From the NCBI RefSeq assembly GCF_004571075.1, contig NZ_SPQP01000006.1, forward strand, positions 62,001-126,000: DNA of 64,000 nucleotides, read 5' to 3'. Made by a program: the position numbers and the translations under genes. Position 1 is the stretch's first letter, and each line of letters opens with the position of its first letter. Source of the stretch: Blastococcus sp. TF02A-35. Lineage in GTDB: Bacteria; Actinomycetota; Actinomycetes; Mycobacteriales; Geodermatophilaceae. This document shows positions 1 through 64,000 of this stretch, piece by piece. Below the pieces are notes generated by a model. That model ran no database searches and was not told the origin of the DNA. It saw only the letters and a list, made by a program, of their open reading frames with translations.

Positions 1-589
1 CGAGGTCCTCCGCGGCCATGACCACGGCCCCGACCTGCCGGGCGCGGGCCCACAGCTCCGCCGCGTCCTCGACCAGCACCCGGCGCGAGGTCAGCCGCAC
101 CGAGGCCAGGCCCCGGGTGGCGTCCAGCGGCCGGCCGGGCACGATTTCGCCCTCGCCGACCACCAGCGCGCCGCCGTCCAGGCCCAGGAAGAGCGTGGCG
201 TCGGCCGCGTCGACCGACGGCGCCGACCTCTCCACCGGACCGTCGAGGACGGCGAAGGCCGTCGACCCGTCCGCCAGCCGGGCGGCCAGCTCCGGCTCCC
301 CGGCCAGCAGCACGGCCGCTCGCGCCGCGGTCACCAGCGACGGCGCGGCGAGCACCGCGCCGCCCTGCTCCGCGACGACGGCGAGGTCGAGCAGCGGCCG
401 CCCCGAGCCGCCGGCCTGCTCCGGCACGGTGATGCCGAGGAAGCCCATGTCGGCCAGCGCCTTGCGGCCGGGCTCGAGCGCACCGCCCTCCAGGCCGGCG
501 CGTGCCGCGGCCGGCGAGGCGTTCCCGCGGAAGAAGTCGCGCGCACCGGCGGCGATGTCGCGCTGGTCGTCGTCGAGGTCGAAGTTCAC
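1..589 (-). CDS. Acyl-CoA dehydrogenase, C-terminus cut by window edge
   Basis: The translation begins VNFDLDDDQRDIAAGARDFF and continues with the all-helical N-terminal half of an FAD-dependent acyl-CoA dehydrogenase (GFLGITVPEQAGGSG is the usual start of the flavin region). About 196 residues are visible and the gene runs off the left edge. The GTG start (589-587) overlaps the TGA of the upstream dehydrogenase as GTGA, so the two are probably translated together. Such paired dehydrogenases often form heteromers in actinobacterial steroid or branched acyl-CoA oxidation; that role is inferred from the family, and the substrate cannot be read here. Confidence 0.88.
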   Translation of the reverse strand, partial: MNFDLDDDQRDIAAGARDFFRGNASPAAARAGLEGGALEPGRKALADMGFLGITVPEQAGGSGRPLLDLAVVAEQGGAVLAAPSLVTAARAAVLLAGEPELAARLADGSTAFAVLDGPVERSAPSVDAADATLFLGLDGGALVVGEGEIVPGRPLDATRGLASVRLTSRRVLVEDAAELWARARQVGAVVMAAEDL

Positions 590-1806
590 CGCTGTCCTCC
601 GGAGAAGGGCGCCGTCTTGTCCAGGCGGGGCTCCGGCGGCAGGCCGAGCACCCGTTCGCCGAGGATGTTGCGGAGCACCTGGTCGGTGCCGCCGGCGATG
701 GAGATGCCGGGGAGCCAGGACTGGGTGCGCTGCCAGCGGTCCTCGCCGTCGGCGGTGGCGGCGTAGACGGCGTCGTCGCCCAGGAGGCGCACACCGGCGT
801 CGGCCATGAGGTGCGCGGCCTCGGTGCCGGCGAGCTTGCCGGCGCTGGCCTCCGGGCCGGGGATCCCGCCCTGGCTGAGCACGGTGAGCCGTCGGTAGCC
901 GGTGTAGCGGGCACCGAGCGCGGCGACGACGGCACGGCCGACCGCCTGCCGGGCCAGCACCTGCCGCTCGGGGTCGAGCTGCGGCAGGCGGGCCTTCGCG
1001 TGCTCGGCGAACTCCTCCACCGGGGCGCCGATGGCGGTGCCCGCGCCGCCGATGGTGACCCGCTCGTTCATCAGGGTGGTGAGCGCGACGCGCCAGCCCT
1101 CACCGGGCTCCCCCAGCCGCTCGCTGTCGGGGATCCGGACGTCGTCGAAGAAGACCTCGTTGAAGTCCGACTGCCCGCCCATCTGGCGCAGCGGGCGCAC
1201 GGTGACGCCGGGGGCGTGCATGTCGACGACGAACATCGTCAGGCCGGCGTGCTTGGGCTTCTCCGGGTCGGTGCGGGTGAGCAGGATCCCGTAGTCGGAG
1301 ACGTGGGCCAGCGTCGTCCAGACCTTCTGGCCGTTGACCACCCAGTCCTCGCCGTCGCGGACGGCGGTGGTGCGCAGGGCCGCGAGGTCCGACCCCGAGG
1401 CCGGCTCGCTGAACAGCTGGCACCAGACGTCGTCGGCGCGGAGCAGCCGGGCCAGGTAGCGGTCGCGCTGGTCGGCGCTGCCGTGGGCGATGACGGTCGG
1501 GCCGCACATGCCCATGCCGATGTGGTTGATCAGCGCCGGCACGCGGAACCGCGCCAGCTCCTGCCCGACGATCGCCTGCTGCAGCAGCGTGCCGCCCTGG
1601 CCGCCGTACTCCCGCGGCCACGTCACCCCGACCAGCCCGGCGTCGTGGAGGACGCGCTGGGTGCGGCGCATCTCCGCCTCGTGCGTGCGGGCGTCCACCG
1701 CCTCCTGGCCCGGCGCCAGTCGGAGCAGCTCGTCGGCGTGCTGCTCCAGCGCGGCGCGCACCCGCGCCCGGTACTCGGCCTCGTCGGGGCTGTCGTCGAA
1801 GTCCAC
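586..1806 (-). CDS. Acyl-CoA dehydrogenase (FadE-type)
   Basis: This is a complete 406-residue acyl-CoA dehydrogenase, which would oxidise an acyl-CoA to the 2,3-enoyl-CoA using FAD. Visible motifs are WPREYGGQGG near residue 63, CQLFSEPASGSDLA near 128, NGQKVWTT, and the C-terminal GGTDQVLRNILGERVLGLP, typical of the family. It starts at GTG and its stop overlaps the start of the next dehydrogenase. Divergent to it lies a TetR regulator (1915) that may control this operon and the acyl-CoA synthetase beyond. The exact substrate class is unknown. Confidence 0.93.
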   Translation of the reverse strand: MDFDDSPDEAEYRARVRAALEQHADELLRLAPGQEAVDARTHEAEMRRTQRVLHDAGLVGVTWPREYGGQGGTLLQQAIVGQELARFRVPALINHIGMGMCGPTVIAHGSADQRDRYLARLLRADDVWCQLFSEPASGSDLAALRTTAVRDGEDWVVNGQKVWTTLAHVSDYGILLTRTDPEKPKHAGLTMFVVDMHAPGVTVRPLRQMGGQSDFNEVFFDDVRIPDSERLGEPGEGWRVALTTLMNERVTIGGAGTAIGAPVEEFAEHAKARLPQLDPERQVLARQAVGRAVVAALGARYTGYRRLTVLSQGGIPGPEASAGKLAGTEAAHLMADAGVRLLGDDAVYAATADGEDRWQRTQSWLPGISIAGGTDQVLRNILGERVLGLPPEPRLDKTAPFSGGQR

Positions 1807-1914
1807 GGGCGGCGCCTCTCGTCGGTGGGCGGGACGGCGGCAGCGTGACAGGGATCACCCCAAACGGTCAACGGTGACTGGTCGGGGTGGGGCGGTCGGC
1901 CTACGCTTCCGCGG

Positions 1915-2583
1915 GTGACCGCCGAGCCCGCGCCCCCGGACGACGTTCCCGGGGCGCCCGCGCCGGGGCCGCGCACCCGCTCCGAGCGCACCGCCGACAG
2001 CCGGCTGCTGATCCTGGAGGCCGCGGTCGCCTGCCTCGTCGAGGAGGGGGCGGCCGGCGCCTCGACGCTCGCGGTGCAGGCCCGGGCCGGGGTCTCCCGC
2101 GGGCGGCTCCTGCACCACTTCCCGTCGCGTGCCGAGCTGCTGGTGGCCGCCGCCGAGCACCTGGCGACGACCCAGCTGGACGAGGTCCGCCGGCGGTCGG
2201 CGGCGCTGATGGCCGACGAGCCGAGCGGCCGCGAGCGGGTCGACCGCGCGATCGACCTGATGTGGGCGACGTTCCAGGAGCCGCCGTTCTGGGCGGCGAT
2301 GGAGCTGTGGACCGCCGCCCGCACCGACCCGGCCCTGCGGGGGGCGCTGCGCGGCGAGGAGCGCCGGCTGCGCGCGGCCATCGCGGCCGTGGCCGACGGG
2401 ATCTGGGGCCCGGAGATCGCCGGCGCGCCGCTCTACGGCGAGCTCTGCGAGCTGCTGTTCACCAGCATGCGCGGGGTCGCGCTGGTCTACGCGTTCGAGG
2501 ACCGACCCGCGAGCACCGACCCGCACCTCGCCCTCTGGAAGCGGCTCGCCGCGCGGATGCTCACCATCGACAGTCAGGGTTGA
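1915..2583 (+). CDS. TetR-family transcriptional regulator
   Basis: This 222-residue protein has an N-terminal helix-turn-helix (ILEAAVACLVEEG..ASTLAVQARAGVSRGRLLHHF, about residues 30-70) followed by an all-helical ligand-binding domain. The GTG start at 1915 is the first in frame. It is divergent from the acyl-CoA dehydrogenase pair and sits 63 bases before a co-directional acyl-CoA synthetase. Autoregulation and acyl-CoA-responsive repression of both flanking sides is the usual arrangement for this family and is inferred. I saw no clean palindrome in the 1807-1914 gap. Confidence 0.9.
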   Translation: MTAEPAPPDDVPGAPAPGPRTRSERTADSRLLILEAAVACLVEEGAAGASTLAVQARAGVSRGRLLHHFPSRAELLVAAAEHLATTQLDEVRRRSAALMADEPSGRERVDRAIDLMWATFQEPPFWAAMELWTAARTDPALRGALRGEERRLRAAIAAVADGIWGPEIAGAPLYGELCELLFTSMRGVALVYAFEDRPASTDPHLALWKRLAARMLTIDSQG

Positions 2584-2646
2584 CCGCTCCACCTCCGCTT
2601 CGACAGCATGACGCAGGTCACACCTGCGCGAGGCCGAGGAGACGCC

Positions 2647-4242
2647 GTGACCCCACCGATCCCCACCCTCCAGGGCCGGGGCATGACCATGAGCGACATG
2701 CTGGCCCGGCACGCCCGCAAGACGCCGGACGTCGCGGCGCTGCGCTTCGACGGCGGGGGCCGCAGCTACGCCGAGCTGGACCAGCGGGTCACCCGGCTGG
2801 CCCGGGCGCTCGGGCAGCGCGGGGTGCGCACCGGCGACCGGGTGGCGGTCCTCGCCCTCAACGGCATGGAGGCCTGGGAGGCCTACCTCGCGGGCGTCCG
2901 GCTCGGCGCGGTCGTCGTCCCGGTCAACTTCCGGCTGGTCGCCGACGAGGTCGCCTACGCGCTGACCGACTCCGGTGCCGTCGCGCTGGTCGTCGACACC
3001 GCCCTGGCGCCGGTCGCCGAGAAGGCGCTCGAGCAGGCGCCGGAGGTCCGCACGGTGCTGGTCGTCGGACCGGGCTCGGTCGGCTCCTCGAGCGAGCCGT
3101 TCGAGGAGGCGCTGGCGGCGGCCGGCGACGAGCCGCTCGACATCGCCGTCGACGAGGACGAGGCGGCGTTCATCATGTACACGTCGGGGACCACCGGCCG
3201 CCCGAAGGGCGCGGTGCTCACCCACCGCAACCTGCTGATGCACTGCTTCAGCCAGGTCACGACCCTGGGCTGGGCGCCGGACGACCGGGTCGGGGCGCCG
3301 GGCGCACCGCTGTTCCACATCGCCGGGCTCGCCGGCGGGCTGCCGCCGCTGCTCCTGGGCGGGACCAACGTGATCATGAGGTCGGGCGGGTTCGACCCGG
3401 TCGAGACCCTCGACCTGATCGAGCGGGAGCGGGTCTCCAGCATCTTCCTCGTCCCGGCGATGTGGGCGGCCGTCGTGCAGGTGCCCGGCATCGGGGACCG
3501 CGACCTGTCCTGCCTGCGCCGGGTGTCCTGGGGCGCCGCGCCTGCCTCGACCACGCTGCTGCGCACGCTGATCGACACCTTCCCGCAGGCCGAGGTGGTC
3601 ACCGCCTTCGGGCAGACCGAGTGCTCCCCCGTCACCTGCCTCCTGCGCGGCGAGGACTCGGTCCGCAAGATCGGCTCGGTCGGGACGCCGATCCTCAACG
3701 TCGAGGTCCGCGTCGTCGACCCGTTCATGAACGACGTCGCGCAGGGCGAGGTCGGCGAGATCGTCTACCGCAGCCCGATGGTCATGAAGGAGTACTGGAA
3801 CAAGCCCGCGGCCACCGCGGAGGCCTTCAAAGGCGGCTGGTTCCACTCCGGCGACCTCGTGCGGCAGGACGAGGACGGCTACTTCTACGTGGTCGACCGC
3901 AAGAAGGACATGATCATCTCCGGCGGCGAGAACATCTACTGCGCCGAGGTCGAGGACGTCATCGCCGCGCACCCCAAGGTCGCCGAGGTGGCGCTGATCG
4001 GCGTCCCGGACACCCGCTACGGCGAGGCGCCGCTGGCCGTCGTCGCCCCGCGGGACGCCGCCGACCCGCCGACGTCGGAGGAGCTGGCGGCCTGGTGCCG
4101 GGAGCGGCTGGCCCGCTACAAGAACCCGCGGGAGTACTCCGTGGTCGGCGCACTCCCCCGCAACCCCAGCGGCAAGGTGCTCAAGACGTCGCTGCGCCAG
4201 GAGCACTCGGCCGGCTCGCTGGTGGCCCAGCCGGTCGTCTGA
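2647..4242 (+). CDS. Acyl-CoA synthetase (AMP-forming)
   Basis: The protein is an ANL-superfamily ligase of about 531 residues that activates a carboxylic acid through an acyl-AMP to its CoA thioester. It shows the P-loop YTSGTTGRPKG, the FGQTE motif, the hinge-region stretch YVVDRKKDMIISGGENIY, and the C-terminal catalytic lysine in NPSGKVLKT. I chose the GTG at 2647 because GAGGAG lies five bases upstream; an in-frame ATG at 2608 has no such site, and the ATG at 2683 is also possible. It is probably co-regulated with the TetR gene before it and works upstream of the dehydrogenases. Confidence 0.92.
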   Translation: MTPPIPTLQGRGMTMSDMLARHARKTPDVAALRFDGGGRSYAELDQRVTRLARALGQRGVRTGDRVAVLALNGMEAWEAYLAGVRLGAVVVPVNFRLVADEVAYALTDSGAVALVVDTALAPVAEKALEQAPEVRTVLVVGPGSVGSSSEPFEEALAAAGDEPLDIAVDEDEAAFIMYTSGTTGRPKGAVLTHRNLLMHCFSQVTTLGWAPDDRVGAPGAPLFHIAGLAGGLPPLLLGGTNVIMRSGGFDPVETLDLIERERVSSIFLVPAMWAAVVQVPGIGDRDLSCLRRVSWGAAPASTTLLRTLIDTFPQAEVVTAFGQTECSPVTCLLRGEDSVRKIGSVGTPILNVEVRVVDPFMNDVAQGEVGEIVYRSPMVMKEYWNKPAATAEAFKGGWFHSGDLVRQDEDGYFYVVDRKKDMIISGGENIYCAEVEDVIAAHPKVAEVALIGVPDTRYGEAPLAVVAPRDAADPPTSEELAAWCRERLARYKNPREYSVVGALPRNPSGKVLKTSLRQEHSAGSLVAQPVV

Positions 4243-4255
4243 GGCTCCCCGCGGG

Positions 4256-5107
4256 CTAGTCGCTCCAGACCTCCGCGACGCGGCGCACCACCTGGGCGGC
4301 CTGCGCGCGCCCGGCCCGTGCCGCCGGCTCCCGCGCGGCCGGGTCCAGCACGTTGCGGCCGATCGCGCTCCGGCTGGCCTGGTCGGGCGAGACGACGGCG
4401 ACCCGCGACACCATGCCGGTGACCTGCGCGTCGACGCTGGCCATCGGGCCCACCCCGCGCGGGATGGGGGCGAGCACGACCAGCCGGTCGTAGCCCTGCG
4501 CGAGGTCGGCGTTGGCCGCCGACCGCATCCCGCCGTCGACGTAGCGGCGGCCCTCGATGGTGACCGGCGGGTACACGCCCGGGACGGCGCAGCTGGCGGC
4601 CACCGCCTGCACCAGCGGCACCCCCGAGGTGCGGTCGAACGTGCGGAACTCGCCGGTGGCGGCGTCGACCGCGGTGATGGTCAGGTCCCGCTCCGGCCAG
4701 GACGTCGACACCAGGCGGGAGCCGATGACGTCGAGCCGCTCCTGCTCGCTCGGCGTCAGGCCCGCCTTCTCCGCGGCCAGGGCCAGGGCGCCGACCCGGC
4801 GCCGGAACTCGACGTCGCGCCCGCGGCTGGTCAGCATCGCCCAGCCGTAGCGCGCCAGGGTGCCCCGGCTGACGCGGGCCACCCTCTCCTGCTGCGGCGG
4901 CTCCAGCTGCCGGCCGTACATCTCCTCCAGGGGCGCACCGCTGGTCACCTGCGCGCCCACCACCGACCCGGCGGAGGTCCCGACGACGAGGTCCGCGCCG
5001 GTCAGGTCGACGCCGGCCTCGGCCAGACCGGCGAGGACCCCGATCTCCCAGGCGATGCCGGTGATGCCGCCGCCACCGAGGACGAGGGCGGTGCGCTGGT
5101 CGCTCAT
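4256..5107 (-). CDS. Patatin-like phospholipase
   Basis: This 283-residue protein has the patatin Ser-Asp dyad layout: the glycine-rich oxyanion loop GGGGITG near residue 11, the nucleophile elbow GTSAGS near 45, and the DGG aspartate in YVDGGMRSAAN near 180. It should hydrolyse acyl esters of phospholipids or other lipids. No signal peptide is seen, so it is probably cytoplasmic or peripheral. The ATG at 5107 is preceded by GAGG nine bases upstream; another ATG three codons earlier is possible. It converges on the acyl-CoA synthetase, with only 13 bases between the stops. Confidence 0.9.
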   Translation of the reverse strand: MSDQRTALVLGGGGITGIAWEIGVLAGLAEAGVDLTGADLVVGTSAGSVVGAQVTSGAPLEEMYGRQLEPPQQERVARVSRGTLARYGWAMLTSRGRDVEFRRRVGALALAAEKAGLTPSEQERLDVIGSRLVSTSWPERDLTITAVDAATGEFRTFDRTSGVPLVQAVAASCAVPGVYPPVTIEGRRYVDGGMRSAANADLAQGYDRLVVLAPIPRGVGPMASVDAQVTGMVSRVAVVSPDQASRSAIGRNVLDPAAREPAARAGRAQAAQVVRRVAEVWSD

Positions 5108-5209
5108 GGCGGCCATCCTCACAGACCCGTCGCCGGTGCACAGACCCTCGACAGCGCGTGTGACGTGGGCCACGCTGTGTCCCCGAGGTTCCACGACGAG
5201 AGGAAACGC

Positions 5210-6955
5210 ATGACCACCGTGCAGTCCGCCCCGGCTCCGGCAGCGGCCAGCTGGCCGCCGGGGCTCCCCCGGTCGCTGGACTACCCCAGCGTCCCGGTGG
5301 GGTCGATCCTGCGGGCAGCGGTGCGCCGATGGGGCGATCGGGAGGCGTTCATCGACCACGACGTCCCGCTGACCTTCACCGAGATGGGCGCCCGCGCGCA
5401 CGCGGTCGCGGGCTGGCTCGCCGACCACGGGGTCGGGCCGGGCGACGTCGTCGCCATGCACATCCCCAACTGCCGCCAGTACCCGCCGGTCTACTACGGG
5501 ATCCTGCTGGCCGGGGCCACCTTCTCCCCCACCAACCCGCTCCTGCCGGCCGCCGACCTGGCCGCGCAGCTCAACGACGCCGGCGTGACGGTCCTCGTCA
5601 CCTGGGACCAGGTGCTGCCCTTCGTCCGCGGCGCCCTGGCGCAGACCGGCGTGCGCACCGTCGTCGTCACCGGCGAGGCCCACATCCTCGACTTCGCCGC
5701 TCGGCTCGACGGCCTGGAGGACAGCGACGTCGACCTGTCCGAGCTGCTCGCCGGCGACCCGACCGACCGGCACCTCGACGCCGACCTCGACCCCGCCGAG
5801 ACCCTCGCCCACCTGGCCTACACCGGCGGCACGACCGGCGTCAGCAAGGGCGTGGAGCTGCCGCACCGCAACGTCGTCGTCAACGTGCTTCAGTCCGGCT
5901 GCTGGACCTCCGGGTCGCTGCCGGCCCTGGACGAGCACGGCGACGTGACCATGGAGCAGGTCGGCAGCCCGGAGGACTTCCCGACCCGGCTCGGCGAGGC
6001 GCGGATCGTGAACCTGACGCCGTGGTTCCACGCCATGGGCGCGATCGGCTATCTCAACGGCATGGTCATGGGCGGGACGACCACGATCATCCACATGCGC
6101 TTCGACCCGGTGAAGTACGTCGAGGACGCGCAGCGGTACCGGGTCACCAGCATCGGCGGCGCGCCGCCGGTCTTCGTCGCCCTGCTGCAGGTTCCCGGCT
6201 TCGCCGAGGCGGACTGGTCCAACGTGCGCGGCGTCTCCAGCGGGGCCGCACCGCTCCCGGTGTCGCTGATCGAGAGGCTGCAGCAGGTCCTGCCCAACGC
6301 GACCATCGGCGAGGGCTACGGCCTGACCGAGGTGACCATGATGGCCACCGCCAACCCCTCGTTCCGGTCGGGCACCCGCAAGGCCGGCAGCGTCGGCGTC
6401 CCGGTCTTCGACACCGAGATCACCATCCGGCCGCTCGGTGGCGGCGACCCGCTGCCCCCCGGCGAGCGCGGCGAGGTCTGCATCCGCGGCCCGCAGGTCA
6501 TGCGCGGCTACGCGCACCGGCCGGAGGCGACCGCGGAGGTCATCGACGCCGACGGGTGGTTCCACTCCGGCGACGTGGGGATCCTCGACGAGGACGGCTA
6601 CCTCTCGATCGTCGACCGCACCAAGGACATGCTGCTCTACAAGGGCTACAACGTCTTCCCGCGCGAGCTGGAGGAGATCCTGTTCGGCGTGCCCGGGGTG
6701 GCCGGCGCCGCCGTCGTGGGACGGCCCGACGAGGAGGCCGGGGAGCTTCCGATCGCCTACGTGGTGCGCAAGGACGACGACACCGGTGCGGCGCTCACCG
6801 CGGAGTCGGTCATGGCCGCCGTCAACGACAAGGTGACGCCCTACAAGCGGCTGCGCGACGTGCGGTTCATCGACGCGATCCCGGTGTCCGCGGCGGGCAA
6901 GGTGCTCAAGCGCGAGCTGGCCGCCCGCGAGCGGGAGGCCGTCGCCGGCGGCTGA
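5210..6955 (+). CDS. Long-chain fatty-acid-CoA ligase-like AMP-binding protein
   Basis: This second ANL-family ligase is 581 residues long. It has the P-loop variant YTGGTTGVSKG, GYGLTE, VDRTKDMLLYKGYNVFP and the terminal AAGKVLKRE lysine. The ATG at 5210 follows GAGAGGAAACGC, a good ribosome binding site. Compared with the ligase at 2647 it carries an extended segment (about residues 225-260) between the P-loop region and the next core motif. Role: activation of fatty or aromatic acids to CoA thioesters. A strong hairpin 16 bases after the stop ends the unit. Confidence 0.92.
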   Translation: MTTVQSAPAPAAASWPPGLPRSLDYPSVPVGSILRAAVRRWGDREAFIDHDVPLTFTEMGARAHAVAGWLADHGVGPGDVVAMHIPNCRQYPPVYYGILLAGATFSPTNPLLPAADLAAQLNDAGVTVLVTWDQVLPFVRGALAQTGVRTVVVTGEAHILDFAARLDGLEDSDVDLSELLAGDPTDRHLDADLDPAETLAHLAYTGGTTGVSKGVELPHRNVVVNVLQSGCWTSGSLPALDEHGDVTMEQVGSPEDFPTRLGEARIVNLTPWFHAMGAIGYLNGMVMGGTTTIIHMRFDPVKYVEDAQRYRVTSIGGAPPVFVALLQVPGFAEADWSNVRGVSSGAAPLPVSLIERLQQVLPNATIGEGYGLTEVTMMATANPSFRSGTRKAGSVGVPVFDTEITIRPLGGGDPLPPGERGEVCIRGPQVMRGYAHRPEATAEVIDADGWFHSGDVGILDEDGYLSIVDRTKDMLLYKGYNVFPRELEEILFGVPGVAGAAVVGRPDEEAGELPIAYVVRKDDDTGAALTAESVMAAVNDKVTPYKRLRDVRFIDAIPVSAAGKVLKRELAAREREAVAGG

Positions 6956-6970
6956 CCTCGTCCTCCGGCC

Positions 6971-7009
6971 GCGCGGCGCCGCATCCCCCGCTCGGGTGCG
7001 GCGCCGCGC
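6971..7009 (+). terminator. GC-rich terminator hairpin after acyl-CoA ligase
   Basis: A perfect 13-bp stem (6971-6983 with 6997-7009) closes a 13-base loop 15 bases after the stop of the ligase gene. There is no long T-run, as is common for high-GC actinobacterial terminators. Confidence 0.7.
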
Positions 7010-7041
7010 AGTCGGGCCCCGCGCGCTCTAGGGTCGCCGTC

Positions 7042-8088
7042 GTGGCAGAGCCCGAGAACGGTCCGGTGACCGAGCACTCCGGCGTCCGGATCGCCCACGA
7101 GGAGCCCTCGCCGATCCGGCAGGTGAGCCAGCGGCTGATCTTCGCGCTCTTCGTCTTCGTGCTGACCGTCGTCCTGGTCTACGTCGACCGCGACGGGTAC
7201 CGGGACATCGAGAGCGAGCCCGGCGGGGTCTCCCTGCTCGACGCCGCGTACTACGCGACCGTCACCCTCTCCACGACCGGGTACGGCGACATCACGCCGG
7301 TCACCGACCAGGCCCGGCTGATCAACCTCGCGATCATCACGCCGCTGCGCGTGCTGTTCCTCATCGTCCTCATCGGGACCACCCTCGAGGCGCTCACCAC
7401 GCGCTCGCGGGAGGAGTTCCGCATCCGTCGCTGGAGGTCCCGCTTGCGTCAGCACGTCATCGTGTGCGGCTACGGCACCAAGGGCCGCAGCGCCATCCGC
7501 TCGCTGCAGGCCAACGGCACGCCGTCGGAGAAGATCGTCGTCGTCGACCCGGACCCGCGGGCCATCGACGAGGCCAACTCCGTCGGGCTCACCGGCGTGG
7601 TGGGCGACGCCGGCCGCACCGAGGTGCTGCGCCGGGCCTCGGTCGAGCGGGCGCGGTCGGTGATCGTGGCGGCCAACCGCGACGACGCCTCCGTGCTCAT
7701 CACCCTCACCGTGCGCCAGCTCAACCCGAGCGTGCCGATCACGACGTCGGTGCGGGAGGAGGAGAACGCCAACCTGCTGCGCCAGTCCGGTGCCGACACC
7801 GTCATCACCACCTCGGCGACCAGCGGCCGGCTGCTCGGCCTCTCCACGGACGCCCCGCGCGTGGTCGCCGTCGTCGAGGACCTGGTCACCGGGGGCCAGG
7901 GGCTCGACCTGCACCAGCGCGTCGTCACCACCGACGAGGTGGGCCTGGGCCCGCGGCAGCTGCGCGACATCGTGCTGTCGGTGACCCGCAGCGGCCGCAC
8001 CCTGCGCTTCGACGACCCGCTCATCGGCACCCTGCAGCCGGAGGACGTGCTCGTCGTGGTGAAGGCCCACGACCCGGGCCAGCGCTAG
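7042..8088 (+). CDS. Potassium channel with RCK/TrkA-N domain
   Basis: This 348-residue protein has TM1 at about residues 32-48, the selectivity filter TTGYGD at 78-83, TM2 at about 93-113, then a Rossmann-type RCK domain starting at about 138 (HVIVCGYGTKGRSAIRSL) and a C-terminal TrkA-C-like part. It is a two-TM K+ channel subunit of the MthK/Kch type, expected to be tetrameric and gated through its cytoplasmic domain. I chose the GTG at 7042 because it gives a short N-terminus before TM1. It ends three bases from the convergent cyclase gene. Confidence 0.92.
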   Translation: MAEPENGPVTEHSGVRIAHEEPSPIRQVSQRLIFALFVFVLTVVLVYVDRDGYRDIESEPGGVSLLDAAYYATVTLSTTGYGDITPVTDQARLINLAIITPLRVLFLIVLIGTTLEALTTRSREEFRIRRWRSRLRQHVIVCGYGTKGRSAIRSLQANGTPSEKIVVVDPDPRAIDEANSVGLTGVVGDAGRTEVLRRASVERARSVIVAANRDDASVLITLTVRQLNPSVPITTSVREEENANLLRQSGADTVITTSATSGRLLGLSTDAPRVVAVVEDLVTGGQGLDLHQRVVTTDEVGLGPRQLRDIVLSVTRSGRTLRFDDPLIGTLQPEDVLVVVKAHDPGQR

Positions 8089-8091
8089 CCC

Positions 8092-9630
8092 CTACGCGCG
8101 CACCCAGGTGCGGGTGGGCTCGCCGCGGCCGCGGAGCTCGACCTCCGCGCCGGTGGCCCAGTGGTCGCGCTCGTCGCCGCCGGCGGTCTGCACGGTGGAC
8201 TCGCTCGCCATCGCCCGGCCCGGGTGGTCCTTGGCCAGCTCGGTCAGCCGCGCGGCCTCGTTCACCGGGTCGCCGATGACGGTGTACTCCAGCCGGCTGG
8301 CGGCACCCACCTGGCCGGCCCACACCCGGCCGCAGGCGACTCCCACGCCCACGTCGACCTCGCCCGCCGCCGCGACCGCGTCGCAGATCCGCCGGGCCGC
8401 CCGCAGGGCCGCGCCGGCGGGGTCGGGGTGGTCGGTGGGAGCGCCGAAGACGCACAGCGCGGCGTCGCCCTCGAACTTGTTCACCAGCCCGCCCTCGCCC
8501 TCGATGGTGTCGACGACGACCTCGAAGAAGCGGTTGAGCAGGCCGACCATCTGCTCCGGGCCGGTGCGGCGCACCAGCGAGGTGGAGCCGGCGATGTCGA
8601 CGAACAGCGCGGCCACGGTCCGCTCCTCCCCGCCGAGCGAGACGCCGGTGGCCAGGGCCTGCTGGGCGACGGTGGTGCCGACGTGCCGGCCGAAGAGGTC
8701 GCGCAGGCGCTCGCGCTCGGCCAGGCCGGCCGCCATCGAGTTGACGCCCTCCTGCAGCAGCCCGATCTCACCCGCGTCGTCCACGACGACGTCGACGTCG
8801 TAGTCGCCGGCGCCCACCCGCTGCACGGCCTCCCGCAGCTCGCGCAGCGGCTGCCCGACCGCGCGGGCGATCAGCAGCGTGGCCAGGGCCCCCACCAGCA
8901 GCGCCACCACCACCAGGAAGACGACGGCGGTCCTGCCCGGCCCCCGGGGGTTGCTGGGGTCGACGTAGAGGAGGACGACGCCGAGCATCGGCACGCCGCT
9001 GGTCAGCCCCCAGGTCAGCAGCAGGCGGATGCGGACGCCCAGGGCCAGCCGACCGACCGGCGGGTGCTCCGCCAGCGCGCGGGCGGTGACCGCCCGGGCC
9101 GCCCAGGCGACCAGGAGGTAGGTGACGCCGGCGGTGGCGACGCCGCCCAGGGCCACCGCCACCCCGATGCGCCAGCCGACCCGCGGGTCGGGGAAGACGA
9201 AGGCGGAGACCACCCCCATGAGGAGCGCGCCGGCGAACCAGACGCAGCCGGCGATGAGCGCGGTGTCCAGCGGCAGCCGGAGGGCGTGCCGCGCCTCCTC
9301 GCCGGTCGGTGGCCGGCCGGCCATGAGCCACCGGTTCGTGACCCGCTGCCGCCGGAGCCCGGCGAGGCCGCCGAGCGGGAAGGCGAGCACCAGGTAGCCG
9401 GCCGCGGTCCAGAGAACCGGGGTCCGCGCGGCCGTGCTGCTCCCGTCCTCGACGCCGATCAGCAGCAGCACCACGGTGCCGACGCCGATCATGTTGGCCA
9501 CCATCACGACGAGCACGATCAGCGGCACGGCCAGGCGGCCGCTGGGCACCCAGCCCGCCCGGTCGGTGACGCGCCGCCACAGCCCCTCCGGGGCCTCCGC
9601 GGGCGGGCCTGCGCCGTGGTCGTCGGTCAC
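8092..9630 (-). CDS. Membrane adenylate/guanylate cyclase (6TM-HAMP-class III)
   Basis: The protein has 512 residues. Six hydrophobic segments lie between about 33 and 255, a HAMP linker at about 253-305, and a class III cyclase domain from about 335. Metal-binding aspartates are visible at 345 (FVDIAGST) and 389 (FEGDA), with a likely purine-selecting lysine at 385 (NKF) and the transition-state pair in NEAAR at 457-461. This matches the mycobacterial Rv1318c-Rv1320c type of 6TM-HAMP cyclase. It should make cAMP in response to a membrane or HAMP signal; the stimulus is unknown. Confidence 0.92.
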
Positions 9631-9816
9631 TGCCGGCGCAACGAGGCCCGGCGGTCCCGGGTTCCGGGGCCTCCCCCGATCGTGATCACCCTGTCATGGT
9701 GCGCGCACGCCGTCGGTGGGCGCGCACCCGGTTCCCCGCCGGGGACCCCCGACCACGTCCGGGCGGCCCGACCGCCATGATGTCGCAGGTCACAGCCCCA
9801 GGACGAGGAGACCACG

Positions 9817-11307
9817 GTGCACGAGCGCGAGTACCTGCAGCACGACGGGCTCGCCCTGGGCGAGCTGGTGTCCGCCGGCGAGGTGACCCCGGCGGAGCTG
9901 CTCGACGTGGCGCGGGCGCGGGCCCGGGCGGTGAACCCGGCGGTCAACGCGATCGTCACCTGGCTGGACGACCACGCCGACGAGCGGGCGGCCCAGCCGC
10001 TGTCCGGGCCGTTCGCGGGCGTGCCGTTCCTGCTCAAGGACCTGCACCAGCACCTCGCCGGGGCCCCGACCTCCGACGGCTGCCGCGCGCTGGCCGGCCG
10101 CCGGGCGGAGCGGACGAGCACGGTGGTGCAGCGCTGGCTCGACGCCGGCGTCGTGGTGTTCGGCAAGACGAACACGCCGGAGTTCGGTTCGAAGGGCGTC
10201 ACCGAGCCCGCCCTGTTCGGCCCCTCGCGCAACCCCTGGGACCTCGACCGGACGCCCGGCGGCTCGTCCGGCGGGTCGGCCGCCGCCGTCGCCGCCGGGA
10301 TCGTGCCGGTGGCCGCGGCCAGCGACGGCGGTGGGTCCATCCGCATCCCCGCGGCCTGCACCGGGCTGGTCGGGCTCAAGGCAGGGCGCGGGCTGGTGCC
10401 GTTCGGCCCCGACGAGAGCGAGCCGCTGGGCGGGCTGGCCACCAACGGCGTCGTCTCGCGGACCGTGCGCGACACCGCGGCCATGCTCGACGCGCTCGTC
10501 GGGCCTGACGCCATGAGCCCCTTCTCCCCCGCCCTGCCCGAGCGGCCGCTGCTCGACCGGCTGGACGGGGCACCCGGCCGGCTGCGGATCGGATACACGA
10601 CCCGCTGCGCCCTGCGCGACCAGCCGCATCCCGAGGCGGTCCGCGCCGTCGAGCACGCGGCCGCGCTGCTCACCGACCTCGGCCACGAGGTGGAGGAGGT
10701 CGACCCGCCGCACGACGACCGGCAGCTGGGCCGCGACTTCCTGACCATCTGGTTCGTCCACCAGGCGAACGAGGTGGACCGGATCAGGCGCGAGACCGGG
10801 GCCGGCGACGACGGGTTCGAGCTGGACACACGGATCATGGCCGCGCTCGGCCGGTCCTTCGGTGCGGCCGCCCTGCAGGCGGCGCAAGAGCGACGGCGCC
10901 TCTACATCGGGGCCCTCGCCGGCTTCCACGCCACGCACGACCTGCTGCTGACGCCCACGCTCGGCGAACCGCCCATCCGCGTCGGCTCCCTCGCCACGCC
11001 GGCCCCGCTGCGCCTGGTCGCCGAGGGCATGCTCCGCACGCGCACCACCGGGGTCCTGCGCCGGGTGGGCATGGTCGACCAGATGGTCGAGGCCAACCTG
11101 GCGTGGGTGCCCTACACCCAGCTGGCGAACGTGACCGGGCGCCCCGCGATCAGCCTGCCGCTGTACCGGACCCCCGGAGGGCTGCCGATGGGTGTGCAGC
11201 TCGTCGGCCGGCTCAGCAGCGAGGAGCTGCTGCTCCGCCTGGCCCGCCAGCTGGAGGTCGCCGCCCCGTGGGCCCACCACCTGCCCGCACCGGCGGTCGC
11301 GCGCTGA
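9817..11307 (+). CDS. Amidase (amidase-signature family)
   Basis: This 496-residue enzyme belongs to the amidase-signature hydrolases with a Ser-cisSer-Lys triad. The lysine sits in PFLLKDLH near residue 74, the glycine/serine-rich signature [14 protein letters not shown] lies near 148, and the nucleophile region is [10 protein letters not shown] near 170. The GTG start at 9817 has GAGGAG seven bases upstream. It would hydrolyse a small amide (6-aminohexanoate-cyclic-dimer hydrolases are related), but the substrate is not predictable. It stands alone between a cyclase and a convergent membrane protein. Confidence 0.9.
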
Positions 11308-11337
11308 GCCGGTGCGGGACGTCGGCGGGGCCCCGCG

Positions 11338-12036
11338 TCAGGCCGCCACGGCCCGGACCGACGCCGGAACGGGGGCGGGCGCCCGGAAGCCGGTGACGAC
11401 GAGCCGGTACGCCAGCGCCATCTCCCAGACGGCGACCACCACGGCGCCGAGGAAGCCCCACGCGGAGACCTGGTCGTAGACGCCGAACATGACCGCGACC
11501 GACGACGCGAGCACGAGCGGCCCACCCACGAGGCCGAGGACCGTGATGCCGCGCGGCACCAGGCGCGAGCGGTGCAGCAGCACGGCGAGCAGCAGGCTGT
11601 TCACGCCGATCACCAGCCCGGGACCGACCAGGAACGTCCAGTCGTGCACGGCGACGAGCGCCCGGGCCACGGCGACCAGCGCCTCGCCGTCGCCGCCGGT
11701 CGCCGTGCCCCGCAGGGTCACCAGCGACAGCGTGGCCACCACCCCGACCACGATGACGGCGGCCTCAAGCAGCCGCCCGCACACGTAGCCCAGCGCCATG
11801 CCCTCCCCGTGCTGCCGGACCACGGGGTAGAGGGTCACCGCCGTGCCGATGCAGGAGGCGGCGAGGACGACCTCCAGGAGGCCCCCGACCAGCACGCCGG
11901 TGCTCTCCCCGGCGCCGAGGACGAACTCCGCGTCCCCGAGCGCCGGCTGGTACAGCGCCAGCGCGATGACGGCGGTGACCGCCGCGACCACGAAGAACAC
12001 GCCCGCGACGACCGCGGTGGTCCTGGTCGACCCCAT
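11338..12036 (-). CDS. DUF4386-type integral membrane protein
   Basis: The 232-residue product has six to seven hydrophobic segments spread over its length and resembles the DUF4386 family of unknown function. The ATG at 12036 is preceded by GGAGGAG. It is divergent from a TetR regulator, and two matching palindromes lie between them, so its expression is very probably controlled by that regulator. By analogy with other TetR-linked membrane proteins it might be a stress or export function, but no substrate is indicated. Confidence 0.8.
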   Translation of the reverse strand: MGSTRTTAVVAGVFFVVAAVTAVIALALYQPALGDAEFVLGAGESTGVLVGGLLEVVLAASCIGTAVTLYPVVRQHGEGMALGYVCGRLLEAAVIVVGVVATLSLVTLRGTATGGDGEALVAVARALVAVHDWTFLVGPGLVIGVNSLLLAVLLHRSRLVPRGITVLGLVGGPLVLASSVAVMFGVYDQVSAWGFLGAVVVAVWEMALAYRLVVTGFRAPAPVPASVRAVAA

Positions 12037-12061
12037 GGGAACTCCTCCGGTAGCAGGATGT

Positions 12062-12078
12062 GGTGTACGGCGTACACC
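12062..12078. promoter_or_regulatory. Operator palindrome 1 (GGTGTAC-N3-GTACACC)
   Basis: This is a 17-base palindrome with perfect 7-base arms, GGTGTAC and GTACACC, around three central bases. It lies 25 bases upstream of the DUF4386 start codon, in the gap shared with the divergent TetR gene. The size and symmetry fit a TetR-dimer operator. Confidence 0.75.
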
Positions 12079-12095
12079 AACGACTCCGGACGCTA

Positions 12096-12112
12096 GGCGT
12101 ACGCTGTACACC
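12096..12112. promoter_or_regulatory. Operator palindrome 2 (GGCGTAC-N3-GTACACC)
   Basis: A second copy of the same palindrome differs by one base in the left arm. It lies 34 bp centre-to-centre from the first and 26 bases before the TetR start codon. The near-integral helical spacing would put two repressor dimers at an offset on the same stretch of DNA. Confidence 0.72.
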
Positions 12113-12138
12113 TCGTCAAGCACCGGCAGGAGGAGCAC

Positions 12139-12840
12139 ATGGCACCGGGGACCGCCCGCACCCCGCTGAGCAGCCACCGCCTGATAGCCGCCGCGGTCGA
12201 CCTGGCCGACGAGGCCGGCATCGACGCGGTGAGCATGCGGGCCCTGGCGCAGCGCCTCGGCGTCGTTCCCATGGCGCTGTACAAGCACGTCGCGAGCAAG
12301 GACGTGCTGCTCGACGGCATGGTCGACCTGGTCCTCGCGGAGGTCGAGGCCCCGGACCCGGCACTGGACTGGCGGGCCGCGGTCCGCGCCCGGGTGCTGG
12401 GCGCGCGCCGGGCCGTGCTCCGGCACCCGTGGGCGCGCAGGGCGATCGAGTCGCGCACCCACCGGACCGCCGTCGTGCTCGCCCACATGGACGCGGTGGC
12501 CCGGCACTTCCTCGACGGCGGCTTCTCCCCCGACCTGACCCACCACGTCATGCACGCCCTGGGCAACCGGATCTGGGGCTTCAGCCCGGAGCTGTTCGAG
12601 GAGGGGCCCGCCGGCGACGCGCCCGCACCGGACCCCGAGCAGCAGGCGGCCGTGGCCCGGGAGCTCGCACAGCGGTTCCCCGGCATCCTGGCGATCGCCA
12701 CCGCGGCGACCGGGGGCGACCTGTCGTCGGTCGGTCAGGGGTGCGACGAGCAGTTCGAGTTCGAGTTCGCCCTCGACCTGCTCCTGGACGGCGCCGAGCG
12801 GTTGCAGCGCTCCGGGTGGGCCTCCACCGCGCACCCGTGA
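12139..12840 (+). CDS. TetR-family regulator with TetR_C-type ligand domain
   Basis: This 233-residue protein has an N-terminal helix-turn-helix (IAAAVDLADEAGIDAVSMRALAQRLGVVPMALYKHV, about residues 16-55), closely matching classical TetR. Its C-terminal domain resembles the tetracycline-repressor C-terminal family. The ATG follows AGGAGG. Two near-identical operators stand between it and the divergent DUF4386 gene, so it probably represses both that gene and itself. The inducer is unknown. Confidence 0.91.
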   Translation: MAPGTARTPLSSHRLIAAAVDLADEAGIDAVSMRALAQRLGVVPMALYKHVASKDVLLDGMVDLVLAEVEAPDPALDWRAAVRARVLGARRAVLRHPWARRAIESRTHRTAVVLAHMDAVARHFLDGGFSPDLTHHVMHALGNRIWGFSPELFEEGPAGDAPAPDPEQQAAVARELAQRFPGILAIATAATGGDLSSVGQGCDEQFEFEFALDLLLDGAERLQRSGWASTAHP

Positions 12841-12965
12841 GCACGCCGCACTCCGAGCCGGTCACCACGTCGCCGGCGTCGTCGGCTCCTACCGAGGCCT
12901 GGGCCTCCGGCCGACGGGCGAGACCAGCGGCGGGCAGACCGTGACGGTGCTGGACCTCTGACGGA

Positions 12966-13008
12966 CGCACGAGGGCCCCGGCCGGGTGCCGACCGGGGCC
13001 CTCGTGCG
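12966..13008. terminator. Strong bidirectional terminator hairpin
   Basis: A perfect 16-bp stem (12966-12981 with 12993-13008) with an 11-base loop lies nine bases after the metQ stop and between converging genes. It can end metNIQ transcription from the right and TetR transcription from the left. Confidence 0.82.
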
Positions 13009-13016
13009 CAGAGAGG

Positions 13017-13835
13017 TCAGAAGGCGGCGAGGACCGCGCCCTCGTAGGTCTCCTCGATGAACTGGCGGACCTCGTCGGAGTGCAGCAGCTCCTCGAGCTT
13101 CTGGATCCGCTCGTCGTCCTCGTCACCGGTGCGGACCACGAGCAGGTTGGCGTTGGGGTTGCCCTCGCCCTCCTCCAGCGCCAGGGCGTCCTCGGCCGGC
13201 ACGAGGTCGGCCTCGATGGCGTAGTTGCCGTTGATCACCGCGATGTCGACGTCGGCCAGCGACCGGGGCACCTGCGCGGCCTCGACCTCGGACACCTCCA
13301 GGTTCTTCGGGTTCTCCTCGATGTCGAGCGAGGTCGGCGCGGTGTCACCGGTGTCGGCGAGGGTGATCAGGTCGTTCGCCTCGAGCAGCCGCAGGGCGCG
13401 GGCGGCGTTGGTCGGGTCGTTGGGGATGGCCACCGTCGCGCCGTCGGGCAGGTCGGCGAGGTCGGTCAGGCTCTCGGAGTAGATGCCGAGCGGCTCGATG
13501 TGGACCGGGTCCAGCGCCTGGAAGTCGTAGCCGGCGCTGGCCTCCTGCTGCTCCAGGTACGGGATGGTCTGGAAGTAGTTGGCGTCCAGCGAGCCGTCGT
13601 CCAGGGCCACGTTGGGCTGGATGTAGTCGGTGAACTCCTTGATCTCCAGGTCGAGCCCGGCCTCCTCGGCGAGGTTCTCGTCGATGAAGCGCAGGATCTC
13701 GGCGTGCGGCACCGGCGAGGCGCCCACCCGCAGCGGCTCGTCGGCCCCGGACAGCTCGGCGTCACCGCCGCCGCAGGCGGCGAGCATCGCCGTCATCGCT
13801 GCGGCAGCCAGGACGGCGGGGAAACGGGTGCGCAT
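13017..13835 (-). CDS. metQ: Methionine ABC transporter substrate-binding lipoprotein
   Basis: The 272-residue protein is an NlpA/MetQ-family lipoprotein. It starts with a signal peptide ending in the lipobox LAAC (Cys about residue 20), followed by the family's folded core (VGASPVPHAEILRF, DYIQPNVALDDGSLDANYFQ). It captures methionine outside the membrane and hands it to MetI-MetN. It lies 66 bases after metI in the metNIQ order and ends in a strong terminator. The whole unit stands behind a SAM riboswitch. Confidence 0.94.
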   Translation of the reverse strand: MRTRFPAVLAAAAMTAMLAACGGGDAELSGADEPLRVGASPVPHAEILRFIDENLAEEAGLDLEIKEFTDYIQPNVALDDGSLDANYFQTIPYLEQQEASAGYDFQALDPVHIEPLGIYSESLTDLADLPDGATVAIPNDPTNAARALRLLEANDLITLADTGDTAPTSLDIEENPKNLEVSEVEAAQVPRSLADVDIAVINGNYAIEADLVPAEDALALEEGEGNPNANLLVVRTGDEDDERIQKLEELLHSDEVRQFIEETYEGAVLAAF

Positions 13836-13901
13836 GGCGGTGGTTCTCCTCGGTGGTGGTGCGGTGGTGCCAGCGGCCGGTCGGCCGCCGGGAGCTTCGG
13901 G

Positions 13902-14561
13902 TCAGGTGTGCGCCAGCGACCGCGCCCAGCGGTCGCCGGCCCACTGCAGGGCCTGGACGACGACGAGCAGCAGCACGACGGTCGCCAGGGTGATGTCGGT
14001 GCGGAACTGCTGGTAGCCGAAGCGGATGGCGAAGTCGCCCAGCCCGCCGCCGCCGACGGCCCCGGCCATGGCCGAGTAGCTGATCAGCGCGACGACGGTG
14101 ACCGTCACCCCGGCGACCAGCGACGGGAGGGCCTCCGGCAGTAGCACGGTGCGGACGACGTCGCGCCGGCGGGCGCCCATGGACATCGCCGCCTCGACCT
14201 TGCCCGCCGCGACCTCGCGCAGGCTCGTCTCGACCAGCCGGGCGAGGAAGGGGATCGCCCCGATGGTGAGCGGCACGATCGCGGCGGTGGAACCGATCGT
14301 CGTCCCCACGATGCCGCGGGTGACCGGGGCGACCAGGACCAGCAGGATGATGAACGGCAGGGCGCGGCCAAGGTTCACGACCAGGCCCAGCAGCCGGTTG
14401 AGCGCGGGCCGGGGGGCCAGCCCGCCCGGGGCGGTGACGGTCAGCAGCACGCCCAGCGGGACGCCGAGGAGCACGGTGATCAGCGCCGCGACGCCGACCA
14501 TGTAGAGCGTCTCCCACGTGGCGTCCAGCAGCTGCGGGTAGATGCGGGTCCAGTCGCTCAT
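13902..14561 (-). CDS. metI: Methionine ABC transporter permease
   Basis: The protein has 219 residues and about five transmembrane segments, with the BPD-transporter EAA-type loop before the last ones (LPEALPSLVAGV). It resembles MetI, the permease of D- and L-methionine uptake. Its ATG overlaps the metN stop as ATGA, so it is translationally coupled. It forms the channel with MetN as ATPase and MetQ as binding protein. Confidence 0.94.
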   Translation of the reverse strand: MSDWTRIYPQLLDATWETLYMVGVAALITVLLGVPLGVLLTVTAPGGLAPRPALNRLLGLVVNLGRALPFIILLVLVAPVTRGIVGTTIGSTAAIVPLTIGAIPFLARLVETSLREVAAGKVEAAMSMGARRRDVVRTVLLPEALPSLVAGVTVTVVALISYSAMAGAVGGGGLGDFAIRFGYQQFRTDITLATVVLLLVVVQALQWAGDRWARSLAHT

Positions 14562-15574
14562 CGGTCCACCTCGGCGGTCGCGGGGACGCGCTCGACGAGG
14601 ACGCCGCCGGCGCGCAGGCGCTGCACGGCGTCGTCCAGCCCCTCGACTCCCCCGGTGACCCGCAGGAGCAGCCGGCCGTAGCGGCCGCCGGCGACCGTCT
14701 CGACCGAGCCGCCGGCGATCTCGACGGCGAGGCCCAGGTCCCCGATGAGCGTCTCCAGGACGACCGTCTCCGGGGTGCGGTCGGTGACGGTGACCCGCAG
14801 CAGCGCGCCGCCGTGCCCGGCGCCGGCGTCGGCGACCGGGGCCGGCAGCAGGGCGTCACCCAGCGGCGAGCGCTCCCGGGTGAGGACGTCGGCCAGCCGG
14901 CCGCTGTCGACGACGCGACCCTGGCTCAGGAGGACGGCGCTGTCGCAGACGGCCTTCACGACGGCCATCTCGTGCGTGATCAGCAGGACGGTGAGGCCGA
15001 GCTCGTCGCGCACCCGGCGCAGCAGCTCCAGCACACCGGCGGTGCTGGCCTGGTCCAGGGCCGAGGTGGCCTCGTCGCACAGCAGCACGTTCGGGCGGAC
15101 GGCCAGCGCGCGGGCGATGGCCACGCGCTGCTTCTGCCCGCCGGAGAGCTGGGCCGGCCGGGCGTCGGCGCGGTCGCCCAGGCCGACCAGGTCCAGCAGC
15201 TCGGCGGCCCGCCGGCGGCGCTCGGCCCGGCCGACCCCGGCCAGCTCCAGCGGGTGCTCGACGTTGCCCGCCGCGGTCCGCGAGTCGAGCAGCTCGAAGT
15301 GCTGGAACACCATGCCGATGGAGCGGCGCGCCTGGCGGACCTGGTCGTCGGGCAGCTCGGTGAGCACCCGCCCGTCGACCGTCACCGAGCCCGACGTCGG
15401 CCGCTCCAGCAGGTTCACCAGGCGCACCAGCGTGCTCTTGCCCGAGCCGCTCGGGCCCACGACGCCGGCGAACTCCCCTCGCTCCACCGTCAGGCTGACG
15501 CCGTCGACGGCGACGACCTCCCCCGCCCGTCTCCGGGCAGGGAAGACCTTGCGGACGTCCTTCAGTTCGATCAC
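14558..15574 (-). CDS. metN: Methionine ABC transporter ATP-binding protein
   Basis: This 338-residue ATPase has Walker A GPSGSGKST, signature [15 protein letters not shown] and Walker B VLLCDEATSALD, then a C-terminal NIL-type domain (about residues 260-335), which in MetN binds methionine and causes trans-inhibition. The GTG start at 15574 lies about 180 bases below the SAM aptamer. A short ORF with a strong ribosome site lies between the aptamer and metN, so control may be indirect. Confidence 0.94.
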   Translation of the reverse strand: MIELKDVRKVFPARRRAGEVVAVDGVSLTVERGEFAGVVGPSGSGKSTLVRLVNLLERPTSGSVTVDGRVLTELPDDQVRQARRSIGMVFQHFELLDSRTAAGNVEHPLELAGVGRAERRRRAAELLDLVGLGDRADARPAQLSGGQKQRVAIARALAVRPNVLLCDEATSALDQASTAGVLELLRRVRDELGLTVLLITHEMAVVKAVCDSAVLLSQGRVVDSGRLADVLTRERSPLGDALLPAPVADAGAGHGGALLRVTVTDRTPETVVLETLIGDLGLAVEIAGGSVETVAGGRYGRLLLRVTGGVEGLDDAVQRLRAGGVLVERVPATAEVDR

Positions 15575-15671
15575 GGGGCGGTGGTCCTCGATGTGAGCAG
15601 GCAGGAGCGGGGCAGCGCCGTCGGTCGGACGGCGGGCTCCGCGGGGGTCGTGTCGCGAGTCGGCGGTGGCC

Positions 15672-15746
15672 TCAGCGACACATGGCTGTGCCGGTCCGGC
15701 ACAGGTCGATGTGCCGGCGAGCCCACGACGGACGCCCGTACCGCAT
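15672..15746 (-). CDS. 24-codon leader ORF below SAM riboswitch
   Basis: An ATG-started ORF of 24 codons (MRYGRPSWAR... ending ...TAMCR) begins six bases after a perfect GGAGG (15757-15753). The first two G bases of this ribosome site are the last two bases of the riboswitch P1 helix. Inside the ORF is a perfect 9-bp inverted repeat (15686-15694 with 15696-15704) that could fold in the RNA. It has no run of methionine codons, so it is not a classical attenuation peptide. Translation is predicted to be off when SAM is bound. Whether the peptide itself matters is unknown. Confidence 0.5.
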   Translation of the reverse strand: MRYGRPSWARRHIDLCRTGTAMCR

Positions 15747-15755
15747 GGTGTTCCT

Positions 15756-15843
15756 CCATCGGTCCTGGCAGTAGCACCCGCGCCCGCGGTGCGGGGGGTT
15801 GCTGCGACGTCGACGAGCCAGGTCTCTCAGCCGCTCCGGATGG
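15756..15843 (-). promoter_or_regulatory. SAM riboswitch aptamer upstream of metNIQ
   Basis: Read on the minus strand, this shows the S-box (SAM-I clan) landmarks in order: P1 left arm CCATC (15843-15839), GCGGCTGAGAGACCTGGC, CGCAGCAACC, GGGTGCTACTGCCAGGACC, and P1 right arm GATGG (15760-15756). CCTGGC (15822-15817) is complementary to GCCAGG (15769-15764). The aptamer senses S-adenosylmethionine. The next bases form a GGAGG ribosome site partly inside P1, which suggests translational control. It could be scored as the SAM-I/IV variant rather than SAM-I. Confidence 0.88.
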
Positions 15844-15927
15844 TTGCGCAGGAGATTCTACGGAGCGCAGCCGCGGCGCGCCGCGCGGGACCTGCGAGTT
15901 CGCTCACGTGGCCGCCGTCCCCGAGGG

Positions 15928-16050
15928 TCAGGCGTCCTCGGCGCGGTCCTCCACGGCCCCCTGGCGGAGGAGGTTGACGACGGACACCGCCAGGCCGCCC
16001 CACATCACGAGCATCGCCACCACCATCATCACGATCGCGCTGGTGCTCAT
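15928..16050 (-). CDS. metS: Methionine/alanine importer small subunit
   Basis: This 40-residue protein has a single TM helix (about residues 5-28) and starts MSTSAIVMMVVAMLVMWGGL, matching MetS, the tiny subunit required by the NSS-family MetP transporter of corynebacteria. Its ATG overlaps the stop of the large subunit as ATGA, with GAAGGAGG just upstream. It is easily missed because of its size. Confidence 0.88.
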   Translation of the reverse strand: MSTSAIVMMVVAMLVMWGGLAVSVVNLLRQGAVEDRAEDA

Positions 16051-17666
16051 CGACGTCCTCCTTCGTGCCCGGATCCCGGGGCCAGCTCCGTCGTCGGGGT
16101 CACGTGCAGCGGTGCCGCCGGGTCGGAGCCCGGTGGTGGCCCGTCCAGGTGGGTCCCGGCGCGCCACCTCAGCCGGGCGAGGAGGAACCCGACGATCGGC
16201 AGCGCCACGGCCATCCCCCAGCCGAAGACGGCCAGCAGCCACGTGGGATAGCCCTCGTAGGGGGTCTCCAGGTCATCACGGAGCGCGAGGACGAGCACGA
16301 CCGCCAGTCCAGCCGGGGCGACGACGCTGGTGAGCACCCGCCACCCGGCGCCGACGCGAGGCCGGCCGTGCACGTTGAGGTGCTCGCCGAGACCGGTCAG
16401 GGCCCGGAGGCCCCAGGCGACCACCAGCATGCTGACCAGCGCCACGACCAGGATGCCGTACTGGTTCACGAAGTGGTCGACGACGTCCAGCACGTAGATG
16501 CCGCTCGTGGTGCTGAACAGCACCAGGCTGAGGACGGCGACGGGCACGCCGACGGCGAGGGTGGCGGTGAGGCGGCTGGTCTCCAGCTTGTCCCGGACCG
16601 CCGAGATCACCACCTCGATCACGCTGATCAGCGACGTGATGCCGGCGATGACCAGCGACCCGAAGAAGAGGACACCCAGCAGGGCACCGGCCGGTGCCTC
16701 GCTGATGATCGTCGGGAAGGCGATGAACGCCAGGCCGATCCCGCCGCTGGCGACCTCGTCGACCGCGACCCCGCCGGCCTGCGCCATGAACCCCAGGGCG
16801 GCGAAGACCCCGATCCCGGCCAACAGCTCGAAGCCGGAGTTGGAGAAGCCCACGACGAGGCCGGAACCGACCATGTCCTCCCGCCGGCGCACGTAGGAGG
16901 CGTACGTGATCATGATGCCGAAGCCGACGGACAGCGAGAAGAAGATCTGGCCGAACGCCGCGGCCCAGACCGAGGCCGAGGTCAGCGCCGACCAGTCGGG
17001 GGTGAACAGCGCGTCCAGGCCGGCCCCCGCGCCCGGCAGCAGCAGGGCCTGGACGACGAGGGCGACGAAGGCGAGCACCAGCACCGGGATGAAGACCAGC
17101 GAGGTGAGCCCGATCCCCCGCTGCACGCCGAGAGCCATGATGACCAGGACGGCCAGCCAGACCAGCGCGAGGGGCACGAGCACCCCGGGCACCACGTCGG
17201 CGGTCACCGCCACGTCACCGGCCTGGAGGAACTCCCCGAAGAAGAACGCCTCGGGGTCCGGGCCCCAGGCCTGGTCGAGCGAGAAGAAGGTGTAGCGCAG
17301 CGCCCAGGCCAGCACCGCGGCGTAGTAGACGGCGATGACGAAGCAGATGGCGACCTGCCACCAGCCCAGCCCCTCGGTGCCGCGGCGCAGCCGGGCGAAG
17401 GAGAGCGGCGCCGAGCCGCGGTGGCGGTGCCCGATCGCGTAGTCCAGCAGCAGGAACGGGATGCCGGCGGTCAGCAGCGCGACGAGGTACGGCACGAGGA
17501 ACGCGCCGCCGCCGTTCTCGTACGCCACGTAGGGGAACCGCCAGATGTTGCCCAGCCCCACCGCCGAGCCGATCGCCGCCAGGATGAAGACCCGCCGGGA
17601 GCTGAACGAGCCCCGCCGTCGCTCCTCAGCGGCCTGCTCCGGGACTCGGCCTGCCGTCGTGCCCAT
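16047..17666 (-). CDS. metP: Sodium-dependent (NSS) methionine/alanine transporter
   Basis: The protein has 539 residues and about twelve TM helices. The neurotransmitter:sodium symporter signature is at residues 31-50 (AAIGSAVGLGNIWRFPYVAY) with the substrate/Na+ site just after (ENGGGAFLVPY). Together with the overlapping metS this is the secondary methionine/alanine importer MetPS. A 25-base inverted repeat (17694-17718) precedes it. Its position immediately above the SAM riboswitch and metNIQ groups two methionine uptake systems, one ion-driven and one ATP-driven. Confidence 0.9.
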   Translation of the reverse strand: MGTTAGRVPEQAAEERRRGSFSSRRVFILAAIGSAVGLGNIWRFPYVAYENGGGAFLVPYLVALLTAGIPFLLLDYAIGHRHRGSAPLSFARLRRGTEGLGWWQVAICFVIAVYYAAVLAWALRYTFFSLDQAWGPDPEAFFFGEFLQAGDVAVTADVVPGVLVPLALVWLAVLVIMALGVQRGIGLTSLVFIPVLVLAFVALVVQALLLPGAGAGLDALFTPDWSALTSASVWAAAFGQIFFSLSVGFGIMITYASYVRRREDMVGSGLVVGFSNSGFELLAGIGVFAALGFMAQAGGVAVDEVASGGIGLAFIAFPTIISEAPAGALLGVLFFGSLVIAGITSLISVIEVVISAVRDKLETSRLTATLAVGVPVAVLSLVLFSTTSGIYVLDVVDHFVNQYGILVVALVSMLVVAWGLRALTGLGEHLNVHGRPRVGAGWRVLTSVVAPAGLAVVLVLALRDDLETPYEGYPTWLLAVFGWGMAVALPIVGFLLARLRWRAGTHLDGPPPGSDPAAPLHVTPTTELAPGSGHEGGRR

Positions 17667-17814
17667 GCGACCTCCCGGGTCGTGCTCCGCCAGGGACGCC
17701 GGCCACGGGTCGGCGTCCTCCTGTGGTGACGAGGATGTCAGGACCCGGCGCCCCGCGGCTGCCGGGGAGCCCCGCGACCGGGGCCGGCCACCAGCGCGAC
17801 GCCGGCGGACCGGG

Positions 17815-18912
17815 TCAGCCGGCGGCTCGGGTGGCCTCGGCCAGGGCGGCCCGCCGCTCCGCGGTGAGCTCGGTGGTCAGCGTCTCCAGCGTCTGCTGCC
17901 GGGCCCCGCCGCTCGACCCCTCCCCGACGTGGAGGACGAGCAGCGTCCCCCCGTCGGCGACCGCAGCCGTCTCCCAGGCCTCGGCCTCGTCGGCCACCAG
18001 CCACCAGTCGCCGCCCGCCCGTCCGCCGGTGGACGTCGGCACCGTGGCCGCGACCGCCGCCTGGTCGGCCCCGGGCGCGAGGTCGACGACGCTCAGCCGG
18101 ACGAGGGGGTCGTACTCGCCCGGCGCCTCCTCCACCTGGGCGAGCACGGTCCACCACCGGCTCATCGGGGCCGCGCGCGTCAGGTCGTCGAGCATCACGC
18201 CGAGGAAGGAGTGCACCTCGTCGACGGGCCGCTCGACCGCCCCCATCCTCGGGCTGAGGGAGGTGCCGGACAGTGACGGGACGTCCACCACGCGCAGCGG
18301 GCCGGCGTCCTCCGCGGCGATCCCGGGGCGCGTCTCCGACGCCGGCGGCCCGGCCACGAGGCCGAGGGTGACGGCGACGACGGCGACGCCGGTCGGGATG
18401 CCGGCACCGATCAGCCACGACCGGCGCGACGGCGTCCGGTGGCTCCGGCTGATGCCGTCGGGGTCCTCGCCCCGGCGCCGACGGCGGCGGTTGTCCCACC
18501 AGGACAGCACTCCCAGGGTCACGGCGATCACCGGCCACGAGAGGTAGGAGGTGAGGATCAGCGGCGCCACCGACTCCCCCGCCGCCGGCGCGGCCGCTCC
18601 GCTGCCCCTCCCGCCGATCGGCGCGAGCAGCCAGATGGTGGCGGTGAGGCCGGCGCACACGGCGGCGAGCGTGGGCGGGAAGCGCTTGTTCGGCGGTCGC
18701 CGCACACCCGCGACGAAGCACCCGACGACACCCGCCGTCAGCAGCACGCCGGCGGCGACCTGGGCCCACGCCGAGGGCAGGAGCAGCGCGAGCCCGCGGC
18801 CCATCCACGGCGTCATCAGCAGCGTGACGACGGCGGCGATGCCCAGGACCAGGGCGACGGTGCCGCGCCAGCCCAGCTGCCGGCCGGCCTCGTCCACGCG
18901 GCGGCGGGCCAT
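17815..18912 (-). CDS. Membrane protein of unknown function
   Basis: The 365-residue product has four hydrophobic segments in the first half (about residues 14-34, 40-60, 75-95 and 110-130), a basic stretch NRRRRRRGED, a fifth hydrophobic segment near 180, and then a hydrophilic domain of about 170 residues that should lie outside the cell. I recognise no family. The ATG at 18912 is supported by AGGAG; earlier in-frame starts only extend it with unlikely sequence. It borders the defence island. Confidence 0.7.
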   Translation of the reverse strand: MARRRVDEAGRQLGWRGTVALVLGIAAVVTLLMTPWMGRGLALLLPSAWAQVAAGVLLTAGVVGCFVAGVRRPPNKRFPPTLAAVCAGLTATIWLLAPIGGRGSGAAAPAAGESVAPLILTSYLSWPVIAVTLGVLSWWDNRRRRRRGEDPDGISRSHRTPSRRSWLIGAGIPTGVAVVAVTLGLVAGPPASETRPGIAAEDAGPLRVVDVPSLSGTSLSPRMGAVERPVDEVHSFLGVMLDDLTRAAPMSRWWTVLAQVEEAPGEYDPLVRLSVVDLAPGADQAAVAATVPTSTGGRAGGDWWLVADEAEAWETAAVADGGTLLVLHVGEGSSGGARQQTLETLTTELTAERRAALAEATRAAG

Positions 18913-18993
18913 GGGGGTGCTCCTGTTCGCAGGGGGTGAGGACCGCCGAATCATCACCGATGTCCGTGACGGCTGCGCAGCAGGCTGTGGACA

Positions 18994-19029
18994 CACGTCG
19001 GGCCCGGTCAGCCGACCGGGCCCGACGTG
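18994..19029. terminator. Perfect 16-bp hairpin at island edge
   Basis: The 16-bp stem (18994-19009 with 19014-19029) has a four-base loop. It lies 140 bases below the CHAT gene's stop on the minus strand and 81 bases above the next gene's start. It probably ends transcription coming out of the defence island. Confidence 0.72.
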
Positions 19030-19168
19030 GACAACAGGGGTGGGGTGTTAGATCCACGAACGGCGAGGTCCGGGCATCCGCTTCTACGAACGGCGCCGGC
19101 GGCTTGCACCCTTCAGCTCCGAAATCGGCACCCGTGGTGAGCGGACTCGCCCCACCACGCGTCGGAAG

Positions 19169-20311
19169 CTAGTCCGCTGGCGGAATGATCAGCGGTGTCG
19201 CCGCTGGGTCCACCGTGTCCTGTGCGCGGAGGACCGGCAGATCCGCGTCAGACATGCCGTCCATCTCCATCTGGATGCGCGCCGCCTCGTAGGCACTCCT
19301 GACGGACTGGCCGTCGGCGATGGCGGTGTAGAACCTCGCGGCGAAGGACATCGCGTCTGGGTCGCCGATCTCGTCGGACATGCCGATCGCCATCGGAACG
19401 ACGGTGAGCAGTTCGTCGAGGTGCCCAGTGGAGTGACAGGCGTTGAGGACGACCAGGACGGGAGGGTTGTCGACCGCTCCCATCGCGCGGGCGAACACCG
19501 ACTTCGTTATCACCTGGCCCAGGTTGTCACCGTCGGCCTCGGTGTCGAACACCAACACGTCTTCGTCAGCGTGCCCGGCAAAGTGGACCACATGGGGCTT
19601 GAAGCCGCTCATGCCGTCCAGAAGGTCGGCCCCAGTCGCGGCAAGCAGGGGCTCGATCTCCACGAGGTCTCGGAGCGTTGCCGCCTTGACCCCCTTCTTG
19701 ACCCTGCGGATCTCCTTGTCCACGCGCAGGTCCCCGTCGGAAGCGGCAGTCACATAGAGGATGCGAAGGCGCTCTACCTGCGGAGGGCGGATCTCTGCGA
19801 TTTGCTGCTGCAGTCGGCTCTCAGTCGCCGCCATCAGCGCCTGCGTCCGGGCTCGTTCTGCCTGCTGCTCTCGTTCCCTGGCTCGCCGCTCGGCCAACTG
19901 CAGCCGTTCGCGGGCGCGCTTCTCGTCAGCTTCTCGCTGCTTCTGCGCCCGCTGGTCGGCTAGCTGCCGCTGCTTCTGGACGCGCTGCTCATCGCTGCGC
20001 TGCTTGTCCAACGCCGTTGACAGTGCCCGGCTGAGGTCAGCTTCCTTCTTCGAGAACTGGGCGCTCTTGGTGCTGTAGCCCGCGGCTTTGGCTCCCAGCG
20101 TCAGCGCTTCCTTCTGCGCCGATTCGGCTTGCCGCAGGTAGGAACGTGCCATTGACTGCGAAGAGGCGCGGTCCGCCCTGGACCGGTACGAGGCCGCGTC
20201 CGCTTCCTTCTTTGCCTGCTTGACGCGTGCGTCTGCTGCTTGCTTGTCCGCCTCGGCGCGCTTCTTGACGGCCTCGTCGATCTGGCGGCGAATCTGCTCC
20301 AAACTGCTCAT
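19169..20311 (-). CDS. Coiled-coil CHAT (caspase-like) protease
   Basis: The first 175 of 380 residues are a long charged coiled coil (runs such as RAQKQREADEKRARERL). The rest is a CHAT protease domain of the caspase fold: a beta strand RLRILYVTAA, the catalytic His247 in HFAGHA, and Cys292 in LNACHS. Both catalytic residues are present. CHAT proteins are frequent effectors in bacterial conflict systems, where they cleave partner or host proteins on activation. It is the last gene of the lower-GC island, 114 bases below the preceding co-directional gene, and has its own strong ribosome site (GGGGGAGG). The target is unknown. Confidence 0.82.
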   Translation of the reverse strand: MSSLEQIRRQIDEAVKKRAEADKQAADARVKQAKKEADAASYRSRADRASSQSMARSYLRQAESAQKEALTLGAKAAGYSTKSAQFSKKEADLSRALSTALDKQRSDEQRVQKQRQLADQRAQKQREADEKRARERLQLAERRAREREQQAERARTQALMAATESRLQQQIAEIRPPQVERLRILYVTAASDGDLRVDKEIRRVKKGVKAATLRDLVEIEPLLAATGADLLDGMSGFKPHVVHFAGHADEDVLVFDTEADGDNLGQVITKSVFARAMGAVDNPPVLVVLNACHSTGHLDELLTVVPMAIGMSDEIGDPDAMSFAARFYTAIADGQSVRSAYEAARIQMEMDGMSDADLPVLRAQDTVDPAATPLIIPPAD

Positions 20312-20424
20312 CGTGGCCTCCCCCGCTCTGGCGCCAACCTTTGCTGGCGCTCACCGGGAGGCTACGAATGGGTACTGACAGTTCTCAGTCGACCGCCCGC
20401 CATCCAACAGCGCTACGACGGTAG

Positions 20425-21023
20425 TCAGAGCGCGGTGATTCCGTCGCGACGAGCATGCAGCACATCCAGGACCGGCGCTGCGGCGTCCCACAGCTGGCGG
20501 AAGGCCATCAGAACGTCCCGGATGAGCGCGGCCGGATCCAGCGGCGCGCCAGTCGGCGACTCAACGTAGCGCCAGAACGGGAACGTCCGACCGGACGACC
20601 CCTTGAGCTGTGCGCGCACCGGTCGCCTGGCCTCGCTGATCTGGCGACGGCGTTCCTCGTCAGCCGCGTCGGCGGGCAGACGCACGGCGACGTACGGCCA
20701 CTCATACGACCCCGGCGTGAGCAGACGAGCGCGTTCCCACTGGATGACGGCGCTGACGTCCGCAGCTCCATTGTGCTGCCAGGTCGAGCGGCGCAATCCC
20801 GCCCTCGGCCAGGAGCCCGAGTCCAGGTCGTTGGTCTCCAGCTCGGCGGCAAGTTCTTCGGCCAGCTCTTCCAGCTGCGCAGCGACCCCGACGAGGTGCT
20901 TGTCCAGAAGCTGGCGCCTTCTGCGCGTAGAGCAGCCCAGGTCTCGATGTCGTGCCGGTGGTCGAGGTAGAACCACGCCTTTGCGTCGGCATCTTCGCGC
21001 GTGACGGCGAGCGGGTCAGGCAC
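20425..21023 (-). pseudogene. Unknown helical protein, frameshifted as read
   Basis: The reading frame starts at GTG 21023 (VPDPLAVTREDADAKAWFYL) and is continued after about 20917 in another frame (LLDKHLVGVAAQLEEL) to the stop at 20425. One added base next to the GG at 20917-20918 restores a single 199-codon gene reading EGRQLLDKHL. The protein would have a helical glutamate-rich middle and a C-terminal part with RTFPFWRYVESP. I recognise no family. Its start overlaps the end of the nuclease gene by eight bases, so it is probably a partner of that protein. It could be intact if the missing base is a sequence error. Confidence 0.6.
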
Positions 21024-21698
21024 GGTGGTAGGCCTCCAGGGTGGCGATGTAGTCGTGGACTCCGGGAGCTGCCCCTGTCAACGAGGTGGCGGCCGCGCGG
21101 GCGATGTCGGGACCTGCTCCCAGGTGAGTGCTCGCCAGTGGCCGCGGCTCTCCACGGCGGTGATTGGCAGCCGCCGGCCGCGGGTGAGGAAGACGAAGCT
21201 GGGCGCCGGCTCGTCCCGCCAGTGCTCGTACAGGCGGTCCAGCTGACGCTCCTGCTCGACGGCGAAGGTCTTGGCCTCTACCACGATCGTCCAACTGTGG
21301 CCGTAGATGACGAGGTCGGCCCGGGTTTCCTCCCGCTGCTCCTCCAGCACCACCCGCACACCGGGGTCCGCGCCGGACCCGTCGAGCTCCAGGTGATCCA
21401 GCAGCCCGTCGAGCACAGAGGGACCGAGGCCGTGGTGGCCGTCGGGACGGAGCAACCAGGCCAATCCCGCGGTCACTGCCAGCTCCCGGTACTGCAAGTC
21501 CAGGGCAGCGAGGAGCGTCCGCGGGCCACCCCGCCAGCGGCCGCTCACCAGCAGGGCCTGCTGGGCGTCCCGCATGTCCGCCAGCCGTGGCTTCCACTGG
21601 GACACAAGCGCGCCGGCGCGAGACCGCTCCGCCGCAGCGACGTGCTGCCAGGCAGATGCTGTCTCCTCGTAGCGCTCCTGCCACCCGCGCAGCGCAAT
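21016..21698 (-). pseudogene. PD-(D/E)XK nuclease-family protein, frameshifted as read
   Basis: Most of the protein reads in one frame (SQWKPRLADMRDAQQALLVS to LTWEQVP) and contains the nuclease core: D in RADLVIYG and the E-x-K of VVEAKTF, as in PDDEXK_4-type nucleases. The last 30 residues (DIARAAATSL...ATLEAYHRA) are in another frame. One extra base at the CCC/GGG run at 21109-21111 joins them. Coding-like sequence (ALRGWQERYEETASAWQ) extends above the first GTG (21605) to an ATT at 21698 with AGGA nine bases before, so the start is uncertain. It follows the response-regulator gene and overlaps the next. Confidence 0.65.
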
Positions 21699-21774
21699 GC
21701 CAGCTGGTCCTGCCGGAACCGCCAGTGAGTCGCGTGAGGCGGATCACCGAGAGGCACAGCGCCTCCCCAATGCC

Positions 21775-22974
21775 TCACTGCTCGCGACCGCTGAGTAGTT
21801 CGCCAAGCTGATGCTGCGCTGATGTATCCCGCGAACCAGTGCTCAGATCCACATACTTCAGGCGGTCCGTCGTGCTCGTTTCACCATGACGGCTCTGCTG
21901 GAAGCCATCCACCACTCTCACGGTCCAGTCACCGGCCAGGGCACCGTCCGCCAGGACCAGCGGCCACATGTCTACATAGCCTCCGGCGGATCGCAGGTAC
22001 ACGCGGCCGGTGACCAGCGGAGTCGCGACATCCGCGCGCACCGGCGCCACGGACTGGGCTGCGCCAGCGAGAACTGCGAGGTCAACGCTGTAGGTGCTCC
22101 CCGTGAAAGCCATAGGTCCTGCGACCACCAATTCGAGAGGGGTGCTCGTCCGGGCGGTCAAGACGAACCAGTCCAGCCATCCGAGCACATCGGCCAGTGC
22201 CCCATCCCAGCCGCTGGCCGGGGCGCCGCCGCCATGCACCACATCGTTCCGGTGCTGTACGACGGCGTTCGCCTCGGTGACACATACGGCCTCGATCCAC
22301 CTGACCAGCACTCGGTCACGGAGCTGCGGAAGAAGACGACGGCAGATTTCCTGCCAAGTTCCAAAGCTCGGCCGCACCAGATGGGTGAGCACCGGCTGGT
22401 CGAGCGGCCCTTCGGTCCGTATGGCGGAGATGGCGGCGAGTGCACAAAATCGTGCAATCGCTTCAGCTGTCACAAGACTCGCCCGCAGTTGAGATTCCCG
22501 GTCAAGCGGCACCTGCATGCGCTGATACGGGAGAGCGATGGGGGTTGGAAGTTGATTGACGGCGAAGTCGACACGCGAACTTTGGCTCCGGGCGAGCACC
22601 TCTTGGATTCGCTCGGGGAGCTCGATGGCTGCCCTGTCTTTCATGACGAAGTCGTGCGCCAATCGCATCGCTTCGATCGTCTCAGACTGCCCACCCTCTC
22701 CAGACAGGACAAGCGTGTCGATGGCGAGACCACGCTCCGACAGCTCGCGGAGCAACCAGAGTCCTCCCCAGTCATCGGGCGGCATATGGAGGTCCACCAC
22801 GGCCAGGTCGAACGCTTCGGCGGAGAGTCGCGTCAGGGCGGCCTCGCCGTCGTCGGCGAATCTGCACTCGAAACTGCCCTTGGGTAGCAGCTTGGACAGG
22901 GTCACCGCCACATCTCTTTGGTCGTCGACGAAGAGAATGCGCGGGCGGCGGGGGCAGGGGCTAGCGGCGGACAT
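21775..22974 (-). CDS. Receiver-domain protein with C-terminal HEPN-like domain
   Basis: Residues 12-130 of 399 are a complete response-regulator receiver: acid pair D17-D18, phospho-acceptor D61 (VVDLHMP), S91 (VLSGEG) and K112. There is no DNA-binding output domain. Instead a helical region from about 165 carries HRNDVVHGG with R242 and H247, the Rx4H pattern of HEPN RNases, then an unassigned C-terminal region of about 120 residues. It starts four bases below the kinase stop, so it is the obvious phosphorylation partner. I infer an RNA-cutting or RNA-binding effector switched by phosphorylation. The HEPN call rests on the motif and helical context only. Confidence 0.75.
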   Translation of the reverse strand: MSAASPCPRRPRILFVDDQRDVAVTLSKLLPKGSFECRFADDGEAALTRLSAEAFDLAVVDLHMPPDDWGGLWLLRELSERGLAIDTLVLSGEGGQSETIEAMRLAHDFVMKDRAAIELPERIQEVLARSQSSRVDFAVNQLPTPIALPYQRMQVPLDRESQLRASLVTAEAIARFCALAAISAIRTEGPLDQPVLTHLVRPSFGTWQEICRRLLPQLRDRVLVRWIEAVCVTEANAVVQHRNDVVHGGGAPASGWDGALADVLGWLDWFVLTARTSTPLELVVAGPMAFTGSTYSVDLAVLAGAAQSVAPVRADVATPLVTGRVYLRSAGGYVDMWPLVLADGALAGDWTVRVVDGFQQSRHGETSTTDRLKYVDLSTGSRDTSAQHQLGELLSGREQ

Positions 22975-22977
22975 GTG

Positions 22978-25900
22978 CTACTTGTCTCGACTTTCGGCTT
23001 GGCCGTCTTCTGTCACGGTCGGCAGCGTCAAGAGCCAACCGGTTCCTTTCGCCCGCGGCGCAGGCTCAAGTTCACCACCGACACGACGGAGGGTCCGCCG
23101 GACCCCGAGGAGGCCCAGACCACTTCCTTCCCGCTTCCCGCTGGTGATCGCCCTCCCTGCTGCGAGCGCTTCGAGGACGGCGGCCGGGATACCGGCACCG
23201 GTGTCCGCAATCTCCAGCAGGACGACGTCGTCACCTGGCGAGGACGTGTAGTCGAAGGTGATCTCGCCGCCTGCAGCCATTGCCTGCTCGGCGTTCTTGA
23301 CCAGGTTGTCCAGCACCGCGCGGAGTGCACGCTCGTCGATCGCCACCACCGCAGGGGCCAGCGCGGGGGGAACAACGCGAATCTGTGTCGGTAGCCGCCG
23401 GATGAGGTCGCTGATATAGGCCTGCATAAAGGCAGCGAGTTCTGTGGTCCCTACGAGGTCGGCGGCCTCGTACAGCATGTCCGCGTCTCGCAGCCGCGAC
23501 GCGAGAGCGGCTGCTGCATCCATGTGCCGGCTGGCTGCGAGCTGCGCTTCCAGGCGTTCGGTCCGCGTGGGTGTATTTCGGTCGTACGCCAGCCGCGCAG
23601 CGGTCACCTCGTTCTTCAGGTCGTGGATGAGGCGCGCCAACTCAGCGTCGTAGTCATCAGCTGTCGGTTGGCCGTACGCGGCTCGCGTCAGCCAGTTTTC
23701 GTCGGCGTTGGGCGGCGACGTCTTCACGCTGAGCTGGATGGATCGTGCGTCGTGGGCGCCTACAAGCAGCGTGGGACAGGTCTCGCACAGGAGCCGCATC
23801 GTCAGGGTGTCCTTCACCTGGTCGAGCGGATGTCTCGCACAACTGACGGTCACTGAGACACCGGCCGCGGTCGTTCGGCCGTGCATCGACAGGCGAGGTT
23901 CAGGCTGTCCGGATAGGGCCGCGGCACACTCCTGCAGGGCCCTGAACAGGGCCGCCGCTGTGCGTGCATCGACCACAGCGCCATCCAGGGGGAGGTCGCG
24001 CTCGACCTGTAGCCGACGCCGATTGACCAGGAGCCAGTTCTCCAGGACCTGCGCAACCGGCTGATCCGCCCCGGCGGACATCCACACGCTCTGTGCCGCC
24101 GATAGCGCAACGAGTTGTTGCGTTGGCTCATCCCACGACGTAGCGGGCTCGTCGGCGTCGGCGGCTGCCGCTATCCAAGCCAGGAGTGCGGAGAGGACGT
24201 CCGTGAAGATCACCCGCTTCCGCGCGGTTTGCGAGACCTGACCGAAGTAGTCAGCCAGCGCGGCCTCAGCAACTGCATCGGGCCGCCAACCCGGACCGAT
24301 GACGTCGCACACGCCAGCGGCCCAACGACCGAACCCATGCCGATCGCCCTGCTGCACCATGCGCGCACCCAGTCGCCCGGCACGCTGCCAGCGCGGCCAG
24401 CGAGTCCGTGATGCTGCGAGCAGTTCAAGGTGCCGCACAAGGAGGAGGCGAGCGATCGTCGTGTCCGGCACACGCCCCGCGCCATCCGTCAAGATCTCCG
24501 CAGACGACCAGAAGTGTGCCGCCGCGATCTTGCGGGCAGCGGTCCGGGAAGCGCCGGCTCCCTCCACCGAGATCGGCTGTGCAAGGCCCCGCACGTTCAG
24601 CCGAACGCGGAAAGTGGAGTTGTGGTCCGGCCCCTCCCGCGAGCTGTCCTCCTCGACTTGAAAGTCGAGTTCGACAGAGAGCTCTTGCAGGCGGGTGACG
24701 GGGTCCACGAGGCTTGTGCTGCTCTGCGCACCCAGGAACTGGTGCACTTCGGCAGGGAGATGGCTCTCGAAGGTCGAATGGTCCGGCCACTGGATGTGGG
24801 ACGCGGCGAGCGTCGCCTGAACCATGTTGGCGATGATCTCGTCGGAGAGAGGTTGCCCTCGCAGTCCGGCGCTGAGTCGGACGAGCCTCCCGAGGCCAAG
24901 AGCCTCGAATATGGGTCGCAGAGCCGCGTCCGGGACGGTGAGCGCGACCGCGACATCGGGGTCGGGGTCGGTCGTCCGACTCAGCAGCACCGCCGCCCGC
25001 CGGCGCATCATCGCAGCGTTCAGAACAAAGCTCCCAAGGTTGGCGAGCATCGCGTTGCCGTCACGGTCGGTGTCTCCCTCACTGACGTTCTCGTACACCC
25101 AGGATCGGTGAATGAGGGCGCGGGCGAACGGCCCCGCATCGCGGCAGCCGAACCTGGCGGCGAGCGCGGCGTACCGCTCATCTACCAGCGGCCGCGCCGG
25201 TCGGCGCACGACCGGCTTCCCGCGCTTCGCCGGCGAACCCTGGTCCGCCAGGACGTGAGGCGCGTGTCGGGACAAGTAGTCGTGACACGCGAGTCGCTGC
25301 GCGTGCTTCTTCGAGCCGGCCTCCCCCCTTCCCGTTCGGCCGTCCTTTGTCGTGACTGTCACCGTGAAGACGGCGTCGTGGTCCGGGCCTGCCTGTGCGA
25401 CCTCGAATGCCGGTTTCAAACCTTGGGCATGCTGCTGAAAGAGCGACCGCACGTCCGCAGCTGTGGCTGAGGACATCGCGGCGTCGGCGTACAGCGTCTC
25501 TACAAACGTCCGTAAGCCGGCTCCCGCTACCACAAGAGACCACCAACCCACGACCTGCATGGCGACGGCATCGAACGTGCGAACGGTGGAACCGGACGCC
25601 ACCTTGTTGGCGGCCTGTGACGCCTCACCCCGACCAAGGTGAGCCCGGTTCTGAACTTGAAGGCTTTGCCCGAGACGTTCGCGGACCATGCGACCGACAC
25701 GATTCGCCTCTTCATCGCGTCGCTTCACGTCGAAGTTCGGAGCCGCCTTCGCTATGGCGCGTCGCAGTTCAACGTCGACTGCTGCTTTGCCGACGCTTTC
25801 TAGCAGCGACAGGCACACCGCACTCACATTTGGGAACTCGTCAGGACTTTCATAGAGACCGGATCGGTGCAGCGTCGCAACGGTCAGCCACTGGCGTTCC

Positions 25901-26025
25901 CTCGATTGAAGCTCCCCCAGTGCGTGCCCCATCGCTCGCTCCAGTTCTGCCCACGACATCACCTCACCGATGGCTTGCGGCAGAGCGACGAGCGGAGGTA
26001 GCGGAGATCCGGCCGGTCGGCTCAC
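22978..26025 (-). CDS. dsRNA-binding/pseudo-RNase III histidine kinase
   Basis: The 1015-residue protein has no TM segment. Read in order: RNase III-like domain 1 (about 45-185, HRS at 53-55); dsRBD1 (about 204-252, GPDH 213-216 and GSKKHAQRLA); RNase III-like domain 2 (about 285-410, LIHRS at 304-308); dsRBD2 (about 443-506, GPDH 465-468, SRTAARKIAAA); a helical linker; a DHp-like helix with H801 (HDLKN); and a HATPase domain (NLVKN 908-911, DTGAGIP 941-947, GSGLGLLG 968-975). In RNase III domain 2 the signature acids E, E, D are A325, A328 and S332, so it should not cut RNA. I infer a cytoplasmic dsRNA-sensing kinase. Its GTG overlaps the small ORF before it. Confidence 0.8.
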   Translation of the reverse strand: MSRPAGSPLPPLVALPQAIGEVMSWAELERAMGHALGELQSRERQWLTVATLHRSGLYESPDEFPNVSAVCLSLLESVGKAAVDVELRRAIAKAAPNFDVKRRDEEANRVGRMVRERLGQSLQVQNRAHLGRGEASQAANKVASGSTVRTFDAVAMQVVGWWSLVVAGAGLRTFVETLYADAAMSSATAADVRSLFQQHAQGLKPAFEVAQAGPDHDAVFTVTVTTKDGRTGRGEAGSKKHAQRLACHDYLSRHAPHVLADQGSPAKRGKPVVRRPARPLVDERYAALAARFGCRDAGPFARALIHRSWVYENVSEGDTDRDGNAMLANLGSFVLNAAMMRRRAAVLLSRTTDPDPDVAVALTVPDAALRPIFEALGLGRLVRLSAGLRGQPLSDEIIANMVQATLAASHIQWPDHSTFESHLPAEVHQFLGAQSSTSLVDPVTRLQELSVELDFQVEEDSSREGPDHNSTFRVRLNVRGLAQPISVEGAGASRTAARKIAAAHFWSSAEILTDGAGRVPDTTIARLLLVRHLELLAASRTRWPRWQRAGRLGARMVQQGDRHGFGRWAAGVCDVIGPGWRPDAVAEAALADYFGQVSQTARKRVIFTDVLSALLAWIAAAADADEPATSWDEPTQQLVALSAAQSVWMSAGADQPVAQVLENWLLVNRRRLQVERDLPLDGAVVDARTAAALFRALQECAAALSGQPEPRLSMHGRTTAAGVSVTVSCARHPLDQVKDTLTMRLLCETCPTLLVGAHDARSIQLSVKTSPPNADENWLTRAAYGQPTADDYDAELARLIHDLKNEVTAARLAYDRNTPTRTERLEAQLAASRHMDAAAALASRLRDADMLYEAADLVGTTELAAFMQAYISDLIRRLPTQIRVVPPALAPAVVAIDERALRAVLDNLVKNAEQAMAAGGEITFDYTSSPGDDVVLLEIADTGAGIPAAVLEALAAGRAITSGKREGSGLGLLGVRRTLRRVGGELEPAPRAKGTGWLLTLPTVTEDGQAESRDK

Positions 26026-26126
26026 GCGGCCACCTCAGCGGCCAACAGTTCAGCCTGCTGCATGACCAAGGCGGCGCCTTCCTGCTTGTTCGGTGGGCAG
26101 CAGTGCTTCGTCATCCGTGCCGTCAC
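26022..26126 (-). CDS. 34-residue small ORF linking hsdR and the kinase
   Basis: The GTG at 26126 overlaps the hsdR stop as GTGA, and its own TGA overlaps the kinase GTG in the same way, so it fits exactly between the two genes. It encodes a 34-residue peptide with a basic N-terminus, a CCPP motif and a C-terminal helix ending LLAAEVAA. An internal ATG at 26114 is an alternative start. The perfect fit argues that it is translated, at least as a coupling element. No family is recognised. Confidence 0.55.
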   Translation of the reverse strand: MTARMTKHCCPPNKQEGAALVMQQAELLAAEVAA

Positions 26127-29100
26127 GCGACCGTGACGTCGGGAAGAGCACGCTCTCTGACCTGGTGGAGAACGGTCACGATGCCGTCAACCTCTTCCTC
26201 GGAGAAGATCGAGTCCGGGCCGTGGGGCGCGCTGTCAGTGAACGGCGATTCGTAGAGACGGCCCACGTCCATGACCCCGTTCGCGGTCAGGTGCTCGACG
26301 ATGAGCTGGACGAACCGCATCTGGTTGACCGAGTACACGCCGTCGGACAGGTAGCGGTCGAACGCGGCGGTCGCGGCCTCGCGGTCGAGGCCAACCAGGG
26401 AGCGGATGAACAGCCCAAGCCCGTGGGACTCCTCGCGGGCGCGGGCGATGTCGACCTCGCTGCCGGCGCCGGACTCCACCAGCATCGCCTCCAGCGACGC
26501 CAGGTCCTCCGGTGTCAGCTGAAGGTTGCGGCGAAGACGCTGTATGGCCAGGTGGTCTTCGTGGTCGCGGAGGTAGGCCCGGGCCTTCGCACGGAACCGT
26601 TCCCAGTTGGTGCCGGGGGTGACGCCGGGCAGTTCGATGATGCTGCTCTCGCCGAGCTCGTCGGCGAAGTTGGAGTAGACGACGGCGCGCCGGGACTTCT
26701 CCACGAAGCGCACGAGCGCGCGGATTCGGCGCCGGGCGAGCTCGAGCATCGGGAGGGTGACGTCGACCCACCATTCGTCGCCGGACAGCTCCTCGAGGAG
26801 CTGCTGCTGGGCCTTGACCGAGGGGATCCCGGTCTGACCGAGCAGGGCGGCGGTGATGTCCTGCACCTGCGTGCGCAGCCGCTCGAACTGGATGGCATCG
26901 CCGTCGAGGCGGGCCAACTGCAGTCGCAGCAGGATCAGGTCGAAGCGTTTGGCGTCCTCGTCGTCGTCCCGCTTGGTGGAGGGCAGGCCGGCGAGGTGGT
27001 GCGCGATGTCGCCGGCCTTCTCCGGGGTCAGCGGGTGCCAGGCGCCCCAGTTGGAGTACGTCTCGACCCACTGCCGGGCCGGGCGGACCAGGAAGTTGTC
27101 GACGTTCATGCCGACCACCACCTCGTGCAGCGTCCAGGCCACGTCCACGCGCAGGCCGCGTTCGCTGACCTCACCCTGGCCGACCTCGGGGTGACCGCCG
27201 GAGTCGGCGCCGACGCCGGTCTTGTCCAGTGCGGCGAGCAGTCCCAGGCGGGCCTCGAACAGCCGCTCGGCGAGCGACTTCTGCAGCGAGCCGCCGGAGT
27301 CGGGCAGGTTCTGGCTGAAGAACTCGAGGTTGCCGCAGAAGTCGAAGACGTAGAAGTTCTTCTTGTCCTCCCCCGGCCCGTAGAGGTCGGGACACAGGCG
27401 GGTGCCGCGGCCGATCATCTGCCAGAACTTGCTCTTGGCGCGCACCAGTTTGAAGAAGACCAGGTTGACGACCTCGGGGACGTCGATGCCGGTGTCGAGC
27501 ATGTCGACGGAGATGGCTATGTGCGGCGCCTTGTCCTTGATCGAGAAGTCGTCGATGAGGTTCTGGGCGTAGGTCACCGAGTGGGTGATGACGCGGGCGA
27601 AATGGCCGGCGTACTCGGGGTAGTTGGCGTCGAAGCGCTTCTGGATGAACTCGGCGTGGGCCTGGTTCTTGGCGAAGATGATGCTCTTGCCGAGCCGGTC
27701 GCCGCCGGCGACCTTGTGGCCGTTCTGCATGAGGGTGGCGAGGACCTTGTCGACGGTGTCGGCGTTGAAGAGGAACTTGTTGAGCTCCTCGGCCGCGACG
27801 GCGTCGGGGATGTCGCCGTCCTCGTTCCACTCCAGGGAGTCCCAGTCGTCCTTCTCCTGCTCGCTGAGCTCGTTGTAGCGGATGCCTTCCCGGAGGAACT
27901 TGGTGGGCACCGACACCGCCACGGGGGGCACGAGATAGCCCTCGGCAACGGCCTCGTCGAGGCTGTAGGCGTCGGTGGGCACCCCGTCTTCGAGGTTGAA
28001 CAGCGTGTAGGTGTTGCGGTCGACCTCGTCCTTGGGCGTGGCGGTCAGGCCGACCAGCAGGGAGTCGGACCAGGAGAAGATCGCGCGGTACTTCTGGTAG
28101 ACCGACCGGTGGGCCTCGTCGACGACGATAAGGTCGAAGTAGCCGGGCCCGAACAGCCTCCTACCCGCGTCGGTCTCGTTGATCAGGTTCATCATGGTCG
28201 GGTACGTCGAGACGTACACCCGGCCGTCGGCGACCTGCTCGGTGACCAGGTTGACCGTGGTCGCGCGGGGCAGATGGGTCTTGAACGCCCCGACGGCCTG
28301 GTTGACCAGGGCGGTGCGGTCGGCAAGGAACAGCACCCGCTTGACCCACCCGGCGCGCATCAGCTGATCGACCAGCGCGATGACCGTTCGGGTCTTGCCG
28401 GACCCGGTGGCCATCACGAGCAGCGCGGCCCGCTGCTTGGCGGTGAACGTCGCCCCCACTGTCCGGATCGCGCGCTGCTGGTAGTGCCGGCCGACGATCG
28501 CCTTGTCGATGTCCGCGTCAACGAGCGGCAGGCGGCCGGTGCGGCGCTGCACCATCAGTTCCAGCTCGTCGGCGGTGAAGAAGCCCTCGACCCGGCGCGG
28601 CGGGTAGCCGGCGGCGTCGTCCCACAACCAGGTCTGGTAGCCGTTGGTGTACAAGATCACCGGCCGGCGGCCGGTCATCTGCTGCAGGCAGTCCGCGTAC
28701 AGCTTGGCCTGCTGTTGGCCTACCGCCGGCTCGGCGGTGGTCTTCTTCGCCTCCACCACCGCGAGCGGCAGCCCGTCGCTGCCCCACAAGACGTAGTCGA
28801 CGAAGCCTTTGCCCTCAGCGTTGGGCATGCCGGTGACCTCGAACTCGCGGTCCCGAGCATCGGTGAGCTGCCAGCCCGCCTCGCGGAGAAGTTCGTCGAT
28901 GATGAGGTCGCGGGTCTGAGCTTCGGAGTAGTCGTGCGTGTCAGTCAGCGTGGTTGCGGCTTGCGCCGCCTTGATCTGCTGGCGCAGCGCTTCGATCTCG
29001 GCGTCCTTCGCCGCCGCAAGGTCGTCCCGCTCCTTGAGCGCACGGGCATTGGCCTCGTCCTGCTGGCGGAACTTCTCCGCAAGCTTGACGACATCGGCTC

Positions 29101-29542
29101 GACTTAGCGGCGCCTGACTACCTGCGAGCTTCGGATCAAACACCGCCCCGGTCGGCACTGCCGCCGGGTTGGCGGAGTAGCGGAACGCCGTCCACACGAC
29201 CACGTGGTGCAACTCCCGCAGTACATCCACCGCGACCCGGGCGGGGATGGGCTGCACGTCATGAACCGCGCGGTTGCCTAGCCTGCGGAGCAGATTGAGC
29301 TTCTGCCCAATGCCGACGCCAACCCGCCGCTGAAAGGCTGGCTCGTTGATCCGGGCCGACAGGTCGTCCTTGTACGGCTCGGGCAACGCGTCGACGTCGT
29401 AGATGAGCCCGACCACCTGCTCCGCCGCCCGGCGGGCATAGAAACAGGCCGACCGCGGGTCGGAGGCGAGGTAAGCCTCGGCCTGTACGCAATCCGCGTG
29501 GACCTGCGGCCACTGAGCCTCAACGAAGCCAAAGTTGCTCAC
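26123..29542 (-). CDS. hsdR: Type I restriction enzyme, R (motor/nuclease) subunit
   Basis: The protein has 1139 residues. An N-terminal DUF4145-like helical domain comes first (about 1-130), then a short coiled coil, the HsdR nuclease core (D in KGFVDYVLW and EAK in VVEAKKT near 263), and a superfamily 2 helicase: Walker A ATGSGKT near 378, DEAH near 475, motif III GLTATP, motif VI IGRGTRL. A long helical C-terminus follows. It translocates and cuts unmethylated DNA with HsdM and HsdS. I chose the GTG at 29542 because GGAGAG lies eight bases upstream; a longer start at 29593 is less likely. Confidence 0.94.
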   Translation of the reverse strand: MSNFGFVEAQWPQVHADCVQAEAYLASDPRSACFYARRAAEQVVGLIYDVDALPEPYKDDLSARINEPAFQRRVGVGIGQKLNLLRRLGNRAVHDVQPIPARVAVDVLRELHHVVVWTAFRYSANPAAVPTGAVFDPKLAGSQAPLSRADVVKLAEKFRQQDEANARALKERDDLAAAKDAEIEALRQQIKAAQAATTLTDTHDYSEAQTRDLIIDELLREAGWQLTDARDREFEVTGMPNAEGKGFVDYVLWGSDGLPLAVVEAKKTTAEPAVGQQQAKLYADCLQQMTGRRPVILYTNGYQTWLWDDAAGYPPRRVEGFFTADELELMVQRRTGRLPLVDADIDKAIVGRHYQQRAIRTVGATFTAKQRAALLVMATGSGKTRTVIALVDQLMRAGWVKRVLFLADRTALVNQAVGAFKTHLPRATTVNLVTEQVADGRVYVSTYPTMMNLINETDAGRRLFGPGYFDLIVVDEAHRSVYQKYRAIFSWSDSLLVGLTATPKDEVDRNTYTLFNLEDGVPTDAYSLDEAVAEGYLVPPVAVSVPTKFLREGIRYNELSEQEKDDWDSLEWNEDGDIPDAVAAEELNKFLFNADTVDKVLATLMQNGHKVAGGDRLGKSIIFAKNQAHAEFIQKRFDANYPEYAGHFARVITHSVTYAQNLIDDFSIKDKAPHIAISVDMLDTGIDVPEVVNLVFFKLVRAKSKFWQMIGRGTRLCPDLYGPGEDKKNFYVFDFCGNLEFFSQNLPDSGGSLQKSLAERLFEARLGLLAALDKTGVGADSGGHPEVGQGEVSERGLRVDVAWTLHEVVVGMNVDNFLVRPARQWVETYSNWGAWHPLTPEKAGDIAHHLAGLPSTKRDDDEDAKRFDLILLRLQLARLDGDAIQFERLRTQVQDITAALLGQTGIPSVKAQQQLLEELSGDEWWVDVTLPMLELARRRIRALVRFVEKSRRAVVYSNFADELGESSIIELPGVTPGTNWERFRAKARAYLRDHEDHLAIQRLRRNLQLTPEDLASLEAMLVESGAGSEVDIARAREESHGLGLFIRSLVGLDREAATAAFDRYLSDGVYSVNQMRFVQLIVEHLTANGVMDVGRLYESPFTDSAPHGPDSIFSEEEVDGIVTVLHQVRERALPDVTVA

Positions 29543-29597
29543 TGCCGACTCTCCGAAACGCGTCGCAAGACCATAAGGGCACCGGAACGACAAGTCC

Positions 29598-30749
29598 TCA
29601 TAGCCGCCCCGACACCGCGGCAGCCTGTAGGCAGTCCTCCAGCTGACTCAGAGCCTCATGCGAACGCAGAGCCCCTAGCCTGGCCGCTCTGATCGCGCCC
29701 AATCGCCGCACGAAGTCCAACTGCTGGGCCATTGGGGGAGCGAAGACCGAGAAAGCCTTGATGTCCTTCAGATTCACGGTCTTCTGGGCGGCACCCCGGG
29801 CAGCCACGTCGGCTTGCCTCTTCACCTCTGGGGCCGCCAGCTGCGCAGCCAAGAACTCGGGATGGATAAGTTCGCGCCGCGGCTTGAGATGCGCAATGTG
29901 TCGCTGAAACGCAAACTTCCGCTCGCTACGAACAACAACGGGGACACCGTACGAGCCGACTGTGGAGTAAAGGACATCTCCGACCTCGATGGGACAGCGA
30001 GCCGTCAGTTCTGCATGCGTATCGCCGGAGATGAACTTACTCGTCGTAAAGTTGATCTCACCTGACGTGATGTTGCTGACGAACAGAAATGGGTGCCCCT
30101 CCTTCGCCCATTCCGGGGACTGGTGGGTGCCATCTGTAATCCGCACACACAGATCTGCCAGCGGCAGAAGTCTTTGCGGGCCCCCGCCGAACATGTCTCG
30201 AAACACGGACTGAGCAAGATCCTCAAGTCGGCCTACAACTGCAGCGCGATTCATCGACAAGGCGCCTGCCCGATCTAGGATCGTCGCGATACGTCGCTGC
30301 TCATCGAGGGTTGGAACTGGAATCTTGACGCGGGCGACCGTAGACTTTGAGAGCTCTTTGAACGTGGCACCATTGCCGAGCGACTGCAAATAGGCCTTGC
30401 TACCCCTCAGCCAGTGATACAGGTACTTCGGGTCCAAGACGTCGCTATCCGGCATCAGGCTCTTGAAGCCTTGGTTCGTCGCCATCGGAATCGTGTTGAT
30501 CGCGACGTGGCCGATGGGGGCCCGGGAGCTGAGAAGCACCGAACCCACTGGAAGGAGCTTCGCCGAGCAACTGGCAAGCCCAGCCGCTGTCAGCTTGCGC
30601 GGCGTGGAATCGATGTACGCCCCGCTGAGCTGACTCAGATCGGCCGGCGTGGCCCAATCGATATCTCCGCCCCAGAACTCAGGGACAGAGCTACTGGGCG
30701 TCGCTCCCGAAACAATCTCACAACACTCCCCAAGCGCTATCATCTTCAT
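29598..30749 (-). CDS. hsdS: Type I restriction-modification specificity subunit
   Basis: The 383-residue HsdS has two target-recognition domains, each followed by a conserved helix (LDEQRRIATILDRAGAL near 155 and PMAQQLDFVRRLGAIRAARL near 345). It sets the DNA sequence recognised by both methylation and cutting. The ATG overlaps the hsdM stop as ATGA. Base composition is lower in GC than the flanking chromosome, especially in the TRDs. The recognition sequence cannot be read from the protein. Confidence 0.93.
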   Translation of the reverse strand: MKMIALGECCEIVSGATPSSSVPEFWGGDIDWATPADLSQLSGAYIDSTPRKLTAAGLASCSAKLLPVGSVLLSSRAPIGHVAINTIPMATNQGFKSLMPDSDVLDPKYLYHWLRGSKAYLQSLGNGATFKELSKSTVARVKIPVPTLDEQRRIATILDRAGALSMNRAAVVGRLEDLAQSVFRDMFGGGPQRLLPLADLCVRITDGTHQSPEWAKEGHPFLFVSNITSGEINFTTSKFISGDTHAELTARCPIEVGDVLYSTVGSYGVPVVVRSERKFAFQRHIAHLKPRRELIHPEFLAAQLAAPEVKRQADVAARGAAQKTVNLKDIKAFSVFAPPMAQQLDFVRRLGAIRAARLGALRSHEALSQLEDCLQAAAVSGRL

Positions 30750-32206
30750 GAAAGCATTGCCTTCAGATCTGCCAGGTCCTTCCGAATCTGATCTTCCAGG
30801 CTTTCAATCTCTGCGACGATCTCCAACGGCGGACGCTGTTCACTCTCATGGTGGACAACCTGCTGGTAGCGATTCAGCGAGAAATCGTAGTCTTGGGCGG
30901 CAATCTCGGACTTCGGTACGCAGAAACTGCGCTCGGTACGCTCACGCTTTCGCTCCTGGGCATTCCGCTCCTGCCATCGTGCGAGCACGTCGGGAAGGTC
31001 ATTGGCTTCGGTTGGGGTGCGCTTATCGTCGAGACTGAAGCCGTCTGCCTTTACGTCGTAGAACCACACGTCCTCAGTACCGCCACTGTTGGTCTTGGTG
31101 AACAGCAGGATGGCTGTGGAGACGCCGGCGTAGGGCCTGAAGACCCCGGACGGGAGCTTGACCACGGCGTCGAGCTTCTGGTCCTCGACCAGGATCCGCC
31201 GTAGGGCCTTGTGCGCAGTTGACGACCCGAAGAGAACTCCGTCGGGCACGATGACCGCTGCCCGCCCACCAGGCTTGAGCAGCCGCAGGAACAGCGCGAG
31301 GAAGAGCAGCTCGGTCTTCTTGGTCTTGACCACGCGCTGCAGGTCCTTCGACGTTGACTCGTAGTCGAGGCTGCCCGCGAATGGTGGGTTCGCCAGAATC
31401 AGCGAGTAGATGCCTTCCTCGCCCGCCGCTCCCTCGGACAAGGAGTCGCGATAGCGGATGTCCGGCTGCTCGACCCCGTGCATCAGCATGTTCATGCTGC
31501 CGATGCGCAGCATGGTGGAGTCGAAGTCGTAGCCGTGGAACATGCTGCGGTGGTAGTGCTGCCGCTGCTGCTCATCGGTCATGACCGTGGGGTGCTCGTG
31601 GCGCACGTACTCGGAGGCGGCGACGAGGAAGCCCGCGGTGCCGCACGCAGGGTCACAGATCTCGTCCGACGGCTGGGGAGCGGTCATCGCGACCATGAGC
31701 TGGATGATGTGCCGGGGAGTGCGGAACTGGCCGTTCTGACCGGCTGAGGCGATCTTGCTGAGCATGTACTCGTAGAGGTCGCCGTTGGTGTCGCGGTCTT
31801 GCATGGGAACGTCGTCGAGCATGTCGACGACGCGGGAGAGCAGCGCCGGGGTCGGGATGGTGAACCGGGCGTCCTTCATGTGCTCGGAGTAGGTGGACCC
31901 GTCGCCGCCTAGCCGGCGCAGGAACGGGAAGACGCCTTCGCCGATGACCTGGTGCATGACCCCGGGCTCGAAGTCCTTGAACCGGGACCAGCGCAGGCCC
32001 GCCTCGCTGGGCTGGAAGATCGGGTCCTCGATCGGCTTGCCGGTGCGGTTGGCCTTGCGCTCCTTCAGCGTCTGGAGGTCGTCGAGCCGACGGATGAAGA
32101 GCAGGTAGGTGATCTGCTCGATGACCTCGAGGGGGTTGGAGATGCCTCCGGACCAGAAGACGTCCCAGACTCTGTCGATCTTGCTCTTGAGCTCGCCCGT
32201 GATCAC
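30746..32206 (-). CDS. hsdM: Type I DNA methyltransferase subunit
   Basis: This 486-residue N6-adenine methyltransferase has an N-terminal helical HsdM_N domain (about 1-130), the AdoMet motif CDPACGTAGFLVAA near 185, and the catalytic NPPF in ILANPPFAGS near 272. With HsdS it methylates host sites. It starts at GTG, which overlaps the end of a 39-residue small ORF, and it precedes hsdS and hsdR in the same operon. Confidence 0.94.
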   Translation of the reverse strand: MITGELKSKIDRVWDVFWSGGISNPLEVIEQITYLLFIRRLDDLQTLKERKANRTGKPIEDPIFQPSEAGLRWSRFKDFEPGVMHQVIGEGVFPFLRRLGGDGSTYSEHMKDARFTIPTPALLSRVVDMLDDVPMQDRDTNGDLYEYMLSKIASAGQNGQFRTPRHIIQLMVAMTAPQPSDEICDPACGTAGFLVAASEYVRHEHPTVMTDEQQRQHYHRSMFHGYDFDSTMLRIGSMNMLMHGVEQPDIRYRDSLSEGAAGEEGIYSLILANPPFAGSLDYESTSKDLQRVVKTKKTELLFLALFLRLLKPGGRAAVIVPDGVLFGSSTAHKALRRILVEDQKLDAVVKLPSGVFRPYAGVSTAILLFTKTNSGGTEDVWFYDVKADGFSLDDKRTPTEANDLPDVLARWQERNAQERKRERTERSFCVPKSEIAAQDYDFSLNRYQQVVHHESEQRPPLEIVAEIESLEDQIRKDLADLKAMLS

Positions 32207-32322
32207 GCTGACGCCTCTGTCATCGACGCCACCCGTCGCACTGGGTCGCAGAACTGGTCTGCTGCCGTGAACGGCACGGCCTGGAACTTCAGCGGTTCGT
32301 ACTTCTTTGCGCGCGGCGGCAC
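32203..32322 (-). CDS. 39-residue small ORF at head of the hsd operon
   Basis: A GTG-started ORF (VPPRAKKYEPLKFQAVPF...) has GAGGGAG eight bases upstream and ends in a GTGA overlap with hsdM. The sequence has ordinary protein-like composition with a basic start. It looks like the first gene of the operon; it could also be the remaining tail of a longer lost gene. No family is recognised. Confidence 0.55.
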   Translation of the reverse strand: MPPRAKKYEPLKFQAVPFTAADQFCDPVRRVASMTEASA

Positions 32323-32435
32323 GTGCAACTCCCTCGGTTCAGTTCAAGCACAGGCACGGTAGCCCGACGGCCTCCACACAGTGGACAACCGGACACGGTC
32401 GGTCACGCCAACGAGCGGTTCACCTCCTTTCGGCG

Positions 32436-33077
32436 TCGGCAGACGACGTCGACGAGTTCCAGCGCAACTGGGCCTTCGACCGGAAGGAGAGCGGCCTCGG
32501 CAAGAGCGTGACCAGCAAGTGGATCTGCCCCGCCCGCGCCGGGCGCGCCGGCTGCCACGCCCTCGGCGCCGCGCAGGGCGAGGCGGCCACCCAGCTGGGG
32601 CTGCCGATCATCACCCCGCCGGAGGACCACACCACCCGCAAGTCCTGCACGAACAAGACGATGGACTTCACGCCCGACCCTGACGACGCGAACCACGAGC
32701 GCAAGCTGATGCAGCGTGAGTACTACGGCAGCCGCCGGTGGCGGCGGCTGTTCAAGCGGCGGGCGCTGGTCGAGGGAGTGTTCGGAATCCTCAAGAACGC
32801 CAGCCGGCAGCGACTGCGCCGCGGTCAGAACCGACTCCCCGGCCTGGCGATGGCCTCCATCGTCGCCGCGGTCAAGGCCAGCGTCTTCAACGAGGAGCAG
32901 CTCCGCAGCTGGCACGACCGCCCCGCCCGCGGCCCGGCCGACCACCCGCTGCTGCAGCCCGACCCGCCCTACTGGGGCTTCCGCGACCTGACGAAGGAGG
33001 AGGCGAAGGCCGTCGACGCCGAGCACCTGCGTCGCCTCCGCGGCGGCCACATGCAGCCGGTCCTCGAGGCTGCCTGA
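32436..33077 (+). pseudogene. Transposase remnant (C-terminal part only)
   Basis: The frame from about 32436 reads like the end of a DDE-type transposase: a zinc-like segment KWICPARAGRAGCHA, then the RRALVEGVFGILKN block that carries the last catalytic glutamate, and LAMASIVAAVKASVF. The N-terminal half with the first two acids is absent, and upstream sequence in the same frame does not look coding. I could not find terminal inverted repeats. It marks past mobile-element activity between ssrA and the defence operon. Confidence 0.65.
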
Positions 33078-33091
33078 CACCTGCGTGAGAC

Positions 33092-33131
33092 GACGAACCG
33101 CCCCGGACCTGGAGGTCCGGGGCGGTTCGTC
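33092..33131. terminator. 19-bp hairpin between transposase remnant and ssrA
   Basis: A perfect 19-bp stem (33092-33110 with 33113-33131) with almost no loop lies 14 bases after the transposase stop and 43 bases below the ssrA 3' end. It can terminate transcription from both sides. Confidence 0.78.
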
Positions 33132-33174
33132 AATCTACGAAGAGTCTCCGCACAATCTGCGAAGACCTCAGGGG

Positions 33175-33547
33175 TGGAGGTGGCGGGAATCGAACCCGCG
33201 TCCTTCGACGCATCACCAGGGCTTCTCCGAGCGCAGTCCGCGTTGCCTCTGCTCGACCCCGTCGATCATGCGGACAAGTCGACGTGACGGGCCCAGTCGC
33301 TGTGTGATGTCCCGCCCGCGCCCGCGACCGGCACGTGCGGTGAGTCATCTAGCTGATGCCAGGATCCGGGCCGATGACGAACCCGGGCTGACAGACTCGC
33401 CTAGCTGCTATCAGGCAGCGAGAGCGAAGTCGCGCTGATTGGAATCGGCGCTTGTGTGTTTTCCAACGCGTGGTTAACGAGCTCATCGTTGGCTTCCTCG
33501 GCTCGCTTCCCCTGGTCACCCGACCGAAGTCGAGACCATTCACCCCC
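33175..33547 (-). ncRNA. ssrA: Transfer-messenger RNA
   Basis: The 5' end GGGGGTGAATGGTCTCGAC pairs with the 3' acceptor CACCTCC, giving the tRNA-like domain, and the T arm CGGGTTCGATTCCCG is intact. The resume codon GCC is at 33449 and the tag reads ADSNQRDFALAA before TGA (33413-33411), ending in the ALAA degron typical of actinobacteria. CCA is not encoded exactly (CCC follows the discriminator), so it must be added. It works with SmpB (40818) to rescue stalled ribosomes. Confidence 0.96.
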
Positions 33548-33635
33548 TGTGTAGTTGTGCAGACAGCGTAACGGCACGGGCAAGCGCCTTGTTCCTGCGC
33601 GTCCCCGCCGGCCGGGTCCCGCAGGCGCCCCGGAC

Positions 33636-34772
33636 TCAGATCCAGTCGCGGCGCTTGAAGACGGCGTACAGCGTGACGCTGACCCCGGCCATCGCCACCA
33701 GCGCGAGCGGGTACCCCCAGGCCCAGTGCAGCTCGGGCATGTGGTCGAAGTTCATCCCGTAGACGGTGCCGACCAGCGTGGGCGCGAAGAGGATGGCCGC
33801 CCAGGCGGAGATCTTCTTGACCTCCTCGCCCTGCGCGATCGAGGCCTCGGTGAGCTCGCGGATCTCCTCGTTCTGCCGCTGCGCCACCAGGGTCGCGTTC
33901 ACGGTGAGGATGTCGCGCAGCTGCAGCCGGAAGCCCTCCACCCGCTCGGTCACCTGGATGACGTGGTCGGCGACGTCGCGCAGGTAGCCGCGCAGCTCCT
34001 CGTCGACGCCGTACTTGTCGAAGCCCGCGGTGAGCGCGGCGATGATGCCCGACAGCGGCAGCGCGGCGCGCTGGAACTCCAGCACCTCCTGCGACAGCTC
34101 GTAGATGCGCCGGGAGACGCCGGGGTCGCCGCGGAAGACCTCGGTCTCGATCTCGTCGATGTCGTTGGCCAGCCCGTCGACCACCGGCCGGTAGCCGTCC
34201 ACGACGGCGTCCAGCACCGCGTACAGCACCGCCTCGCTGCCCTTGGCGAGCAGGGCCGGCTCGCTCTCCAGCCGCCGTCGCACCCGCGAGAGGTCCGGCG
34301 ACTCGCTGTGCCGGACGGTGATCGCGAAGTCGCGGCCGAGGAACAGGTGCAGCTCCCCGAACTCGACCTCCTCCGCCGCGTCCAGGTACCGGGCGGCCTT
34401 GAGGACGACGAACAGCGTGGAGCCGTACCGCTCGAACTTCGGCCGCTGGTGGGCCTTGATCGCGTCCTCGACGGCCAGCTCGGGCAGGTCGAACAGCTCG
34501 GCCAGCGACCCGAGCTCACCGGCGTCGGGCCGGTAGAGACCGAGCCAGGCCAGGCGGCCCTCCCCGAGCGCGAGCTCCTCGCGGCTCTCCTCCGCGGAGT
34601 CGGGCGTGGCCACCCGGCGGCCGTCGGAGTAGACGGCGTTGTCGACCATGCGCGAGGCCGCGGGGAGCTCGGAGGCGCGCGGCACCCGCGGGACGGCGGG
34701 CAGCAGCTCGACCCGCGGACGGCGGGTGAGGGTGGACAGGGCGGTCAGGGGCGCGCGGCGGCGCTCGGCCAT
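33636..34772 (-). CDS. corA: CorA-family Mg2+/Co2+ transporter
   Basis: This 378-residue protein has a large cytoplasmic N-terminal domain rich in helices and two C-terminal TM helices. The selectivity motif YGMNF follows the first TM (ILFAPTLVGTVYGMNFDHMP) and the protein ends in a basic tail KRRDWI. The ATG at 34772 has GGGAG eight bases upstream; a longer start at 34811 adds only a low-complexity stretch. It should form a pentameric divalent-cation channel. Confidence 0.93.
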   Translation of the reverse strand: MAERRRAPLTALSTLTRRPRVELLPAVPRVPRASELPAASRMVDNAVYSDGRRVATPDSAEESREELALGEGRLAWLGLYRPDAGELGSLAELFDLPELAVEDAIKAHQRPKFERYGSTLFVVLKAARYLDAAEEVEFGELHLFLGRDFAITVRHSESPDLSRVRRRLESEPALLAKGSEAVLYAVLDAVVDGYRPVVDGLANDIDEIETEVFRGDPGVSRRIYELSQEVLEFQRAALPLSGIIAALTAGFDKYGVDEELRGYLRDVADHVIQVTERVEGFRLQLRDILTVNATLVAQRQNEEIRELTEASIAQGEEVKKISAWAAILFAPTLVGTVYGMNFDHMPELHWAWGYPLALVAMAGVSVTLYAVFKRRDWI

Positions 34773-35002
34773 GACGGACTCCCGGGGGGCGACGGGGACG
34801 GCGGGGGGCACCGGAGCGGTCCTCGCACGCCGCCGCGACCGGCGGCTACCGGTGGAGCCGGGGCGGGAGGACCTGGGGATCGGTACTGGGAGGCTCGGTG
34901 CGCATCAGCCGACCTCCCTCCCGAACGGGGCCGCCGTCCGTCGGGCAGCCGTCGTCCATGGTGTCACGCCGCCGGTCCGGCGGACTCGCCCGGCCGGGTG
35001 AG

Positions 35003-36622
35003 TCAGCCCACCGAGCCGAGGACGACCTCGACCATCACCGGCAGCAGGACCACGATCAGCAGCGCACCGAGGACGTCGAACGAGGCGCCCGACCGGATCA
35101 TCTTGGTGATCGGCACGACGCCCGAGCCGTAGGCGATCGCGTTCTGCGGCGTGGACACCGGCAGCATGAACCCGAACGAGGCCGCGAAGGTGGCGGCCAG
35201 CGCGGGCACGAACGGGTTGATGCCGGCCGCCATCGCCACCGGGATGATGATCGGCACGACGACCGCCGCCGACGCCGTGTTCGACGTCGTCTCGCTGATG
35301 ATGATCGCCAGGATCACCGCGAAGATCGTGATCGCGAACGTGCTGGTCAGGCCGAGCGAGTCGGCCGAGGCCTGGCCGATGGTCTCGGCGAGGCCGGTGC
35401 TGGCCAGCAGCGAGCCGAAGATGATGCCGGTCCCGAAGAGCAGGATCGTGCCCCAGTCGATCGTCGCCGCGTCGCTCCAGCGCAGCGTGAACTCGCGCGC
35501 CTTCCAGTCGGTGGGCAGCAGGAACAGCAGCGAGGCACCGAGCACGGCGATGATGCCCTCGTCCATGCGGTCGCTGATGGTGGCGTAGAGGTCGGAGTCG
35601 GTGCCGGCGGTCAGCGCGATGACGCCGGGGAAGATCCAGCAGGCCACGGTGACGGCGAAGGCGATGAGCGTGTTCTTCTCGGCGCGGGAGAACTTGCCGA
35701 GCTCGGCCCGCTCCTTCTGCACGTACTCGCTCACGCCCTCGATCCGGCGGATCTCGGGCTTGTTGAGCAGCAGCAGGACGACGGCGAGGGCGACGAACAT
35801 GAGCGCGCAGATGGGCAGCGCCATGAGCATCCAGTCGAGGAACCCGATGCGCTCGCCGGTGGCCTCCTCGATGAGGCCTCGGCCGATCAGGTTCGGCGGC
35901 GTGCCGACCGGGGTGATCAGGCCGCCGACGCTGGCCCCGTAGGCGAGCATCAGCATGATCGCGACGCCCACCCGCAGCCGCAGCGGGTCGAAGTCCGGCT
36001 TCACCAGCTCCTTGTCCTGCAGCAGCTTGGCGATCACCGAGATGATGCCGAGCGCGGTCGGGAGCAGCATCGCGACGGTGGCGGTGTTGGAGACGAACGC
36101 CGAGAGCAGCGCGGTGATGGCGCCGAAGGCGATGACCACCCGGTAGGTCGAGGTGCCCACCCACTTCAGGGAGAGCACGAACATGGCGAACCGCCGGGCC
36201 AGCCCGTGCTTGAGCATGGCGGCGGCGAGGATGAAGGCGCCGATGAAGGTGAAGACCGTCGTCGAGCCGAACGGGGCCAGCGCGTCGTCGGCCGGCACCA
36301 CGCCCAGGACCACGATCGCGGCGATGCCGATGAGGCCGCCGACGGGGATCGGCACCGGCTCGGTGATCCACAGGACGATGACGCCCAGCAGGATCGCCGC
36401 CAGCAGGTGCTGGTCGCGCGGCAGGTCGACGGGGAGCAGCGCGAAGAGGGCCGTCACCGCCGGGGCGAGGAAGAGCCCGACCGTGCGCCGGCCCTTCTCG
36501 AACCGCTCCTCGGCCGGGCTGAGCTCCTGCTCGCCGAGGCTGCGGTAGGTGGCGCTCCCGCGGAACGCCGCGTCGACGTCGGTCCGCTTGCCCTGCCCTG
36601 GTGCCCGCTCCGTTGCGGTCAT
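35003..36622 (-). CDS. DASS-family anion/dicarboxylate:sodium symporter
   Basis: The 539-residue protein has about eleven TM helices and two SNT motifs of the divalent-anion:Na+ symporter family: FVSNTATVAMLLP near residue 167 and TTSNTASAAVVVPI in the C-terminal half. The proline-rich ITEPVPIPVGGLIG also fits. Likely substrates are succinate, malate or related dicarboxylates; sulfate cannot be excluded. It starts at ATG 36622 with a hydrophilic N-terminal extension of about 45 residues. Confidence 0.9.
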   Translation of the reverse strand: MTATERAPGQGKRTDVDAAFRGSATYRSLGEQELSPAEERFEKGRRTVGLFLAPAVTALFALLPVDLPRDQHLLAAILLGVIVLWITEPVPIPVGGLIGIAAIVVLGVVPADDALAPFGSTTVFTFIGAFILAAAMLKHGLARRFAMFVLSLKWVGTSTYRVVIAFGAITALLSAFVSNTATVAMLLPTALGIISVIAKLLQDKELVKPDFDPLRLRVGVAIMLMLAYGASVGGLITPVGTPPNLIGRGLIEEATGERIGFLDWMLMALPICALMFVALAVVLLLLNKPEIRRIEGVSEYVQKERAELGKFSRAEKNTLIAFAVTVACWIFPGVIALTAGTDSDLYATISDRMDEGIIAVLGASLLFLLPTDWKAREFTLRWSDAATIDWGTILLFGTGIIFGSLLASTGLAETIGQASADSLGLTSTFAITIFAVILAIIISETTSNTASAAVVVPIIIPVAMAAGINPFVPALAATFAASFGFMLPVSTPQNAIAYGSGVVPITKMIRSGASFDVLGALLIVVLLPVMVEVVLGSVG

Positions 36623-36709
36623 GACGCCTCCCGCTGCTGAGATCCGACCCCGAACGATGGCACGCCCGCGACCGCGCGGCGACCTCTCCGCGGTGGCGCG
36701 GCGGAGCTG

Positions 36710-37582
36710 TCAGCGACCGAAGATGCCCTGGCCGAAGGCCCCGTTCGCGGTGATCTGCCGGGAGAGCCCCTTGCCCAGCTCGACCACCCGCGCGGTCCGC
36801 TCCGCGCCCAGCTGCAGCCACGGGTCGGCGGCGAGGGCGTCGGTCTGCACCTCGATGTGGGCGCGCAGCTGCTCGCCGTCGGCGGTGAGGCCGGCGTCGT
36901 CGAGCAGGCCGCGGTCGGCCAGGGCGGCGCACGCCGCCGACCACTGCTCGTCGCTCCACCCGCGGGTGGCCTTGGCGGCCTGCTCGGTGAAGCCGCGGCC
37001 GGTGGCCGAGTGGGTGACCAGCGCCTCGAGACCGGTCAGCCCGGCGTGCACCAGGACGGCGACGTGCCCGTCACCGCGGTGCTCGCGCAGCAGCGTGGCG
37101 CCGTGCCAGAGCACCAGCAGCGGCTCCTCCGGCCACGGCTGGTCGGCGTGCCCGGCGAACAGCGCGCGCCCCTCCGGGCTGAGCCCCGCGCAGGCCTCGC
37201 GGAGCAGCTCCCCCAGCTCGGCGACCTCCCGGGAGGCCGCGACCTCCTCCCCCAGCAGCCGGGTCAGCGAGGCGCGCGCCGCGTCCAGGCGGGCGGCCAG
37301 CACCTGCTCCGGCGAGGCGAGGGTCCACGCGCGCGGGACCATGTGCGCGACCAGGGACGGCGAGAAGTTGTAGAAGGTCGCCGTCACGACCCCGGCGCCC
37401 ACCGCGCCCATGGCGGCGGCGCGGGCGGCGAAGTAGACCATCCGGCCCGGCTTGAGCCCCAGGGCAGCGAGGTGCTGGTCCTGCTCCGGTGCGAAGTACA
37501 GCTGCGAGTGCAGCGGGTCGACCGCGCGGTGGGCGCGGCCGACGAGGGCGGGGTCGAAGACGGGCTGATCGGCGCTGACCAT
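36710..37582 (-). CDS. SCO6745-type winged-helix-like protein
   Basis: The 290-residue protein matches a conserved actinobacterial family exemplified by SCO6745: alpha-helical, with FDPALVGRAHRAVDPLHSQLYF at the start, GRMVYFAARAAAMG, and a GRGFTEQAA...LADRGLLDDAGLT region resembling a MarR-type winged helix. Its function is not established. The ATG at 37582 is preferred over a GTG three codons earlier. It lies ten bases below the acetyltransferase stop, so the two are probably co-transcribed. Confidence 0.7.
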   Translation of the reverse strand: MVSADQPVFDPALVGRAHRAVDPLHSQLYFAPEQDQHLAALGLKPGRMVYFAARAAAMGAVGAGVVTATFYNFSPSLVAHMVPRAWTLASPEQVLAARLDAARASLTRLLGEEVAASREVAELGELLREACAGLSPEGRALFAGHADQPWPEEPLLVLWHGATLLREHRGDGHVAVLVHAGLTGLEALVTHSATGRGFTEQAAKATRGWSDEQWSAACAALADRGLLDDAGLTADGEQLRAHIEVQTDALAADPWLQLGAERTARVVELGKGLSRQITANGAFGQGIFGR

Positions 37583-37592
37583 GCGCCGCACC

Positions 37593-38591
37593 CTAGTCAG
37601 CCCGGACCGGCGGGAGCGAGAGCGACCAGGAGACCCGGGTGCGGACCGACCGGAAGCCGAGGCCCTCGTAGAGCCGCAGCGCGCCGGTGACGTTGTCGCT
37701 GTCGACGTCGAGGGCGGCGCGGGCGCAGCCGGCGTCGGCGCCCACCCGCAGGGCGCGGGCGATCATCGCCGAGGCGACCCCGCGCCCACGGGCGGCGGGC
37801 AGCACGCCGATCTGCCCGAGGACCACCTCGGCGTACCCCTTCGCGCGGGTGTCGGACTCGTAGACGTAGGCCAGCACGTAGCCCTGCACCGCGCCGTCGG
37901 CCACCGCGAGCACCGAGAGGTCGGGGCGGAAGGACCGCTGGCCGGTGAACAGCGACCGCCAGAACCCCTGCTCCACCTGGCTGGAGCCGTGGTGCTGGGT
38001 GAACGAGGCGTTGTGCGCGCGGCGCACGTCGTCGTCGCGGTCCCAGGTGAACGGCACGAGCGCGACCCCGTCGACCGGTCCCGCCGCGGGCAGGTCGGCC
38101 AGCGGCCGCTCCATCGAGCGGTACCAGCGCTCCGCCGTCAGCCCGCGGGCGGCGACCAGGCGCTCGAGGTCGGGCTGGGTGCCGAGCACGCCGACGACGA
38201 GGGTGGCCGGGGCCTCCGGATGGCGCTCGGCGTGCACCTCGGCCCCCCGCGCGAGCTGCCAGTCCAGGAGCGCGCCGCCGATCCCCCGCCCGCGGTGCGC
38301 GGGGTGCACCCGGCCGTCGAGCGCGATGCGGAAGGACTCCCCGACGGTGTCCCGGGCGGAGACGGTGGCGTACCCGGCGAGGGCGCCGTCGGCCCCCTGC
38401 ACCGCGACCCCGTCACGGGCGAGGTCGAGGTTCCACCCGGCCCACTCCTCGGCCACGTCCTCGGTCTCGGCGTACTCGCCGGTGTCGTCACCGGGCTCGG
38501 CCGCGACCAGCAGCTCGGCCACCGCGGCGGCGTCGTCGGCCCGGAGCGGGCGGGCGGTCGGTCCGGCGGGGACGGCGGGGAGCTCGGGCAC
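37593..38591 (-). CDS. Tandem GNAT-domain acetyltransferase
   Basis: The 332-residue protein has two GNAT folds. The first has VHPAHRGRGIGGALLDW (about residues 95-111). The second has the acetyl-CoA loop VLPAARGRGVASAMIARAL followed by LDVDSDNVTGALRLYEGLGF, the classical GNAT end. Tandem GNAT proteins in actinobacteria include mycothiol synthase MshD, but the length and divergent first half argue against that. The acceptor substrate is unknown. Confidence 0.85.
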   Translation of the reverse strand: MPELPAVPAGPTARPLRADDAAAVAELLVAAEPGDDTGEYAETEDVAEEWAGWNLDLARDGVAVQGADGALAGYATVSARDTVGESFRIALDGRVHPAHRGRGIGGALLDWQLARGAEVHAERHPEAPATLVVGVLGTQPDLERLVAARGLTAERWYRSMERPLADLPAAGPVDGVALVPFTWDRDDDVRRAHNASFTQHHGSSQVEQGFWRSLFTGQRSFRPDLSVLAVADGAVQGYVLAYVYESDTRAKGYAEVVLGQIGVLPAARGRGVASAMIARALRVGADAGCARAALDVDSDNVTGALRLYEGLGFRSVRTRVSWSLSLPPVRAD

Positions 38592-38636
38592 GGCTCGTGA
38601 GGCTAGGCACCCCGGCCCCGGCGGACCAACCGGTTT

Positions 38637-39017
38637 TCAGGTCCGGGTGAACAGGCAGAACGGGTGCCCGTCGGGGTCGGCGAAGATGCGGACGTCCTCG
38701 TGGGGGTCGGTGTACCCGTCGAGCAGGCGCGCGCCGGCCTCCTCGGCCACCGCGCACGCCGCGGCGAGGTCCTCGACCTGGAAGTCCAGGTGCACCTGCA
38801 TCTGCTGGGTGCCCGGCTCCGGCGGCCAGACCGGCGGCACGTGGTCGGCCTCCAGCTGGAAGGACAGCCCCGTCCCGCCGTCCTCGGGCCGCAGCGCCGC
38901 CCACTCCGGCCCGTCGTCGCGCAGCGGCCAGCCGAGCAGCCGCTGGTAGAAGCGGGCGAGGCCGCCCGGGTCGGGGGTGCCGAGGACGGGTGCGGCCAGC
39001 CGGATACCCGGGATCAT
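38637..39017 (-). CDS. VOC-superfamily (glyoxalase/bleomycin-resistance-like) protein
   Basis: This 126-residue protein shows two beta-alpha-beta modules: LAAPVLGTPDPGGLARFYQRLLGWP and HLDFQVEDLAAACAVAEEAGA, ending in FADPDGHPFCLF. This is the VOC fold, which may bind a metal or an aromatic ligand. Its ATG overlaps the amidohydrolase stop as ATGA, so it is the last gene of the smpB-oxidoreductase-amidohydrolase-VOC chain. The substrate is not predictable. Confidence 0.85.
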   Translation of the reverse strand: MIPGIRLAAPVLGTPDPGGLARFYQRLLGWPLRDDGPEWAALRPEDGGTGLSFQLEADHVPPVWPPEPGTQQMQVHLDFQVEDLAAACAVAEEAGARLLDGYTDPHEDVRIFADPDGHPFCLFTRT

Positions 39018-39904
39018 CCGTCGATCCTGAACAGCCGCGCCCCGTTCTGCCACAGGACGGCGCGCAGCCACTCCTCCCCCAGTCCCAGCCGGTGCAGCGC
39101 CTGCAGCTGGTGGGCGTAGGCGTAGGGGATGGACGGGAAGTCGCTGCCCAGCAGCACCTTGTCCCGCAGCGCCGCCAGCCGGGGCAGGTCGGCCTGGTCG
39201 AACGGCATGAGCCGCTCGGTGAAGTCGGTGGCGAACATCGTGGTGTCCAGGTGCACCCGCTCGTAGCGCTCGGCGAGGTCGAGGAAGTCGCGGTACTCGG
39301 GCATGCCGAGGTGCGCGATGACCAGCTGCAGCCGCGGGTACCGCTCGAGCAGGCCCTCCATGGGCGCCGGCCCGGTGTGCTCGCCGGCGAGCGGGCCGGA
39401 GCCGCAGTGGATGACCACCGGGGTGCCGGTCTCCTCCAGCCGGGCCCAGACGCCGTCGAGCAGCTCGTCCCGCGGGTCGAAGGCGCCGACCTGCACGTGC
39501 ACCTTGAACACCCGGGCCCCGCGGTCGAGGGCCTCGGCCACGTAGCCGGCCGCACCCGGCTCGGGGAAGAACGTCGCCGACTGCAGCACCTGCGGGCGGG
39601 GAGCCGCGAAGGCGTGCGACCAGTCGTTGAGCCAGGCCGCCATCCCCGCCTTGTGCGGGTAGGGCAGCGTCGGGAACGCACGCACGCCCAGCCGGTCGAG
39701 GACGACGAGCCGCTCCTCCTCCGGCAGCCGGTAGGTCACCGGCCACGCGGGGCCGTAGTGCCGCTCGGCCTGCTCGAAGTAGTCCCAGACCTTGGCCTGC
39801 ACTCGCTCGGGGAGGAAGTGCACGTGCACGTCCACCAGCCCGGGCAGGCCCAGCTCCCGCCAGTACCGCGGGACGTCGTCGTCCCCGGCCGGCGGACGGG
39901 TCAC
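39014..39904 (-). CDS. Amidohydrolase-2 family metal-dependent hydrolase
   Basis: The 296-residue TIM-barrel enzyme has the metal-binding start VDVHVHFLPE near residue 25, a histidine in VVIHCGSG, LVIAHLGMPEY, and the aspartate in LLGSDFPS near 255. This resembles ACMSD-type decarboxylases and hydrolases. The GTG start overlaps the oxidoreductase stop as GTGA. Its role may be in aromatic or lactone breakdown with the neighbouring VOC protein; this is inference. Confidence 0.87.
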   Translation of the reverse strand: MTRPPAGDDDVPRYWRELGLPGLVDVHVHFLPERVQAKVWDYFEQAERHYGPAWPVTYRLPEEERLVVLDRLGVRAFPTLPYPHKAGMAAWLNDWSHAFAAPRPQVLQSATFFPEPGAAGYVAEALDRGARVFKVHVQVGAFDPRDELLDGVWARLEETGTPVVIHCGSGPLAGEHTGPAPMEGLLERYPRLQLVIAHLGMPEYRDFLDLAERYERVHLDTTMFATDFTERLMPFDQADLPRLAALRDKVLLGSDFPSIPYAYAHQLQALHRLGLGEEWLRAVLWQNGARLFRIDG

Positions 39905-40821
39905 AGGGTCACGACCACCTTGCCGCGCACGTGGCCGCCGGCGACCAGCTCCTGCGCCTGGGCCGTCTGCTCCAGCGGGAACGCCTTGGCGACGGCGACC
40001 CGGAGCTGGCCGGCGTCGGCCATGCGGGCCAGCTCCTCCAGGTCGTGCCGCTCGGGCCGGACGAACACGTAGCGGCCGCCCATCTCGTTCACCGACGGGT
40101 CGACGACGCTGGCGATCCGCGAGACGTCGCGGACCTGCTTCGGGGCGTCGGCCAGGTAGTCCCCGCCGTTGAGGTCGAGGACGGCGTCGACCGGCTCGGA
40201 GAGCTGCTCGCTGATCGGGCCGGCCGAGTAGTCGAGCACCTCGGCGGCGCCGGCCTCCTTGAGGAAGCCGTGGTTGCGCGGGCTGGCGGTGCCGATCACG
40301 TGCGCGCCCAGGGCGACGGCGATCTGCACGGCGAAGAAGCCGACGCCACCGGCCGCGCGGTGCACCAGCACCCGGTCGCCCTCGCCGACGGCGAGCGCCT
40401 CGGTCAGCGCCTGGTAGGCGGTCAGCCCGGCGAGCGGGACGGCACCGGCCTCGGTGAAGGACAGCGACTCCGGCTTCAGCGCCAGGCACCGCTGCGGGGC
40501 GGGCACGAGCTCGGCCGCCGTCCCCCACTGCACGTCGTCGCGGCGGAGGTAGCCGAACACCTCGTCGCCGGGCGTGAAGTCCACGACCGCCGGGCCGACG
40601 GCCTCGACGACGCCGGCGAGGTCCCAGCCCGGGATGATCGGGAAGTTGTGCGGGAAGAAGGCCGCCAGGCCGCCCGCGCGGATGCCGATGTCGACCGGGT
40701 TGACGCCCGCGGCGCGGGTGCGGACCAGCACGGTGTCGGGGCCGACCGGGGGCTCGGGCAGGTCGTCGCGCAGCTGCAGGACCTCGACCCCGCCGAACCG
40801 GTCGTAGGCGATGCCCCTCAT
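39901..40821 (-). CDS. NAD(P)-dependent quinone-oxidoreductase-like MDR protein
   Basis: This 306-residue zinc-free medium-chain dehydrogenase/reductase starts [19 protein letters not shown] and has [13 protein letters not shown] and the Rossmann dinucleotide loop [15 protein letters not shown] near residue 145. It should reduce quinones or enones using NADPH. The ATG overlaps the smpB stop as ATGA. Confidence 0.9.
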
Positions 40822-41294
40822 CGACGTCCCTTCACGTAGCGGCCGAAGGCCTTCTGGATCTCCCGACGCGAGTCGCGCTCGGCCATGTCGTGCCGCTTGT
40901 CGTAGGACTTCTTGCCCTTCGCCAGCGCGAGGGTGGCCTTGACCTTGCCGTCCTTGAAGTACAGGTCGAGCGGGACGAGCGTCAGCCCGCCCTCCTTGGT
41001 CTTGCCCAGCAGCTTGTCGATCTCGGACCGGTGCATCAGCACCTTCCGCTTGCGGCGGGGGGTGTGGTTGGTCCAGGTGCCCTGCACGTACTCGGGGATG
41101 TGGACGTGCTGGAGCCACACCTCGCCGTCGTCGATCGAGGCGAACCCGTCGACGAGCGAGGCACGGCCGGCACGCAGGCTCTTCACCTCGGTGCCGGTGA
41201 GCACCAGGCCCACCTCGTACGTGTCGAGGATCGAGTAGTCGTGCCGCGCCTTCTTGTTCTGGGCGATGAGCTTGCGCCCGGTCTCACGCGGCAT
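40818..41294 (-). CDS. smpB: SsrA-binding protein
   Basis: The 158-residue SmpB has its OB-fold core ([22 protein letters not shown], then SLRAGRASL) and the basic C-terminal tail [20 protein letters not shown] that enters the mRNA channel of a stalled ribosome. It delivers tmRNA, whose gene is about 7 kb away at 33175-33547 on the same strand. It follows ftsE-ftsX as in most actinobacteria. Confidence 0.97.
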
Positions 41295-41324
41295 GCCACC
41301 AGGCTACTGCGCGCCGCGATCTTG

Positions 41325-41348
41325 CCCCGCCCGAGCACGGGGGCGGGG
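41325..41348. terminator. Possible hairpin between ftsX and smpB
   Basis: CCCCGCCC (41325-41332) can pair with GGGCGGGG (41341-41348) across an eight-base loop just below the ftsX stop. It may be a weak terminator or only GC-rich noise. Confidence 0.35.
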
Positions 41349-41349
41349 G

Positions 41350-42234
41350 CTACAGGCGGACGTAGAGGCGCAGGGTCACGTAGGAGGCGACGCTGGCCAG
41401 CAGCACGCCGGCGGTGGTGATGATCGCGCCGGTCGCGATGACCTGGTCCCACTCGATGCCGGTGATGATCCCGGCCTTGATCGGACCGGCCAGCGTGCTG
41501 TCCACGAACGTCAGCTTGGTGACGACGAGGCCCGCCGTGGCGAGCAGACCACCGATGAGACCGGCCAGCGCGGCCTCGAGGATGAACGGCAGCTGGGTGT
41601 ACCAGCGGGAGGCGCCGACCAGCCGCATGATGTTGGTCTCGTTGCGCCGGTTGAACGCGGCCAGCTGGATGGTGTTGGAGATCAGCAGCAGCGCGGCGGC
41701 GGCCTGCACACCGGCGACGGCGATCGTCGCGTTGCGGGCGCCGTTGAGCAGGCTGAACAGCCGGTCGAGGAAGTCGCCCTCGTCGCGCACCTGGTCCACG
41801 CCGGCCTCGCCGTTGGGGAACGCCGCGGCGATGACCGAGTACCGCTCGGGGTTCACCAGCTCCACGCGGAAGCTCTCCGGGAGCGCGTCCGGCGGGGTGT
41901 TCTCCACCAGCTCCGGCTGCTGGGCGAACTGCTGCTGGAACCGCTCGTAGGCCTCGTCGCGGGACTCGTAGATGAAGCTCTTGACCTCGTCGGAGGACTC
42001 GAGCTCGGTCTGGATGGCCTGCCGCTGCTCGTCGGTGACGTCGTCGGCCAGGAAGATGGAGACCTGCACCTTGTCGTAGTAGATCTCCTTCATGTCGGAG
42101 ATCATCGAGGCGATCAGCAGGCCGGTGCCCATCAGGCCGAGCGAGATGGCCGTCGTGAGGATCATCGCGACCGTCATGGTCAGGTTGCGACGCAGCCCGG
42201 AGGCCACCTCGGAGAGCACGAAGTTGACGCGCAT
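41350..42234 (-). CDS. ftsX: Cell-division protein FtsX
   Basis: The 294-residue FtsX has an N-terminal TM helix (about 22-42), a large extracellular loop (about 45-165), and three C-terminal TM helices with the conserved cytoplasmic segment NTIQLAAFNRRNETNIMRLVGAS. It is the membrane partner of FtsE and in actinobacteria it activates peptidoglycan hydrolases such as RipC. It lies 56 bases below ftsE. Confidence 0.95.
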   Translation of the reverse strand: MRVNFVLSEVASGLRRNLTMTVAMILTTAISLGLMGTGLLIASMISDMKEIYYDKVQVSIFLADDVTDEQRQAIQTELESSDEVKSFIYESRDEAYERFQQQFAQQPELVENTPPDALPESFRVELVNPERYSVIAAAFPNGEAGVDQVRDEGDFLDRLFSLLNGARNATIAVAGVQAAAALLLISNTIQLAAFNRRNETNIMRLVGASRWYTQLPFILEAALAGLIGGLLATAGLVVTKLTFVDSTLAGPIKAGIITGIEWDQVIATGAIITTAGVLLASVASYVTLRLYVRL

Positions 42235-42290
42235 GGGTTCCCTGTCGTGGAGTTCGTTCGGACGCGGTCGGCGGGTGCTGCGGCGGCGGC

Positions 42291-42980
<690 letters not shown>

Positions 42981-43159
42981 GAGGCGCAACGGTACTAGCC
43001 CGGGACCTCGCTCAAGCGTCTTTGGCCGCGACCTGCCGGAGCCGATCTCGCGGACAGTCACGAAGCCCGCGCATCCGGCGGGTCGGCGGTGACGGACGGT
43101 CGCGTCCGGCTCCGCGGAGGACCGGAACGTGACCTCGCCTACACGGCCCGGCGACCCGG

Positions 43160-44389
43160 TCAGACCGCGACCGGCACCGGGCCCTCCGCCCGCCCCGGGG
43201 CCACCGGGACCACCTCGGCCCTCGCCCGCAGGTGCCAGGCGGTGGCCGCCAGCGTCGTCAGGAACACGAGCACGTAGAGGTTGCCGACGACGAGGGCCGC
43301 CGGGCCCGCGTCCAGCACCGGGGGCGCGCCGCTTGCGTCCGGCGGGTCGGCGAGGGCCAGCACCCAGGGGAAGGTCAGCGGCAGCAGCGCCGTCGGCGCG
43401 AGCCACACCAGGTCCCGGCGGGCCCACCGCGGGCGCAGCAGGACACCGCCGAGGAAGACGGCCAGCGGCACCAGCCACACCCAGTGGTGCCCCCAGGTCC
43501 AGGGCGAGACCGTCGCCCCGCACATGCCGCAGAGGGCGACGGCGAGGACCCGCTCCCCCGCCCGGTACGCCCGTGCGGCGAGCAGGAAGGTCACCGCCAC
43601 CACGGCGGCCGCGGCGGCCATCCACAGCAGCTGGGCGACCGGCTGCGACAGCCCGCTGCGCAGCAGCAGCCCCCGCAGCGACTGGTTGTGCGTGGAGGTG
43701 ACGTCGGCGTAGACCCGGGTGGGGTCGGCGAACGTGCCGCCCAGCCAGAAGGTCACCGACGGCCCGGGGAGCAGCACGAGGCCGACGAGCACGGTGCCGG
43801 CGAACGCCACGACGCTGGTCACCGCGGCACGCAGCCGGCGGGTCACGAGCAGGTAGCCGACCAGCAGGAACGGGGTCAGCTTGATCCCCGCGGCGATGCC
43901 GATCCCGATGCCGACGGTGCGGCGGCTCTCCCGGCCCAGCAGGTCCCACAGCACCAGGGCCATGAGCAGCAGGTTGACCTGCCCGAGGAACAGCGTGGCG
44001 TGCACGGCCTCGGTGGCCAGCAGCACGCCGGCGGTCCCGCCGGCCAGCAGCAGGCGCTGCCCGCGGCCGACCCGCAGCGGGGTGGCCTGCCAGCAGCGCA
44101 GCGCGCACCAGACGAGCAGCGCCGCGTTCAGCAGCGCCACCGCGACGGTCGCGGCGGCCGGGGTGAGCATCGCCAGCGGCGTGAAGAGCAGGGCGGCGAA
44201 CGGGGTGTAGGTGAAGAGCATGTCGCCGCGGAAGACCGGGCCGTCGTAGAGGGCGCCGCCGTCCAGCGCGAGCTGCCCGCCGGCCCGGTAGACCGCCAGG
44301 TCGATGGTCTCCGCCCCGGTCGACTGCACGACCACGGCCAGCCCGAACAGGCAGGCGAGCGCGGCCGCCACCTGCACCCCGGGCCTCAT
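43160..44389 (-). CDS. GT87-type polyprenol-phosphate-mannose-dependent mannosyltransferase
   Basis: The 409-residue membrane protein has about ten TM helices and belongs to the DUF2029/GT-87 family (GT-C fold), with the early acidic residue in [40 protein letters not shown], and [22 protein letters not shown]. Related mycobacterial enzymes add mannose to phosphatidyl-inositol mannosides or lipoarabinomannan from a polyprenyl donor. Its ATG overlaps the upstream glycosyltransferase stop as ATGA, which suggests that gene supplies the lipid-linked donor. Confidence 0.82.
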
Positions 44390-45576
44390 TCGGCACCCCG
44401 GCAGCCGGCGAGCACCGGAGCGATCGCCAGGACGTCGGCCGAGGGGCCGGGACCGGTGGCATCGTCGCGACGCGGCGCGTAGGTGACGGTGGAGACGAAG
44501 AAGAACCGGGCGAGGAACGCGACGGCGAGGGTGACCGCCTGGGCCAGCACCGACGGGACGGCCAGGAGCTCGACCAGCAGCGCCAGCAGCGGCAGCCGGG
44601 CCAGCGCGTCGGCGTTGTTGTAGAGCAGCGAGTGCAGGGCGCGCATCCACCGGCCGTGCCGGCCGTCGCGCAGGTCGGCGAAGACGAAGCGCTCCTGCAG
44701 CACGAAGTTGTGCACGATCGCGATCTCGGTGGCCAGGACCGCCGAGGGCAGGTAGTGCAGGCCCGCCTCGCGCATGAGCAGCCACATCAGCGCCAGGTTG
44801 ACCACGGTGCCCAGCGCACCGACCGCGGCGAAGCGCGCCATGCGGCCCATGCGCAGGGCGGCCATCTGGCGCAGGAACTGCGCCCCGTTGCGCCAGGACG
44901 CCTTGCTGGCGCCGTCGTGGCGCTCCCCGAAGAGGAAGGGCACCTCCCGGACCCGCAGGTCGTGCCGGGCCAGGATCTCCAGCAGGATCTTGAACCCGCG
45001 CGGGCGCAGCCGGTCCAGCTGGACGGCGTCCCGGCGGACGCAGAAGAAGCCGGTCATGGGGTCGGTGCAGACCCGCCCCACCCGGCGCGGGAAGCAGGAG
45101 CGGGCGAGCAGGGTCGAGCCGCTGGAGACCGCCCGCCGCCACGACGAGGACAGCCCGGAGGCGTCACCAGCGCCGCAGTACCGGCTGGCCACCACCAGGT
45201 CCACGCCCTCGCTGCGCTCGCGCAGCAGCGGCACCAGCTCGGGCGGGTGCTGCAGGTCGCCGTCCATGACCACCACGTGCTCCCCGCGGGCGGCGGCGAT
45301 CCCGGCGGCCACCGCACCGGCCAGGCCGCCCTGCCGCTCGTCCGGCGCGCGGTGCAGGAGCCGGACCGGGAGGGCGCTGGACAGCGCGGCGAGACGCACC
45401 GCGTCGGCCGTCCCGTCGGTCGAGTCGTCGACGAACAGGACCTCGACGTCGTGCCGTCCGGGGAGTGCCTCGCCGAGGCGGCGGAGGAGCTCGGCGACGT
45501 TCCCCTCTTCGTTGAACGTCGGGACGACGACGGTCAGGTCCACGCTGGGCGTCTCCAGGGGCTGGTCGCGGGGCAC
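44386..45576 (-). CDS. GT2 glycosyltransferase fused to GtrA-like membrane domain
   Basis: The first 230 of 396 residues are a GT2 domain of the dolichol-/polyprenyl-phosphate sugar transferase type: [21 protein letters not shown], and the metal-binding [10 protein letters not shown]. The remainder has four TM helices of the GtrA family ([19 protein letters not shown]). It should make polyprenyl-phosphate mannose or glucose on the inner face of the membrane. It is coupled to the GT87 gene, a natural donor-acceptor pair. It starts at GTG without an obvious ribosome site. Confidence 0.88.
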
Positions 45577-45726
45577 CCGCCGGCCCGCTCACGAGCGCCG
45601 CTCGCAGACGGGCCGGACGGTCACGGCCCGGCGACGGTGCCACGCCGGGCACGCCCCCGGAGGGACGACGCGAGGGGCGCCGTCACGGCAGTCACACCGC
45701 TCCCCACGGGCACCGCCCGCACCCGT

Positions 45727-45751
45727 CGGCGCGCTCCACGCGAGCGCGCCG
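45727..45751 (-). terminator. Hairpin after prfB
   Basis: A 10-bp GC-rich stem (45727-45736 with 45742-45751) and five-base loop starts 15 bases beyond the prfB stop. It is the only clear structure in the 189-base gap between prfB and the glycosyltransferase. Confidence 0.55.
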
Positions 45752-45765
45752 GACCCTCCCGGCGG

Positions 45766-46878
45766 TCAGTTCGCCGGGGTCGCCTCCTGCTGCCGGCGCC
45801 AGCGGATGCCCGCCTCGATGAAGGCGTCGATCTCGCCGTCGAGCACCGCGGTGGTGTTGCCCGTCTCCTGGTCGGTCCGCAGGTCCTTGACCATCTGGTA
45901 CGGGTGCAGGACGTAGGAGCGCATCTGGTTGCCCCAGCTGCTGCCCTCGCCCTTCAGCGCGTCCATCTCCGCCTTCTGCTCCTGCTGGCGGACGACGAGC
46001 AGGCGGGCCTGGAGCACGCGCAGCGCGGCGGCGCGGTTCTGGATCTGGCTCTTCTCGTTCTGGCAGGAGACCACGATGCCGGTCGGGATGTGCGTCATCC
46101 GGACGGCGGAGTCGGTGGTGTTGACGCTCTGCCCACCCGGGCCCGACGAGCGGAAGACGTCGACCCGGATCTCGTTCTCCGGGATGTCGACGTGGTCGGT
46201 CTGCTCGACGACGGGCAGCACCTCGACCCCGGCGAAGGAGGTCTGGCGGCGGCCCTGGTTGTCGAAGGGCGAGATCCGCACCAGCCGGTGGGTGCCCTGC
46301 TCCACCGACAGGGTGCCGTACGCGTAGGGCACCTTCACCGAGAAGGTGGCCGACTTGATGCCGGCCTCCTCCGCGTAGCTGATGTCGAGGACCTCGGTCG
46401 GGTACTTGTGGCGCTCGGCCCAGCGCAGGTACATCCGCATGAGCATCTCGGCGAAGTCGGCGGCGTCGACACCGCCGGCCTCCGACCGGATCGTCACCAG
46501 CGCCTCGCGGGAGTCGTACTCACCCGAGAGCAGGGTGCGGACCTCGAGCTCGTCGAGCTGCTTGCGCAGCGCCTCCAGCTCGCGCTCGGCCTCGGCGGCC
46601 GTGCCCGCGTCGTCCTCCTCGACCGCCATCTCGTGCAGCACGGCGACGTCGTCGAGCCGGCTGCGCAGCTCCTCGACACGACGCAGGTCGCCCTGCATGT
46701 AGGAGAGCCTGGAGGTCAGCGCCTGGGCGGCCTCGACGTCGTCCCAGAGGTCGGGGGCGGCGGCCTGCTGCTCGAGCTCGGCCACCTCCCGGCGCAGCTT
46801 GTCGACGTCGAGGACGGCCTCGATCGACTTCAGGGTCGTGTCGAGCTCGTCCAGGACGACGGAGAAGTCAGCAGCCAC
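45766..46878 (-). CDS. prfB: Peptide chain release factor 2
   Basis: The 370-residue RF2 has the UGA/UAA-recognising SPF tripeptide in [11 protein letters not shown] and the catalytic GGQ in SGPGGQSVN. No in-frame stop or programmed +1 frameshift site is present near the start, in contrast to most RF2 genes outside the actinobacteria. I chose the GTG at 46878 ([12 protein letters not shown]); earlier starts add an unlikely leader. It stands upstream of the ftsEX-smpB group on the same strand. Confidence 0.95.
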
Positions 46879-46924
46879 GTCGACCCAGGGTAGTGCGCCT
46901 GCGCCAGGGGTAGGCAGGCATGCC

Positions 46925-47212
46925 ATGACCGAGCCGCGCGAGCACCGCTCACGGGAGGACTACGAGCGAGGCCTTCCCGACCACCACGACCCGACGGCGG
47001 GCCTCGGCGGAGCCGCGCCCGCGCAGTCGGCGCTCACGCTGCGGGCCGTGCTGGCCGGCTTTGGGCTCGTCGCCTGCCTCGTGCTCGGCGGGCTCGTGCT
47101 GGCCACCGAGCTGCCGGACTGGGGCGCCGTCGCGCTCTTCCTCCTCGCCGCCGTCGCCGCGGTCGACCTCGCGGTCGTGCTGCGACGCAAGGCGCGCGGC
47201 GAGCCGGGCTGA
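46925..47212 (+). CDS. Small two-TM membrane protein, DUF6343-like
   Basis: This 95-residue protein has a charged N-terminus of about 35 residues, then [25 protein letters not shown] and a second TM helix ending in the basic VLRRKARG. It resembles the actinobacterial DUF6343 small membrane proteins, function unknown. It is divergent from prfB and converges on the GGDEF/EAL gene four bases away. Confidence 0.65.
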
Positions 47213-47216
47213 CCGG

Positions 47217-49043
47217 TCAGTCGCGCATCTCCCGCCGCGTGCCGTCGAGCACCGCACGGGCCGCGGGGAGGACCGACCCGGGCACCCGCCGGCGGCCCCC
47301 GCCGCGCGCCGCCATCCACCCGGGGATCTCGGCCGCGGGCATGGGCCGGGCCAGGTAGTAGCCCTGCGCGAAGGTGCAGCCGAGCTCCGTGGCGAGCGCC
47401 AGCTGCTCGGCGGTCTCCACCCCCTCGGCCAGGCTCTGGCTGCCGCAGCCGCGGGCCAGGGCCACGATCGCCGCGATGGCCGCCGCCGCATGGGCCGCCT
47501 GCCCCTGCTGGAAGGCGACCAGGCTGCGGTCGATCTTCAGGACGCCGGTGGGCAGGTTGACCAGCTGCCCGAGCGAGGAGAAGCCGCTGCCGAAGTCGTC
47601 GATGGAGACCTCGATCCCGCGCGAGCGCAGCTCCGTGAGCTGGGCGGCCGCCGACACCGGGTCCTGGGCCACCGACGTCTCCGTCAGCTCGATGACCAGG
47701 TGGGTCGGCGGCAGGCCCGCGTCGTCGAGCGCGGCGAGGACGTCGTCGACGAGCGTGCCGGTGGACAGGTGCCGGGCGTGCACGTTGATGCCGATGACCA
47801 GGTCCAGCCCCTGCTCGTGCCAGGCCGCGACCTGCCGGGTCACCTCCCGCAGCACCCACCGGGTGAGCGGCACCAGCAGGTCGTACTGCTCGGCGACCGG
47901 CAGGAACTCCCCCGGCGACAGCAGCCCTCGCGCGGGGTGCTGCCACCGCACCAGCGCCTCGCCGCCGTTGAACTCACCGGTGGGCACGTGGAGGATCGGC
48001 TGGTAGTGCATCACCAGCTGCCCGTCGCCGATGGCGTCGCGCAGCTCCCCGGCCAGCTGCATCTTGCCCTGCACCGAGGCCCGCAGCTCGGGGCTGAAGA
48101 CCCGCACCCGGCTGCGGCCGGCGGCCTTGGCGGCGTACATCGCCAGGTCGGCGTCGCGGACCAGGTCGCCGGAGCGCAGGTCCCTGCGCCCGCCCGGGGA
48201 CGCGGCGATGCCGATGCTCACGCTGAGCCGGTGGGTGCGCCCGCCGAGCTCGAAGGGCTGGTCGAACGTGGCCTGGCAGCGCTGCGCGAGCATCTCCGCG
48301 CCCTCGAGGTCGCACTCGCGGCAGAGCCCCACGAACTCGTCGCCCCCGAGCCGGCCCACGGAGTCCTGCCCACGGGTCACCCCCAGGAGCCGGCCGGCGA
48401 CCTGGCGCAGCAGCTCGTCGCCGACGTCGTGGCCGAGGGAGTCGTTGACGTCCTTGAACCCGTCGACGTCGAGGAAGAGGACCGCCACCGCCGGCGCGTC
48501 GGCCCGCTCCAGCTCCTGGTCGATGAGCTCGTGCAGGTGGGCCCGCTTCGGCAGCTCGGTGAGGGAGTCGTGCCTGGCCTGCCACGCCGAGGCCCGCTCG
48601 GCCTGGACCCGGGAGGTGACGTCGGTGTGCGTGACGACGATGTGGCCGACCTGGTCGACCCGCGAGGCCATCAGGTGGAACCAGCGCGTGCCCTCGTCGG
48701 TGGGGAACCCGTAGTCGGCGGAGACGCTGGTGCGCTCACCCTGCGCGAGCCGGCGGAAGTCCTGGATGAGGGCGCGGGTGGCGCCCTCGTCGCGCATGAC
48801 GTCCAGGGCCATGGCGAAGTAGTCGCCGCCGATGCCGACGCGGAAGCGGGGGTCGTCGATGGCGTCGACCGCGACCCGCCACGCGAGGTTGGCCAGCCGC
48901 ACGATGCCGTCGGGGTCGACCAGCAGCGTGGGCGAGGGCAGCGCGTCGATGACCGCGGCCACCAGCGCCCCCTCGACCGACTCCCCGGTGCGGAGCCGGC
49001 GGGCGTCGAGGGGCAGCTCGTGGTGCTCGGGACGTTCGGCCAC
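47217..49043 (-). CDS. PAS-GGDEF-EAL cyclic-di-GMP enzyme
   Basis: The protein has 608 residues. A PAS-like domain lies at about 25-145, a GGDEF domain at about 155-310 with an intact GGDEF active site (LGGDEFVGL), and an EAL domain at about 325-580 with EALVRW, a metal-binding DDFGSGFSS and a KIDRS loop. Both the cyclase and phosphodiesterase motifs look intact, so it may both make and degrade c-di-GMP with the balance set by the PAS signal. No TM segments are seen, so it is cytoplasmic. Confidence 0.92.
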   Translation of the reverse strand: MAERPEHHELPLDARRLRTGESVEGALVAAVIDALPSPTLLVDPDGIVRLANLAWRVAVDAIDDPRFRVGIGGDYFAMALDVMRDEGATRALIQDFRRLAQGERTSVSADYGFPTDEGTRWFHLMASRVDQVGHIVVTHTDVTSRVQAERASAWQARHDSLTELPKRAHLHELIDQELERADAPAVAVLFLDVDGFKDVNDSLGHDVGDELLRQVAGRLLGVTRGQDSVGRLGGDEFVGLCRECDLEGAEMLAQRCQATFDQPFELGGRTHRLSVSIGIAASPGGRRDLRSGDLVRDADLAMYAAKAAGRSRVRVFSPELRASVQGKMQLAGELRDAIGDGQLVMHYQPILHVPTGEFNGGEALVRWQHPARGLLSPGEFLPVAEQYDLLVPLTRWVLREVTRQVAAWHEQGLDLVIGINVHARHLSTGTLVDDVLAALDDAGLPPTHLVIELTETSVAQDPVSAAAQLTELRSRGIEVSIDDFGSGFSSLGQLVNLPTGVLKIDRSLVAFQQGQAAHAAAAIAAIVALARGCGSQSLAEGVETAEQLALATELGCTFAQGYYLARPMPAAEIPGWMAARGGGRRRVPGSVLPAARAVLDGTRREMRD

Positions 49044-49124
49044 GTCTCCCCCTCCGCGTCGTCGCGGGCGTCGCCCCCATGATCGGCCGGTGCGCCGAGG
49101 AGCACGAGGTCCGCGGATCCGCCT

Positions 49125-49517
49125 TCACCCCGATGGAGGGCGGTGACGCGGCACCGCTGGGTGAGCGGGGGGCGACGGTCGGTCCCCGCCGGCCGGCTCC
49201 CGCGTCTCCGCTGCGACCCAGCGGAGGTAGTCGGGGTGCCCGCCGACGAGCGGGAGGGCGATCACGCACGGGACGTCGTAGGGGTGCAGCTCGGCGGTCC
49301 GGGCGACGATCTCGGGCACCAGCGACCGCCGGGTGTGCAGCGCGACCCGCGCCTCCGGCTCGTCCTGGACCGCGCCGTCCCACCGGTACACCGACCGAAT
49401 GCCCGACAGGTGGTGCCCGCAGGCGGCGAGCCGCTCCTCCACCAGCGTGCGGGTGTACCCGGCCAGCCAGCCGGCGTCCCCCGCGGTCACCACGACCTCG
49501 CAGCACTCCTCGTCCAT
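49125..49517 (-). CDS. cutA: CutA-type divalent-ion tolerance protein
   Basis: This 130-residue protein matches the CutA1 trimer fold: VVVTAGDAGWLAGYTRTLVEERLAACGHH, SVYRWDGAVQDEPEARVALHTRR, and HPYDVPCVIALPLVGGHPDYLRW. The family is named for copper tolerance but its biochemical role is unsettled. The C-terminal 20 residues are a proline-rich extension. The ATG at 49517 gives the usual family start. Confidence 0.9.
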   Translation of the reverse strand: MDEECCEVVVTAGDAGWLAGYTRTLVEERLAACGHHLSGIRSVYRWDGAVQDEPEARVALHTRRSLVPEIVARTAELHPYDVPCVIALPLVGGHPDYLRWVAAETREPAGGDRPSPPAHPAVPRHRPPSG

Positions 49518-49590
49518 GCGGTCATCCTCTCCCCCGCGCCCGGGCGAACCGCCTGCGTGGAACGGGGGTCCTTGCGGGTAGGGGGCGGTC

Positions 49591-49827
49591 ATGACCGACG
49601 AGATGACGATCCAGGTGGACGGCGACGAGTACGTGGTGAGCCCGGAGGGCGAGGGCCTGCGAGTGGGCCGGCGGGTCGGCGGCGAGCTGAGCTGGCTCGA
49701 GTCCGTCGACGGCAGCCTGCTCAACGAGCAGGCCCGCACCGCGCTGTCGAACGGCGACACCTCGGACGCCTCGCTGCTGCAGGCGGTCCGGGGCGTCGTG
49801 CAGGCCGAGGTCGAGCGAGGCGCCTGA
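49591..49827 (+). CDS. Small hypothetical protein
   Basis: The 78-residue protein is acidic and begins MTDEMTIQVDGDEYVVSPEG, with two short beta-rich halves and a helical end (LLQAVRGVVQAEVERGA). An RBS-like GGGGG precedes the ATG. I recognise no family, but its composition and codon use are normal for this genome. It is divergent from cutA. Confidence 0.6.
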   Translation: MTDEMTIQVDGDEYVVSPEGEGLRVGRRVGGELSWLESVDGSLLNEQARTALSNGDTSDASLLQAVRGVVQAEVERGA

Positions 49828-49854
49828 CCTGGCGGGGCGGCTGGCCCGGCGGGG

Positions 49855-50901
49855 TCAGCCGCCCCAGCCGCCGCGGTGGCCGCGCTCCTCGAACCGCTCG
49901 CGGGCGGCCTCCCAGTCGCGCCGGGCCTGCTCGGCCAGCTCCCTGAGCCAGCGCTCGAGCTCCGCCCGCGGGTCGACCTTCGGGACCACGGGGACCGGCA
50001 CGGGCAACGGGAGCGGAGCCGGTGCCGGAGCCGCCGGAGCGGGGGCGGGAGCTGCCGGGGCCGGCGCGGGCGCCGGCACCTGGGGCGCCGGCGCCTGGGG
50101 GGCCGGAGCCGGGGCCCGCGGGGCCGGTACCGGCGCTGGGGCGGGCTCCGGAGCAGGAGGCGGAGGGGGCGGCGGCACCACCGGTTCCTGGACGAGGGTC
50201 ACCGCGCCGCCCAGCGCAGCGCGCATCTCGTCCACGGCGCCGGACCACTCGCTCCACCGGCCGCGGTCGAGCACGGTGTCCACGACCGCCCGGGCGGCGG
50301 CGTCGGGCACGCGGGCGGCGACGGCCTGCCCGATCCCGTCCGCCGCCCTCAGGTCGCACGCCACCCGCTCGATCGCGCTGCGCCCGGCGATGCAGGCCGC
50401 GCGGGCGGCCACCGCGGCGCCGACGTCCGTGGACAGCGCGGCGAGCGCCCGCTCGGCCGCGTCCGGCTTGGCGGCGAGCCGGGCGCGCAGCGGCTGCAGC
50501 GCCCCCACCACGGGCACGGCGGGCGCGGGCCCCGCCACACCGACGACGAGCTCGCCGGGACCCTCGCCCCGGGGCCACCGCACGACGTCGCCGGGGGCGA
50601 GGACGAGCAGCTCGGAGAGCCGGCGGACCGCCGCCGCGGTGTCCTCGTCGGCGGTGACCCGGCGCTCGGCGGCCCCGATGTCGCCGTGCGCCTGCACGGT
50701 CACGGGGATGGCGAGGGAGTTCCGGAGGGTGATGGCACCGCTGTCCACGCAGGCGTCGACGACGAAGTCGGCCGGTACCGCGCCGCGGGACTCGTCGACG
50801 GTGCACAGGTCGGCGACCGGCGCGGCCGACACCGCGGTCGGCACCGCGGCCACGCCGGCGGCGAGCAGGACGGCGACCAGCCCGGAGGCAGCCCGCCTCA
50901 C
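49855..50901 (-). CDS. Secreted protein with long Pro/Ala-rich region
   Basis: The 348-residue product begins with a signal peptide (about 1-29, LVAVLLAAGVAAVPTAVSAA). A folded part of about 190 residues containing four to five cysteines follows, then a Pro/Ala-rich stretch of about 65 residues, and a charged C-terminal helix ending in a short Gly-rich tail. The low-complexity stretch may span the cell wall. It starts at GTG overlapping the upstream lipoprotein stop as GTGA. Function unknown. Confidence 0.7.
   Translation of the reverse strand: MRRAASGLVAVLLAAGVAAVPTAVSAAPVADLCTVDESRGAVPADFVVDACVDSGAITLRNSLAIPVTVQAHGDIGAAERRVTADEDTAAAVRRLSELLVLAPGDVVRWPRGEGPGELVVGVAGPAPAVPVVGALQPLRARLAAKPDAAERALAALSTDVGAAVAARAACIAGRSAIERVACDLRAADGIGQAVAARVPDAAARAVVDTVLDRGRWSEWSGAVDEMRAALGGAVTLVQEPVVPPPPPPPAPEPAPAPVPAPRAPAPAPQAPAPQVPAPAPAPAAPAPAPAAPAPAPLPLPVPVPVVPKVDPRAELERWLRELAEQARRDWEAARERFEERGHRGGWGG
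49985..50184 (-). repeat. Pro/Ala-rich coding repeat
   Basis: About 200 bases encode irregular PA, PAP and PVP repeats inside the secreted protein. It is degenerate at the DNA level and not a CRISPR or tandem-repeat array with a fixed unit. Confidence 0.7.
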
Positions 50902-51344
50902 GAGGGGTACTCGCAGACGGGGGCGAGCTGCGCGGTGAACTCGTCCATGCTGACCAGCAGGGCCTCGCGGGTGGCGTCGGTGAGCGGCGGCTCGAGCACG
51001 CCCAGGAGGGCGGCGAGCAGGGCGTCCGCGGCAGCACGCAGCTGCGGGTGCTCCTCGGCGGAGACGCCGTCCACCAGGCCGCGGAGCTCGCCACGGGCGG
51101 CGGCCAGCCGGCTGCGCCCGTCGACCCCGCCGACGCCGGCCGACAGCTCGCCCACGGCGGCGGGGATGTCGAGGAAGCCGGCCGACCCGACGAGGCCGGC
51201 GCAGAGGTCGGGGGCCCCGGCCGGTGGCACGTACTCCGGGGAGCGTGCCCCGGCCTCCTGGACCGCGGGGGCCTGCGCCGAGCACGCGGTGAGGCCCGCG
51301 AGGACGGTCAGCAGCCCGAGCGCGAGAGGCCTGCTGAGGTGCAC
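50898..51344 (-). CDS. Small lipoprotein of unknown function
   Basis: This 148-residue protein has a signal peptide followed by a lipobox (LAGLTAC, Cys near residue 19), then an alanine-rich helical domain with one further Cys pair. The GTG at 51344 puts the signal peptide at the usual distance; an upstream GTG at 51392 is possible. It overlaps the secreted Pro-rich gene by four bases, so the two exported products may act together. Confidence 0.68.
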   Translation of the reverse strand: MHLSRPLALGLLTVLAGLTACSAQAPAVQEAGARSPEYVPPAGAPDLCAGLVGSAGFLDIPAAVGELSAGVGGVDGRSRLAAARGELRGLVDGVSAEEHPQLRAAADALLAALLGVLEPPLTDATREALLVSMDEFTAQLAPVCEYPS

Positions 51345-51586
51345 GCCGGCCAACGTATGCGCTGGGTGACCGCGCCCGACAGGACGCGTCACCCTTCCAG
51401 GCGACGACCGGGAACCGCCGGTGACACTGCGTGCCCGGGCGGCTCCGGAGGCGGTCCACCGGGAACCGGGCGGGGCCGCATGCCGGTTAGGGTTCCGGCG
51501 ACGAACCGGGGGTGGGAAGTGCTGGCTCGCTGCGGTCGCGGACGACCGTCACGGGTGCGCCGCGGCACGGGCCGTGGGGAGTCGGG

Positions 51587-52978
51587 GTGAGCCGTGACCG
51601 CCGCCGCGCCTCGCTGCGGAGCCGCCGCTGGGAAGGTGGCGTGCCGGAGTCGCACACGCCCAAGGACGCCGGCCCCGCCTACAGCAGCCTCTCCGGCGCG
51701 CGGCGGGGGCTGCAGCGCGCCGGGCTCTTCCTCGCGCTCATGGTCGTCCCCGTCTTCCTCGGGCTGCTCCTCGGTGCCGGGTCGCAGCAGGACCGCGGCG
51801 GCGTGCTGTTCCGCGTCTTCGAGAAGTGGGGCGTCCTCGCTCCGGCCATCCTGGGCCTGCCCGCGCTGGTCCTCCTGCTCGCGGCCTGCGCCGTCCGGCT
51901 GCTGCCCGGCGGACGGGAGGCGGCCGCGGCGGCGCCGATGCTGCGCAGGGAGCGCAGCGGCGGGCCGCGGCGGGTCTCCGTGGGCGCCGTGGCCGGCATC
52001 GTCACGCTGCTGCTCTTCGGGGCGGTGACCGCCGACCAGGCCTACGAGGGCGTGCGCGCGCTCAGCGGGAGCGGGCTCGTGCTGACCGTCGGCGAGGACA
52101 CCCACGTCGTCCGCTCGGAGGAGAGCGCCGGGCGGGGCAACAACACGAACTACTTCCTCTCCACGCCCTACGGGGAGGCGATCGCCGAGGGCGACCCGTC
52201 CGACGGCGACCGCTACGGCGTCTACCCGGTGGACGCGACGCGGGCCTGGCGGATCGGCGCGTACGGCTGGCTGATGAGCCTCTTCGTGACGGCGCTGGCC
52301 GCCGGGATGCTCGGCGGGGCGGCCGTGTGGGCACGTCTGCAGTGGAGGCGTTTCCGGGCCCGGCGCACCTGGCGCGCGCGGCAGCCGCGCAACGGGCGGG
52401 CCCTCGCCGTCACGTACTCCACCGTGGCCGGGCTGGCCGCCTGCGCCGCAGGTGGGTGGGTGGTCGCCGAGGAGGCCGCCGCCGGTGGCACCTACGCCAC
52501 GCTGGTGATCCCCGGTGCCGCCGAGCACGAGCTCTCGGAGTTCTGGGTCCGGGACAGCGAGGCCTACCCGCCCTACTACCTGCAGGACGACCCCGTCCCC
52601 GCTCCCCTGCGGTCGCGGTCGGTGGTCGAGAACCGGGACGACGACTTCGGGGACCTCGACGTCTCGGCCCGGCTCTACACCTACCCCAGCGCCGCGGACG
52701 CCGAGGCCGCCCTCGGGCTCTGGGCCGAGGAGCAGGAGGGCCGGCGCATGGAGCTGGCCGACGGCAGCGAGGGCATCTGGCACGAGCAGTTCACGGAGGT
52801 CGCCACCGCGACCACCCGTGGGGAGGTGCTGGTCGTCGTCGAGGTCGACGAGTGGTTCTGGGACCTGGAGCCCGACGAGGTCGAGGCCTTCCTGCAACAG
52901 GAGACGCCGGAGATCCGGGACCTGGTCGCCGACCACCACCGGCAGCTGCTGGACGCCGAGATCCCCTGGTGGGGGTGA
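51587..52978 (+). CDS. Large membrane protein of unknown function
   Basis: This roughly 463-residue protein has TM segments at about 47-65, 85-105, 130-150 and 225-245, with another near 285. A soluble extracytoplasmic C-terminal domain of about 165 residues follows (VIPGAAEHELSEFWVRDSEAYPPYYLQDD). I chose the GTG at 51587 because GGGGAG precedes it by six bases; the GTG at 51641 is also possible. I recognise no family. Four bases after its stop begins the first copy of a 24-bp direct repeat. Confidence 0.65.
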   Translation: MSRDRRRASLRSRRWEGGVPESHTPKDAGPAYSSLSGARRGLQRAGLFLALMVVPVFLGLLLGAGSQQDRGGVLFRVFEKWGVLAPAILGLPALVLLLAACAVRLLPGGREAAAAAPMLRRERSGGPRRVSVGAVAGIVTLLLFGAVTADQAYEGVRALSGSGLVLTVGEDTHVVRSEESAGRGNNTNYFLSTPYGEAIAEGDPSDGDRYGVYPVDATRAWRIGAYGWLMSLFVTALAAGMLGGAAVWARLQWRRFRARRTWRARQPRNGRALAVTYSTVAGLAACAAGGWVVAEEAAAGGTYATLVIPGAAEHELSEFWVRDSEAYPPYYLQDDPVPAPLRSRSVVENRDDDFGDLDVSARLYTYPSAADAEAALGLWAEEQEGRRMELADGSEGIWHEQFTEVATATTRGEVLVVVEVDEWFWDLEPDEVEAFLQQETPEIRDLVADHHRQLLDAEIPWWG

Positions 52979-52982
52979 GCGG

Positions 52983-53006
52983 GCTCAGCCGTCGACGTAG
53001 CGGTCG
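52983..53006. repeat. 24-bp direct repeat, left copy
   Basis: This is identical over 24 bases to 53606-53629, which is the 3' end, including the stop codon, of a TadE-like gene. Flanking bases differ on both sides. Together the copies bound a 623-bp unit with a single gene. Confidence 0.88.
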
Positions 53007-53046
53007 GGCCCTCAAGGACGGGCAGCCGGAACCCGATACGTGACCC

Positions 53047-53574
53047 GTGCACCAGGTCACTCGCGCCGAAGGCTTCGGCGCATTCGTCAGCATCGCAGTG
53101 GGGTTGTTCGGCGCGGTGCTGGCCGTGAGCGGGACCACGAGCGGCAGGGGCCTGGCACTGGCCGGCGCGATCGGCACCGGCTCCATCGTCCTGAGCCACT
53201 ACCGCCCGCTCCGGGCCGAAGGGCTCGTCCGGTGGGTCCTGCAGCCCTCCTTCACGGTCACCCTGACGATCTTCGGGTATTTCGCCGCTGAGGCACTGAG
53301 CCCGAACGCGCCCGAGCAGACCATGACCCGGTTCGGGATCCTCGTCGCTGCACTCATCACGCTGGGCGTCTCGCGCGCGACCGTCGCCGGCACCGTCCAG
53401 GCGCAGGAACGAGCACGGCTTCAGGCGATCCAGTCCGAGATCATCGCGGTGGGCCGCCAGCTCGACGAGCACTCGCAGGCGATCCGCAAGCTCCGACGAC
53501 GACAGCACGCCATCCTCACGAGCGGTCATGCCGGTGTGCTCCGGAAGGTGTGGGCCAACCTCACCGGCGGCTGA
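53047..53574 (+). CDS. Hypothetical membrane protein inside a direct-repeat unit
   Basis: The 175-residue product starts at GTG and has TM segments at about 9-28, 33-50, 63-82 and 92-112, then a C-terminal coiled coil (QERARLQAIQSEIIAVGRQLDEHS). No family is recognised. It is the only gene between two copies of a 24-bp perfect repeat, and its codon use is a little less GC-rich than its neighbours. No strong ribosome site is visible. Confidence 0.62.
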   Translation: MHQVTRAEGFGAFVSIAVGLFGAVLAVSGTTSGRGLALAGAIGTGSIVLSHYRPLRAEGLVRWVLQPSFTVTLTIFGYFAAEALSPNAPEQTMTRFGILVAALITLGVSRATVAGTVQAQERARLQAIQSEIIAVGRQLDEHSQAIRKLRRRQHAILTSGHAGVLRKVWANLTGG

Positions 53575-53605
53575 CCCCGGAGGGCCTGCGAACGAGCATT
53601 ACGCC

Positions 53606-53629
53606 GCTCAGCCGTCGACGTAGCGGTCG
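53606..53629. repeat. 24-bp direct repeat, right copy (within tad gene end)
   Basis: The right copy covers the last codons (DRYVDG) and TGA of the TadE-like gene. It is probably the original sequence, and the copy at 52983 the duplicate. Confidence 0.88.
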
Positions 53630-54075
53630 CGCTCGACGACGAACTGGCCGGTCGCGGTGTTGGACTCGACGAACTCCGGCAGCAGCGGGATCCGCACGGT
53701 CACGGTGACGCAGACGGAGAACTCCTCCCCCGGCGCCAGCGTCGGCTGGTAGCTGCCCGCTGCCGCGCAGTCCGCGCCCGCCGGCGCGTACGCCAGCCGC
53801 ATGTCGGTGGCCTCCACCGACTGGTCCTCCACCGCCAGCTGCGCGGCCCGCAGCGCGCGCTCCTGCCCGGTGACGACGTCCGGCGCGGTGCCCATCGCCC
53901 GCCCGGCCTCCCGCGCCGCGGCCTGCGAGGCGAACACCCCGCGCTGCACCGCCGAGAACCCGGCCACGACGTAGACCAGCGGCACGAAGACCACCAGCGC
54001 GATGAACACGAACTCCACCAGCGCCGACCCGCGCTCGCCGGAGACCATGCCCAGCCGGCGGCGCAGCCAGGTCAC
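53608..54075 (-). CDS. TadE/TadG-like pilus assembly protein
   Basis: The 155-residue protein has a short basic start, then the TadE-type N-terminus GERGSALVEFVFIALVVFVPLVY with the conserved Glu five residues into the hydrophobic stretch, and an extracellular domain with two cysteines. It is a minor pseudopilin of the Tad apparatus. The GTG start overlaps the preceding TadE-like stop as GTGA with GGAGGG upstream. Confidence 0.82.
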   Translation of the reverse strand: MTWLRRRLGMVSGERGSALVEFVFIALVVFVPLVYVVAGFSAVQRGVFASQAAAREAGRAMGTAPDVVTGQERALRAAQLAVEDQSVEATDMRLAYAPAGADCAAAGSYQPTLAPGEEFSVCVTVTVRIPLLPEFVESNTATGQFVVERDRYVDG

Positions 54076-54488
54076 GAGCCCTCCTTCAGCGCCCGTCCGG
54101 TGACCTCCAGCGGCAGCAGGTTCCCCAGCGCCGCCAGCAGCGAGGGCACCGACCCCGAGCACCGGACGACGACGACCGTCGAGCCGCTGGGGTCGGGCTG
54201 CTCACCCGAGCTGCAGGTCAGGCCCTTCGCGGTCTGCGCCGAGGTGGCCCGCGCGACGACCTGCAGGGTGCGGTCGGCGCCGGTCGCGGAGTCGACATCG
54301 GCGTTCGCCGCGTACCGGGCGCCGTCCTGCGCGCTGGCGGTCACGACGTTGCGCACGTGCACGTAGACGGCGACCTGCAGCACTGCCATGAGCAGCGCCA
54401 CGATGAGCATCGAGACCAGGACGAAGTCGACGACGGCGCTCCCGCGCTCGCCGTCGCCCCGAAGCGCTGCTGGTCCTCCCTCAGCCAC
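54072..54488 (-). CDS. TadE-like pseudopilin
   Basis: This 138-residue protein has GERGSAVVDFVLVSMLIVALLM, a TadE-type hydrophobic N-terminus with Asp in place of the usual Glu, then ARYAANADVDSA and an extracellular part with two cysteines. It is the second minor pilin-like protein of the cluster and overlaps the pilin gene upstream by eight bases. Confidence 0.8.
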   Translation of the reverse strand: MAEGGPAALRGDGERGSAVVDFVLVSMLIVALLMAVLQVAVYVHVRNVVTASAQDGARYAANADVDSATGADRTLQVVARATSAQTAKGLTCSSGEQPDPSGSTVVVVRCSGSVPSLLAALGNLLPLEVTGRALKEGS

Positions 54489-54678
54489 GCGTCGTGACGG
54501 AGTTGAGCGCGTTCTGCACCGCGGTCACGATGGCGTCCTGGAACACCCCCAGGATGGCGAGCACGAGGGCCGCGGTCATCACGGTGACCATGACCCAGCC
54601 GGGGACGTCGCCCCGCTCGGGGTCCTCGCCGCGGATCCGGGCGGCGAGGGCAGCGAGGGCACGCGGAACGGAACGCAT
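54481..54678 (-). CDS. Small Flp-type pilin-like protein
   Basis: The 65-residue protein has a basic N-terminus of about 25 residues and one TM helix (GWVMVTVMTAALVLAILGVF) followed by a short polar end. Size and position between tadC and the TadE-like genes suggest the major Flp-type pilin, though the usual G/XXXXEY processing site is not evident. AAAGGAC precedes the ATG. Confidence 0.68.
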   Translation of the reverse strand: MRSVPRALAALAARIRGEDPERGDVPGWVMVTVMTAALVLAILGVFQDAIVTAVQNALNSVTTRG

Positions 54679-54707
54679 GGGTTCGTCCTTTCTCCAGGTC
54701 CGCGGGC

Positions 54708-55649
54708 TCATTGGGCCAGCGAGACGATGCTGATCAGCCCCGGGAACAGGGCGAAGAGGACGGTGACCGGCAGCACCAGGAAGACGACCGGCACCATCAT
54801 GGCGATCTCCTTGCGGCCGCCGGCCTCGAGCAGCCGGCGCTTGCCGGCCTCCCGGACGTCGGCGGCCTGCGCGCGCAGCACCTCGGCCAGCGGGGTGCCC
54901 CGCTCGATGGCGACCAGCAGCCCGTCGATGAAGCGCGCCAGCGGCTCCAGCGAGGTGCGGTCGGCGACCTGCTGCAGCGCGTCGGCCAGCGGTACACCGG
55001 CCCGCGCCCGCCCGAGGGCGGCGCCCAGCTCGCGGGCCAGCTCGCCCCCGGACAGCCGGGTCACCCGGGCGATCGCCGCGGCCGGGCTCTCCCCCGCCGT
55101 CACGGCCAGCGCCAGCAGCTCGGCGACCACCGGGAACTCGGCGAGGAGCAGGTCCTCGCGCCGCTGGACCTGCTGGGTGAGCCACCAGTCCCGGCCGAGC
55201 ACGCCACCGACCAGGCCGGACACGCAGAGCAGCCCGGCGGTGAGCACGTTCAGGTCACCGGTGGCCACGGAGCTCGCGGTCGCGACGACGACGGCGGCCA
55301 GCAGGCCGAGCCCGCCCCACACGACCTGCTCGATGCGGAAGTCCTCGACGGTCATGTCGCCACCGAGGGCGTCGAGCCTGCGGCGGACCGCGGCCCGGCC
55401 ACCGACGAAGCGGTCGACAACGCGCGCGCCGTTGCTGATCGACGGGCCGGCGATCCGGCGGACGGCGGTGAGCATGCCCGGCTCGGTCGCGGTGCCCAGC
55501 AGCCGGGACGGCGGTGGGGTGTCGTGCACGTAGGGCGCGAGCCGGTCCACCAGCCGGACCGACCGGAACGGCGGGGCGTAGGCCAGGACCAGGAGCAGGC
55601 CACCGGCCGCGACCAGGCCGAGCACCATGCCGACGACACCGGAGCTCAC
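54708..55649 (-). CDS. tadC: Tad secretion inner-membrane protein TadC
   Basis: The 313-residue protein has a type II secretion F domain (FPVVAELLALAVTAGESPAAAIARV) and TM helices at the N-terminus, mid-region and C-terminus (MVPVVFLVLPVTVLFALFPG). It is the second platform protein of the Tad machine. The GTG start overlaps the tadB stop as GTGA. Confidence 0.88.
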   Translation of the reverse strand: MSSGVVGMVLGLVAAGGLLLVLAYAPPFRSVRLVDRLAPYVHDTPPPSRLLGTATEPGMLTAVRRIAGPSISNGARVVDRFVGGRAAVRRRLDALGGDMTVEDFRIEQVVWGGLGLLAAVVVATASSVATGDLNVLTAGLLCVSGLVGGVLGRDWWLTQQVQRREDLLLAEFPVVAELLALAVTAGESPAAAIARVTRLSGGELARELGAALGRARAGVPLADALQQVADRTSLEPLARFIDGLLVAIERGTPLAEVLRAQAADVREAGKRRLLEAGGRKEIAMMVPVVFLVLPVTVLFALFPGLISIVSLAQ

Positions 55650-56509
55650 TGCAGCACCCGCACGTCCTCGGGCAGGCGCCCGATCCGCAGCATCACCCGG
55701 TAGGCCGCCAGGCACACGGCACCGCCGCCGAGCAGGATCATCGTGCCCGTCGCGGAGTCGTAGGCCTCGAGCGTGGCCGACTGCGAGGCGAGCAGCAGCA
55801 GGACCGCCCAGGGCGCGGCGACGGCGAGCCGGGCCGCCTGCACGACCCAGCCCTGCCGCGTCTCCAGCTCCGCGCGGGCGCGGGCGTCCTCGCGCAGGAA
55901 GGTCGAGAGGGTCCGCAGCACGCGCCCCAGGTCGCTGCCGCCGACCTCCCGGGCCACCCGCAGCGTCTCCACGATGCGGTCGCCGACCGGGTCGGCCAGC
56001 TCGTCCTTGAGCCGGTCCAGGCACGGGCCGAACCGGCCGCTGGACCGGTACTCGGCGGCGAACCGGGCGAAGGGCGGGCGCAGCACCTCCGGCCCGCGGG
56101 TCGACAGCGACGAGAGGGCCTCGGGCAGCGAGAGGCCGGCGCGCACCGCCGAGGCCAGGTTGTCGACCACCTCGGGCCACACCTCGCGCAGGTCCGCGCG
56201 CCGCTTGCCGGCCAGCCGGCGCACCTGCACGTAGGGCAGGAGGAAGCCGAAGAGCCCGAAGACCAGGCTCACCGTGACCGTCGCGGTGGCGAGCAGGACG
56301 ACCACCGTGGCGAGCACCCCGGCGACGACCTGCAGGGCGAGCAGCTGAGCGCTGTTGATGCCGGTCAGCCCCGCGGCGCCGAGCAGCTCCTGGCGCCGGC
56401 CCGGACGGCGCGGGTCGGTGCGCGGCTTCGGCGCCCGGGACCCGCTGCGCCAGACAAGCAGCAGCCCGACGCCGAGCAGCAGCCCCAGGAAGGCGCCGGA
56501 CTCGGTCAC
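55646..56509 (-). CDS. tadB: Tad secretion inner-membrane protein TadB
   Basis: This 287-residue protein has an N-terminal TM, two central TMs, a T2SSF domain (WPEVVDNLASAVRAGLSLPEALSSL...VGGSDLGRVLRTLSTFLREDARARAELET) and C-terminal TMs. It pairs with TadC as the inner-membrane platform. The GTG start overlaps the tadA stop. Confidence 0.88.
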   Translation of the reverse strand: MTESGAFLGLLLGVGLLLVWRSGSRAPKPRTDPRRPGRRQELLGAAGLTGINSAQLLALQVVAGVLATVVVLLATATVTVSLVFGLFGFLLPYVQVRRLAGKRRADLREVWPEVVDNLASAVRAGLSLPEALSSLSTRGPEVLRPPFARFAAEYRSSGRFGPCLDRLKDELADPVGDRIVETLRVAREVGGSDLGRVLRTLSTFLREDARARAELETRQGWVVQAARLAVAAPWAVLLLLASQSATLEAYDSATGTMILLGGGAVCLAAYRVMLRIGRLPEDVRVLQ

Positions 56510-57735
56510 GCGGCTCCGCCGAGCAGGGCCGGCAGGTCGAAGCCGGCGGCGGCGAAGCGGTCGGCGTGCGGCGGGTAGCCGTCGGCCCGCACGAGGCGGC
56601 CCTCGCGGCTGGTGAAGATGTCGGCGGTCTCGATGACCCCGCCCTCGGCGCGGCCCGGGAGCGCCACGACCTCCCGCACCCGGCGGCGGCCGTCGGCGTC
56701 GGTGCCCACGTGCACGACCAGGTCCACGCTGGAGGCCACCGTGGGCACGACGAACGACGTCCCGATGTTCTCCCCCGCGAGCAGCGGGAGGGTGCACATC
56801 TTCACCACGGCCTCCCGCGCGCTGTTGGCGTGCAGGGTGCACATGCCGGGCAGCCCCGAGTTCAGGGCGATGAGCAGGTCCAGGCACTCCTCCTGCCGGA
56901 CCTCGCCGACGACGATGCGGGAGGGCCGCATCCGCAGCGCCTCCTTCACCAGCCGGCGCAGCGGGATCTCGCCGGCGCCCTCGAGGTTGGGCTGGCGGGT
57001 CTGCATCGAGACGACGTCGGGCAGCGGCACCCGCAGCTCGAAGACCTCCTCGCAGGTGATGACCCGCTCCCGGGCCGGCACCGCGGCGAGCAGGCAGTTC
57101 AGCAGCGTCGTCTTGCCCGCCTGGGTGCCGCCGGAGACGAGGATGTTCAGCCCGGAGGCGACGGCGGCCTCCAGGAAGCGCGCGGCCGGGGCGGTGACGG
57201 TCCCGAGCGCGACCAGCTCGTCCAGCGAGTGCGCCTGCAGCACGAACTTCCGGATGTTCACGGCCATGTGCCGGCGGGTGATGTCGGGGATGACGACGTG
57301 CAGCCGCGAGCCGTCGGGCATCATCGCGTCGACGAACGGGGTCGACATGTCGATGCGTCGACCCGAGGTGCGCAGCATCCGCTCCACCAGGTCGGCCAGC
57401 TCCCCCGGCGCCAGGATCGTCGTGGTCAGCTCGCTACGGCCCCGCCGGGCGATGAACACCCGGCCGGGCTCGTTGACCCAGATCTCCTCGATCTCGGGGT
57501 CGTCCAGGTAGCGCTGCAGCGGGCCGAAGCCGGCCACCCGGTCCAGCACGTCGCGGACCACGGACTCGACGTCCCCGATCGGCGGCAGAGCCGAGTTCAG
57601 CGAGCGCTCGGAGTAGTCGGCGACGACGTCGCGCACCAGCAGCCGCACCGGGCCGGGGTCGAGGAACGGGTCGAGCCCACGCCGGCGGATCAGCTCGCGG
57701 ACCTCACCGTCCACGACGTCCAGAGCAGTCGGCAC
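56506..57735 (-). CDS. tadA: Tad pilus ATPase (CpaF/TadA)
   Basis: The 409-residue secretion ATPase has an N-terminal domain (about 1-190), Walker A GGTQAGKTT near residue 213, the Asp box region ITCEEVFELRV, Walker B RPSRIVVGEVR, and a His box CTLHANSA. It powers assembly of Flp pili. It is the first gene of the visible cluster (tadA-tadB-tadC-pilin-two TadE-like). No tadZ or rcpC is seen adjacent, so the rest must lie elsewhere or be absent. Confidence 0.92.
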   Translation of the reverse strand: MPTALDVVDGEVRELIRRRGLDPFLDPGPVRLLVRDVVADYSERSLNSALPPIGDVESVVRDVLDRVAGFGPLQRYLDDPEIEEIWVNEPGRVFIARRGRSELTTTILAPGELADLVERMLRTSGRRIDMSTPFVDAMMPDGSRLHVVIPDITRRHMAVNIRKFVLQAHSLDELVALGTVTAPAARFLEAAVASGLNILVSGGTQAGKTTLLNCLLAAVPARERVITCEEVFELRVPLPDVVSMQTRQPNLEGAGEIPLRRLVKEALRMRPSRIVVGEVRQEECLDLLIALNSGLPGMCTLHANSAREAVVKMCTLPLLAGENIGTSFVVPTVASSVDLVVHVGTDADGRRRVREVVALPGRAEGGVIETADIFTSREGRLVRADGYPPHADRFAAAGFDLPALLGGAA

Positions 57736-57866
57736 GCCATCCCCCGTCGAGCCCGATGATCAACGGTCGGACTGTAAGGAAACGAGCCAGTCCGCGTGCC
57801 GCCGTTCACGGGTTCTGTGGACATCCGCGCGCCACGTCCACCCACGCGGGTGAACACCGGACGGCG

Positions 57867-59488
57867 TCAGGCCGGGCCGCCCCCGATCAGCGCCACGTCG
57901 CTCTGGGCCGGCACCTCGTCCTCGTAGCCGTCCCGCCCGCGCACGGTCAGCACCAGCCGCGCCTGCTCCCCGAAGGATCCCCGGGCGATGGCCGGCAGGA
58001 GGACCGTCCCCTGCCAGACCTTCGGGGTGTTCGGCAGCTCGTCGGTGAGCGGGTCGCCGGTCGGGCGCCAGTCGCGGATCGCCCCGGGCAGCTCGCTGTT
58101 CCAGGTGGCCCACGCCTGCGGCGAGGTCCTGCCCCCGGTGGGCGGCGCGATGTCGACGACCAGGGTGTCCTCGAAGTCGGCCGACTGCTCCAGGTGGTCC
58201 CCGAAGTCGAACAGGCCGCCCTCCTCCCGGATGGAGAGCAGCCGGAGGGTGAGGGCGTTCCGCAGCGTCGAGCACGTCCGGCCTTCCTCGAGCGGCCGTG
58301 GCTCGTGGGTGGACAGGAACGTGGTCAGCAGCGGGACCGGGGTGTCCGAGGTGTCCTCAACCGGCGGACGCTCGACCTGGATCGGGCAGTGGTGCGCCGC
58401 CGTCTGCTCGTGCAGCCGGACCGGGATGCCGCGTACCGACAGCAGGGTCTCCAGCTGCCAGACCGTGCCGTCCTGGGGCGTCCCCGGCAGCCGGAGCCCG
58501 TGCAGCTCGACGGTGATCTCGAGGTCGCCGAACAGGAAGCGGCGCAGGTTCTGGAACCCCTCCTCGGAGTTCACCAGCCCGTACCGCCCGCTGTGGCTGC
58601 GGTGCACGAACGCCCGGTGCGCGCCCTTCACGTAGGCGTTGTCGATCTGCACCAGGCCGTCGCTGCGGGCGCCGACCGCCTTCGACGACAGCCCCAGCGC
58701 CACCGCGCGTAGTCCTCGGGGTTCGTGCCGACGAGGCAGAAGACCCGGTCCCGCGGGAAGCCCCCGTCGGGCATCTCGGTGGCCTCCCAGCCCTCCGGCG
58801 GGTCCCCGTCCACCAGCGGGTCCGTCCGCGGGGTCAGGTAGTCGTACATGCGCCGGCGACCGAAGATCTCCGCCCCGTTGATGTCGAGGGCGTCCCGCAC
58901 CTTCTCGAGCAGCCCGAAGCCCAGGGAGAACTCGATGCCGCCGTGCGGGGTGCCGTAGGTGAACAGGCTCTGCACGTGCTCGACGGCGGCGTCCGGGCGC
59001 AGCGGACCCCCCTCCTCGCGGGTCAGCTCGGGGATGAACCGCTGGATCATCGACCGGCAGATGAGGCCGCCCATCGAGTGGGCCACCAGGTGCACCCGGG
59101 GCGCGCCGGTCTTGCGCTTTACGCACCGCACCAGGTCGAAGAGGTCCCGGGCTGCCTCCTCCAGGACGTACTTCTGCGGCTCGCGGGCGAAGGTAGAGGC
59201 CGCCTCGTCGTAGAACCGGTGCACCCAGATGCTCCGCGGCCGCACGGTGCCGTCGGCCTGCGCGCGCAGGAACGCCTCCTGGTTGCCGTGGACCAGCAGG
59301 ACGTACCCCTGCTCGGTCAGCAGCCGGAGCAGCGGGCTCTCGAACTGGTAGAAGTGCGGGCGGCTGTCCATGCCCACCCGCACGTGGACCGAGCCCTCGT
59401 TGAACCCGTAGAACGGGTCGTCCACCGCCTTGTCGATGCCGGAGGTCCCGCCGGCGAAGCCGCGCACGTAGATGATCGGAAGGTCCAT
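57867..59488 (-). pseudogene. Alpha/beta-hydrolase lipase, frameshifted as read
   Basis: The gene starts at ATG 59488 (MDLPIIYVRGFAGGTSG) with GAGGGGAC upstream and carries the nucleophile elbow VHLVAHSMGGLICRSM near residue 130, followed by YGTPHGG. The frame breaks at 58703-58704. The rest (VALGLSSKAVGARSDGLVQI to the stop at 57867) is in another frame; one additional base at that GG/CC pair gives ARVALGLSS and a 540-residue protein. The second half contains a beta-rich accessory domain. It is either a sequence error or a recently broken lipase. Confidence 0.78.
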
Positions 59489-59730
59489 GGCCGTCGTCCC
59501 CTCGCTGTGCTGGCCCGGATGGCGGCCATCAGTCCAGGCAAGGCGCAGCGGGTCAAGGACGCACGGCGCGGCGTCGTACCGGCGCCCGTGTCGTGCCCCT
59601 GGGTGACCGGAGCCTGCGGAACGTGACCGGGGGCGGGGAGCCCACCCCGGAGGAGCCACCCCCTTGCGGTGGGCGGACGCGGGCCGCACAGTGCTGCGAT
59701 CGACCAGCCGGGCGACCAGCAGGAGCGGAC

Positions 59731-60393
59731 ATGGCCTCGGACACCCTCGCGTCGACGGATGCCCGGGCGGGCAGGCTCCCTCGGGTCGCGGCGCTGGCGG
59801 GCGCCGCATGCGTGGTCGTCACCTTCGCGGGCATCTCGGCGAGCGACGTCGGTGGCAACGGCGTTAACCCCACCATGGGCCCCGACCTCATCGCCTCGCT
59901 GCTGCGCGACCACGTCGACGGCCTCCGCACGGGGGCGTCGCTGCTGTCGGTGGGAGCGCTGCTCGCCGTCCTCTTCGCCGGGCCGCTCTGGCTGGCACTG
60001 CGCCAGGCGTCCGAGTGGGTGGCCGCCGTCGGGGCCGCAGGCGCCGTCCTGGCCGGTGCCCACTGGCTCTCCCTGGCCACCGACGGCATCGGCCTGGCCA
60101 CCGCCGCCGACCTGGGCGACGGCGCCACGGCCCAGGTCCTGGTCACCACCGGCTGGGAGAGCGCGCGGATCACCGCCGTCCCGTCGCTGGTCATGGTCAC
60201 GGCCGCCCTCGTCGCGGGCTTCGGCCACGGCTGCTTCCCCCGTTGGTACCGCTGGTTCACCGCAGCCGTGGCGGTCCCCCTGGTGGTGGCCCTGGCGCCC
60301 GTGGGCCCCGCCGGCCTCCTCGGGTTCGCGTTCGGAGGCGGGTGGCTGCTGGTGACCTCGCTCCTGCTGACGGTGCGCGCCCCGGCCCCCTGA
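59731..60393 (+). CDS. Hypothetical integral membrane protein
   Basis: The 220-residue protein has six hydrophobic segments (about residues 18-35, 68-88, 97-115, 145-165, 175-190 and 195-215) with a short loop DVGGNGVNPTMGPDLIASLL after the first. No family is recognised with certainty. The ATG at 59731 has AGGAG five bases upstream. It converges on the ThDP-enzyme gene. Confidence 0.7.
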   Translation: MASDTLASTDARAGRLPRVAALAGAACVVVTFAGISASDVGGNGVNPTMGPDLIASLLRDHVDGLRTGASLLSVGALLAVLFAGPLWLALRQASEWVAAVGAAGAVLAGAHWLSLATDGIGLATAADLGDGATAQVLVTTGWESARITAVPSLVMVTAALVAGFGHGCFPRWYRWFTAAVAVPLVVALAPVGPAGLLGFAFGGGWLLVTSLLLTVRAPAP

Positions 60394-60407
60394 CGCCGCC
60401 GCCCGGC

Positions 60408-61949
60408 TCAGCGCAGGACGGCGTCGATCAGGTGCGGGCCGGGCTCGGACAGCGCCGCGCGCAGCTGCTCGGCCAGCTCCTCCGCCGTCGTCGCGCGGGA
60501 GGCGGGCACGCCCATCCCCTGCGCGATCGACACGAAGTCCAGCCCCGGCCCGCCGAGGTCGAGGAGCTTGCGCGCCCGCTCGCCGTCGGACCTCGCGCCC
60601 ACCTTCTGCAGCTCGTGCTCCAGGATCGCGTAGGAGCCGTTGTCGCAGACGATCGTGGTGATGTCGGCCTGCTCGCGGGCGTAGCTCCACAGCGCAGAGA
60701 TCGTGTACATCGCGCTGCCGTCGGCCTGGATGCCGATCACCGGCCGGTCCGGGCAGGCCACCGCCGCGCCCAGCGCCATGGGCAGGCCGTCGCCGATCGC
60801 CCCGCCGGTCAGGGAGAGCCAGTCGTGCCGCGGCCCGGCAGAGGTCATCTCGGTCAGCCCGACACCGGAGGTGAGCGCCTCGTCGACGACGATCGCGTTC
60901 TCCGGCAGCAGCGCCCCGATGACGGCGGACATGGTGCGCGGGTCCAGCGGTCCGCTGGGCAGCTCCGGGCGCTCGAACTCCGCCACCTGCGGCTTCACGT
61001 CCGCCGCGACGGCGTCGGCCAGCGCCTGCATCGCCGCGACGCCGTCCTCCCCCGGGCGGCTGAGCACGTGCACCGTGCAGTCCTCGGGGACCGGGTGGCC
61101 CGGGGTGTCCGGGTAGCCGAAGAAGTGCACCGGCGCGGTCGTGCCGGCCAGCACCAGGTGCTTGGTGCCGGCGAGCGCCGCCATCGCCATCTCCGCGGGG
61201 TAGGGCAGCCGGTGCAGGTCGGGGAGCCCGGCGCCGCGCACCGCCCGGGCCGGGAACGTCTCGGCCACCAGCCGCGCGCCGGTGCCGGCCGCGACCTGGG
61301 CGGCGGCCAGCTGGCCCTCGGCGTCGGCCATGACGTCCCCGCCGAGGAAGAGGACGACGCCCTCCCCCGACCGCACCACCGAGGCCACGTCGTCGACGAC
61401 CGACGGCGCCACGTGCGGGAGCGGCCGCACCGCCTGCGGGTCGGCCACCGCGGCACCGTCCTCCCACGAGACGTCGGCGGGGAGGATCAGCGTGGCGATG
61501 CCACCGGTCGCGATGGCCGCCACCGCCTCGGCGGCGTCGGCGGCGACGTCGGCCGGCGACAGCGAGCGGCGCACCCAGGTCGAGACGGTGCCGGCGACGG
61601 CGTCGATGTCGGACTCCAGCGGGGCGTCCAGCCGCTTGTGCGAGCGCGCGTGGTCACCGACGACGTTCAGCATCGGGGCCTTGCCGCGGCGGGCGTTGTG
61701 CAGGTTGGCCAGCCCGTTGCCCATGCCCGGGCCCAGGTGCAGCAGGGTGGCGGCGGGCCGCCCGGCCATCCGGGCGTAGCCGTCGGCCGCGCCGGTGGCG
61801 ACCCCCTCGAAGAGGGTCAGCACGCCGCGCATCTCGGGGACGTCGTCGAGTGCCGCGACGAAGTGCATCTCCGAGGTGCCGGGGTTGGCGAAGCAGACGT
61901 CGACGCCCGCGCCGACCAGGGTCCGGATCAGGGCCTGTGCGCCGTTCAC
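60408..61949 (-). CDS. Thiamine-diphosphate enzyme, acetolactate-synthase-like
   Basis: The 513-residue protein has the three-domain ThDP fold: N-terminal GVDVCFANPGTSEMHF with the catalytic glutamate in LFEGVATGAADGYAR, and a C-terminal cofactor site GDGLPMALG and QADGSAMYTISALWSYAREQ...CDN. It lacks an obvious regulatory subunit gene nearby. Relatives include benzoylformate decarboxylase and unassigned decarboxylases. The substrate is unknown; an EthD-like gene sits just upstream on the same strand. Confidence 0.88.
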   Translation of the reverse strand: MNGAQALIRTLVGAGVDVCFANPGTSEMHFVAALDDVPEMRGVLTLFEGVATGAADGYARMAGRPAATLLHLGPGMGNGLANLHNARRGKAPMLNVVGDHARSHKRLDAPLESDIDAVAGTVSTWVRRSLSPADVAADAAEAVAAIATGGIATLILPADVSWEDGAAVADPQAVRPLPHVAPSVVDDVASVVRSGEGVVLFLGGDVMADAEGQLAAAQVAAGTGARLVAETFPARAVRGAGLPDLHRLPYPAEMAMAALAGTKHLVLAGTTAPVHFFGYPDTPGHPVPEDCTVHVLSRPGEDGVAAMQALADAVAADVKPQVAEFERPELPSGPLDPRTMSAVIGALLPENAIVVDEALTSGVGLTEMTSAGPRHDWLSLTGGAIGDGLPMALGAAVACPDRPVIGIQADGSAMYTISALWSYAREQADITTIVCDNGSYAILEHELQKVGARSDGERARKLLDLGGPGLDFVSIAQGMGVPASRATTAEELAEQLRAALSEPGPHLIDAVLR

Positions 61950-61952
61950 GTC

Positions 61953-62264
61953 TCAGCTCACCGTCTGCACGTCGTAGTGGGTCATCGTGGCCCCGCCGGT
62001 GGCGAAGCCGGGGACGTCGGCCGCCGCGGCCTGCCCCTCGGCCGAGGCGAAGGCGGCGCCCATCGCCGCCTCGGAGTCGAAGTCCAGCTCGGCCACGAGG
62101 TAGGGGGCGGGCTGGGACGGGTCCATGGCGCTGGGGTGCCCGACGGTGAACCGGACGAGGCCGGGCATCTGCCGGGCCAACGGCGCGTGCACGTCGCGGT
62201 AGTGGGCGTCGAACGCGGCCGGGTCCTCCGGCGTGCCGTAGCTGACGACGAGCCTGTGCACCAT
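61953..62264 (-). CDS. EthD-family dimeric ferredoxin-like protein
   Basis: This 103-residue protein begins MVHRLVVSYGTPEDPAAFDAHYRDVHAPLARQMPG, the EthD signature of the alpha/beta-barrel dimer fold, and continues with YLVAELDFDSEAAMGAAFASAEGQAA. The family's role is often accessory to oxidation or decarboxylation pathways. It ends three bases before the ThDP-enzyme start, so the two are almost certainly one operon. Confidence 0.85.
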   Translation of the reverse strand: MVHRLVVSYGTPEDPAAFDAHYRDVHAPLARQMPGLVRFTVGHPSAMDPSQPAPYLVAELDFDSEAAMGAAFASAEGQAAAADVPGFATGGATMTHYDVQTVS

Positions 62265-62459
62265 CCCGATCTCCCTCCCGCGGGTCCGGCACCCGCCCGG
62301 CGACCAGCAAACAGGGCATCGGCCGACGGCGCGAGTCCGGCTCCGGCGCTGTCCACAGCAGGCCCGGAGGGGGCGCGGGCCTCCGTTCCCGCTGTTACGG
62401 TCCGAGGCGTATCCGATCCAGCGGTGCAGGGCGCACCCGGACTCTCGTGAGGACTCTCC

Positions 62460-62756
62460 ATGCCGAACGTCAACGTCACCTACGAGCAGATGGAAGACGC
62501 CGCCAGCCGGCTCACGAACGGGCAGGCCGAGATCGACGGCATGCTGGGGCAGCTCCAGGCGCTGGTGCAGAACCTGGTCGCCGAGGGCTACGTGACCGAC
62601 AGCTCCAGCAAGGCCTTCCAGGCCTCCTACGACTCGTTCACCCAGGGCGCCCGGCAGACCATCGCCGGCCTCGAGGGCATGTCCTCCTACCTGAACCAGG
62701 CCGCCGCGACCTTCCGCGACGCCGACACCCAGCTCTCCGGCGCGCTCGGCGGCTGA
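62460..62756 (+). CDS. WXG100-type ESX secreted protein without the W-x-G
   Basis: The 98-residue protein has the size and helix-turn-helix of EsxA/EsxB-like proteins (VTYEQMEDAASRLTNGQAEI and SSYLNQAAATFRDADTQLSG), but the turn reads EGYVTDSSSKAFQASYDSF, with no tryptophan in the W-x-G position. GAGGA precedes the ATG, and a strong terminator follows. It is probably a substrate of the type VII system whose ATPase end lies at the right window edge. Confidence 0.85.
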   Translation: MPNVNVTYEQMEDAASRLTNGQAEIDGMLGQLQALVQNLVAEGYVTDSSSKAFQASYDSFTQGARQTIAGLEGMSSYLNQAAATFRDADTQLSGALGG

Positions 62757-62771
62757 CTGCCCCCACCGCCG

Positions 62772-62805
62772 CTGAGGCCGCCTCGCCGCTGCGAGGCGGC
62801 CTCAG
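62772..62805 (+). terminator. Terminator after the WXG100 gene
   Basis: A perfect 14-bp GC-rich stem (62772-62785 with 62792-62805) with a six-base loop lies 16 bases after the stop codon. Confidence 0.82.
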
Positions 62806-62927
62806 TCGCGTCCAGGGAGGGGTGTGCGGGGACCGGCGGGCCGGTCAGCGCCGGACGGCCGGGACGCCCGCGTCACGCATCAGCTGGACGGCCACCGTCC
62901 TCACCACCCCAGCGGAGCCGGCCGCTG

Positions 62928-63650
62928 TCAGGTCCGTGCTCCGCGCGAGCGCTCCAGGTCGAGCGCGTCGATCTCGGTCGCCAGGTCCGAGTAGCGGCGC
63001 GTCATCCGGTAGGCGTGGCGGGTGGCGGCGCCGGCCACGACGAGGGAGCTGAGGAGCAGGTACCCCCCGGACAGCAGAGATGCGACGGCCACCGGCTGGG
63101 GCAGCTCGGAGGTGCCGCCGAGGACCAGCGCCAGGCCCAGCGCGACGCCCAGGCCGGCGGGCACCGCCCGCAGCAGGAGCCGGACTCCCCACGGCCGGGT
63201 GTAGGCGGCCACCGTCGCGACGATGGCGACCTGGTCGAAGTCGGCGTCGTTCCGCGCGTCGACCGGCATGCGGAGCTCCGGCCGGAGCGCACCCGTGGGC
63301 AGCCATCGCCCCTGCCGCTCGGCCTCCTCCCAGCCGGCCAGCTCGGCGAACAGCGCCCGGTTCCGGCGAGCTGCGCGGATGACGGGGACGGTCGCGGCGA
63401 CCGCCACCAGGAAGCAGACGACGGCGACCACCGGATCCGACCCGCCCCGGTCCTGGAGCGCCATACCGCCCATCCCCGCGGCGAGGACCGTCACCAGAGC
63501 CAGGGCGCTGCGTCCCAGCAGCCGCCAGGGCGACAGCAGCTGCCGCTCGATCTCCGGCACGGCCTCGGCCCGGGCCGCCAGCAGCTCGGCCCGGGACTGC
63601 CACAGGTGCTCGGTGGGCCCGGCTCCCGGGGTCATGCCAGGGAGCGTCAC
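62928..63650 (-). CDS. Membrane protein of the ESX-like locus
   Basis: The 240-residue product has two pairs of TM helices (about 45-65 and 72-90; 155-175 and 185-205) separated by a soluble stretch (ELAGWEEAERQGRWLP). The C-terminus is charged and helical. It resembles nothing I can name, but its place next to WXG100 and EccC-like genes suggests a role in type VII secretion. It may start at GTG 63650, coupled to the small ORF before it, or at ATG 63635. Confidence 0.65.
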   Translation of the reverse strand: MTLPGMTPGAGPTEHLWQSRAELLAARAEAVPEIERQLLSPWRLLGRSALALVTVLAAGMGGMALQDRGGSDPVVAVVCFLVAVAATVPVIRAARRNRALFAELAGWEEAERQGRWLPTGALRPELRMPVDARNDADFDQVAIVATVAAYTRPWGVRLLLRAVPAGLGVALGLALVLGGTSELPQPVAVASLLSGGYLLLSSLVVAGAATRHAYRMTRRYSDLATEIDALDLERSRGART

Positions 63651-63757
63651 GCGAGCACCTCCCGGGCTGGGTGCCCCGTCAGGCCGCGGATGTCGGCGAG
63701 GTCGGACCGCACCCGGGCCAGCGCCGCGCCGTCGACGCACAGGTCACTGCCACCCAT
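63647..63757 (-). CDS. Short ESX-associated ORF, probably truncated
   Basis: With the ATG at 63757 (GGAGG five bases upstream) it encodes 36 residues, MGGSDLCVDGAALARVRSDL..., similar to the start of ESX-associated helical proteins that are normally about 100 residues. An alternative GTG at 63868 overlaps the upstream stop and gives 73 residues with a basic start. It may be a shortened relic or a small functional protein. Confidence 0.45.
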   Translation of the reverse strand: MGGSDLCVDGAALARVRSDLADIRGLTGHPAREVLA

Positions 63758-63864
63758 CCGGACCTCCGGGCCGTACCGAGAACCGCGGATCACGTCAGCC
63801 GGAGCGAACGCCCCGGCACGGCGTCGTCCACAGCCCCGGAGCGCGGCCGGGACGGCGACGCCGC

Positions 63865-64000
63865 TCACGACGTGGGAGGGGCCGGGACCGCCACGGTGAG
63901 CAGCGAGCTGTCGCCCAGGTGCAGCAGGCCCCGCCCGGGCTGGACCGGCCCGCCGATCGCGCTGCGCGGCACCCGCACGCCGATGAGGTCGCCGTCGGTG
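63865..64000 (-). CDS. C-terminus of an EccC/FtsK-like type VII ATPase (partial)
   Basis: The last 44 residues read TDGDLIGVRVPRSAIGGPV, then QPGRGLLHLGDSSLLTVAVP and a short tail. The PGRG element followed by a beta hairpin resembles the end of the third ATPase domain of EccC-type proteins. The gene continues beyond the window. With only this part visible the assignment rests on the motif and the WXG100 neighbour. Confidence 0.55.
   Translation of the reverse strand, partial: TDGDLIGVRVPRSAIGGPVQPGRGLLHLGDSSLLTVAVPAPPTS

Follow-up and report, generated by a model that had tools for sequence, protein, structure and literature searches.

The soil bacterium Blastococcus sp. TF02A-35 encodes a sensor histidine kinase whose sensor half, as judged from alignments, comprises two RNase III-dsRBD modules with dead catalytic sites, and directly downstream a response regulator whose output domain is likely of the HEPN type. 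There is close to an even chance, if slightly under it, that the two genes constitute a two-component system for defense: the kinase would be switched on by RNA that is double-stranded or structured, and would then phosphorylate and arm an HEPN RNase. Animal antiviral immunity relies heavily on the direct sensing of dsRNA, but we are not aware of any bacterial two-component system described as working in this way. If the reading is correct, dsRNA would join the signals readable by histidine kinases, dead RNase III domains would have a new receptor role, and the result would bear on which phage-made signal is detected by bacterial immune sensors. The system would also be a small and testable one, in which two genes link a single candidate ligand to a single candidate RNase through one phosphate step, and bacteria would have arrived convergently at an equivalent of PKR and OAS-RNase L.

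Genomic locus

The window, i.e., the entire stretch of DNA analyzed, comprises 64,000 nt of contig NZ_SPQP01000006.1 (assembly GCF_004571075.1, positions 62,001-126,000). The kinase gene (22978..26025; GTG start, 1015 amino acids) was identified from its open reading frame and its profile matches. The original prediction had recognized a real reading frame but lacked its strand, which is the minus strand, running from 26025 to 22978. The gene for the response regulator (21775..22974, minus strand; 399 amino acids) begins 3 nt after the stop codon of the kinase. A type I restriction-modification operon (26123..32206, minus strand), consisting of hsdM (30746-32206), hsdS (29598-30749), and hsdR (26123-29593), ends 97 bp upstream of the kinase gene, which directly follows hsdR on the same strand.

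The locus is situated in an island of 62-68% GC, compared with 71-80% outside the island, and a tmRNA gene (33173..33547, minus strand) lies at the edge of this island. Its position and the GC content suggest that the island integrated at the tmRNA, but do no more than suggest it, because a second copy of the tmRNA 3' end, expected as an attachment-site repeat, was not found elsewhere in the 64-kb window.

Pseudo-RNase III modules of the sensor half

The first module combines an RNase III-like domain (approximately residues 40-185; 25471..25908, minus strand) with a dsRBD carrying GPDH and the canonical SKKxA motif (approximately residues 192-255; 25261..25452, minus strand); the second repeats this arrangement with a further RNase III-like domain (approximately residues 285-435; 24721..25173, minus strand) and dsRBD (approximately residues 440-507; 24505..24708, minus strand). 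The Pfam model dsrm matches the protein at 3.8e-13, with its best stretch at residues 194-249, and a second stretch falls within a loose E limit of 1 but not within 0.01. The NCBIfam model RNaseIII matches at 5.9e-17 (best stretch 298-507), under its curated cut-off. In a profile built from seven sensor sequences, the first half matches the RNase III of M. tuberculosis (2a11) at 2.8e-21 and the second half Ribonuclease 3 (7r97) at 2e-12, the latter match including the second dsRBD. The two modules also match each other in profile comparisons, both in their RNase III parts (96.9%, 3e-10) and in their dsRBD parts (97.8%, 5e-12). The assignment of these segments to RNase III and dsRBD folds in the original prediction is thus supported by profile matches to RNase III structures for both halves, and the motifs that it cited (GSKKHAQRLA at 237-246, SRTAARKIAAA at 493-503, N324-A325-M-L-A328-N-L-G-S332, and H801 in HDLKN) are all located at the residues given.

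The positions of the catalytic acids of E. coli RNase III (E41, D45, D114, and E117) are occupied in domain 1 by E76, K80, A153, and M156, the last two being assigned via their distance from G160, and in domain 2 by A328, S332, N400, and Q403. The predicted loss of catalytic acids therefore holds for domain 2, where N400 and Q403 extend it, but is incomplete in module 1 of the window protein, which keeps E76. A complete catalytic site is absent from both modules throughout the family (0/23 in module 1 and 0/23 in module 2), and each module of the 23 members retains one metal-binding acid at most. In module 2, the position of E117 is occupied by Gln in 22 of the 23 members. The E117Q substitution in E. 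coli RNase III is reported to abolish cleavage in Mg2+ while leaving dsRNA binding uncompromised, and a mutant of this type in S. meliloti still cuts partially in Mn2+ (PMC6121014).

The residues associated with RNA binding show the opposite trend. In dsRBD 1, G213, P214, A242, and A246 are present in all 23 members and K240 in 22; dsRBD 2 is degenerate in the third RNA-contact region, according to residue counts. Fold-core residues of both RNase III domains (H53, S55, G79, H306, S308, and G331) are invariant among the 23 members. Across the family, the sensor half thus appears to have kept the RNA-binding residues of dsRBD 1 and lost its cutting residues.

Hydropathy fits the prediction that the kinase is soluble (strongest 19-residue window 1.74; three windows above 1.6). 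The AlphaFold models of the kinase (pLDDT 38.1) and the regulator (pLDDT 40.9), built on two-sequence alignments, are poor. With low confidence, residues 189-254 and 442-507 (approximately) of the kinase model adopt the helix-strand order alpha-beta-beta-beta-alpha, which resembles a dsRBD; entries for RNase III, dsRBD, or HEPN are not among the 50 best VIA-align matches listed for this poor model.

Kinase core and middle region

The histidine kinase core (approximately residues 788-1008; 23002..23664, minus strand) contains H801 and the N, G1, and G2 boxes, and is matched by Pfam HATPase_c at 3.4e-14. An H-box of the form HD[LI]KN is present in all 12 kinase-bearing members of the family, whose alignment also displays the N, G1, and G2 boxes, with a single D to N change in the N-box of one kinase (L081). 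HATPase_c was detected in 12 of the 23 members, which equals the number of kinase-bearing ones. The proposed union of two dead RNase III-dsRBD modules with an intact kinase core is therefore supported: the two-module sensor is conserved in distant relatives, and 12 of the 23 members combine it with the kinase core.

The middle region (approximately residues 520-785; 23671..24468, minus strand) is covered by the low-confidence model. Its residues 653-774 are modeled with a CA-like fold (VIA-align Z 12.1, rmsd 2.8, 116 aligned residues, 3a0t) and may represent a second, degenerate CA-like kinase domain. This is only a hint, because profile comparison with an active CA domain yielded a probability of 0.1%, with no sequence match.

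Response regulator and its HEPN-like output domain

The receiver domain (REC; approximately residues 12-125; 22600..22941, minus strand) matches Pfam Response_reg at 9.2e-14. This model matches all 12 regulators of the family, and residues D17, D18, D61, S91, and K112 are intact in each of them. The output domain (approximately residues 160-270; 22165..22497, minus strand) carries the motif R242-N243-x3-H247, which belongs to the R-x4-H type and is present in 12/12 regulators. The C-terminal region (residues 280-399; 21778..22137, minus strand) is partly conserved in alignments of 6 and 12 members and matched no NCBIfam family.

Together with this motif, several profile matches make it likely that the output domain is an HEPN domain. 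The PADLOC model RTasHEPN matches 6 of the 12 regulators (best 1.8e-4; window protein 0.017) and none of the other six; in the window protein and in L022, L057, L076, and L087, the matching stretches fall within residues 164-265. CARF_HEPN models match two of these regulators (L057 and L076) at residues 232-277. Pfam HEPN_RiboL-PSP matches 6/12 regulators (best 0.0068) and HEPN_MAE_28990 2/12 (best 0.25). Individually, the matches are weak, and most of the stretches are short, with 26-46 residues around the motif. NCBIfam HEPN models matched none of six output regions, and a sequence search of the PDB with the output domain found no HEPN protein, only two ABC transporters with E values of 1.2 and 1.8. 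Two runs of profile-profile comparisons with HEPN domains gave no match, with two of the three templates mis-framed in each.

SduA was rejected as a candidate effector. The PADLOC model of this protein matches 6/12 regulators (best 0.005), and the six stretches shown are all located in the receiver (7-112). The same applies to the matches of PDC-M60B (12/12) and PDC-M60C (9/12), which are located in the receiver wherever stretches were shown.

Family, pairing, and distribution

The search for relatives yielded 23 loci, 12 with a kinase core and 11 without, after removal of two duplicates (L026, the same match as L023, and L019, whose sequence is contained in L015). A regulator gene is located directly downstream of the kinase in 12/12 kinase-bearing loci, whereas the DNA fetched around the kinase-less members contains no regulator (0/11). 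In 10 of the 12 pairs, the regulator could use a start codon that overlaps the stop of the kinase gene by 4 nt. Family members were found through searches with either the sensor half or the complete kinase, never with the regulator, so the pairing does not arise by construction, and a strict association of kinase and regulator is evident from the gene order. The correlation is confined to one branch of the tree (support 89/92), implying few independent pairing events. With a partner that combines REC and an HEPN-like domain encoded directly downstream, the kinase is no longer an isolated sensor but part of a candidate sensor-effector system.

Neither the regulator nor the kinase-less sister branch had been part of the original prediction. 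The kinase-less branch may work with other partners.

A second receiver beside the pair was not detected in the 12 kinase loci as fetched (A5 profile, E 1e-5). Extra receivers with no match to an output domain occur approximately 6 kb away in L081 and approximately 7 kb from an orphan member (L085), and other kinases are present in L058 and L081; all of these were taken as unrelated.

The distribution of the family is patchy. True carriers are found in 2 of 112 genomes of the bacterial family represented by the window, and in the genus of G182, 12 of 295 genomes carry members, five of which are kinase-bearing. Plasmid carriage was found in the family, and no relatives were found in phage records or viral contigs. 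The Blastococcus genome has a separate, normal RNase III.

The apparent restriction to actinobacteria is partly by construction, because the whole-genome searches covered only the phylum of the window; a scan of all bacteria, which reached close relatives only, recovered three relatives, one of them full-length. For 381 of the 394 matches in the phylum search, the four with E values below 1e-100 were kept and the rest taken as housekeeping RNase III, an assignment that rests on 26 inspected loci. The motif E[RK]LE[FW]LGD served to extract these loci, so the motif of the first acids is present by construction; the second acid pair fits the pattern in 22/26, and in the remaining four, D and E can be recognized by eye. 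One putative carrier (G466) was discarded since its sequence resembles an ordinary RNase III followed by an apparent mutM-type gene.

Defense-type neighbors

Several loci have neighbors of the defense type. In addition to the restriction operon in the window, they include a CD-NTase (L059), PDDEXK_13/REase-ARP (L015), and CHAT (L021); orphan members are located near a methyltransferase-helicase pair, BREX, and a type ISP restriction gene. Defense genes are not conserved as neighbors across loci, and among the four kinase loci scanned or annotated (the window, L015, L021, and L059), a type I restriction-modification operon is present in the window only. The most widely shared neighboring frames, found in four further loci, are ABC-transporter-like, and the neighbors in eight kinase loci, judged by eye, are mainly transposase-like or ordinary genes.

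Alternative explanations

The development of actinobacteria is under the control of many kinases, and the present pair could be an ordinary regulatory system of RNA metabolism or development, with a kinase that reads structured host RNA and a regulator that binds RNA or protein but does not cut. The canonical receiver and kinase, the short and weak matches to HEPN models, and the several loci without an obvious defense neighbor (by eye) would agree with such a role. We nevertheless consider it rather unlikely in view of the patchy, accessory distribution (12/295 genomes, five kinase-bearing; 2/112), the carriage on plasmids, the defense-type neighbors in several loci, and the invariant R-N-x3-H motif, which is typical of HEPN domains with nuclease function. 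It is improbable that kinase and HEPN regulator act as a PrrC-like back-up of restriction that watches the adjacent type I enzyme and fires when the latter is inhibited by a phage. The closeness of the window kinase to hsdR (same strand, 97 bp downstream) and the restriction-related neighbors of the orphans (methyltransferase-helicase pair, BREX, type ISP gene) would suit this function, but the window is alone among the four scanned or annotated kinase loci (of 12) in having a type I operon, and the sensor module is of the RNA-binding type.

The sensor might also respond to a protein. RNase III acts as a dimer, and the pseudo-RNase III modules could serve as guard or decoy by pairing with the RNase III of the cell or by baiting phage proteins that target RNase III, whose disturbance would switch the kinase and its HEPN effector. 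The preserved fold-core residues of the dead modules and the separate, normal RNase III of the host are compatible with this possibility. By contrast, the RNA-contact residues of dsRBD 1, which are kept almost without exception, would be dispensable in a decoy that acts purely on proteins, and the E117Q-type substitution in module 2 is compatible with RNA binding; this explanation is therefore unlikely.

Proposed mechanism

In the preferred reading, a defensive system triggered by RNA, the two dead RNase III-dsRBD modules of the soluble kinase would be the receptor. Their ligand would be RNA in double-stranded or structured form, for instance duplexes of phage RNA or phage transcripts that overlap. 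Because RNase III domains pair around a duplex, binding would join or rearrange the kinase halves and turn on autophosphorylation at H801. The phosphate would pass to D61 of the adjacent regulator and release or dimerize its HEPN domain, which would then cut cellular RNA, so that the infection is stopped and the cell is lost. Domain order, lost catalytic acids, intact kinase and receiver residues, and the strict pairing are evident at the sequence level; we infer the RNA ligand, activation rather than inhibition, the RNase activity, and the antiviral role. The shortness of most HEPN matches makes the defensive reading slightly less probable. That the pair represents a phosphorelay-based innate sensor of dsRNA, in which dead RNase III modules receive the signal, the histidine kinase amplifies it, and an HEPN RNase gated by phosphate executes the response, is a tentative proposal with somewhat less than an even chance of being correct.

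Comparison with known systems

Detocs is a three-gene system that includes a second receiver protein, whereas the present system consists of two genes, with no further receiver gene adjacent to them. Both share the layout of a kinase followed by a receiver-effector gene (12/12 kinase loci here), and Detocs likewise directs two-component signaling against phage (PMC9966839). Its effector is a PNP, which differs from the HEPN-like output encountered here; Pfam matches of the 12 regulators include no PNP model. A further difference is the sensor, which here is a pseudo-RNase III/dsRBD array.

The module of class I RNase III (2a11, 7r97) is the same by profile match but occurs twice in the sensor; class I enzymes are active, whereas the sensor family lacks a complete site in 23/23 members and is fused to a kinase or to a kinase-less C-terminal region. 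In the titles and abstract openings of the open-access literature searched, no fusion of a dsRBD or RNase III with a histidine kinase was found, nor was such a kinase described in the accessible portions of papers on BREX, DefensePredictor, conflict systems, and death domains. A figure legend of DefensePredictor lists HATPase and REC domains among the predicted systems, and its tables may contain a kinase-receiver candidate.

A Schlafen-family RNase that forms one polypeptide with a minimal histidine kinase and wHTH, encoded near BREX and BR systems (PMC12839542), also connects a histidine kinase-type domain with a predicted effector RNase in a defense setting. There, everything resides in one protein, the RNase belongs to a different family, and the available text mentions no RNase III, dsRBD, or receiver. 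Cyanobacteria have fusions of HEPN with RNase III and dsRBD, and animal CXorf38 combines HEPN with dsRBD (PMC3710099). These fusions share ingredients with the present pair but, as described there, are single polypeptides with no phosphorelay, whereas here a kinase and a receiver stand between dead RNase III and HEPN in two proteins. Bacterial immunity begun by structured phage RNA is also represented by CBASS, whose cyclase senses such RNA (PMC10686824). CBASS employs a cyclase and a cyclic nucleotide, the present system a kinase and phosphate.

PrrC is an HEPN-type anticodon nuclease associated with type I restriction-modification, a neighborhood shared by the window copy alone among the four kinase loci scanned or annotated; it senses via its own NTPase, in contrast to the kinase found here. 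In vertebrates, PKR unites dsRBDs with a kinase, and OAS/RNase L employs an HEPN-fold RNase as effector. The proposed system would follow the same logic, with dsRBDs joined to a kinase and an HEPN-fold RNase downstream, but with a histidine-aspartate phosphorelay in place of a Ser/Thr kinase or 2-5A; shared ancestry is claimed only for the dsRBD and possibly for the HEPN fold.

A sensor kinase with tandem, degenerate RNase III modules

The 1015-residue reading frame of the original prediction is present on the minus strand, from position 26025 to 22978, and each motif claimed for its product was found at the residues specified. The proposed architecture, in which RNase III-like and dsRBD segments occur twice together with a histidine kinase core, is backed by library scans: the protein matches dsrm (Pfam, 3.8e-13; a second stretch passes E 1 only), HATPase_c (Pfam, 3.4e-14), and the NCBIfam RNase III model (best stretch 298–507, 5.9e-17, under the curated cut-off). 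None of the PADLOC models match it at E 0.1. A low-confidence model of residues 653–774 (23704–24069, minus strand) resembles the CA domain of histidine kinases (Z 12.1) and shows no sequence similarity to it; this region may represent a second, dead kinase domain.

A profile built from the sensor halves of seven relatives and searched against solved structures matches the RNase III of M. tuberculosis (2a11, 2.8e-21) at positions 18–216 and the RNase III structure 7r97 (2e-12) at positions 264–483. In profile comparisons, the first and second module match each other in both the RNase III part (96.9% probability, E 3e-10) and the dsRBD part (97.8%, E 5e-12); three further comparisons, involving other regions of the same family, gave 0.1 to 0.3%. 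Because each half matches RNase III structures separately and the halves match each other, the sensor is, at the level of sequence profiles, an entire RNase III–dsRBD unit duplicated in tandem.

Relatives of the sensor are patchily distributed. A scan of genome contigs yielded three, one of them full-length (L015, Geodermatophilus pulveris, 65%), and a plasmid search yielded six records. Among 394 genomes of the class, there were four matches at E below 1e-100, including the genome itself. Relatives occur in 3 of 200 genomes in the family of genome G853 and in 12 of the 295 genomes searched in the genus to which genome G182 belongs, which we take to be Streptomyces. Three of 112 genomes in the window's own family matched, one of which was rejected as an ordinary RNase III. 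A whole-protein search of 396 genomes recovered only the window's own copy at full length; 13 other matches were restricted to the kinase core. After removal of two duplicates, the set comprises 23 loci (the window and relatives labelled L). At E 0.01, Pfam detects dsrm in all 23 members and Ribonucleas_3_3 in 20.

The catalytic acids of E. coli RNase III are given as E41, D45, D114, and E117 in PMC6121014. The complete set is present in 0/23 members in either module, and no module keeps more than one acid. Module 1 keeps one in 17/23 members and none in 6/23; the E41 position is E or D in 14/23, L057 has D at the D45 position, and the E117 position is never acidic (0/23). Module 2 keeps one acid in 14/23 members and none in 9/23, with Ala or Gly at E41 (23/23), Ser or Ala at D45 (23/23), a retained Asp at D114 (14/23), and Gln at E117 (22/23; Arg in L015). 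According to the same source, E117Q stops RNase III cleavage in Mg2+ and leaves dsRNA binding uncompromised, and the equivalent S. meliloti mutant retained partial cutting in Mn2+ (PMC6121014). In dsRBD 1, G213, P214, A242, and A246 are invariant (23/23), and H216 (22), K239 (20), and K240 (22) are nearly so. The corresponding G, P, and H of dsRBD 2 are present in 22/23, 20/23, and 23/23 members; position 494 is basic in 22/23 and the following position is variable. The sensor modules are predicted to have lost cutting and to have retained the residues for binding.

A partner regulator with a putative HEPN output domain

The original prediction captured the kinase and its sensor modules and overlooked the regulator gene directly downstream (22974–21775, minus strand), which starts on the same strand after a gap of 3 nt. 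The window protein consists of a receiver (Pfam, 9.2e-14) with intact receiver residues and, after it, some 270 residues to which no Pfam family was matched; residues 160–270 contain R242-N243-x3-H247, a HEPN motif, and a PS-x-GTW motif.

A scan of all 23 loci with profiles, for which six regulators (of 12) and seven sensors (of 23) had served as input irrespective of adjacency, places a kinase core in 12/23 loci (window, L015, L021, L022, L057, L059, L076, L077, L081, L082, L083, L087), each with a REC-HEPN gene directly downstream (12/12), and no kinase core in 11/23 (L023, L024, L025, L058, L078, L079, L080, L084, L085, L086, L088), where no such gene was matched in the flanking DNA examined (0/11). 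In 10/12 pairs, the regulator could start at a codon that overlaps the kinase stop by 4 nt. The exact probability of this split by chance is 7e-7, but the two groups lie on either side of one branch (support 89/92), so the correlation does not represent 23 independent events. All 12 kinases have the H-box HD[LI]KN, and all 12 regulators have the receiver residues D17/D18/D61/S91/K112 and the R-N-x3-H motif, even where the kinases are only 25% identical to that of the window. In 197 genomes searched, the output domain occurs twice, both times accompanied by the kinase.

Several models point to HEPN. Among the 12 regulators, RTasHEPN (PADLOC) matches six (best 1.8e-4), the PADLOC CARF_HEPN models match once each, and the Pfam models HEPN_RiboL-PSP and HEPN_MAE_28990 match six (best 0.0068) and two (best 0.25). 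Most matching stretches are short, covering 26–46 residues with the R-N-x3-H region at their centre; that of RTasHEPN in the window regulator is longer (164–250) but weak (0.017). PADLOC matches of similar strength to PDC-M60B, PDC-M60C, and SduA fall in the receiver among the matches listed. NCBIfam HEPN models were not found in six output regions, nor did profile–profile comparisons with HEPN templates, which were partly mis-framed, yield a HEPN match. Because separate HEPN families agree and the motif is invariant, the output domain is likely HEPN.

The kinase-less sister branch

The kinase-less relatives ("orphans") carry the same tandem dead RNase III–dsRBD modules as the kinase-bearing members. 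In those of L023, L024, and L025, the N-terminus is formed by an NRW-(M/V)-G segment. In L058 (8083–11002, minus strand), the sequence immediately upstream of the orphan ORF encodes, in another frame, an NHWVGIV segment similar to the beginning of other orphans, as if the gene were interrupted by a frameshift. A frame directly beside the L085 orphan (7174–7767, minus strand) has a relative near the L025 orphan; the L025 record lists, at 11895–12497, a protein of the 2'-5' RNA ligase family, which may be that relative.

Genomic context

Around the window copy, GC content is 62–68% (20–34 kb), compared with 71–80% in the surrounding DNA. This island (20000–34000) holds hsdMSR, the kinase pair, a PD-(D/E)XK-like frame, a function-unassigned frame, and a CHAT-like gene, and adjoins a tmRNA gene (33173–33547); a repeat of the tmRNA end was not found elsewhere in the window. 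ARAGORN reports an overlapping second tmRNA* (32577–33264, minus strand) with an odd tag peptide, which is probably spurious. The kinase starts 97 bp after the type I restriction operon. Downstream of the pair, the PD-(D/E)XK-like frame (175 aa; 21078–21605, minus strand) matches PDDEXK_4 and PDC-S26, and is perhaps a truncated gene, because PDC-S26 models span 351–415 residues. The CHAT-like protein (380 aa; 19169–20311, minus strand) combines a charged, coiled-coil-like N-terminus with a weak match to CHAT that falls just short of the Pfam cut-off (5.6e-5).

Among the other kinase-bearing loci, L059 encodes a SMODS/CD-NTase-like nucleotidyltransferase and a DUF6602 gene (9466–12720, minus strand) about 4–7 kb from the kinase, L015 has PDDEXK_13/REase-ARP and PLD-like genes, and L021 a CHAT-TPR gene and integrases; neighbours in the other eight, judged by eye without a library scan, are mostly transposase-like or ordinary. 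Orphans neighbour BREX (L024), a methyltransferase–helicase pair (L023), and a type ISP restriction gene (L025). Because no single neighbour gene was found to be widely conserved among the loci, the kinase–regulator pair looks self-contained and mobile. The sensor kinase is no replacement for the host RNase III, because the genome holds a separate, normal one.

Proposed mechanism and comparison with known systems

Domain order, residue conservation, and kinase–regulator pairing are evident from the sequences. The predicted ligand, RNA, follows from the retention of dsRBD 1 and the Gln at the E117 position. In the chain with the best support, an RNA duplex would be bound by the dead RNase III–dsRBD array, switching the kinase, and phosphate would pass from H801 to D61; the HEPN domain would then be released and cut RNA, shutting down the infected cell. 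The direction of control, the nuclease activity of the regulator, and a role in defence are what we infer.

The pair would work like Detocs, as a two-component defence, but it comprises neither a third gene nor a PNP effector. It is therefore not classed as Detocs, a distinction based on gene content. In its logic, the pair resembles PKR and OAS/RNase L. No description of dsRBD or RNase III histidine kinases was found among the open-licence papers listed by literature searches. Published descriptions include HEPN fused with RNase III and dsRBD in cyanobacteria and HEPN joined to dsRBD in the animal protein CXorf38 (PMC3710099), and, near BREX, fusions between Schlafen RNases and a minimal histidine kinase (PMC12839542). 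Their ingredients are similar to those of the present pair, but the wiring is different.
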